A program made the position numbers and the translations under genes. Shown here one piece after another: positions 1 to 27,792 of a stretch of DNA of 27,792 nucleotides; the first letter of the stretch is position 1; each line of letters starts with the position of its first letter. The stretch is taken from positions 1 to 27,792 of IMG/VR virus record IMGVR_UViG_3300042923_000047, one strand, 5' to 3'. This stretch comes from a virus. The notes under the pieces were generated by a model. The model was not told the origin of the DNA. It did not search any database and saw nothing but the letters and a program-made list of their open reading frames with translations.

Positions 1-2
1 TA

Positions 3-167
3 GACGATCTTAATTGCGGCGATAGTGATCGACTACAAGTACTGTTAGACGAAGCATTTTACAAGTGGGTCGAGGAAAGAAATATTAAGTGCCCCGCATT
101 TACAATTGAAAAATGCGAACGAGTGCCTCTGCCTGTCGGGCCTAAGGAGGCCACCAATGGACGCTAA
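3..167 (+). CDS. 3' end of an unrecognised protein (partial)
   Basis: An open frame enters from the left edge and stops at TAA 165-167, giving the last 54 residues of a protein whose start lies outside the window. The visible part is charged and has three cysteines in no obvious metal-binding spacing. It overlaps the next gene by 11 bases, the tight coupling seen throughout this region, and the ribosome binding site of the next gene lies inside it. I do not recognise the family. It is called coding because the frame is open to the edge and because of the overlap. Confidence 0.55.
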   Translation, partial: DDLNCGDSDRLQVLLDEAFYKWVEERNIKCPAFTIEKCERVPLPVGPKEATNGR

Positions 168-450
168 ACTTACGACGGAACAGGCGATAGAACTGCTCAA
201 AAGCAGTGATGATTTTATTGGGAGAGGACTCGAAAAAGAACTTGTTGTACAAATGTTACGACTTGAAGCTACAGCAATCGCCTCACTGCTGGAATCCCAT
301 GCCCGTGATGCGGCACTAGGCCGTTTAGCCCTAGAAGCCAGAAATAACTACATCTGCGGCGGTAAATTTGAATCAGATGATAATGGAACGTGCGAAAGTT
401 GCACTATGTATAAGTTTTGCTTGCGAGTTGGGAAGGAGAATGCGGAGTGA
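157..450 (+). CDS. Small hypothetical phage protein with C-terminal Cys cluster
   Basis: A 97-aa protein of unknown function. ATG 157 is preferred over an upstream ATG at 106 because AAGGAGG lies at 143-149, about 7 bases before it. The N-terminal two thirds is predicted helical (LTTEQAIELL; LRLEATAIASLLESH). The C-terminus carries four Cys (YICGG, CESC, KFC), suggesting a small structural zinc site, which is inference. It overlaps its neighbours on both sides and sits in a run of small middle genes upstream of packaging. No enzyme motif is visible. Confidence 0.7.
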   Translation: MDAKLTTEQAIELLKSSDDFIGRGLEKELVVQMLRLEATAIASLLESHARDAALGRLALEARNNYICGGKFESDDNGTCESCTMYKFCLRVGKENAE

Positions 451-815
451 AAGCATGGATAGTTTCAGAAGGTGATTTAGGCGATGGTAATTGTATCATT
501 GTGTTCGCGGAAACCCGCAACGAGGCACGAAATAACGGCAGAAGCGAACTTGACCGGGAATATATGGAGGTTACGGCAACCAGAAAGAAAGAGTATGACA
601 AATATGCAGAGCAGGGTGAAGTACCTTGTGATGGCCTGATAAAAGACGGATGGTGGTTTACCTGCTACGGCGATTATTGCTACAGAAACGATAATATTGA
701 CCAGGAAGCAATAGACCATGACGGAGCCAGGATAATTGACGGTAAGCCATACTGCGGTAAATGTGTCGCTGAGATAGACCGACTACAGCGGAAGGAGGCA
801 GGCACGGATGAGTGA
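447..815 (+). CDS. Hypothetical phage protein, acidic, Cys-rich C-terminus
   Basis: A 122-aa protein starting with GTG 447 in a GTGA overlap with the preceding stop. GGAAGGAG at 431-438 gives correct spacing and decides this start over an ATG at 417. The first half (KAWIVSEGDLGDGNCIIVFA) looks like a small beta-rich fold found in phage hypothetical proteins. The second half has paired cysteines (CYGDYC, then CGKC), consistent with a zinc knuckle. Function unknown. It overlaps the next gene by 8 bases. Confidence 0.7.
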   Translation: MKAWIVSEGDLGDGNCIIVFAETRNEARNNGRSELDREYMEVTATRKKEYDKYAEQGEVPCDGLIKDGWWFTCYGDYCYRNDNIDQEAIDHDGARIIDGKPYCGKCVAEIDRLQRKEAGTDE

Positions 816-1383
816 TAACACGGATAAAATTACTGACAAAGAAATACACACAATGCTTTCCCTTATAGCAATGGGAGACGTTAGGCTTATCCCGGAGTTA
901 AAAATAGCAGCAGTAATACAAGAGGCTAAAGACCTCCGGGCCAAGCTGGAGGCGGCAGAGCAAGCTAAAAAGAGATATTGGGACGCAATCCATCGTCAGT
1001 ATCAAAGGAATATTGGCACCATAAGGAAAATGGAAAAGGCTGAGCAAGACCGCGACAACCTACAGGCCGCTTATGCGGTGGTGCGGGGACTAATAAGCGA
1101 AATCATAGTAGCTCACGGAGAGGAAATTATTCCCAATACAGCAGAGGTTAAATCAATTATAAATAAAGCGCATTCAGCATTCCATACCACGTCAGCAGAG
1201 GCCGGGGAGCGGGTGCGGGGGTTAGTGGAGGCGTTGGAGTTTTATGCCGAGCAAAACAATTATGAGGCATTTGAAAATAATCGATCAGGCGGTTACAGTG
1301 ACCCTGCTATATTTATCGATGATGGCGACAGGGCAAGGAAAACCCTAGCCAAGTACCACGCACAAGTAAAGGGGGTGGAGTAG
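808..1383 (+). CDS. Coiled-coil phage protein, Ea22-like C-terminus
   Basis: A 191-aa protein starting at ATG 808 behind GAAGGAGG (791-798). Residues about 30-90 form a long charged helix likely to be a coiled coil (LRAKLEAAEQAKKRY; MEKAEQDRDNLQAAY). The C-terminus reads LVEALEFYAEQNNY followed by DDGDRARKTLAKY, a pattern common in Ea22-like and related phage early/middle proteins of unknown function. The family link rests on that pattern only. It is part of the overlapping gene run, with the next gene starting directly after its stop. Confidence 0.65.
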   Translation: MSDNTDKITDKEIHTMLSLIAMGDVRLIPELKIAAVIQEAKDLRAKLEAAEQAKKRYWDAIHRQYQRNIGTIRKMEKAEQDRDNLQAAYAVVRGLISEIIVAHGEEIIPNTAEVKSIINKAHSAFHTTSAEAGERVRGLVEALEFYAEQNNYEAFENNRSGGYSDPAIFIDDGDRARKTLAKYHAQVKGVE

Positions 1384-1665
1384 GTGAATAACAAGAAGTT
1401 CTATCACTTCCTGATGAATAACGAGTGTCATTTATTTAAAAAAGGTGACAATATCGATGGTTGGGTAGTAGTTGATTTTAATGATTTGCATGAATTTGCA
1501 GAGATAATAGGTAGCAATAGACTTAGTGATGGCGGTATAAAAGTTACTCTAGTGTATGGTTATTTGGCTGTAGAAATTGAGGAACTAATTGAGGGTTGCG
1601 GAGAAACCTTGCTAGACTACAAAGATTGCTTCGATAGCGATGAGTGGGAAGAATATTTTGGATAA
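1384..1665 (+). CDS. Small acidic hypothetical protein
   Basis: A 93-aa, strongly acidic protein with GTG start 1384 immediately after the previous stop. A GGGGG core eight bases upstream matches the spacing used by several other genes here. There are no Cys pairs, membrane segment or recognisable motif. The C-terminus is rich in Asp, Glu, Trp and Tyr (FDSDEWEEYFG), which could suit a DNA-mimic or inhibitor protein, but that is speculation. Local base composition looks more AT-rich than the flanking genes. Family not recognised. Confidence 0.6.
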   Translation: MNNKKFYHFLMNNECHLFKKGDNIDGWVVVDFNDLHEFAEIIGSNRLSDGGIKVTLVYGYLAVEIEELIEGCGETLLDYKDCFDSDEWEEYFG

Positions 1666-1677
1666 GGAGGCCGAATC

Positions 1678-2103
1678 ATGAAAGCCATAACAATCCTGCA
1701 GCCATGGGCAAACCTCATAGCCAACGGTGCGAAGAAGATAGAAACCCGGTCATGGGCGACAAAGTATCGCGGCGAAATTGCCATTCATGCTGGATTGGGC
1801 CATCAGGGAATGAAACTGTTCATGAGTACGCCGGAACTAAAGAAGTTATTGCCTTTTGTTGGCTTTTATCCGTATGGTGCTGTTATAGCTATAGCTGAGT
1901 TGGCGGATTGCCTAAAAATAATTAATGGAAACCGGTTAGATGGAGCGCCATTCTACGAGGAACAATTTGAAATAGCAAAAAGAGAGATACCTTTTGGTGA
2001 TTATACTCCTGGCCGCTACGCATGGATACTTGCCAACGTGCGCCGGATTGCGCCGGTACCAGCCAAGGGCATGCAACGGATATGGAATTGGGAGGGGATG
2101 TAA
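1678..2103 (+). CDS. ASCH domain protein
   Basis: A 141-aa protein starting at ATG 1678, eight bases after ATAAGGAGG (1662-1670), which overlaps the previous stop. The N-terminal motif ITILQPWANLIANGAKKIE followed by TRSW, and then RGEIAIHAG, is typical of ASCH domains, a PUA-like beta-barrel fold that binds RNA or modified nucleosides. The domain fills the protein and ends with the characteristic YAWILANVRRI strand. ASCH proteins are frequent in phage accessory regions, where their target is mostly unknown; some bacterial members are amidohydrolases on modified cytidines. No activity is claimed here. Confidence 0.85.
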   Translation: MKAITILQPWANLIANGAKKIETRSWATKYRGEIAIHAGLGHQGMKLFMSTPELKKLLPFVGFYPYGAVIAIAELADCLKIINGNRLDGAPFYEEQFEIAKREIPFGDYTPGRYAWILANVRRIAPVPAKGMQRIWNWEGM

Positions 2104-2106
2104 GAT

Positions 2107-2373
2107 ATGGCTAAGTGGAGAAAGAAACCCGTTGTTGTTGAGGCAGAAGTTTATATTCCAGGAATGGAAGATGGTTTTGATAATAATTGCAACTGGGGAT
2201 GCGCTAATATACCGAAAGTATGCATGGATTGTTCTTGCCACAATGTGCCATATATAAGAACTCTTGAAGGGAAGCATTTTATTTCGACTGGCGACTACAT
2301 CATTACTGGTGTAAAAGGTGAGCGTTATCCTTGCAAGCCCGATATTTTTCACATGACATATGAGACGGTTTGA
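2107..2373 (+). CDS. Conserved phage protein, PGDYIITG-type
   Basis: An 88-aa protein starting at ATG 2107 just after the ASCH stop. It begins MAKWRKKPVVVEAEVY and ends with GDYIITGVKGERYPCKPDIF followed by a Thr/Tyr-rich tail, the hallmark of a small protein conserved across many Firmicutes and Gram-negative phages with no established function. An unusual Cys-rich insert (CNWGCANIPKVCMDCSC) sits between the two conserved ends, where many relatives are shorter. The insert could bind zinc, which is inference. Confidence 0.75.
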   Translation: MAKWRKKPVVVEAEVYIPGMEDGFDNNCNWGCANIPKVCMDCSCHNVPYIRTLEGKHFISTGDYIITGVKGERYPCKPDIFHMTYETV

Positions 2374-2376
2374 GCC

Positions 2377-2541
2377 ATGACCTGCAGAATATTTGCGGCA
2401 ACGACCATACCGGGAACAAAAGAGATCAGCCGCAGGAAACGATGGTTAGACAAGCAGCGTGAAAAGAGGCAGCAACAACAGGCCGATATGGCTAAGAGAC
2501 TGGCTGATGCGTTCGCCAGGGGTATAAATAAAGGCAGATAG
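2377..2541 (+). CDS. Small basic hypothetical protein
   Basis: A 54-aa frame from ATG 2377 to TAG 2539-2541, three bases after the preceding stop. It is very basic and helical (SRRKRWLDKQREKRQQQQAD), so a nucleic-acid-binding or structural role is possible. There is no strong ribosome binding site; the distance to the upstream stop suggests translational coupling. No homologue recognised. It fills what would otherwise be a gap in a tightly packed gene run, which supports it being real. Confidence 0.5.
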   Translation: MTCRIFAATTIPGTKEISRRKRWLDKQREKRQQQQADMAKRLADAFARGINKGR

Positions 2542-2583
2542 ACTGCCTAAATAGTATGGGGTAATAATTATGGGGGTGGGTTT

Positions 2584-3072
2584 ATGATAAAGCGTATTTG
2601 CGGTAACTGCTGGCACTGGAACCCAACTAAAACAGAGTCCGACACCTGCAAAGAGTGCAATGGTAAAAGCGGTGATACATCAAGAAAGAGATTCTATCCG
2701 CGAGAGCTGACCTGCCCAGTGTGTGATGAAAAAATGATTATGTACAAGTTTGAATATGCCAAGTGCCCAGACTGCGGGACTAAAGTTAAACCGTTCGCTG
2801 ATCCTCCGAGTGATGGGGATGCAATCAGGGAAGAGTTTGAAAAGCAGCTGCCGTGCCAGAGGAATGAGGATTTAACACGCGGGACATTAATATCTGCAAA
2901 GAGTCAAGTAAAAAGCGGCAGTAAGAGTAAGGGGAGCAGTAAAAAGCAGCTGATGCAGAAAAAATCAACTTCACAATTGTATAATGAATTGGCAGGCAGT
3001 ACAAACAAGATTAATGTCTCCGGTAATCGATTAGATGCAGCATTAAAAAAAGCTAATTCTAACATTACATAA
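2584..3072 (+). CDS. Zinc-ribbon protein with basic Ser/Lys tail
   Basis: A 162-aa protein starting at ATG 2584 behind a GGGGG-type ribosome binding site. Two Cys modules are visible: CGNCWHW with CKEC at residues about 6-25, and CPVC with CPDC at about 44-66, a classic zinc ribbon. The C-terminal half is low-complexity and rich in Ser and Lys, probably disordered. Zinc ribbons in phages often belong to DNA-binding or transcription proteins. It is the last gene before the promoter at 3085, so a regulator of late genes is an attractive idea, but it is inference. Confidence 0.75.
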   Translation: MIKRICGNCWHWNPTKTESDTCKECNGKSGDTSRKRFYPRELTCPVCDEKMIMYKFEYAKCPDCGTKVKPFADPPSDGDAIREEFEKQLPCQRNEDLTRGTLISAKSQVKSGSKSKGSSKKQLMQKKSTSQLYNELAGSTNKINVSGNRLDAALKKANSNIT

Positions 3073-3084
3073 CGCTGTAAAATG

Positions 3085-3113
3085 TTGTAATTTCGCTAGA
3101 TAAATGCTATAAT
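3085..3113 (+). promoter_or_regulatory. Near-consensus promoter before late genes
   Basis: TTGTAA (3085-3090) and TATAAT (3108-3113) are separated by exactly 17 bases, and TGC directly before the -10 makes it an extended -10. This is the best sigma-70/sigma-A type promoter seen in the window. Transcription should begin near 3120, in the gap between the middle genes and the packaging/structural genes, so this probably drives the late operon. The near-consensus boxes suggest host polymerase can use it without an activator. Confidence 0.75.
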
Positions 3114-3158
3114 TCGTGGTAGAAGAATAGTGTAACTGTGTGAAAATATTAACTAACT

Positions 3159-3186
3159 GACCGTCCTTAAATGGGCGGTCTTATTT
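3159..3186 (+). terminator. Intrinsic terminator shortly after the promoter
   Basis: GACCGTCC (3159-3166), loop TTAAAT, and GGGCGGTC (3173-3180) form an 8-bp stem with one G-U pair, followed by TTATTTTT. It lies only about 40 bases after the expected transcription start at about 3120. It would stop transcripts early or require read-through, and would also end any read-through from the upstream genes. Confidence 0.75.
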
Positions 3187-3283
3187 TTGTTTAAGAACTG
3201 ACCGAATAGCGGCTGATGTACAGCGCCGTGGAAACCGGCAAGATATCCGCAGGCAGTTACTTATATCGGTAGGGTGGTGGCTT

Positions 3284-3370
3284 ATGGCTGTCGCCCTATA
3301 TTTATTACTGGCGAAAGGCCAGAGTAATGACAAGCCGCTGCAACTAACCAATGTGGCGGCATCCCTGTAA
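3284..3370 (+). CDS. Possible 28-codon leader peptide
   Basis: ATG 3284 opens a 28-residue frame ending at TAA 3368-3370, with a G-rich ribosome-binding-like stretch (AGGGTGGTGG, 3271-3280) just before it. The start codon falls across the loop of the 3271-3297 hairpin and its putative ribosome binding site lies in that stem, so translation would be structure-controlled. The stop is five bases before the stem of the terminator at 3375. A ribosome at the stop would cover the 5' arm, an arrangement like transcription attenuation leaders. The reading is tentative: the frame is short and the ribosome binding site imperfect. Confidence 0.25.
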   Translation: MAVALYLLLAKGQSNDKPLQLTNVAASL

Positions 3371-3374
3371 TATC

Positions 3375-3398
3375 AGCGTCCATAACGGGCGCTTTTTT
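3375..3398 (+). terminator. Second intrinsic terminator upstream of late genes
   Basis: AGCGTCC (3375-3381), loop ATAAC and GGGCGCT (3387-3393) form a 7-bp stem with one G-U pair, running into a six-T tract (3393-3398). It sits only 25 bases before the next start codon (3424) and therefore controls read-through into the late genes. Together with the terminator at 3159 it makes a two-terminator leader. Confidence 0.7.
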
Positions 3399-3423
3399 AA
3401 TTGCTCAAATGGAGGAATGCAGA

Positions 3424-3609
3424 ATGAGTAAAAACGGATGCGATTACTATCATGCGGTAAATCCACAAGACAAAATCAATTGTCCAAACTGCATCCATTG
3501 GAGCGGTACTAGATGCCTGGTAGAATACAGATTTAATAATAAGACCGAACTAGTGCATGAACCGTTTAGAGTAGGCGGTAAACAGCATGTAAGGGGGCTA
3601 TGGTATTGA
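3424..3609 (+). CDS. Small zinc-knuckle-like protein
   Basis: A 61-aa protein. ATG 3424 is chosen over ATG 3409 because GGAGGA (3411-3416) is correctly spaced from it and lies inside the longer frame. It has CPNCIHWSGTRC at residues about 19-30, resembling the CGNCWHW motif of the protein at 2584-3072, so the two may share a small metal-binding fold. It is the first gene after the second terminator and thus the first gene of the presumed late transcript. Function unknown. Confidence 0.6.
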   Translation: MSKNGCDYYHAVNPQDKINCPNCIHWSGTRCLVEYRFNNKTELVHEPFRVGGKQHVRGLWY

Positions 3610-3884
3610 ATAAGATTATAGATGATATACATGTCGACTACGACGAGAGAATAGAAGATCATCAGATTCAGCAGATAGTAGCCGAAGAAAGAATAGACTG
3701 GTTGGCAAAGGGTAAGACGCTGGGCAGAGTCGATTTGCATATTATCGGCGGTGAAATAGAAATTACGGCACATGAACGGTCTCCAATACGCCGAATTCGC
3801 CGTATAACCGGTTATTTAAGCTATGAAGATAGGTTTAATCCATCTAAACAGGCAGAGTTATATGACCGGGTAAATCACTTATGA
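3606..3884 (+). CDS. Small protein resembling the C-terminal tail of anaerobic NrdD
   Basis: A 92-aa protein. TTG 3606 is chosen because it makes a TTGA overlap with the previous stop and lies eight bases after a GGGGG core, the spacing used elsewhere here; ATG 3600 is possible. The C-terminus (RRITGYLSYEDRFNPSKQAE, then DRVNHL) resembles the tail of anaerobic ribonucleoside-triphosphate reductase, which has the GYL, RFN, KQ-E and RV-H pattern. The catalytic barrel, the zinc cysteines and the recognisable glycyl-radical site are absent, so it is not a reductase. Such stand-alone tails occur in phages; their role is unknown. Confidence 0.6.
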   Translation: MNKIIDDIHVDYDERIEDHQIQQIVAEERIDWLAKGKTLGRVDLHIIGGEIEITAHERSPIRRIRRITGYLSYEDRFNPSKQAELYDRVNHL

Positions 3885-4138
3885 TGGTAACGCCAATACC
3901 TAAAACACCGCGAATAGTAGATAAAAAGAGCAAAGAAAGAATAGGGGCTATCGGATACTGCGAGGTATGCGGCAGCTCCTATTTGCTTGAGAAACATCAT
4001 GTTAAGACTGTTGGGAGCGGTGGCCCAGATTCGGACGATAACCTTATTTTGTTGTGTTTCATATGTCACCGAAAGGCACATGACGGAAATATCAGCAAAG
4101 ACAGGATGCGGCAAATAATCGGGAGGCGTAGAAAGTGA
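3881..4138 (+). CDS. HNH endonuclease
   Basis: An 85-aa protein starting in an ATGA overlap at 3881. It shows a full zinc-stabilised HNH (beta-beta-alpha metal) motif: CEVCG at residues about 26-30, the catalytic HH pair in EKHHVKTVG at about 42-43, then DDNLILLCFICHRKAH, whose Asn and final His complete the fold and whose two Cys complete the zinc site. Small HNH proteins upstream of terminase genes are common in tailed phages and in some assist terminase cleavage. Here several genes separate it from the terminase, so that role is inferred, not shown. Confidence 0.88.
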   Translation: MMVTPIPKTPRIVDKKSKERIGAIGYCEVCGSSYLLEKHHVKTVGSGGPDSDDNLILLCFICHRKAHDGNISKDRMRQIIGRRRK

Positions 4139-4248
4139 AAGAATTATTCTGCAAACTATTCCACCGGAAGCACTGGCGCAAGGCTACAGCCGTAAAGGAT
4201 CTTCATTGGTGTGCTAAGTGCAAGACGCATAGGCGGTGGGTAAGTTAA
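4135..4248 (+). CDS. Very small Cys-containing protein
   Basis: A 37-aa frame with GTG 4135 in a GTGA overlap with the HNH stop, preceded by GGGAGGCG (4121-4128). It ends at TAA 4246-4248, which overlaps the next ATG. The sequence is basic and contains HWCAKCKTH, a possible metal-binding pair. The overlaps on both sides and the ribosome binding site argue for a real gene despite its size. Function unknown. Confidence 0.55.
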   Translation: MKELFCKLFHRKHWRKATAVKDLHWCAKCKTHRRWVS

Positions 4249-4631
4249 TGGCTGATATACTGGAAATTATCATACCGGAAAACGCAGGATTGCAGGATTA
4301 TCGGTATTTATTATCATTGACGGAGAATGAGATAACCAAGCTAACACCGATAATCAGCCGGTACAAGGTGGCAAGAGCAAATGCGCGGGCTGCTTATGAT
4401 GATGCCCTGTCAACAGCTAAAGTAATGGCAATGAGCACACACGGCTTAAAGGCTAATCACCAAACGATGATCAATGCTGTCGCTAATACTAATGAAGATG
4501 TTAGGGCGCTGAAGCAAGTTTGGTTGGATGCTAAAGCTTTAGAGATTAAGGCTATTGACCGGATAGGGCAGATCAATGGTATGAGGGATACGCTGAAAGC
4601 TATGCTTAAGGCTGAACATAGTAGTTATTAG
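4248..4631 (+). CDS. Helical hypothetical phage protein
   Basis: A 127-aa protein. ATG 4248 overlaps the previous stop (TAATG) and is preferred over GTG 4236. The whole sequence is predicted helical and Ala-rich, with heptad-like runs (KVARANARAAYDDAL; KQVWLDAKALEIKAIDRI), so it is probably a coiled-coil or helical-bundle protein. No motif or family is recognised. A 94-base gap follows, in which I see no convincing promoter or terminator. Confidence 0.65.
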   Translation: MADILEIIIPENAGLQDYRYLLSLTENEITKLTPIISRYKVARANARAAYDDALSTAKVMAMSTHGLKANHQTMINAVANTNEDVRALKQVWLDAKALEIKAIDRIGQINGMRDTLKAMLKAEHSSY

Positions 4632-4725
4632 TGCATAAATGATGAGTGATATACACAAAAATGCGATTATACACCGTCCAGATACTTTGATTTTGCATAT
4701 TTAGTGAATAAAGCAGGTAGAAATC

Positions 4726-5379
4726 ATGTCGCTTAGAACATTTTGCGAAGGATGCCCATGGAGAATTAACTGCAAACAGGACAAAACAAGCTGTAATTCG
4801 ATTAAGGCTTTGTACAGGATATGCCAGGAACAGGATACCGAGCAAAAGCGGGAACTGGTCCGAGAATATGCGAGAGAACTTGACGCAATTGACTATGAAG
4901 TATCCGAAGAACTCCGGCAACTTGGCGAGAAGGTAATCGCTGGTATGCCGGAATTGTACGTTATAAAAGAGTTTGATGTTAAAGTCGGCTATGTACTGAG
5001 TTATGAGGCGAAGAAGAAAGATGGTAAAGATATTGCTGCTGATTGCCGGAAGGTAACGGGGACATATAAAGCATATCTGCCCTTTGACTTTATAGTGACC
5101 TTCTATGAGCCGAATATGTCATACATGACCGAGAATCAAAAGAAAGTGCTAATGCTGCATGAATTAAAGCATATCGGCATTGGTGAACGCGGATTAAAAA
5201 TAGAGCCCCACAACATCGAAGACTTTGCAAGTATCCTAACTCGCTATGGGTTAGATTGGAACGCTTACAGCAATGACGTAATTGATATATTGGCAGGTGG
5301 TGATAGTGGAAGCAAAGAAAGATGCCGGACAAAGTCGGACAAAGTGGCAACCGGACGCAAGACAAAGAAGAATAGTTGA
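4726..5379 (+). CDS. Putative phage zinc metallopeptidase
   Basis: A 217-aa protein with the zincin motif HELKH at residues 145-149 (zinc ligands H145 and H149, catalytic E146). Further downstream PHNIEDF supplies H162 and D166, matching the putative phage metallopeptidase family found next to terminase genes in many phages. The N-terminus carries four Cys (C7, C10, C16, C23) in FCEGCPWRINC and TSC, a possible metal site. The C-terminal 20 residues are basic and overlap the start of the next gene. Its substrate is unknown; a role in host takeover or virion maturation would be guesswork. The ribosome binding site before ATG 4726 is weak. Confidence 0.75.
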   Translation: MSLRTFCEGCPWRINCKQDKTSCNSIKALYRICQEQDTEQKRELVREYARELDAIDYEVSEELRQLGEKVIAGMPELYVIKEFDVKVGYVLSYEAKKKDGKDIAADCRKVTGTYKAYLPFDFIVTFYEPNMSYMTENQKKVLMLHELKHIGIGERGLKIEPHNIEDFASILTRYGLDWNAYSNDVIDILAGGDSGSKERCRTKSDKVATGRKTKKNS

Positions 5380-5728
5380 ATTACTGATTAATCCTGATGA
5401 TAAGCGAACTAAGTTACAAAAGTTAGAAGAGGTCGGAGTCCGAAAGTCGACATTCTATGACTGGATGAAAGATTCTAGGTTCCTTGACTATCTCAATAGC
5501 CAAATAGATAAGTATACCGACTCAGAAATTGCGGAAGTTTGGAAAGCGCTAGTCACCAAAGCTAAGCGCGGAGACATATCGGCTATTAAGCTGTTCTTCG
5601 AGATGAAAGGTATGTATTTGGAGAAGAAGAAGTTTGAACTAACGGGTAAAAATGGTGGCCCAATACAAACGGAAGCAGCTGTAAGTTTCTATATACCTGA
5701 CAATGGTCGAGGGGATAACGATGGCTGA
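5306..5728 (+). CDS. Terminase small subunit-like HTH protein (phBC6A51 type)
   Basis: A 140-aa protein. GTG 5306 is chosen because AGGTGG (5295-5300) lies five bases before it; ATG 5282 lacks such a site. Residues about 20-55 (RRIVELLINPDD, then KLEEVGVRKSTFYDWMKDSR) form a helix-turn-helix of the transposase-like type seen in phBC6A51-family proteins. The rest is helical (EVWKALVTKAKRGDISAIKL). These proteins sit directly before the large terminase and are thought to recognise the packaging site. It overlaps the large subunit by 8 bases, supporting that role. Confidence 0.75.
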   Translation: MEAKKDAGQSRTKWQPDARQRRIVELLINPDDKRTKLQKLEEVGVRKSTFYDWMKDSRFLDYLNSQIDKYTDSEIAEVWKALVTKAKRGDISAIKLFFEMKGMYLEKKKFELTGKNGGPIQTEAAVSFYIPDNGRGDNDG

Positions 5729-7082
5729 GTTTAGGCCGCAACCGGGGCCTCAGGAAATGTTTCTATCTACATCAGCAGACATTGCCTTATATGGTGGTGC
5801 TGCTGGTGGTGGCAAGACATATGCTTTACTGCTCGAAAACATTCGACACTATCAAAACAAAAACTTTGGTAGTGTTATTTTTCGCCGTAATTCAACCCAG
5901 ATAACCAATGAGGGTGGTTTATGGGATAGCGCCTTAACGATATTTCCTTACTTGAGCGCTGTACCAAAACTGTCGCCACGCTTATCAATGACATTTCCGA
6001 GCGGTGCAAAGGTGTCTTTTGAACATTTGCAGTATGATAAAGATGTTTTTAGCTGGCAGGGCGCTCAAATACCGCTAATATGCTTCGATGAGTTGACTCA
6101 TTTCACCAGAAAACAATTCTTTTACATGTTGTCGCGTAATCGTTCGGTATGTGGAGTTAAGCCGTATATAAGAGCAACAACAAACCCGGATGCTGAATCG
6201 TGGGTGGCTAGCTTTATAGAGTGGTGGATTGACCAGAAAACAGGATATCCAATACCGGAAAGAAGTGGAATTGTTCGCTATTTTGTCATTGTTGAAGACA
6301 AGGAGCGATGGGGTAGCAGTAAAGATGAATTAGCCGAACTATATAAAGTTGATGCTGCTATATGTAAATCGTTTACGTTTATAGCTTCTTCGGTATTTGA
6401 TAACAAGATATTGCTTGAAAGTGATCCCGGTTATTTAGCTAACCTTAACGCAATGAACAAAGTCGAAAAAGAACGCCTGTTATTTGGTAACTGGAAGATC
6501 AAACCCGCTGCCGGATTATACTTCAACCGCAATCAGGTGCAAGTTGTTCCGGTTATCCCTGGTAAGGTCGTTAAATGGTGTAGGGCATGGGATTTGGCAG
6601 CTACCATACCAACACCTGAGAACCCTTCGCCAGATGCGACGGCTGGTGTTCTGATGGGTAAATTGGATGACGGTCGTTATATTGTGGCGCATGTTAAAAG
6701 AGTTACTCAAGCGGCTAGTGATGTTCGTAAGCTGACAAAGAACACCGCCGAGACTGACCGGGCAACATACAGGAATGTGAAGATTAGGGTGCCTCAAGAC
6801 CCTGGGCAGGCTGGCAAAGAACAAGCTCAAAGTTATGTCAAACACTTGTCAGGCCACAATGTTAAAACTGAGCGTATGTCAGGCGATAAGATAACCCGGG
6901 CAGAGCCGTTCAGTGCTCAGTGGCAAGGTGGCAATGTCCTTGTACTGGCCGGTGATTGGAACGAGGAATATTTTGCAGAACTTGAAGCGTTCCCAGAAGG
7001 TGGACATGATGACCGGGTGGACGCAAGCAGTGATTCTTTTACTGAATTGCAGATGGGGACTAGTTGGGGTGGGTATACATAG
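5721..7082 (+). CDS. terL: Terminase large subunit
   Basis: A 453-aa DNA-packaging motor. ATG 5721 follows a GAGGGG ribosome binding site at about 5709-5714. Walker A is GGAAGGGKT at residues 25-33 and Walker B is LICFDE at 119-124, the ATPase that drives DNA into the head. The C-terminal RNase H-like nuclease is shown by RAWDLAAT in the middle of the protein and HDDRVDASSDSF near the end, supplying acidic metal-binding residues. Length is normal for compact phage large terminases. It follows the small subunit and precedes the portal gene, the canonical packaging order. Confidence 0.93.
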   Translation: MAEFRPQPGPQEMFLSTSADIALYGGAAGGGKTYALLLENIRHYQNKNFGSVIFRRNSTQITNEGGLWDSALTIFPYLSAVPKLSPRLSMTFPSGAKVSFEHLQYDKDVFSWQGAQIPLICFDELTHFTRKQFFYMLSRNRSVCGVKPYIRATTNPDAESWVASFIEWWIDQKTGYPIPERSGIVRYFVIVEDKERWGSSKDELAELYKVDAAICKSFTFIASSVFDNKILLESDPGYLANLNAMNKVEKERLLFGNWKIKPAAGLYFNRNQVQVVPVIPGKVVKWCRAWDLAATIPTPENPSPDATAGVLMGKLDDGRYIVAHVKRVTQAASDVRKLTKNTAETDRATYRNVKIRVPQDPGQAGKEQAQSYVKHLSGHNVKTERMSGDKITRAEPFSAQWQGGNVLVLAGDWNEEYFAELEAFPEGGHDDRVDASSDSFTELQMGTSWGGYT

Positions 7083-7093
7083 GGGGTGATAGT

Positions 7094-8434
7094 TTGAGTG
7101 ATAAAAAGAAAAGTCGCAATGACAGCTTTGCTAATGCAATGCTAGGCAGTGGTATAAGAGGACGCGATCCACTCCAAAACACATTCTACAAGCGAGACAG
7201 GATGCTAACGGACCAGGAACTTGCGCGACTATACTATAATGCTCTTGTGCGTAAAATAATTGACACTCCAGCGGAAGAAGCTGTAAAGAACTGGATTAAA
7301 ATCAAAGGTGATACAGAAGATTGTTTAGCTATCCAGATGCATGATGATTTAAATACAGAGGAACATTTTGCAAATGGGCTTCGATGGAGCCGCCTATTCG
7401 GTGGGTCTGCTGTACTAATGACAATCAACGATGGTGGAACACTTGAGGATGAGCTTAACGAGAAAAACATCATGGAGATTGAAGCGTTGCGTGTTTATGA
7501 TAAACGCGAAGTAATTATAAATGAGCCTATGCTAATGAATGATGACCCATATAGCAAAAACTATGGACTGCCTGAGTGGATTCAAATATGTCCACAATCG
7601 GGAGGGATGCCGTTCTATGTGCACCGCAGTAGGGTACTTACCTTCGACGGCGATCCTATTCCGAACGATGAACGAGCAAGGCGTAGCGGGTGGGGATTGC
7701 CAACCATGCAGGGGTTGTTTGACGCAATCGCACACAATGACGATTCGTATAGCACTGGCAGGTTGTTGTTAGAGCGCATGAGCCAGGCGATTGTTATGTT
7801 GAATGGGCTTAATGAAAAAATAGAAACAGATGAAGGAAGCGAAGTTGTTAAGCAACGCCTTGATTTAATCGATTTAGCACGATCAATACGCAATATCATG
7901 GCGCTGGACAAGGAAGATGAATTTAAAGTATTCAATGTTCCACTCACAAATGTACCGGAAATGATCGACCGATTTGGCATGTTTGTGTCTGCTCTGGCGA
8001 ATATTCCCTATACGATGTTGTTTGGACGTAATACATCGGGTTTAAATTCTAATGACCAAAGCCAGCTTGAAAACTTTTATAGCTTTGTCGGCAGGATGCA
8101 AAAACGCCGGTTGAAGGGTAATGTTGACCGGCTAACTAAATTGCTCATGTTGTCGCGCAATGGGCTATTCAAGGGGATTGAGCCAAAAGGATGGAAGGTC
8201 GAACTCTGTCCATTGTGGGTACCTTCGGAGAAAGAACGCGCTGAAACTGAAAAACTAGAATCTGATGCGAAGAAAGCCAAAGCTGAAACGGCCAAAACTT
8301 ACGCCGATATTAATGCACTGGACGGTTCCGAGGTTAGGCAAATGCTGTCGGTCGACAGCGAATATGCTGAGCATATGGATATGAGCCTGGACATGTCCGG
8401 GGAAGTGATTGACGATGCCCAAGCCGAAGAATAG
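7094..8434 (+). CDS. Portal protein, DUF1073 family
   Basis: A 446-aa protein. TTG 7094 is chosen because AGGGGGTGA (7081-7089) sits at the usual distance; the frame extends upstream to ATG 7064 inside the terminase gene. Family signs include YYNALVRKIIDTPAEEA near the N-terminus, GLRWSRLFGGSAVLM, and NIPYTMLFGRNTSGLNSND in the C-terminal half, typical of DUF1073 phage proteins that act as the dodecameric portal. The last 70 residues are helical and charged (KERAETEKLESDAKKAKAET). The position after terminase and before the MuF protein agrees. It overlaps the next gene by 20 bases. Confidence 0.88.
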   Translation: MSDKKKSRNDSFANAMLGSGIRGRDPLQNTFYKRDRMLTDQELARLYYNALVRKIIDTPAEEAVKNWIKIKGDTEDCLAIQMHDDLNTEEHFANGLRWSRLFGGSAVLMTINDGGTLEDELNEKNIMEIEALRVYDKREVIINEPMLMNDDPYSKNYGLPEWIQICPQSGGMPFYVHRSRVLTFDGDPIPNDERARRSGWGLPTMQGLFDAIAHNDDSYSTGRLLLERMSQAIVMLNGLNEKIETDEGSEVVKQRLDLIDLARSIRNIMALDKEDEFKVFNVPLTNVPEMIDRFGMFVSALANIPYTMLFGRNTSGLNSNDQSQLENFYSFVGRMQKRRLKGNVDRLTKLLMLSRNGLFKGIEPKGWKVELCPLWVPSEKERAETEKLESDAKKAKAETAKTYADINALDGSEVRQMLSVDSEYAEHMDMSLDMSGEVIDDAQAEE

Positions 8435-9245
8435 ATATATCCTTCCTCGCCGTAAATGGAGATTCCCCGCGGCCATAGAACGAGACTATCAGCGATTACT
8501 TAGATCAGTAGTCAAAGCGCTCCACGAAGCTACTATGAGTCGTTTACCGCTTATTAACTCCATACTGAACGCTAGGCAGGACGAAGCGGATTCTGAATAT
8601 GTACTGCGGCTGATTAAAGAAGCTTATATGGCTACTGCGGCCACCAGCAAGGCTATAGAAAGAGCCCGACGCATTGCTGAGCAGATAAGGGGCTATAACC
8701 AGCAGGAATTTTACTCTGTACTGCGGTCTGCGATGCAGGTTGATATCTTCGCTCAAGAACCTGATTTGCGCCGTGTTATGGAAGAATGGGCAGCAGAAAA
8801 CGTCAGGTTGATACAGAGCATACCGGAACAATATTTCGGGCAGTTACAAGGCATTGTAAGCCGGGGATTGACGCAGGGGACACTTGCCAAGGATATGGGC
8901 GATGAAATACAGGGCCTGTACGGCGTTACGAATCGCAGGGCACAGTTAATTGCCCGTGACCAGGTGGCAACACTCAATGGCCTTATCAGCGAGAAGCGGC
9001 AGCGATCTATAGGCGTGACATTCTACCAATGGTCAACCAGTAAAGATGCCCGTGTGCGTGAATCTCATGCTGACCGGGAAGGTCGCTTTTATGCTTATCC
9101 TAGCACCGGTGCTGCAGGTACACAGTTTAACGGCAAGAAGGTACTTGAGCCGCCAAGTGATGGAGTGCCGGGGGTGCCAATACATTGCCGGTGCGTGGCG
9201 CTGCCGGTTATTGATACTGAAGCATTGCAGGGAGGGGTTAGGTGA
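8415..9245 (+). CDS. Minor head protein, phage Mu F / SPP1 gp7 type
   Basis: A 276-aa protein. ATG 8415 is chosen; a TTG two codons upstream is possible. The N-terminal 180 residues are helical. The C-terminus is a MuF domain: FYQWSTS at 203-209, RVRESH at 213-218 and HCRC at 257-260, ending RCVALPVIDT. Proteins of this group are few-copy head components bound to the portal side and needed for head morphogenesis or DNA ejection. A second, divergent copy of this domain occurs at 16049-16711 in the tail region. Confidence 0.88.
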   Translation: MPKPKNRYILPRRKWRFPAAIERDYQRLLRSVVKALHEATMSRLPLINSILNARQDEADSEYVLRLIKEAYMATAATSKAIERARRIAEQIRGYNQQEFYSVLRSAMQVDIFAQEPDLRRVMEEWAAENVRLIQSIPEQYFGQLQGIVSRGLTQGTLAKDMGDEIQGLYGVTNRRAQLIARDQVATLNGLISEKRQRSIGVTFYQWSTSKDARVRESHADREGRFYAYPSTGAAGTQFNGKKVLEPPSDGVPGVPIHCRCVALPVIDTEALQGGVR

Positions 9246-9280
9246 TAGATAACCACTGCCTGAAAGGAGGTGATACATAA

Positions 9281-10381
9281 TTGGCAGTACAACGATATGA
9301 CAGTATAAGCATGCCGACAGCGAGAATTGATGCTGACGGTTTTTTGCATGATACGCCTATTCTTACGAGAACGGGCGTTTTTCGTTACCGTAACCCTGAT
9401 GGAACTGAGCGCCTTGAATATCGTCCTCCTGATGAAGTATTCCGCGCTGATAGCCTTGCGTCTTATAAAGGCAAGCCTATAACCATACGCCACCCCACCG
9501 AGGGTGAAGTCAATTCACGCAATGCTCGCAAGGTGACAGTCGGGACTATTGTCAGCGAAGGCCGGCAGGATGGCAATAATGTCATGGCCGATGTTGTAGT
9601 TCATGACCCCGGTGCAATGGGAAGAAGCCGTGAACTATCATTGGGATATCGGCTGGATGTTGTGGAAAGTGCTGGCGTAACGCCTGAAGGTGAGAGATAC
9701 ACCCATATCCAGCGCGATATTATGATCAATCACTTATCTGTGGTGCCGTCGGCCAGGGCCGGGCGCGAAGCCAGGCTGAACCTTGATGGCGATGAAATTA
9801 TTGAAGATGAAAGCGAGGGAAAGAAAAACATGGAAAAAATCAGATTGGACTGCATCGAATATGAAGCCGCTCCCGAAGTAATTAATGCCTTAAATAAGGC
9901 CAATACCCGGGCAGATGCTGCAGAGACAGCACAAAAGACTATTCAAACTAATCTTGACACAGTTACCGCAGAACGGGACGGCCTGAAAGTTAAAGTTGAG
10001 GCCCATCCTGCCGAAATTGAGAAGGTGCGTAAAGATGCTGCCGATGCATTGAATGCTGCCGTAAAGGGCCGCGTTGACCTGTTGGATACAGCAAAGGCTT
10101 TCAATATTGACAAGGCCGATGAACTGTCCGACAAGGACATTAAACTTGCTGTTATCAAGGCCGTGCGGGGTGATAGTTTCGATCCTACCGGTAAGTCCGA
10201 TGATTATATCAATGCAGCGTTTGACTTTGCCAAAGGTGAAAAACGGACCGATGCAATGGCAAAGCAGCGCCAACAGATTAAACAGCAGAACACTAACAAC
10301 GACAGTGAAGAAGGTTCAAGCCAATCTGCTCGTCAGAAGATGATCGAGAGACAACAAAATGCCCATAAGGGAGGTAAATAA
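9281..10381 (+). CDS. DUF2213 protein: prohead protease with scaffold region
   Basis: A 366-aa protein with TTG start 9281, six bases after a perfect AAAGGAGGTGAT (9263-9274). Residues about 10-165 match DUF2213: an N-terminal GVFRYRNPDGTERLEY, then ITIRHP, then a block ending in NHLSVVPSARAGREA, where the His and Ser are candidate protease residues. The C-terminal half is charged, helical and ends in a Gln/Lys-rich tail, like a capsid scaffold. It therefore looks like a protease-scaffold fusion placed before the capsid genes. An internal in-frame start at 9830 may yield scaffold alone. Confidence 0.82.
   Translation: MAVQRYDSISMPTARIDADGFLHDTPILTRTGVFRYRNPDGTERLEYRPPDEVFRADSLASYKGKPITIRHPTEGEVNSRNARKVTVGTIVSEGRQDGNNVMADVVVHDPGAMGRSRELSLGYRLDVVESAGVTPEGERYTHIQRDIMINHLSVVPSARAGREARLNLDGDEIIEDESEGKKNMEKIRLDCIEYEAAPEVINALNKANTRADAAETAQKTIQTNLDTVTAERDGLKVKVEAHPAEIEKVRKDAADALNAAVKGRVDLLDTAKAFNIDKADELSDKDIKLAVIKAVRGDSFDPTGKSDDYINAAFDFAKGEKRTDAMAKQRQQIKQQNTNNDSEEGSSQSARQKMIERQQNAHKGGK
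9830..10381 (+). CDS. Possible nested scaffold protein (internal start)
   Basis: Within the DUF2213 gene, ATG 9830 (residue 184) is in frame and preceded by GAGGGAA (about 9815-9821) at good spacing, exactly at the junction of the protease and helical regions. Initiation here would give a 183-aa scaffold without protease. The arrangement parallels the nested scaffold genes known from lambda (C/Nu3). This is inference from position and ribosome binding site; an internal methionine of the long product is the simpler reading. Confidence 0.4.
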   Translation: MEKIRLDCIEYEAAPEVINALNKANTRADAAETAQKTIQTNLDTVTAERDGLKVKVEAHPAEIEKVRKDAADALNAAVKGRVDLLDTAKAFNIDKADELSDKDIKLAVIKAVRGDSFDPTGKSDDYINAAFDFAKGEKRTDAMAKQRQQIKQQNTNNDSEEGSSQSARQKMIERQQNAHKGGK

Positions 10382-10383
10382 TA

Positions 10384-10845
10384 ATGCAACTTGCTTATGA
10401 TCAAAAAATGCCCATTGGGCTTGCTGGTACGCAGTATGATATTTCTTTTCGCCGCGTGGATGCCTACGCTGTCGAAACAGATGACATTTACCCAGGAATG
10501 GGTGTAATTCTTGGAACCAACAAAGAAAAGCAGGTAAAGCTTGCCGCTGCAACTACTGCTGTAGTGGCCGGAATTGCTATGTTGCAAGCCAAAGAACAGG
10601 ATGCAAACGGCAATGTAATCTACAAGGACGAGCAGACAGTGCCGGTCCTGAATAAAGGCCGGGCTTGGGTGCCTGTCACTGAGGCGGTTACTGCCGGAAA
10701 CGGTGGGTTCTTGGTATTCTCCGGTGCCAACAAAGGCAAATGGGCTGCTGCAGCTGGCGCTGGTCCGATTGCATCTGCAATTACCGGAGCAAAATTCATC
10801 ACTTCGACCACCGGCGCAGGATTGGCCGTTGTGGAATTAAGTTAA
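10384..10845 (+). CDS. Head decoration / structural cement-type protein
   Basis: A 153-aa protein starting at ATG 10384 just behind GGGAGGT. It is beta-rich and Ala/Gly/Val-rich, with GMGVILGTNKEKQVKLAA, VVAGIAMLQAKEQD and VPVLNKGRAWVPV, a pattern typical of small capsid-stabilising proteins encoded immediately before the major capsid gene. No signal peptide or enzyme motif is seen. The role (binding the outside of the shell) is inferred from the position between the scaffold and capsid genes. Confidence 0.7.
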   Translation: MQLAYDQKMPIGLAGTQYDISFRRVDAYAVETDDIYPGMGVILGTNKEKQVKLAAATTAVVAGIAMLQAKEQDANGNVIYKDEQTVPVLNKGRAWVPVTEAVTAGNGGFLVFSGANKGKWAAAAGAGPIASAITGAKFITSTTGAGLAVVELS

Positions 10846-10861
10846 GGAGGCGATTGCACGA

Positions 10862-11818
10862 ATGGAAAAACGATATGACGAAAAAGATTTATACGCAATT
10901 GAAAGCTCTCAGCGGCTTGACGCCAACGAGAGCATTTTCTTTGCCCAGGAATTGGAGAGCGTAAAGGCACGGACATATGACATTGTATTGGCGGAGTTGT
11001 CCGCTCTCGGAATTATCCCGGTCGATAGCTCTGCAGGTGCCGGTGCCGAAACCATTACCTACCACCAGTACGGCGAAGTCGGGCAAGCAAAAATTATTGC
11101 TAACTATTCCACCGATCTGCCGCGAGTGGATTTGGTCGGCAAGAAGTTTACCTCTGATGTGAAATCTATTGGCGTTAGCTATGGCTATTCGATTCAGGAT
11201 ATCCGGGCTGCGCGAATGGCAGGCAAACCGCTTGAACAACGCAAAGCCAGCGCTGCACGACGCGCCAATGACCAGCAGGTAAACGACATTGCTTTTTTCG
11301 GTGACGAAGAGCACGGTCTTGTGGGCCTCCTGACTCACCCGAACATTCCGACATACACTCTGCCTGCCGATGGCACGGGCAGCAGCACTAAATTTAAGGA
11401 CAAGACTGCTGACCAAGTATTGCGCGATCTTAACGGCATGGTCACTAAAATGCTCGAATTGACCAAGAATGTGGAAAGGCCGGACACTCTTCTGTTAGGT
11501 CATACGACACATTCCGACTTGACAAGCCGTCGCGTGGGTGATACGCAGGTTACTATCTTGGCATTCTTCCTGGCAAATAATCCTTATATTAAGAACGTGC
11601 AAGTTGTTCCGGAGTTTGTTGGTGTCGGTACTGGTGAAACAGATATCTGCATGATTTATAAAAAATCTCCTGATAAACTGACGCTTGAAATCCCGCAGCC
11701 GTTTGAACAGTTTCCGGTACAAATGGAAGGCTTGGAATACGTTGTTCCCTGCCACTCCCGGAACGGCGGCGTGATCATTTACTTCCCGTTATCTCTCATG
11801 AAAGCGGAGGATTGTTAA
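10862..11818 (+). CDS. Major capsid protein, DUF2184 family
   Basis: A 318-aa protein starting at ATG 10862 behind AAGGAGG (10844-10850). The N-terminal region (FFAQELESVKARTYDIVLAE), the central YGYSIQDIRAARMAGKPLEQ and the C-terminal FPVQMEGLEYVVPCHSRNGG match DUF2184, an HK97-fold capsid family related to encapsulin-like shells. The length is normal for the family. It follows the scaffold and decoration genes and precedes the connector genes, the standard head order. It is expected to be the most abundant virion protein. Confidence 0.88.
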   Translation: MEKRYDEKDLYAIESSQRLDANESIFFAQELESVKARTYDIVLAELSALGIIPVDSSAGAGAETITYHQYGEVGQAKIIANYSTDLPRVDLVGKKFTSDVKSIGVSYGYSIQDIRAARMAGKPLEQRKASAARRANDQQVNDIAFFGDEEHGLVGLLTHPNIPTYTLPADGTGSSTKFKDKTADQVLRDLNGMVTKMLELTKNVERPDTLLLGHTTHSDLTSRRVGDTQVTILAFFLANNPYIKNVQVVPEFVGVGTGETDICMIYKKSPDKLTLEIPQPFEQFPVQMEGLEYVVPCHSRNGGVIIYFPLSLMKAEDC

Positions 11819-11819
11819 T

Positions 11820-12017
11820 ATGGCTAAATTCATCAAAAATACTTGCAAAGGCGTTATTTGCCTTGGTAAAAAGAATTTTATTCCTGGTGCTGAACCTGTT
11901 GAAGTAACCGAAGAAGAAGTAAATCACCCAATGATTCAAAAATACATTGAGGCTGAAAAGCTGGCGCTAATCGAAGAACCAGAACCTGCGGCAGAAAAAG
12001 CCAGCAAAGCAAAATGA
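11820..12017 (+). CDS. Small protein between capsid and connector genes
   Basis: A 65-aa protein, ATG 11820, with a CGGAGG ribosome binding site near 11804-11809. It has a short beta-rich N-terminus (FIKNTCKGVICLGKKNFIPG), an acidic middle (VEVTEEEVNHP) and an Ala/Glu/Lys tail. Small proteins of this look (FIPG, then E-V-E-E/D at the end of a strand) commonly lie after capsid genes and may be minor head or hinge proteins. The tail end overlaps the next start (ATGA at 12014). Exact role unknown. Confidence 0.65.
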   Translation: MAKFIKNTCKGVICLGKKNFIPGAEPVEVTEEEVNHPMIQKYIEAEKLALIEEPEPAAEKASKAK

Positions 12018-12397
12018 CCGCGCTGCAAGCGTTCCGCATCGTTGCGCCTGAGTTTGCCGCGATGAATGATGCTGACGTAACCGCTATACTAGACTTTGTG
12101 TCTAACGAGTTAAGCGAGAGCAAATTCGGCAGTGACTACGCCAAGGCTCACGCTTACCTCGCGGCGCATTTCTTGGCATGGCAGAAGATAGTCGCAATAG
12201 GCAGCACAACAGGCGCGGCTACAGGTGGCAGGGTGATTAGCGAAAAAGAGGGCGAACTAGCCCGAAGTTATGCCGATGGAGGCAGTAATCAAGCGGGTGG
12301 TACATTCCTGGATAATTTTGACCGTACAGCCTATGGCCTGGAATATAAGAGATTGGCACGAAAGCATATTGTGCCAATCCTTACCCGTATGGGGTAG
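12014..12397 (+). CDS. Head-tail connector, DUF4054 family
   Basis: A 127-aa protein starting in an ATGA overlap at 12014. The helical pattern FRIVAPEFAAMNDADVTAIL, AHAYLAAHFLAW, and the C-terminal FLDNFDRTAYGLEYKRLARK is that of DUF4054 proteins, which serve as the adaptor ring below the portal in myophages with this gene order. A short polar, Gly-rich loop lies between the two helical parts. Role inferred from family and position. Confidence 0.8.
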   Translation: MTALQAFRIVAPEFAAMNDADVTAILDFVSNELSESKFGSDYAKAHAYLAAHFLAWQKIVAIGSTTGAATGGRVISEKEGELARSYADGGSNQAGGTFLDNFDRTAYGLEYKRLARKHIVPILTRMG

Positions 12398-12400
12398 CCT

Positions 12401-12871
12401 ATGGCAAAGGCAATACGGGACATTGACCGGGGATATGGCCGGATACTGAAAGCGCTGGTTGAGTTTAAAGGTCAGGAAATTGCAGTCGGGTTGCAGGCTG
12501 GGGATAAGACGGATGACGGAAAGTTTGACATCGCATCTGTCGGTGTTGTGCAAGAGTTTGGCAGTGACAATATTCCTGAACGCCCGTTTCTGCGCAATAG
12601 TTTTGATGAAAAAAACAAAGCTTGGAATAGTGTCGCACTATCTCAGGTTGGGCAGGTTATCGACGGCAGAAAAGCCGCAGTAACGGCCATGAATACGATT
12701 GGTGAAGTCATGCAGGGCGACATTCAGAAAAAGATTGTTGATGGCCCGTTTACGCCTAATGCTCCTGCTACAGTTAAGCAGAAAGGCAGTGCCCGTCCTT
12801 TAATCGATTCTGGTCGTATGAGGCAATCAGTCCGGTATGCAATCCGTAAGCGGGGAAGTGGGAAGAAGTGA
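12401..12871 (+). CDS. Neck / tail-completion protein, HK97 gp10-like
   Basis: A 156-aa protein, ATG 12401, three bases after the previous stop; the ribosome binding site is weak, so coupling is likely. Family signs are VGVVQEFGSDNIPERPFLR in the first half and a C-terminal PLIDSGRMRQSVRYAIRKRG, typical of phage neck proteins that complete the head-tail junction (gp10-like, virion morphogenesis proteins). A basic C-terminus overlaps the next gene by 4 bases (GTGA). Confidence 0.72.
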   Translation: MAKAIRDIDRGYGRILKALVEFKGQEIAVGLQAGDKTDDGKFDIASVGVVQEFGSDNIPERPFLRNSFDEKNKAWNSVALSQVGQVIDGRKAAVTAMNTIGEVMQGDIQKKIVDGPFTPNAPATVKQKGSARPLIDSGRMRQSVRYAIRKRGSGKK

Positions 12872-13212
12872 GCAGTTTTAGAAAGCCTATATCGGTTAAG
12901 CGCACAGAGCCCGGTCATTATGGCGATGATGGTAACTGGGTTGACGGTGCAGAAACAACATTAACAATTTATATGAGCGTTCAGCCGCTTCGAGTTGATG
13001 AAATGGACGCTCTGCCAGAGGGCCGCAGAAATAGCCGCGCTGTGAAGATATATTCTGATGACGAATTGCTGCCGGCAGAACAAACAACAGGACAAAATGC
13101 CGACTTTATTACATGGCAGGGTAAGCAGTGGGAGGTAATTGGCTGCGACCCATATCAAATGGGCGTGATAAGCCATTACAAAAGCCTGGCCGTGGAGGTG
13201 AAGGCCAATTGA
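12868..13212 (+). CDS. Head closure / head-tail joining protein
   Basis: A 114-aa protein with GTG 12868 in a GTGA overlap. It is beta-rich: the N-terminal FRKPISVKRTEPGHY and the C-terminal DFITWQGKQWEVIGCDPYQ resemble small barrel-like head-closure proteins lying between the connector and the tail terminator. No catalytic motif. Assignment rests mainly on fold pattern and gene order, so the general role is likelier than any specific family. Confidence 0.62.
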   Translation: MSSFRKPISVKRTEPGHYGDDGNWVDGAETTLTIYMSVQPLRVDEMDALPEGRRNSRAVKIYSDDELLPAEQTTGQNADFITWQGKQWEVIGCDPYQMGVISHYKSLAVEVKAN

Positions 13213-13763
13213 CCGATGCAGAGGCAAGAGTCTTCATTCTGCCACTTATCCGTGAACTTTGCGGCAATATAACTGCCATCTGGGATTATCAGAATAAGCC
13301 AAAGCCTGCCAATCCCTATCTGAGCCTTAGGCTATCGCCTGAAAGGGATATCGGCACTGAAACGAGGCACAGAACCGATAATAGTGGACTGCTGGATATT
13401 GTACAACAAAAAGAAGTAACATTGATGATTAATTCCTTTGGTACCGGAACTACCGACAAAATAAATATGCTATGGCAAAATTTACAGCGGCCTACTATTG
13501 TGGACCGCTGTTTTGCTGCCGGTATATCGTTTGTACGGTCTGAACAACCACAAGATTTAACTTTTCTGCTTGATGGCCGTAGTTGGGAGGAGAGAGCCAA
13601 TATTGACCTGATTGTGACTTACAGCAGGTCTATAGAGGACAATCCTGGATACATTGATACCATTGCTATTGTGGGAGAATTAGGAGAACCGGACCCGATA
13701 CCTCCGGAACCTCCTGAAGAGGTCATAGTCGAAGTAACTATAGAAATGAAAGGGGTGGAATAA
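13209..13763 (+). CDS. Neck/tail terminator protein (LIC_12616-like)
   Basis: A 184-aa protein. TTG 13209 overlaps the previous stop (TTGA) and follows GGAGGTGA (13195-13202), deciding this start over an upstream ATG at 13128. Sequence features are FILPLIRELCGNI, YLSLRLSPERDIGTE and VTLMINSFGTG, matching phage neck terminator proteins that cap the tail tube. The C-terminal 30 residues are Pro/Glu-rich and probably disordered (EPDPIPPEPPEEVIVEV). The next gene, the sheath, begins directly after the stop. Confidence 0.75.
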   Translation: MTDAEARVFILPLIRELCGNITAIWDYQNKPKPANPYLSLRLSPERDIGTETRHRTDNSGLLDIVQQKEVTLMINSFGTGTTDKINMLWQNLQRPTIVDRCFAAGISFVRSEQPQDLTFLLDGRSWEERANIDLIVTYSRSIEDNPGYIDTIAIVGELGEPDPIPPEPPEEVIVEVTIEMKGVE

Positions 13764-14834
13764 TTGGCCGATATTAACAGAATTGCAAATGTGCAAATTA
13801 GTTTGCAAGGTACTGGCATAAATAAAAAGGACTTCAACACGATACTGATTGCTTGCCCTGAGGTTGTAACCGCTAGTCGTGTTGTTGCCTACACTAGCGC
13901 CGATGATATGCTTGACGATGGCTTTGAAGATACTGACGCTGCTTATTTGGCTGTACGCGATGCTCTTAGCCAGACACCGCGACCGCGCTATGTGAAGATT
14001 GGGCAGAAGAAAGAGGCTGATGCCTCATGGGCGGCTGCTCTTGCGGCGATTGCACAGGAGGATAACAATTGGTATGGCCTTGGATTAACGAGCCGTACAA
14101 GCGCTGATATCCTTGCTGTGGCAGCATGGGCAGAAGCGGCAGGTAAACTGTTTTGTACTTCTGTTGCTGAAGCGGGAGCAATTTCTGCTGTATCAACTAC
14201 GGACACGCCTTATTTACTTAAGGCACAGAATTACTACCGGTCTCCTAGCTTCTATCATGCTGATGCTGCAACAGATTTCCCTGAGATTGCAACAATGGCA
14301 AGATGCTTTGCTGTGTTGCCTGGTGGCGAAACATGGGCAAATAAAAAGCTTGCAGGTGTAACGTCCGACAAACTGACTGAAACTCAATTTCTGGCGGCGA
14401 AAGGGAAAAACTGCAATACCTTTGAACCATTCCGCGATAGTATTTCTATTACCCAAACCGGGAAAGTGCCAGCAGGTGAGTGGATTGACGTTATCCGATT
14501 TAGAGACTGGCTTCAGGAAGAAATACAGGTCAATATTTTTAACTTGCTGATTAATCGCAATAAGATTCCTTATACAGATGAAGGAATTGCCTGCATTCAA
14601 TCTGCTATATCTCAAGCATTGGAACTTGGGCAGCGCCGGGGTGGTATCGCTCCTACAGAGTGGGACGAAGATGGAAATGAAATTCCAGGCTATGTGATCA
14701 ATGTTCCGCTTGCGTCTCAAATCAGCGCGAACACTAAAGCGAGCCGGATATTAGAGGATTTGACGTTTACTGCAAGACTTGCCGGCGCAATCCACGTTGT
14801 GGAAATTACCGGTAGTCTGGCTTATGAACTATAA
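13764..14834 (+). CDS. Tail sheath protein, DUF3383 family
   Basis: A 356-aa protein with TTG start 13764 behind AAGGGGTGGA. The N-terminal VQISLQGTGINKKDFNTILI and the C-terminal GAIHVVEITGSLAYEL, with DVIRFRDWLQEEIQVNIFNL between, are hallmarks of DUF3383 contractile-tail sheath proteins. It shows this is a myovirus-type tail. It is short compared with T4-type sheaths but normal for DUF3383. The tube gene follows after 13 bases. Confidence 0.88.
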   Translation: MADINRIANVQISLQGTGINKKDFNTILIACPEVVTASRVVAYTSADDMLDDGFEDTDAAYLAVRDALSQTPRPRYVKIGQKKEADASWAAALAAIAQEDNNWYGLGLTSRTSADILAVAAWAEAAGKLFCTSVAEAGAISAVSTTDTPYLLKAQNYYRSPSFYHADAATDFPEIATMARCFAVLPGGETWANKKLAGVTSDKLTETQFLAAKGKNCNTFEPFRDSISITQTGKVPAGEWIDVIRFRDWLQEEIQVNIFNLLINRNKIPYTDEGIACIQSAISQALELGQRRGGIAPTEWDEDGNEIPGYVINVPLASQISANTKASRILEDLTFTARLAGAIHVVEITGSLAYEL

Positions 14835-14847
14835 GGGGGTGAAGTAA

Positions 14848-15279
14848 TTGTCACTTGGAACATATGATCCTAAAAAGGTTATTGTATCGTTCGGAGGCGT
14901 TGAATTAAAAGGGTATGCCGAAAGCTCAATGATCACTGTTTCTCCGATGGGCGACGGTACTTCCAGTATAGTTGGGTGTCACGGCGATGTAGTCAGAACA
15001 ATTTCACCTGATCGGCGCAGTACCGTGACAGTAACGCTGCTGCAATCATCTTCCAGCAATGATTATTTATCTCTGATATATGCGAGAGACCGGTCGAAAG
15101 GCGATGGTGTACTGCCGTTAATCGTAAAAGATTTATCCGGGCGATTGACGCACTTTGATTCTCAGGCATGGATTAACAATATTCCGGAAGTTAACCGGAC
15201 AAACAATGCATCTGACGGTAATACCGAATGGGTATTCACGACTGCCGATTCTATGCCGTTTGTGGGAGGGCACGATTAA
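14848..15279 (+). CDS. Tail tube protein, DUF3277 family
   Basis: A 143-aa protein with TTG 14848 behind AAGGGGGTGA. TYDPKKVIVSFGGVELKGYA at the N-terminus and VTLLQSSSSNDYLSLIY in the middle match DUF3277 proteins, which form the inner tube of myophage tails (beta-sandwich hexamer rings). The sheath-tube pairing confirms the call. The stop overlaps the start of the tail chaperone gene (TAATG). Confidence 0.88.
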   Translation: MSLGTYDPKKVIVSFGGVELKGYAESSMITVSPMGDGTSSIVGCHGDVVRTISPDRRSTVTVTLLQSSSSNDYLSLIYARDRSKGDGVLPLIVKDLSGRLTHFDSQAWINNIPEVNRTNNASDGNTEWVFTTADSMPFVGGHD

Positions 15280-15758
15280 TGTCGAACGAGTTTACTCAAG
15301 GTGACTATACCTTTTATATCAGTCCTATGGACCCTTTTCTGGCACTTGAATTACTGGGAGATTTGCAGAAGACTTTTCTGCCGGCCATTGGTGCTGCATT
15401 TGGCAAAAGTGACATGTCCGAAGAAAAAAAGAATGTCACCATGGCCGACTTGCTCAGCCGGAAAATTGATATTCAATCCGCGCTCATTCAATTATCAGGA
15501 GCCATAAACGGCATCAATTTAAAGAACATGCTGCAGCGGATACTTAACTCTGATTATATCCGGTACGAACAAAACGGCGATGTAAAGAAGCTAGACAAGG
15601 TAGCTCTGATGTCTATATATAATGGCAACCTGTCGGGTATGTTTGAATTGGCTTGGAAAGTGCTGCAGGTGAATTATGCTGATTTTTTTACAATGTTTCC
15701 CGGCCCATCTGGTCTGGGAATAGAAAACGTAAAAGCCATGCTATCCCAGGACAATTAA
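15279..15758 (+). CDS. Tail assembly chaperone (zero-frame product)
   Basis: A 159-aa protein. ATG 15279 overlaps the tube stop, and GGGAGG lies at the expected distance. It begins with SNEFTQGDYTFYISPMDPFL and is then mostly helical. Genes in this position encode the G-type tail chaperone that binds the tape measure protein while the tube forms. Near the 3' end it contains a run of seven T (15683-15689), the site of the likely -1 frameshift that makes the longer form. Confidence 0.78.
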   Translation: MSNEFTQGDYTFYISPMDPFLALELLGDLQKTFLPAIGAAFGKSDMSEEKKNVTMADLLSRKIDIQSALIQLSGAINGINLKNMLQRILNSDYIRYEQNGDVKKLDKVALMSIYNGNLSGMFELAWKVLQVNYADFFTMFPGPSGLGIENVKAMLSQDN

Positions 15759-15958
15759 GACCTGATGTAGCTGATCGTCTGCTAATATGGAGGCCAATCA
15801 CGGCAAAGGTAGTAAGTTTAGAGGCCGTCAAAAGCGGCCTTGTTACGCTTACCGACTTGCAGGAATTGAATGCCATACTTGATATGCAGAATGATATACA
15901 GGACCAGGCTGTTGATGATGCAAAAGCCGAAGCTGATAAGAACCGGAAAAATAAATAA
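15279..15958 (+). CDS. Tail assembly chaperone, -1 frameshift product (G-T type)
   Basis: After slipping back one base on TTTTTTT (15683-15689), translation continues in the -1 frame to TAA 15956-15958. The result is 226 aa (137 from the zero frame plus 89). The -1 frame is open only from 15683, its 89 codons contain no ATG or GTG start near the front, and the sequence is protein-like (PDVADRLLIWRPITAKVV; LVTLTDLQELNAILDM) with a charged C-terminus. This is the classical gpG/gpGT arrangement of tailed phages, where the extended form recruits the tape measure. The fraction shifted is unknown. Confidence 0.72.
15683..15720 (+). other. -1 ribosomal frameshift signal: T7 slippery site plus hairpin
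   Basis: TTTTTTT (15683-15689) is an ideal X XXX XXX heptamer in the correct phase (T TTT TTT). Seven bases further, TTCCC (15697-15701) pairs with GGGAA (15716-15720), with an inner GCC/GGT pairing, giving a stem-loop at the spacing expected for a stimulatory element. Confidence 0.72.
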
Positions 15959-16000
15959 TATATGTCTATTTGCAATAAATGGTAGAGGAGATGAAAATTA

Positions 16001-16009
16001 TGGTATAAT
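16001..16009 (+). promoter_or_regulatory. Extended -10 promoter of the MuF cassette
   Basis: TGGTATAAT is a perfect extended -10 element (TG-n-TATAAT). No good -35 box lies 16-18 bases upstream (GGTAGA at 15981), which extended -10 promoters tolerate. It lies after the tail chaperone stop and before the gene at 16049, so it can express the cassette independently of the late operon, including in a lysogen. Confidence 0.6.
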
Positions 16010-16048
16010 GGTGGAAAATATCTTTTTTGTTCAGAAGGGATAATTAAA

Positions 16049-16711
16049 ATGAATTTATGGAAATTTATTTTATCTTTCTTTACGCATAAAGACACAGAAT
16101 CAAAGAGTCATCAAAAAGAATCATTTATTGCAAACAGTATGGTTATTGGTGAAGGTGTAAGAAAAGAATTAGATGGACTCCACGGGCAAAGATCATTGGA
16201 ACTTATGTATGTTAATTGGCCGGCAAGCGAAATATCTACACTATTAACCCCGGATATAATAAGATTTGTATTTTACGAAAGCCTGTACCATGCAAAATTG
16301 AATAAACATATACAAAATGAGCTACAAGAAAGATATAGTAATCTTACTGAAGAAGAAGCAAGGATAATAGTTCGTAGCGTTGCAAGTAAGGCAAATTCTG
16401 TATTTGGTAGAGTGAGAGCGGAAAAAATTGGAGTAAAGTGGTATCAATGGAGCACTAGCCGTGATAAGCGAGTAAGACCAAGCCACCGAAAGCTAGAAGG
16501 TGTATTGATTCCTTGGAAATATCCCCCCTCCCCGGAAGAACTCATTGGGAAGCCATTTATTGGACACTATCATGCTGGCGAAGGGACCGAATGTCGTTGC
16601 TGCGCTTTGGCTATTGTAGATTTAAGTGACATTAAATTTCCGAGGCGTGTATATTGGCAAGGCAAAATCCAAGTAATGAAGAAAAGTGATTTTGCGAAAA
16701 TATTTGACTAA
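16049..16711 (+). CDS. Second MuF-domain protein, cassette gene 1
   Basis: A 220-aa protein, ATG 16049 with an AGAAGGGA ribosome binding site. The C-terminal half is a MuF domain clearly related to the minor head protein at 8415-9245: WYQWS at 131-135, RVRPSH at 141-146, and ECRC at 181-184. The helix before it also aligns. The N-terminus differs (short hydrophobic MNLWKFILSFF, then a polar helical region) and the portal-side helical region is much shorter. It is AT-rich, about 35 percent GC by hand count of six lines, versus nearer 50 percent for capsid genes sampled. With its own promoter and terminator it looks like a moron; role unknown. Confidence 0.75.
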   Translation: MNLWKFILSFFTHKDTESKSHQKESFIANSMVIGEGVRKELDGLHGQRSLELMYVNWPASEISTLLTPDIIRFVFYESLYHAKLNKHIQNELQERYSNLTEEEARIIVRSVASKANSVFGRVRAEKIGVKWYQWSTSRDKRVRPSHRKLEGVLIPWKYPPSPEELIGKPFIGHYHAGEGTECRCCALAIVDLSDIKFPRRVYWQGKIQVMKKSDFAKIFD

Positions 16712-16739
16712 TAAATATTATATAAAGAGAGGTGATTTT

Positions 16740-17162
16740 ATGGCTTTTCGAGTGATAGCTGGCGATCTTCATAGTTTATCAAAATACAACATGAGCAAAC
16801 TTCTTGATGAGAAGAAACTTATTGCCGCACTTATTGATGATAAAGGGAAAACTCGTGTTGAAGAAATTGATATACGAGGAAACATTGATAAAATTGAACT
16901 AGTTACCGAAGAATCGAAGAAAAACTTTATTGGAACCGCCGGATGGGGATTGGTCGGAGCGGCAGCATTGGGACCAATTGGTTTAATTGCCGGCGCGTTA
17001 GCCGGTGGCAACAAAAAGGAAATTTGTTTTGCTTGTCATCTTAAAAACGGTTACAAGTTTATGGCTATTTCAAGCCCTGATATATATCAAGATTTTGTTG
17101 GGGCGCAATATGAAAAACCTAAACAAGAAAAACCAAAAAAGAAATGGTCACTGTTCAAATAA
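16740..17162 (+). CDS. Glycine-zipper membrane protein, cassette gene 2
   Basis: A 140-aa protein. ATG 16740 is preferred because AGAGAGGTGAT precedes it at good spacing. The first 60 residues are soluble and charged. Residues 63-90 are hydrophobic and very Gly-rich (Gly at 65, 68, 70, 73, 78, 81, 85, 89 and 90), a glycine-zipper membrane hairpin or helix. A small beta-rich piece follows (EICFACHLKNGYKFMAIS), then a basic Lys/Pro tail. This layout occurs in small bacterial and prophage proteins of unknown function. Encoded with the MuF paralogue, it could act at the membrane, for example in superinfection exclusion (inference). Confidence 0.68.
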   Translation: MAFRVIAGDLHSLSKYNMSKLLDEKKLIAALIDDKGKTRVEEIDIRGNIDKIELVTEESKKNFIGTAGWGLVGAAALGPIGLIAGALAGGNKKEICFACHLKNGYKFMAISSPDIYQDFVGAQYEKPKQEKPKKKWSLFK

Positions 17163-17179
17163 ATATTGGCTTTATAGTT

Positions 17180-17203
17180 ACCCGCCGATTGGCGGGTTTT
17201 CTT
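17180..17203 (+). terminator. Intrinsic terminator of the MuF cassette
   Basis: ACCCGCC (17180-17186), loop GATT, GGCGGGT (17191-17197) form a 7-bp GC-rich stem followed by TTTTCTT. It closes the cassette opened by the promoter at 16001, but it also lies directly in front of the tape measure gene within the late transcript. Late mRNA must therefore read through it. Confidence 0.8.
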
Positions 17204-17215
17204 ATGCCCAAAAAC

Positions 17216-17226
17216 AAGGGGGTGAT
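17216..17226 (+). promoter_or_regulatory. Ribosome binding site of the tape measure gene
   Basis: AAGGGGGTGAT is a strong ribosome binding site of the type used before the portal, tube and other genes here. In the tube gene the start codon lies eight bases after the G run; applying the same distance here points to ATC at 17231, not to any ATG, GTG or TTG. This decides the start discussed under the tape measure gene. Confidence 0.7.
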
Positions 17227-17230
17227 ATAT

Positions 17231-18748
17231 ATCGTTGTAAGAGAGTTGCTAATAGCTCTAGGCTTCCAATTAGACCAAAGCAAATTAAAGCAGGCTGATG
17301 CAGGAATAAATAAGTTTAAGGCAAGTGCTGAATCCGCTATCAGTGTGCTTGGCCGGATGGCCGCTACAATCGGCGTTGTATTTGGAGTTGGAGAAATTAT
17401 TAAAATGGGTGATGCATGGACCAACGTTGATTCGCGAATCGGTCTTGTTACAAAGTCAACCGCCGAACAAGCTGAAATGCAACAAAAGGTATTTGATATA
17501 GCCCAAAAAACCCGCCAGGAGTATACATCTACTGGCGATCTATTTTTTAAAATGGCGCGAAATTCCAAGCAATTAGGTGCGTCGCAACAGGATGTGCTTG
17601 ATGTAACTGAAACAGTAAATAAAGCTTTGGTAATTGGCGGTGCAAGCACCGCAGAAGCCAACGCGACGATTTTGCAGCTTAGTCAAGCATTGGCTTCTGG
17701 ACGATTGCAAGGGGACGAACTTCGTTCTCTCAGTGAAAATGCTTCTATTTTAATGGATGAAGTCGCAAAATATTATGGCGTAACCGTTGGAAAATTAAAA
17801 GAAATGGGCAAGGATGGGGAATTGACGGCAGAAGGAGTCTTTGCTGCAATACTTAAGGCTAAATCCAAAATGGATGCAGAATTCGAAAGAATGCCAATTA
17901 CTATTGGTCAGTCGGTTACTTATGCACTTAATGAGATAGGAATGCTAATATTTAAGATAAACAAAGAAACAGGCGTTTTTCAGTCGATTGCCAAAGGAAT
18001 CATACGCGCAACAAATTGGATTACGAGTTCTATTGACAGAGGAGTAAAAGTAGTTGGTGGGTGGGGAAAGGCTTTTAAACTACTAACAGCTGCGATTGTC
18101 TCATTCGGCGCTGCTTTATACATTGTTAGAAACGGTCTTTTTACTTTGCAAATGTGGGCACTCTGGCTTCAAATTTTACGATTAGGAGTAGTAAATCTCG
18201 CTCGATCTTTCCTTGCATTCCTGCTCAACCCCGCATTTTTGACAATAGCGGCAATAACAATAGGACTAGTTTTAATGGCTCTGGCATTAGAAGACCTTTA
18301 CTACTGGATAACTGGCGGCGATTCAGTTCTTGGTGACTGGCTAGGATCGTGGGAAGGGTTTAAAACAAAGGTTGACGCTTGGATTTACAACCTTGTAAGT
18401 AATTTGCAAAGCTACTGGAGAAATTTAAGAAATTCCATATTCCAATACATTGACGACATGATCAACAAGGTAATGGAGTGGGCGAATAAGGCCAAAAATT
18501 TCTTTGGCATGGTAGGAATGGCATCAATGCAAGCAGATGTTGGCGGTTTCGGTGTAACACCCGCGTCAATGTACCCTGGCGGCGGTGGCCCTGTTACTAT
18601 CAACGTTGGCGACACCAATATTGAACAGAACATAGCCGGGACTGGACAACAACTTGCCAATGATGTCGGGGTGGCCACAGGGGATGCCGCTTCTGATTCA
18701 AATAGCAAGCTTGCTAGAGATATTGAAAATATTGCTTTTGCATGGTAA
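17231..18748 (+). CDS. Tail tape measure protein
   Basis: About 505 aa if it starts at ATC 17231, the codon at standard distance from the ribosome binding site. In-frame alternatives are ATG 17204 (no proper site), GTG 17222 (inside the site) and TTG 17246 (too far). The N-terminus REL-LIALGFQLDQSKLKQA is followed by a tape-measure domain (MGDAWTNVDSRIGLVTKS; NKALVIGGASTAEANATI; ALASGRLQGDELRSLSENA). Hydrophobic segments lie at about 305-365 (LTAAIVSFGAALYIV; TIAAITIGLVLMALA), and the C-terminus is Gly-rich and probably disordered. At about 1.5 angstrom per residue the tail would be roughly 75 nm. It determines tail length and helps DNA entry. Confidence 0.85.
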   Translation: MVVRELLIALGFQLDQSKLKQADAGINKFKASAESAISVLGRMAATIGVVFGVGEIIKMGDAWTNVDSRIGLVTKSTAEQAEMQQKVFDIAQKTRQEYTSTGDLFFKMARNSKQLGASQQDVLDVTETVNKALVIGGASTAEANATILQLSQALASGRLQGDELRSLSENASILMDEVAKYYGVTVGKLKEMGKDGELTAEGVFAAILKAKSKMDAEFERMPITIGQSVTYALNEIGMLIFKINKETGVFQSIAKGIIRATNWITSSIDRGVKVVGGWGKAFKLLTAAIVSFGAALYIVRNGLFTLQMWALWLQILRLGVVNLARSFLAFLLNPAFLTIAAITIGLVLMALALEDLYYWITGGDSVLGDWLGSWEGFKTKVDAWIYNLVSNLQSYWRNLRNSIFQYIDDMINKVMEWANKAKNFFGMVGMASMQADVGGFGVTPASMYPGGGGPVTINVGDTNIEQNIAGTGQQLANDVGVATGDAASDSNSKLARDIENIAFAW

Positions 18749-18759
18749 GGCGGTGAAAT

Positions 18760-19383
18760 ATGGCTACAGCAAGCATATTTTTTTCGGAACTGAAAAACCC
18801 CACCAAGATAGGGACTATCGAAGTTGATATCCTGGTTGAGCAGGAACATAAACTTGATTCCGAGGTCACCGAACACCCGGTTGAAGATGGCTTTGCGGTC
18901 GCTGACCATGTAATCAGAAAACCTATCACAGTGTCTTTGGTAATCGGAGTCACATTAAGTCCTGTCACTTGGTTTGACCGTCTTGGTGGCAGTACAGATA
19001 AAATCAATAACGCATTGTCCGCTATTGAGCAAATATATAAAAATGCGCAGCCTATTTCCATTGTCACTCCGACCAATACATGGGAAAACATGGTCATGAC
19101 TTCGGCCAATATCCCGCGAAATGTTGAAAATAAAAACATGATTCGCATACCTTGTGAGTTTACTCAAATTCGCAAGGTTAATGTAAGAACAACTGTTGTC
19201 CCCGTTAACGTTGTTAATGTTGAAATGATTAATCGCGCTGGCGAAACAGAGGCAAACGGTGGCGTTGCTACACAAACGGATATAGGTAACGTTGGCGATT
19301 CAACCGGCGGCGGTGCGGCCGAAGCAGAAATACGGCAATCAACGTTGAAGTCGCTTAAAAATAGTTGGTTTGGAGGCAAATAG
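18760..19383 (+). CDS. Baseplate Dit-like protein
   Basis: A 207-aa protein, ATG 18760, behind AAGGCGGTGA. The pattern VEQEHKLDSEVTEHPVEDG followed by DHVIRKPITVSLVIGV, then ISIVTPTNTWENMVMT, is characteristic of the Dit-like tail proteins found after the tape measure in myophages of this type. The C-terminal 50 residues are Gly/Thr-rich and likely flexible. It probably forms the ring linking tube and baseplate hub. Confidence 0.78.
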   Translation: MATASIFFSELKNPTKIGTIEVDILVEQEHKLDSEVTEHPVEDGFAVADHVIRKPITVSLVIGVTLSPVTWFDRLGGSTDKINNALSAIEQIYKNAQPISIVTPTNTWENMVMTSANIPRNVENKNMIRIPCEFTQIRKVNVRTTVVPVNVVNVEMINRAGETEANGGVATQTDIGNVGDSTGGGAAEAEIRQSTLKSLKNSWFGGK

Positions 19384-19386
19384 ATT

Positions 19387-19716
19387 ATGCAAACAATTGC
19401 CTTTCTTGATGCCAGCGACATTGCGTTCGTAGCCACGTTAGACGGTACACAATACAAGGTCCGGATGCTATGGAATGATTATGGCAAGTTCTGGACACTA
19501 AGCCTGAGAACAGCAGAGAATATTTCTTTGCTTGAAGGTGTAAAAGCTGTGCCTGACTTCCCTTTGTTATTTCCTTACCACCGACCAGGAATACCACCAG
19601 GGGAGTTAATGGTTGTTACCATGGATACAACTATCCAGACCGTCAACCGGTCAGGCTTTGCCAATAGTAAAGCTATTCTCTACTATATTACGGAGGCTGA
19701 GCTAAATGCAATTTAA
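19387..19716 (+). CDS. Baseplate plug-type protein (Pam3 gp18-like)
   Basis: A 109-aa protein, ATG 19387, behind TTGGAGG. It is beta-rich with TLDGTQYKVRMLWNDYGKFW and LLEGVKAVPDFPLLFPYH, a pattern typical of the small plug protein of simple contractile baseplates, encoded between the Dit-like and hub genes. Overlaps the hub gene by 11 bases. Confidence 0.72.
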   Translation: MQTIAFLDASDIAFVATLDGTQYKVRMLWNDYGKFWTLSLRTAENISLLEGVKAVPDFPLLFPYHRPGIPPGELMVVTMDTTIQTVNRSGFANSKAILYYITEAELNAI

Positions 19717-20611
19717 CCGGATATTTCGCCTTATGGTCGGTGTCCAGGGTGGTGAAGGGGTAATCATTGAATCCGACGGTAAAAACGACAGTCTGCGGAT
19801 TGCATTTGACATCGACAAGGATTTAACGCAACAGACCAATAAAAGCCAAATAGCCATATACAACCTGTCGGAAGCAACAAGGAAAAAACTTGAGGTAGCA
19901 GACACCATATGTGAATTACATGTAGGATATGCCGAGGACGTAGGTCTGAAGCGTATTTTTTTAGGCGTCGTTACCTATGTAACTACCCGGCGAGAAGGTG
20001 CCAGTAAGGTCACTGAACTTGAATTGTCAGACGGTCAAATCGCAATCAGGGACACTGTTGTTTCGCTTGGGTATTCAGCGGGAGTGGCAGGCGGTAAAGT
20101 GGTTGGCGATGTAGCAGCACAAATGGGACTAATAACCCAAATAGCCCCAGACGTGGAATTAACCTCTTATCCTTCCGGATTCTCTTTTGTTGGCATGGGA
20201 CGCGACTGCCTTGACAAAGTAATGGCTGCTTCCGGTGCCACATGGAGCATACAAAACAATGTCCTACAGATCATTGTGGCTGGCAGTAGCACAAATGTAA
20301 GGATTTTAGTATTCGCGCCTAACAGCGGCCTCGTAGGCAGTCCAGAACGAATTATCAAGGCTGTCAAACGCCCCGACGAACAGGCCAAGAAGAAACGCAA
20401 GGTCAAAAAAGAAAAACATGATAAAAAGGCCGGGTGGAGGATTAAAACACTATTAGCACCTACGGTTAATCCCGGTGATATGGTTCGAGTGGAATCAGAT
20501 ACTGTTACTGGATGGTTTCGCGTGGAGTCGCTTAAAAATTCCGGCGACACACATGGGCGAGAATGGTATACAGAACAGGAACTGATCGAAATTTTGCAGG
20601 ATGAGGCATGA
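19706..20611 (+). CDS. Baseplate hub protein (late control D-like)
   Basis: A 301-aa protein, ATG 19706 behind CGGAGG (19691-19696). The N-terminal IAFDIDKDLTQQTNKSQIAI followed by YNLS matches hub proteins of myophage baseplates (gp27/gpD-like tube-adaptor folds). The middle contains FVGMGRDCLDKVMAASGATW, usual in this family. A very basic stretch (KKKRKVKKEKHDKKAG, about 232-247) is a surface loop. The C-terminus has a small barrel motif (TVNPGDMVRVESDTVTGWFR). It forms the trimeric hub carrying the spike. Confidence 0.8.
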   Translation: MQFNRIFRLMVGVQGGEGVIIESDGKNDSLRIAFDIDKDLTQQTNKSQIAIYNLSEATRKKLEVADTICELHVGYAEDVGLKRIFLGVVTYVTTRREGASKVTELELSDGQIAIRDTVVSLGYSAGVAGGKVVGDVAAQMGLITQIAPDVELTSYPSGFSFVGMGRDCLDKVMAASGATWSIQNNVLQIIVAGSSTNVRILVFAPNSGLVGSPERIIKAVKRPDEQAKKKRKVKKEKHDKKAGWRIKTLLAPTVNPGDMVRVESDTVTGWFRVESLKNSGDTHGREWYTEQELIEILQDEA

Positions 20612-20614
20612 TGT

Positions 20615-21157
20615 ATGAGCAATAACGGAGCTATTCAGGCATTAACCGATATGGTGCGCGGCGAAATATCCGGGATTCACACTTCTGCGCCAGGCAAGAT
20701 AGTCAGTTATGACAGTGGAACGGGCAGGGCCAGTGTGCAGCCATCCCTTAAGTTTAAAGTAGCTGATGGCCGGTCTCTCGACTCTCCTGTAATCGTCAAT
20801 GTGCCGGTATACTTCCCAAGCGGTGCGGGTGCAAGTATTACCTATCCTATCGCTGCCGGTGACCCCTGCTGGCTGGTATTTGCTGAGCGCAGTATTGATG
20901 ATTGGCTATTAGGCGGCGAAAGCGAAGACCCGCGCAAATATGACTTGACTGACTGTGTCGCTTTTGTCGGCATGAAGCCTACGCGAAGCACGAACAACAA
21001 TGCAATTGAGATTACCAACGGCGGCTGTACAGTTAGCATTCCAAGCGGAGGGCCGGTAAGCATTAACACTGACGTGATTATAAACGGGATATCATTCCTA
21101 CAACATGTTCACGGAAGCGTTCAGCCCGGTAGCGGCAATACATCAACACCAGAGTAA
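20615..21157 (+). CDS. Baseplate spike protein, Gp138 N-terminal domain
   Basis: A 180-aa protein; ATG 20615 lies four bases after the previous stop codon. IHTSAPGKIVSYDSGTGRAS is the OB-fold start of phage Gp138-type spikes, and AAGDPCWLVFAERSIDDWL is the conserved core. The C-terminal third has repetitive Ile/Asn/Gly sequence (AIEITNGGCTVSIPSGG; SINTDVIINGI), compatible with a triple-stranded beta-helix, and ends in a short HVHG motif that could bind metal at the tip. It would pierce the outer surface on contraction. Confidence 0.82.
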   Translation: MSNNGAIQALTDMVRGEISGIHTSAPGKIVSYDSGTGRASVQPSLKFKVADGRSLDSPVIVNVPVYFPSGAGASITYPIAAGDPCWLVFAERSIDDWLLGGESEDPRKYDLTDCVAFVGMKPTRSTNNNAIEITNGGCTVSIPSGGPVSINTDVIINGISFLQHVHGSVQPGSGNTSTPE

Positions 21158-21169
21158 AGGAGGCAAAGC

Positions 21170-21538
21170 ATGTATGACATAGCATTATCAGTCGCAACCC
21201 ATGATTTAATTATTAAAGATGGCGACTTGATTCTGATTGACAATGCAGAACGAGTTTCCCAGCAGATAAAGATTAAATTAAGGTCTTTCTTGGGGGAGTG
21301 GTTTTTAGATACCACTTATGGGGTGCCTTATCTCGAAGAAATTCTGATAAAAAATCCTAGCCTAAACAATATCCGCAATATCCTGCGGACGCAAATACTT
21401 GATGTTGACGATGTTGCTGCTGTTACCTCCTTGGAATTGTCTCTCAACAGCTCCGCTAGGACACTAACAGTTACTTTTGAATGTCAAACCACTTATGGCC
21501 TCGTAACGAGCAGGGAGGTGCTAGGATATGGCAACTGA
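21170..21538 (+). CDS. Baseplate wedge protein, gp25/W-like
   Basis: A 122-aa protein, ATG 21170, behind AAAGGAGG. The lysozyme-like wedge fold is indicated by VSQQIKIKLRSFLGEWFLDT, then YGVPYLEEILIKNPS, the recognised signature of GPW/gp25 proteins that connect sheath and baseplate. The gene order spike, gp25, J is standard. It overlaps the next gene by 11 bases. Confidence 0.88.
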   Translation: MYDIALSVATHDLIIKDGDLILIDNAERVSQQIKIKLRSFLGEWFLDTTYGVPYLEEILIKNPSLNNIRNILRTQILDVDDVAAVTSLELSLNSSARTLTVTFECQTTYGLVTSREVLGYGN

Positions 21539-22949
21539 ATACGGCGTAACAGTGAACGGCTTTGTCCGCAAACGGTTGCCAGAGATTAAAGCGGACATCG
21601 AAGCGCGTTTTGCAAATGCTTTTGGTGTAGCGATAAGCACAAAACCTAATAGTGTGATTGGGCAGCTTGTTGGGGTATTATCCGGATCGGTTGATGATCT
21701 TTGGCAGTTGGCAGAAGATAATTACAATTCCATGTATCCGAATACATCTAACGGCGTAAGTCTAAGCAGCTCAGTAGGATATTCCGGTGTTACCAGGCTG
21801 AACGCGCAGAAAACAAAGATATATGCAGTATGCTACGGAACTCCCGGCACTGTTATAACCAGCGAATCGCAAATACAAGGAAACGACAGCAATTATTACG
21901 AGAACATTGACGCTGCAACAATCAGCCTATCGAACGCAGTAAGCCTGTCGCTGACTTTGGCAAGCGTTAGTAATGGCACGACCTATACGGCAACAATTGA
22001 CGGCACGACGTTAACGAAAACCGCAGGTAGCGGCGATACGGTAAATACGGTTTTAGTCGCTTTGACTACCGGTGTTCCTGCTGGTTGGTCGGCAAGTGTT
22101 AGTAATAATGTGCTGACATATACCCAGACTGACCGAATTAATGGCAAGGTAGTAAACTACTCGACGACTATGCAAATTGTCAATGTTGCCACTCCTGTTG
22201 AGTTTTACGCTGTTGAGTATGGCCCGCTTGACCCTGCGATCGGCAGTGTAACCAGTATAATCACTCAGGTTGCTGGTTGGGTTGCGGCAAGCAACGAAAG
22301 CGCGGCATATCCCGGGCGCAATATTGAGACAGACACCGAGCTCCGGCAGCGTTATGCCAGCACTGTTTCGGCGCAAGGGATGGCAATGGTGGAATCTATC
22401 AGAGCTAACCTCCTTGAAAATGTGAGTGGCGTTACTGCGGCGATAGTCTTTGAAAACTCAACCGATGCAACTGACGGCGACGGCAGACCTCCGCATAGCA
22501 TAGAGGCCGTGGTACAAGGTGGCGATGAGCAAGACATTGGCGATATGATTTGGGATACAAAAGCCGCCGGCATTGACACATATGGCTCTATTACAACAAC
22601 AGTTAAAGACAGCCAAGGCATCGACCATCCAATAAAATTTAATCGTCCTACCGAAGTCGATGTTTATCTCAGGTGCGTTTTGCATGAAGATCCGGAAGGC
22701 TCAATTCCTGGTGATGGTCCGCAACGTGCTGCTGATTTGTTATTAACCCGGGGAGAATTGCAAACGGTCGGACAGGATGTAGTCCTACAGAAACTATCTG
22801 CTTATATTATTCAAAATGTCGCAGGAATTGGCTATATTGAACTTGAGGGATCATTAGACGGAACAACCTACAGTCACCTCAATATAACAATTAACTCCCG
22901 GTCCCTTGCCGTGTTTGATGCATCGCGAATAGAGGTGACTGTAGAATAG
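21528..22949 (+). CDS. Baseplate J-like protein
   Basis: A 473-aa protein, ATG 21528, behind GGGAGGTG. The N-terminus (RLPEIKADIEARFANAFGV, then NSVIGQLVGVLSG) and the central YPGRNIETDTELRQRYAST followed by SIRANLLENVSGV are typical of baseplate J / gp47 proteins. About residues 140-225 form a Thr/Ser-rich beta insertion (SNGTTYTATIDGTTLTKTA) present in some relatives. The protein builds the wedge and carries the fibre-attachment proteins. The stop overlaps the following GTG start. Confidence 0.86.
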   Translation: MATEYGVTVNGFVRKRLPEIKADIEARFANAFGVAISTKPNSVIGQLVGVLSGSVDDLWQLAEDNYNSMYPNTSNGVSLSSSVGYSGVTRLNAQKTKIYAVCYGTPGTVITSESQIQGNDSNYYENIDAATISLSNAVSLSLTLASVSNGTTYTATIDGTTLTKTAGSGDTVNTVLVALTTGVPAGWSASVSNNVLTYTQTDRINGKVVNYSTTMQIVNVATPVEFYAVEYGPLDPAIGSVTSIITQVAGWVAASNESAAYPGRNIETDTELRQRYASTVSAQGMAMVESIRANLLENVSGVTAAIVFENSTDATDGDGRPPHSIEAVVQGGDEQDIGDMIWDTKAAGIDTYGSITTTVKDSQGIDHPIKFNRPTEVDVYLRCVLHEDPEGSIPGDGPQRAADLLLTRGELQTVGQDVVLQKLSAYIIQNVAGIGYIELEGSLDGTTYSHLNITINSRSLAVFDASRIEVTVE

Positions 22950-23674
22950 TGGATTACTCTATTGTTTGTGGTTTTCAGCCGACGGCATTCGAGCAACCAA
23001 CAGCGGAAGAAGTAATACTAACTGACTACAGACAGCAGATGATTGACCGTCTGCTGATGCAGTTTAACGAATCGCCTTTCTTACATGGCGTATTAAATGC
23101 TACAGGAGAAGAACTAAACCTACTTGGGCAGGTGTTCCAAGACCTAAAAACAAAGCGGTGGATTGATACGGCAGAAGGACTACATCTTGACGGATGCGGC
23201 CAAATTGTCCAGCAGGACAGGCGCATAAGTCAGGCTATTATTATTCCCTTTTTCGGTTTTGCGGAGCAGCTCGGCACTACCGGCTTTGAGCAGGGGAGAA
23301 TACGATCCGATCGGGAGACGTACTTGTCTACAGCTACGCTGCCTGATACTGAGTATAAGCAAATCATTTGGGCGAAAGTGGCTAAGAACATAACAAGCGG
23401 AACGGCAGAGGAAACGATACAAAGCCTGTCTCAATTATATGGCGCAAAAATAATACTTGCTGATTCTGGCAACGCAACAATTACTATTTCCATCGGCAAA
23501 AGGTTAACCGATGCGGAAATTGTTCTCGCTAACGCGTTGGATTTGTTGATAAGGTCCGGAGGCGTTGGAATAACATCCAAGTCTTATTTTGCAGAGGGGA
23601 ATACTTTCGGTTTTTCAGATCAAAACCAGGGGTATCTTGGATTTGATCAAGGAATATTGGCAGTAGAATTTTAA
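22949..23674 (+). CDS. Baseplate protein, DUF2612 family
   Basis: A 241-aa protein with GTG 22949 overlapping the stop of the J gene (TAGTG). LNLLGQVFQDLKTKRWIDTA and YKQIIWAKVAKNITSGTAEE match DUF2612 proteins that follow the J gene in myophages; they are analogous to tail protein I / gp48 wedge proteins. The Phe/Gly-rich C-terminus (NTFGFSDQNQGYLGFDQG) may be where fibres dock. The first tail fibre gene follows. Confidence 0.82.
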   Translation: MDYSIVCGFQPTAFEQPTAEEVILTDYRQQMIDRLLMQFNESPFLHGVLNATGEELNLLGQVFQDLKTKRWIDTAEGLHLDGCGQIVQQDRRISQAIIIPFFGFAEQLGTTGFEQGRIRSDRETYLSTATLPDTEYKQIIWAKVAKNITSGTAEETIQSLSQLYGAKIILADSGNATITISIGKRLTDAEIVLANALDLLIRSGGVGITSKSYFAEGNTFGFSDQNQGYLGFDQGILAVEF

Positions 23675-23688
23675 AAGGGGGTTAGTTA

Positions 23689-24432
23689 ATGCCTGTAGAT
23701 TTTAGCAAAATATTCTCTACCGATGGTGCTATATCTGCTCCGACAGACACGCAATATTTGCAAGGGTTTGCGTTCTTGGGAGCAGCACCGCCGCCAAGAG
23801 GCTTATTCAACTTCTTGTTTCAGAATATTGACCAGAAATTATTAGCGCTCTACTTAGGTAGCAAACTTTGGAAATCGTCAACCGCTTACGCTGTTGGCGA
23901 TATTGTTTTTACATCATCATTTAGCTTTAAATATATGCAATGCACAGTAGCTGGCACTAGTGGACTTACCGAGCCGGTGTGGACAGCCGTTGGAACAACA
24001 AAAAACGATGGAACGGCTACTTGGCTAATTCGTGATTTTGATACGGGGATTACTGCTTCGCTTGGTGCCAGTAACACTAAATTGGCGACAAATGCTTTTG
24101 TTAAAAACGCTATAGATAATCTTGAGTTAATAATCGACTCTGGTACCGGAACTGGTTATTATTGGCGCAAATGGAAATCAGGTAAAATAGAAATTTTTGG
24201 TAGTGTAGCTGCCGTTGTTGGTACTCCCGGAACTGTCACTTTCCCCAAACCATTTGATGTTGAACTTTATATAAATCCAATTACCAGCTTGAGTGGGTAT
24301 TCCGGTGCATTGGGCATGCAATTAACTAAAATTATGCCTTCGTTAACTGGGTTTGCTTATGGATGGGACAGCTATAATACTTCCGGCCTCGGTGCTAATG
24401 TTAGCCTGAATTATCATGTCGTGGGGAGGTAA
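23689..24432 (+). CDS. Tail fibre protein with carbohydrate-binding segment
   Basis: A 247-aa protein, ATG 23689, behind AAAGGGGG. The N-terminus binds the baseplate (FSKIFSTDGAISAPTDTQYL). Residues about 60-110 (WKSSTAYAVGDIV, then CTVAGTSGLTEPVW) resemble a small chitin-binding-type carbohydrate module often found in phage fibres. The C-terminus (GYYWRKWKSGKIEIFGSV) has the Trp/Lys pattern of phage receptor-binding tips. The binding partner, a surface glycan, is inferred. Confidence 0.75.
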   Translation: MPVDFSKIFSTDGAISAPTDTQYLQGFAFLGAAPPPRGLFNFLFQNIDQKLLALYLGSKLWKSSTAYAVGDIVFTSSFSFKYMQCTVAGTSGLTEPVWTAVGTTKNDGTATWLIRDFDTGITASLGASNTKLATNAFVKNAIDNLELIIDSGTGTGYYWRKWKSGKIEIFGSVAAVVGTPGTVTFPKPFDVELYINPITSLSGYSGALGMQLTKIMPSLTGFAYGWDSYNTSGLGANVSLNYHVVGR

Positions 24433-24437
24433 TTGAT

Positions 24438-24881
24438 TTGCCGTATAATACAAGAACCCTAAAAAAAGATAATAGCGAAGCAATTCCCGTCGCCCAGGTT
24501 TACGACTCTGCAATTGACGATTTTGTAGTTTTGCAAGGTAAAAATGGTAGCATGAATGTAACTCCGACTGACGATGCTGGCAATAAACTGTTTACTCCGT
24601 CCCACCCAGGTGTTATGGATTACTCAGACAAAATGAAAGAACCGTTTTTTTCCAATACTAATATGAATAAGACGTTTACAGAGACGATGAGAGGTTTTGG
24701 ACTAGCCAATGATGTCGATCTTGACAGTCTTCCTCCTGACCCAGACGTTGTTTTTACTATACCGGAAATCGACTTTACTTTTACGGTTAAACCTGGAGAG
24801 ATATTTGACTACAGACTAAATGATTTTGTAACTGTCGAAATAATATCTGATGTACCGTTCAGGGCATGGGGGAGGGGTTAA
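24438..24881 (+). CDS. Hypothetical fibre-associated protein
   Basis: A 147-aa protein with TTG 24438 behind GGGGAGGT. It has a polar, beta-rich N-terminus (AIPVAQVYDSAIDDFVVLQG), a flexible middle and a C-terminal beta segment (FTIPEIDFTFTVKPGE; VTVEIISDVPFRAWGRG). No family is recognised. Lying between two fibre genes, it is probably a fibre connector, chaperone or accessory tail protein. Confidence 0.6.
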   Translation: MPYNTRTLKKDNSEAIPVAQVYDSAIDDFVVLQGKNGSMNVTPTDDAGNKLFTPSHPGVMDYSDKMKEPFFSNTNMNKTFTETMRGFGLANDVDLDSLPPDPDVVFTIPEIDFTFTVKPGEIFDYRLNDFVTVEIISDVPFRAWGRG

Positions 24882-24882
24882 A

Positions 24883-26292
24883 ATGGCGCTTACATTAAAT
24901 ATAAAATCATTTATGCTAGCTTCCCAGAAAGCGAAAAACGACACACTCACAGCACAAACCGTCACCGAAACAGCCAGAGACGTAACACTGGCGGCTAAAA
25001 ATCAAACAGAAGTTTTCCGCGATGAAACCGAAGCGTTTAAGGGTCAGGCTCAAGCAGCCGCAGCTAATGTTAACAGCTATGGATTAAAGGCACAAAGGCC
25101 TCTAAACCCACAAACAGCCGCTATGTTCTTTCTTATCGACGAAAAGAAGCGGATAGAATTTAACGGCTCAAGGTGGCAATATTTAGACGGAAGCCTAGTA
25201 GACCTATTAACAATAACTGATGGCAACATTTATTCAGCCTCGGCAAGTTATACTACTCAAACACTTGCCGAAAATGCTGAAACAACCTATCAAAACGGCG
25301 TTGACATGACGAAAGACTTGATATTTTATACTAACTTGAAATTAGCAGATTCAGATGATTATTTTAACATGTTTTTTAGCACGACTACGACTGCTCAATT
25401 CCAAGTATCCTTTGGATATAATTGGTCAACTAGCGTAAAAGACGGCGCAACAATCTCCATACACGACTTAATTAATAGTGCAAATAGTGTTTTAGGTAGC
25501 ACTGATTTATACACTGCCGCGCATGACGTGGTTGTTTGGTATGACCATAAATGGGGATACGTTAATGTTTATGTTGATGCCGTCTTGATTGGATCGTGGA
25601 AACCTTCAGCCGGCGCTAATATTAACAGCGTAACGCGCATTTATGGCAAAGCTGGCAGCACGTCAACCCTTGTAACTTTAAACAGCTACTATATGGGTAT
25701 TCCGTTAGTGACTGCAATAGGCGATAGTATCACTGCCGGAGCAATTCTACACGCCCCTAATCCTGACCATTACGCTGGCGTTGATAATTACGGCAATAAT
25801 TATCCCAAACTAATCAGCGACTACTTAAAAACCGAAGGGATCAAAAATTATTTTGTTGTTAATAAAGGTGTAAACGGAGAAACATCAGACCAAATCAAAG
25901 CGCGTTTTGCGGCTGACATTGTTGCTACTGGATGCAAATATGTTTTTATCCATGGCGGAATAAACGATCATGATACTCATGCTGATACAGCAATAACTAC
26001 GCAAAACAAAATTGATATGGCCTATTCCGCTCTTGAGGCGAGTATAACGCCAACACTGCTGGGAGTTACACCTACCAAAACAGGAGCGCCGGGAATTAGC
26101 CATCAGTACTCAATAGATCTTCATGCCGCTGAACAAACTGCATATACAAACTATAATTATGTTGACCTATGGACGGCAATACAAGGATCTACGGCTAACG
26201 CCGCCGATGATGCAAAAATGGCTGACACGGTACATCCAAATTTAACTGGGTATACCGCAATAGCTATTGAAATTGAAAATAATTTAACTTAA
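24883..26292 (+). CDS. Tail fibre with SGNH/GDSL hydrolase domain
   Basis: A 469-aa protein; ATG 24883 is preferred because a GGGGGAGGGG site precedes it. Residues 1-70 are a helical stalk with repeated Ala/Gln/Glu (AAKNQTEVFRDETEAFKGQA), typical of fibre attachment. Residues about 100-270 are beta-rich, possibly a lectin-like jelly roll. Residues 275-469 are an SGNH hydrolase: GDS at 280-282 (catalytic S282), GGIND at 358-362 (N361), and D448/H451 in DTVHPN. Such fibres usually remove acetyl or acyl groups from surface glycans during adsorption; the substrate is inferred. Confidence 0.85.
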   Translation: MALTLNIKSFMLASQKAKNDTLTAQTVTETARDVTLAAKNQTEVFRDETEAFKGQAQAAAANVNSYGLKAQRPLNPQTAAMFFLIDEKKRIEFNGSRWQYLDGSLVDLLTITDGNIYSASASYTTQTLAENAETTYQNGVDMTKDLIFYTNLKLADSDDYFNMFFSTTTTAQFQVSFGYNWSTSVKDGATISIHDLINSANSVLGSTDLYTAAHDVVVWYDHKWGYVNVYVDAVLIGSWKPSAGANINSVTRIYGKAGSTSTLVTLNSYYMGIPLVTAIGDSITAGAILHAPNPDHYAGVDNYGNNYPKLISDYLKTEGIKNYFVVNKGVNGETSDQIKARFAADIVATGCKYVFIHGGINDHDTHADTAITTQNKIDMAYSALEASITPTLLGVTPTKTGAPGISHQYSIDLHAAEQTAYTNYNYVDLWTAIQGSTANAADDAKMADTVHPNLTGYTAIAIEIENNLT

Positions 26293-26368
26293 TTACAAAA
26301 TATTACAAAAAAAACAATAACGCGCATGTAATATTAAGGTAAAAATGTATTTAAGTAGGTGGCGGTAG

Positions 26369-27088
26369 GTGTCTAGAAAAGTTCGAGCACTTGTGTGGCT
26401 GTCGGTGGTTTTAAACCTTATAGGTCTTACAGTTGGGTGTTATTTGGTGGTTAGAGCAGGAGGATTCGATACTTTAAAAACTAAAGCATTAACTGTAATA
26501 ACAGGAAATGTAGATTCTCGAAAAAGCCCTAAATTCGAAGAAAGATACAGCTTGTTTACTAAGTTAGCACCTTTAAACAATCCAATAGTATTTTTAGGAG
26601 ATAGCTTAATCGAGCGATGCGAGTGGCGTGAGTTAATGCAAAATCAAAAAATAGTAAATAGGGGCATTAGCGGTGATACGACAAGCGGAGTTTTAGATAG
26701 ACTAAGCGAGATAACTAGTAGAAAGCCCGAAGCGATCTTTATAATGATTGGAATTAACGACATATCGAACAAAGACACAAAGAACACTGTTAAAAACTAC
26801 CGAAACATGTTATCTGAAATAAAGCGAACGTCCTTGAATACTAAGATTTATATACAAAGCGTTTTACCTGTAAATAACACTAAGTATCCCAACATAAACA
26901 ATCAAGAAGTCATCGCGTTAAATGATGAATTAAAACTGCTCGCAAAAGAAGAAAACGTGGTTTATATTGATTTATATCCAAGTTTTACTGTTAATGATCA
27001 GTTGGATGAAAAATATACGTTAGACGGAATACATTTAAATGGGGCAGGTTATTTAATATGGAGAGATGCATTATCTAAATATCTCTAG
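26369..27088 (+). CDS. Membrane-anchored SGNH/GDSL hydrolase
   Basis: A 239-aa protein with GTG 26369 behind AGGTGG (26357-26362). Residues about 7-30 are a hydrophobic membrane anchor after a basic start (SRKVRALVWLSVVLNLIGLT). The SGNH catalytic set is complete: GDS at 77-79 (S79), GINDIS at 128-133 (N130), D219 and H222 in DGIHLNGAGY. It resembles lipase/acylhydrolase enzymes that deacylate cell-surface glycans or lipids. The gene is AT-rich and has its own terminator, so it looks like a lysogenic-conversion moron rather than a virion gene. Confidence 0.82.
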   Translation: MSRKVRALVWLSVVLNLIGLTVGCYLVVRAGGFDTLKTKALTVITGNVDSRKSPKFEERYSLFTKLAPLNNPIVFLGDSLIERCEWRELMQNQKIVNRGISGDTTSGVLDRLSEITSRKPEAIFIMIGINDISNKDTKNTVKNYRNMLSEIKRTSLNTKIYIQSVLPVNNTKYPNINNQEVIALNDELKLLAKEENVVYIDLYPSFTVNDQLDEKYTLDGIHLNGAGYLIWRDALSKYL

Positions 27089-27109
27089 AGCCGAAAGGCT
27101 CTATTTTTT
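27086..27109 (+). terminator. Intrinsic terminator after the SGNH gene
   Basis: TAGAGCC (27086-27092), GAAA tetraloop, GGCTCTA (27097-27103) form a perfect 7-bp stem followed by six T (27104-27109). The stop codon of the SGNH gene is the first three bases of the stem. It separates this gene from the lysis genes, which then need read-through or another promoter. Confidence 0.85.
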
Positions 27110-27123
27110 ATGGGGGTGGGGAT

Positions 27124-27387
27124 TTGGGGGAAGTTTTAGGTAATATTGTTGCGATTATAACAATAATTGCAGCGGGTGCCGGTATTGTGGCTGGTATTAC
27201 AAAGTATGTAGTTGTTAACCCTTTGCAGTGGGCGATTAGTACCCTCAACGAAGCTGTTAAAGAATTAAACTCTATGTTGGGACATCTAGCCGAGGAACAG
27301 AAAAATATTGACAAGCGGTTAGTTGCCGTCGAAGAATCCACTAAATCGGCACATAAACGAATTGACGGGATGGAGGTACATAGGTAA
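27124..27387 (+). CDS. Small membrane protein with coiled coil, lysis region
   Basis: An 87-aa protein; TTG 27124 lies at the usual distance from a GGGGG-type site. Residues about 5-28 form one membrane helix (VLGNIVAIITIIAAGAGIV), followed by a charged coiled coil (LNEAVKELNSMLGHLAEEQ; KRLVAVEESTKS). This shape fits holin-associated phage membrane proteins of the XhlA kind, although XhlA has the opposite order (coiled coil then membrane). It overlaps the following holin-like gene (TAATG). Confidence 0.65.
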   Translation: MGEVLGNIVAIITIIAAGAGIVAGITKYVVVNPLQWAISTLNEAVKELNSMLGHLAEEQKNIDKRLVAVEESTKSAHKRIDGMEVHR

Positions 27388-27728
27388 TGACAATTACATC
27401 CGAATTACAAATATTTATTTGGGCCGCTGGCGTACTGCTGGCGGCTAATTTATTGGCTATGGCGCTGTTTGTGCTGTTTGCGAAGCTGCCGGCAAGTACA
27501 TTTAAAGAGTCGCTCCGGAGTGTCATTTTTGAGATCGACAAATTTGCTGACAGGATGGAGAACGATCAAAAGCGCCGGATTGCAATACAGAGTATAAACG
27601 ATGTACTGGGTTGGCGTAAGGTGTTAGTGCCAGCTGCTCTCATCGGCTGGATCATCGATGCCGAAGTGGCGGCAATACGAAAAATGCAGGCGGCGACTGA
27701 TACGCCGGACCTGCACAAGGAGGAATGA
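27387..27728 (+). CDS. Putative holin, LLH (superfamily 6) type
   Basis: A 113-aa protein; ATG 27387 overlaps the previous stop. One strong N-terminal membrane helix (about 8-32: IWAAGVLLAANLLAMALFVL) is followed by an amphipathic region and a hydrophobic stretch (LVPAALIGWIIDAEVAAI), a layout typical of LLH-type phage holins encoded after tail fibre genes. Holins permeabilise the membrane for lysis. The assignment is moderate because holin families are poorly conserved. Confidence 0.65.
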   Translation: MTITSELQIFIWAAGVLLAANLLAMALFVLFAKLPASTFKESLRSVIFEIDKFADRMENDQKRRIAIQSINDVLGWRKVLVPAALIGWIIDAEVAAIRKMQAATDTPDLHKEE

Positions 27729-27733
27729 ATAGT

Positions 27734-27792
27734 ATGGGTAGTGGTGGTTGGACTACTCCAAAATGGTATCAGTGGCCCACATTAATACTGTG
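27734..27792 (+). CDS. 5' end of an unidentified gene, lysis region (partial)
   Basis: ATG 27734 follows AAGGAGG (27718-27724), a strong site, and the frame stays open to the right edge, giving 19 complete codons: MGSGGWTTPKWYQWPTLIL. The Gly/Trp-rich start does not identify the family. Coming after the holin-like genes, it could be the endolysin or another lysis/membrane protein. Confidence 0.5.
   Translation, partial: MGSGGWTTPKWYQWPTLIL

Follow-up and report, generated by a model that had tools for sequence, protein, structure and literature searches.

In phage HK97, a frameshifted tail chaperone gene (7472–8145) is followed by Gp15, annotated as a "moron product" (8203–8391), a terminator (8398–8422) and the tape measure gene (from 8435). 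HK97 gp15 mediates superinfection exclusion, is predicted to reside in the inner membrane and is ineffective against hybrid phages that carry a different tail tube and tape measure (PMC10883804). Tab of JBD26 (P. aeruginosa), a late-region moron that the prophage expresses from a promoter of its own, stops virion assembly of a competitor (PMC10884400). The MuF domain (PF04233) is represented in minor capsid proteins (e.g., SPP1 gp7 and Mu gpF) as well as in polymorphic toxins (PMC5576092; Bxa, PMC11699363), where its proposed role is targeting to the capsid (PMC5576092, PMC11699363) and where small immunity genes usually follow (PMC5576092).

The DNA analyzed here, referred to as a whole as the window, comprises the 27,792 bases of a virus record. 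Its structural genes are those of a temperate-type phage with a contractile tail (terminase, Phage_portal_3 portal, MuF, capsid, sheath, tube, chaperone, tape measure and baseplate). No close relative of the window was found in the phage collection at the DNA level, Rfam returned zero matches within it, and a short contig from IMG/VR shows near identity to it and includes gene 2 together with the end of gene 1. These two genes form a block between a tail chaperone with a −1 frameshift and the tape measure gene, in the following arrangement (the own head MuF gene of the phage is listed first):

8409–9245, + strand: the phage's own head MuF gene, 3′ of the portal (PF04233, E 8.4e-15), of a clade other than that of gene 1
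15291–15758, + strand: tail assembly chaperone (TAC), left neighbor of the insert (PF21822, E 1.8e-17; phrog_1613)
15683–15689, + strand: T TTT TTT (T7) run, read from the sequence as the likely −1 slippery site joining the chaperone to the downstream −1 frame
15690–15958, + strand: second chaperone part (TAC2) in the −1 frame, stop at 15956–15958, the last old-phage sequence ahead of the insert (by translation; in relatives the tape measure follows directly)
16001–16009, + strand: putative extended −10 promoter element of the cassette, TGGTATAAT; the same element lies 5′ of the cargo in five other prophages at this slot
16049–16711, + strand: gene 1, orphan MuF-domain protein of 220 aa (PF04233; TIGR01641; phrog_29840, E 7e-24; phrog_324; AlphaFold2 mean pLDDT 87)
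16740–17162, + strand: gene 2, 140 aa from ATG, a glycine-rich member of the phrog_20920 family that is probably associated with the membrane (phrog_20920, E 7.7e-9; homologues)
17180–17197, + strand: predicted intrinsic terminator at the end of the cassette; terminators are similarly placed in six other cargo junctions
17222–18748, + strand: tape measure protein, right neighbor, starting at GTG 17222 or ATC 17231 (PF20155, E 4.7e-60)

The gene coordinates and signals are as described in the initial annotation, and both genes are intact, each with a plausible ribosome-binding site. The overlapping −1 frame of the chaperone resembles that of other tail chaperone pairs, and the block begins just 3′ of position 15958. 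For the tape measure, the start with the best spacing within 17215–17236 is ATC (17231), which is preceded by AAGGGGGTGAT and coincides with a start codon in the relative G423; the other candidate, GTG at 17222, lies within reach of the ribosome-binding site and overlaps it.

Morons are recognized, among other features, by insertion between genes that are adjacent in related phages, by a base composition unlike that of their flanks and by a terminator of their own. Seven relatives have an empty site between chaperone and tape measure (G423, G526, G429, G496, G386, G612 and Enterobacter phage MII_001), showing that the block interrupts a normally continuous gene pair, as had been proposed. The closest of them, G423, shares 72% identity in the capsid (MCP), 70% in the chaperone (TAC), 81% in the C-terminal part of the sheath and 61% in the tape measure (TMP), and its tape measure begins 216 bases after the first chaperone frame, which leaves just enough room for the second frame. 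Based on the outer-membrane-type genes beside the loci, the class of the G-numbered genomes is probably Negativicutes. The AT-rich character ascribed to the block is confirmed: its GC content is 36.5% vs. 46.8% and 44.6% in the flanks, the lowest of the structural region, with no stretch of equal length in 5703–25000 outside the block falling below 40.4%. At the level of sequence, the stem at 17180–17197 provides the block with its own terminator; no other terminator-like stem in 20 kb is as rich in G+C, with a total count of such candidates not above chance.

The same slot contains cargo in six prophages with XkdN-type chaperones: a gene-2 homologue in four of them, a related glycine-zipper protein in one and a DUF4236 protein in one. 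The homologue stands alone in G234 and G486, carries an extra N-terminal part in G443 and is preceded by a gene for a 140-aa protein in G510, while the cargo of G506 is a 236-aa protein with a related glycine-zipper stretch and that of G530 (L149:2575–2930) is the DUF4236 protein, accompanied by the same promoter motif and a terminator. Several of these slot homologues, as well as gene 2, match phrog_20920. One tail region (G452) was left out of the comparison, as the genes 5′ of its tape measure are unlike a chaperone, and the last genome search yielded mostly junctions already in the compared set.

The claim that the block has an extended −10 promoter of its own is supported in part. The element TGGTATAAT at 16001 is an exact match, but it lacks a good −35, and the four matches of the motif in the window vs. 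1.6 expected are within chance, so that the motif needs outside support. Such support is provided by the comparison of 28 chaperone/tape-measure junctions, where TGNTATAAT is present in six of the seven junctions with cargo and in none of the 21 empty ones (Fisher 1.9e-5), and a terminator-like stem in all seven vs. four of 21 (Fisher 2.8e-4), values that overstate independence because the XkdN-type junctions are partly related. The rate in AT-rich stretches of these loci would predict 0.2 promoter motifs in the intervals concerned. The one cargo junction without the motif (G234) still has a terminator. The motif cases of G486, G443 and G530 are not all independent of each other, since they have the flanking sequence in common; the window belongs to a tail lineage different from that of the XkdN-type junctions. 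Thus, the comparison across junctions supports a putative promoter at 16001, and the proposed terminator at 17180 is supported by the G+C richness of its stem as well as by the stems in all cargo junctions. Taken together, the empty sites, the base composition and the promoter and terminator signals surrounding cargo at the same slot elsewhere agree with the initial annotation in regarding the block as an independent cassette: it is almost certainly a moron by anatomy, i.e., a two-gene unit with predicted separate transcription inserted in a tail operon.

The position of the block is that of HK97 gp15, between a frameshifted chaperone and the tape measure and with a terminator after it. In both cases, the insert lies directly 3′ of the −1-frameshifted chaperone and ahead of terminator and tape measure and includes a small accessory gene of (here, probable) membrane type, whereas HK97 is a siphophage of E. 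coli with a single 62-aa gene, and the block contains two genes and an extended −10 element in a contractile-tail phage. Neither gene 1 nor gene 2 could be aligned with gp15 at E ≤ 100, and therefore what they share with it is position and arrangement, not membership of a family. With Tab the block shares, by description, the character of a late-region moron with its own (here, putative) promoter; Tab differs in its location, on the opposite strand and flanked by terminase genes, and in acting on the tape measure. Occupation of the same spot as the HK97 exclusion gene suggests that the two genes probably serve the dormant virus and not the building of particles. The layout, along with the presence of relatives of both genes in lysogeny modules, makes it quite likely that the cassette is transcribed from the prophage. 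In particular, the lysogeny module of G423 (L108:5264–9543) combines an S24 repressor, a lipoprotein (weak DUF3862/BLIP), a gene-2 homologue with a zinc ribbon, an NYN-domain gene and an integrase, the homologue lying between the repressor plus lipoprotein and the integrase, and an orphan MuF gene in another locus (L104, 6264–8635) lies, all on one strand, between an HTH repressor gene with a small gene and an integrase gene, its product carrying an N-terminal hydrophobic helix.

The MuF assignment of gene 1 is secure (PF04233, 42 bits over a cut-off of 29.6, E 1.8e-10; also TIGR01641), and the MuF signature that it was said to have in common with the head protein is confirmed, the two proteins being 31% identical over 134 aa including QWSTS, RVR.SH and CRC. 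Gene 1 keeps all invariant MuF columns, and its AlphaFold2 model (mean pLDDT 87) is poor only in residues 1–17 and matches predicted viral minor capsid proteins (E 3e-8). A sequence search among solved structures found none, and Foldseek against PDB gave nothing reliable, a second look returning only helical and HTH-like matches with Z < 8. Differences from the minor capsid proteins are threefold: in alignment with head MuFs, gene 1 lacks their N-terminal domain; it is the second MuF gene of its genome; and it is found not next to portal or terminase but in the tail module, 7.6 kb downstream of the end of the portal. By sequence, it is most closely related to the C-terminal halves of other phages' head MuFs (e.g., 38% identity to that of Agathobaculum phage AB434P2), and nearly all of its IMG/VR relatives are head MuFs of 261–300 aa, most of them adjoining portal or terminase genes. 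In the MuF tree, the own head MuF of the phage clusters with the head MuFs of three relatives (G423, G526 and G386), set apart by a 100/100 branch, and gene 1 is placed elsewhere, on a long branch, its exact place being unsure; given the starred branches, the orphan label must have changed at least twice. The description of gene 1 as a MuF copy thus has to be abandoned as far as its own genome is concerned: a recent duplication of the own head MuF is rejected by the separation of clades, and gene 1 is nearer to head MuFs of other phages.

These features bear on two alternative explanations of gene 1. It could be part of the virion, namely an additional MuF protein that is made late as a result of read-through, packaged with the genome and delivered with it, as may be argued from its intact MuF core and from the association of MuF domains with capsids and the targeting role proposed for them in MuF toxins (PMC5576092, PMC11699363). 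We consider this quite unlikely, as gene 1 has neither a toxin domain nor the N-terminal domain of head MuFs, is flanked by promoter and terminator motifs of its own, is dispensed with by the relatives and is nearer in sequence to head MuFs of other phages. Alternatively, gene 1 could be a functionless, decaying fragment of a foreign head MuF brought in along with gene 2, given its truncation relative to head MuFs, its long branch and the lack of any other case of its association with gene 2. Its intact frame, ribosome-binding site, full set of invariant residues and confident fold speak against decay, as does the recurrence of orphan MuFs of similar size in other prophages, and this explanation appears distinctly improbable. 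Orphan MuFs of ~227–260 aa occur in other genomes: four lie in early regions, with an antirepressor-like gene nearby (L101, L102, L178 and L180), and others in the integrase locus mentioned above or away from phage genes (L103). Two further MuF arrangements were observed: a zinc-ribbon-like N-terminus followed by the C-terminal half of a MuF protein, encoded close to genes resembling those of type I restriction-modification (L106:9305–9832), and a head MuF in G386 (L045:5484–7226) with a C-terminal extension of ~300 aa, a HEYSHFF motif and a MuF-toxin-like layout, the extension giving no clear Pfam match.

Gene 2 was described in the initial annotation as having a glycine-rich membrane segment. 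The glycine-rich segment is real, but it is only moderately hydrophobic (19-residue Kyte-Doolittle value of 1.87) and borderline as a membrane segment; the protein is probably membrane-associated. Its structural model, poor and of low confidence, suggests beta strands that lead into the hydrophobic, glycine-rich segment, after which come two strands and a helix, and a PH-like fold would be only a guess. The family (phrog_20920) is rare, with matches, some of them weak, in 32 of 300 genomes of the class, and no relatives of gene 2 were found in phage and plasmid collections. Apart from the slot and the lysogeny module of G423, its homologues are located after portals or in apparently chromosomal, non-phage places, and in one locus a protein with a zinc ribbon and a ribosomal L7/L12 C-terminal domain is encoded directly 3′ of the homologue (L013:6285–6815). 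Because of the chromosomal occurrences, the family need not be anti-phage. These single chromosomal relatives, along with others that are fused to or adjoin TM2 or zinc-ribbon domains, are in line with a host-directed moron, whose genes would alter the envelope or stress physiology of the lysogen instead of phage resistance, gene 2 possibly being a PH-like or glycine-zipper membrane sensor of cellular origin. This explanation is somewhat unlikely, considering that the slot and the position in the lysogeny module of G423 are typical of exclusion genes and that gene 1 encodes a capsid domain of phages, for which a role in the host is not apparent.

The two genes were not found to travel together. 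No second case of gene 1 beside gene 2 was detected in ~300 genomes of the class, 398 genomes of the phylum and the IMG/VR pattern scans; gene-2 homologues occur alone or with other partners, and gene-1 relatives occur without gene 2. The notion of a pair put forward earlier is thereby not supported: gene 2 changes partners, and the two genes were never found together elsewhere in these searches, which does not favor an obligate pair. A search of PADLOC 2023 with both proteins gave no credible match and a single weak one. The separate occurrence of the two genes elsewhere also weighs against a toxin-antitoxin or toxin-immunity pair, an explanation suggested by two small adjacent genes in one unit and by the small immunity genes that usually follow MuF toxins (PMC5576092). 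The block does resemble the MuF polymorphic toxins in combining a MuF domain, in a temperate-type phage, with a small gene downstream, but it is located in the tail module and not in the head module, and domain-family searches found no toxin domain, either C-terminal in gene 1, which ends ~35 aa past the MuF domain and matched no other family, or in gene 2. We have therefore rejected the toxin reading of the block on the absence of such a domain from both proteins; together with the independent distribution of the two genes, this renders a toxin pair highly improbable.

Based on the HK97 precedent, the most likely function of the block is the exclusion of competitors, and the best overall explanation, to which we tentatively assign a probability of roughly 0.45, is a moron protecting the lysogen from competing phages. 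The cassette would be transcribed in the lysogen, with its terminator stopping lysogenic transcription ahead of the tape measure, and its job would be to shield the lysogen, and hence the prophage, from competitor phages. Gene 2, probably at the membrane, may act at DNA entry in a manner similar to HK97 gp15. The least certain step, and a rather doubtful one, is the role of gene 1 as a decoy: its MuF core without the N-terminal domain might mislead portal/MuF assembly or DNA delivery of a competitor, the phage's own virions being spared. Such a decoy would explain the likeness of gene 1 to foreign rather than own MuFs.

The place of the HK97 exclusion gene is thus also used, with a recurring promoter/terminator arrangement and varied cargo, by prophages with contractile tails in Firmicutes that have envelopes of the Gram-negative type, and the slot may serve as a guide to new phage-exclusion genes. 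It is conceivable, though doubtful, that an exchangeable chaperone/tape-measure slot is widespread and that orphan MuFs, deprived of the assembly part and anchored or targeted differently, act as lysogen decoys against foreign heads or DNA delivery. If orphan MuFs do act as decoys, defense would be a new use of a structural capsid domain, and an activity amenable to testing could be assigned to the MuF domain, which is poorly understood.

Elsewhere in the window, a second AT-rich block (25801–27400) contains a GDSL lipase gene (26369–27088), and the C-terminal half of 24850–26292 also matches phage lipases.
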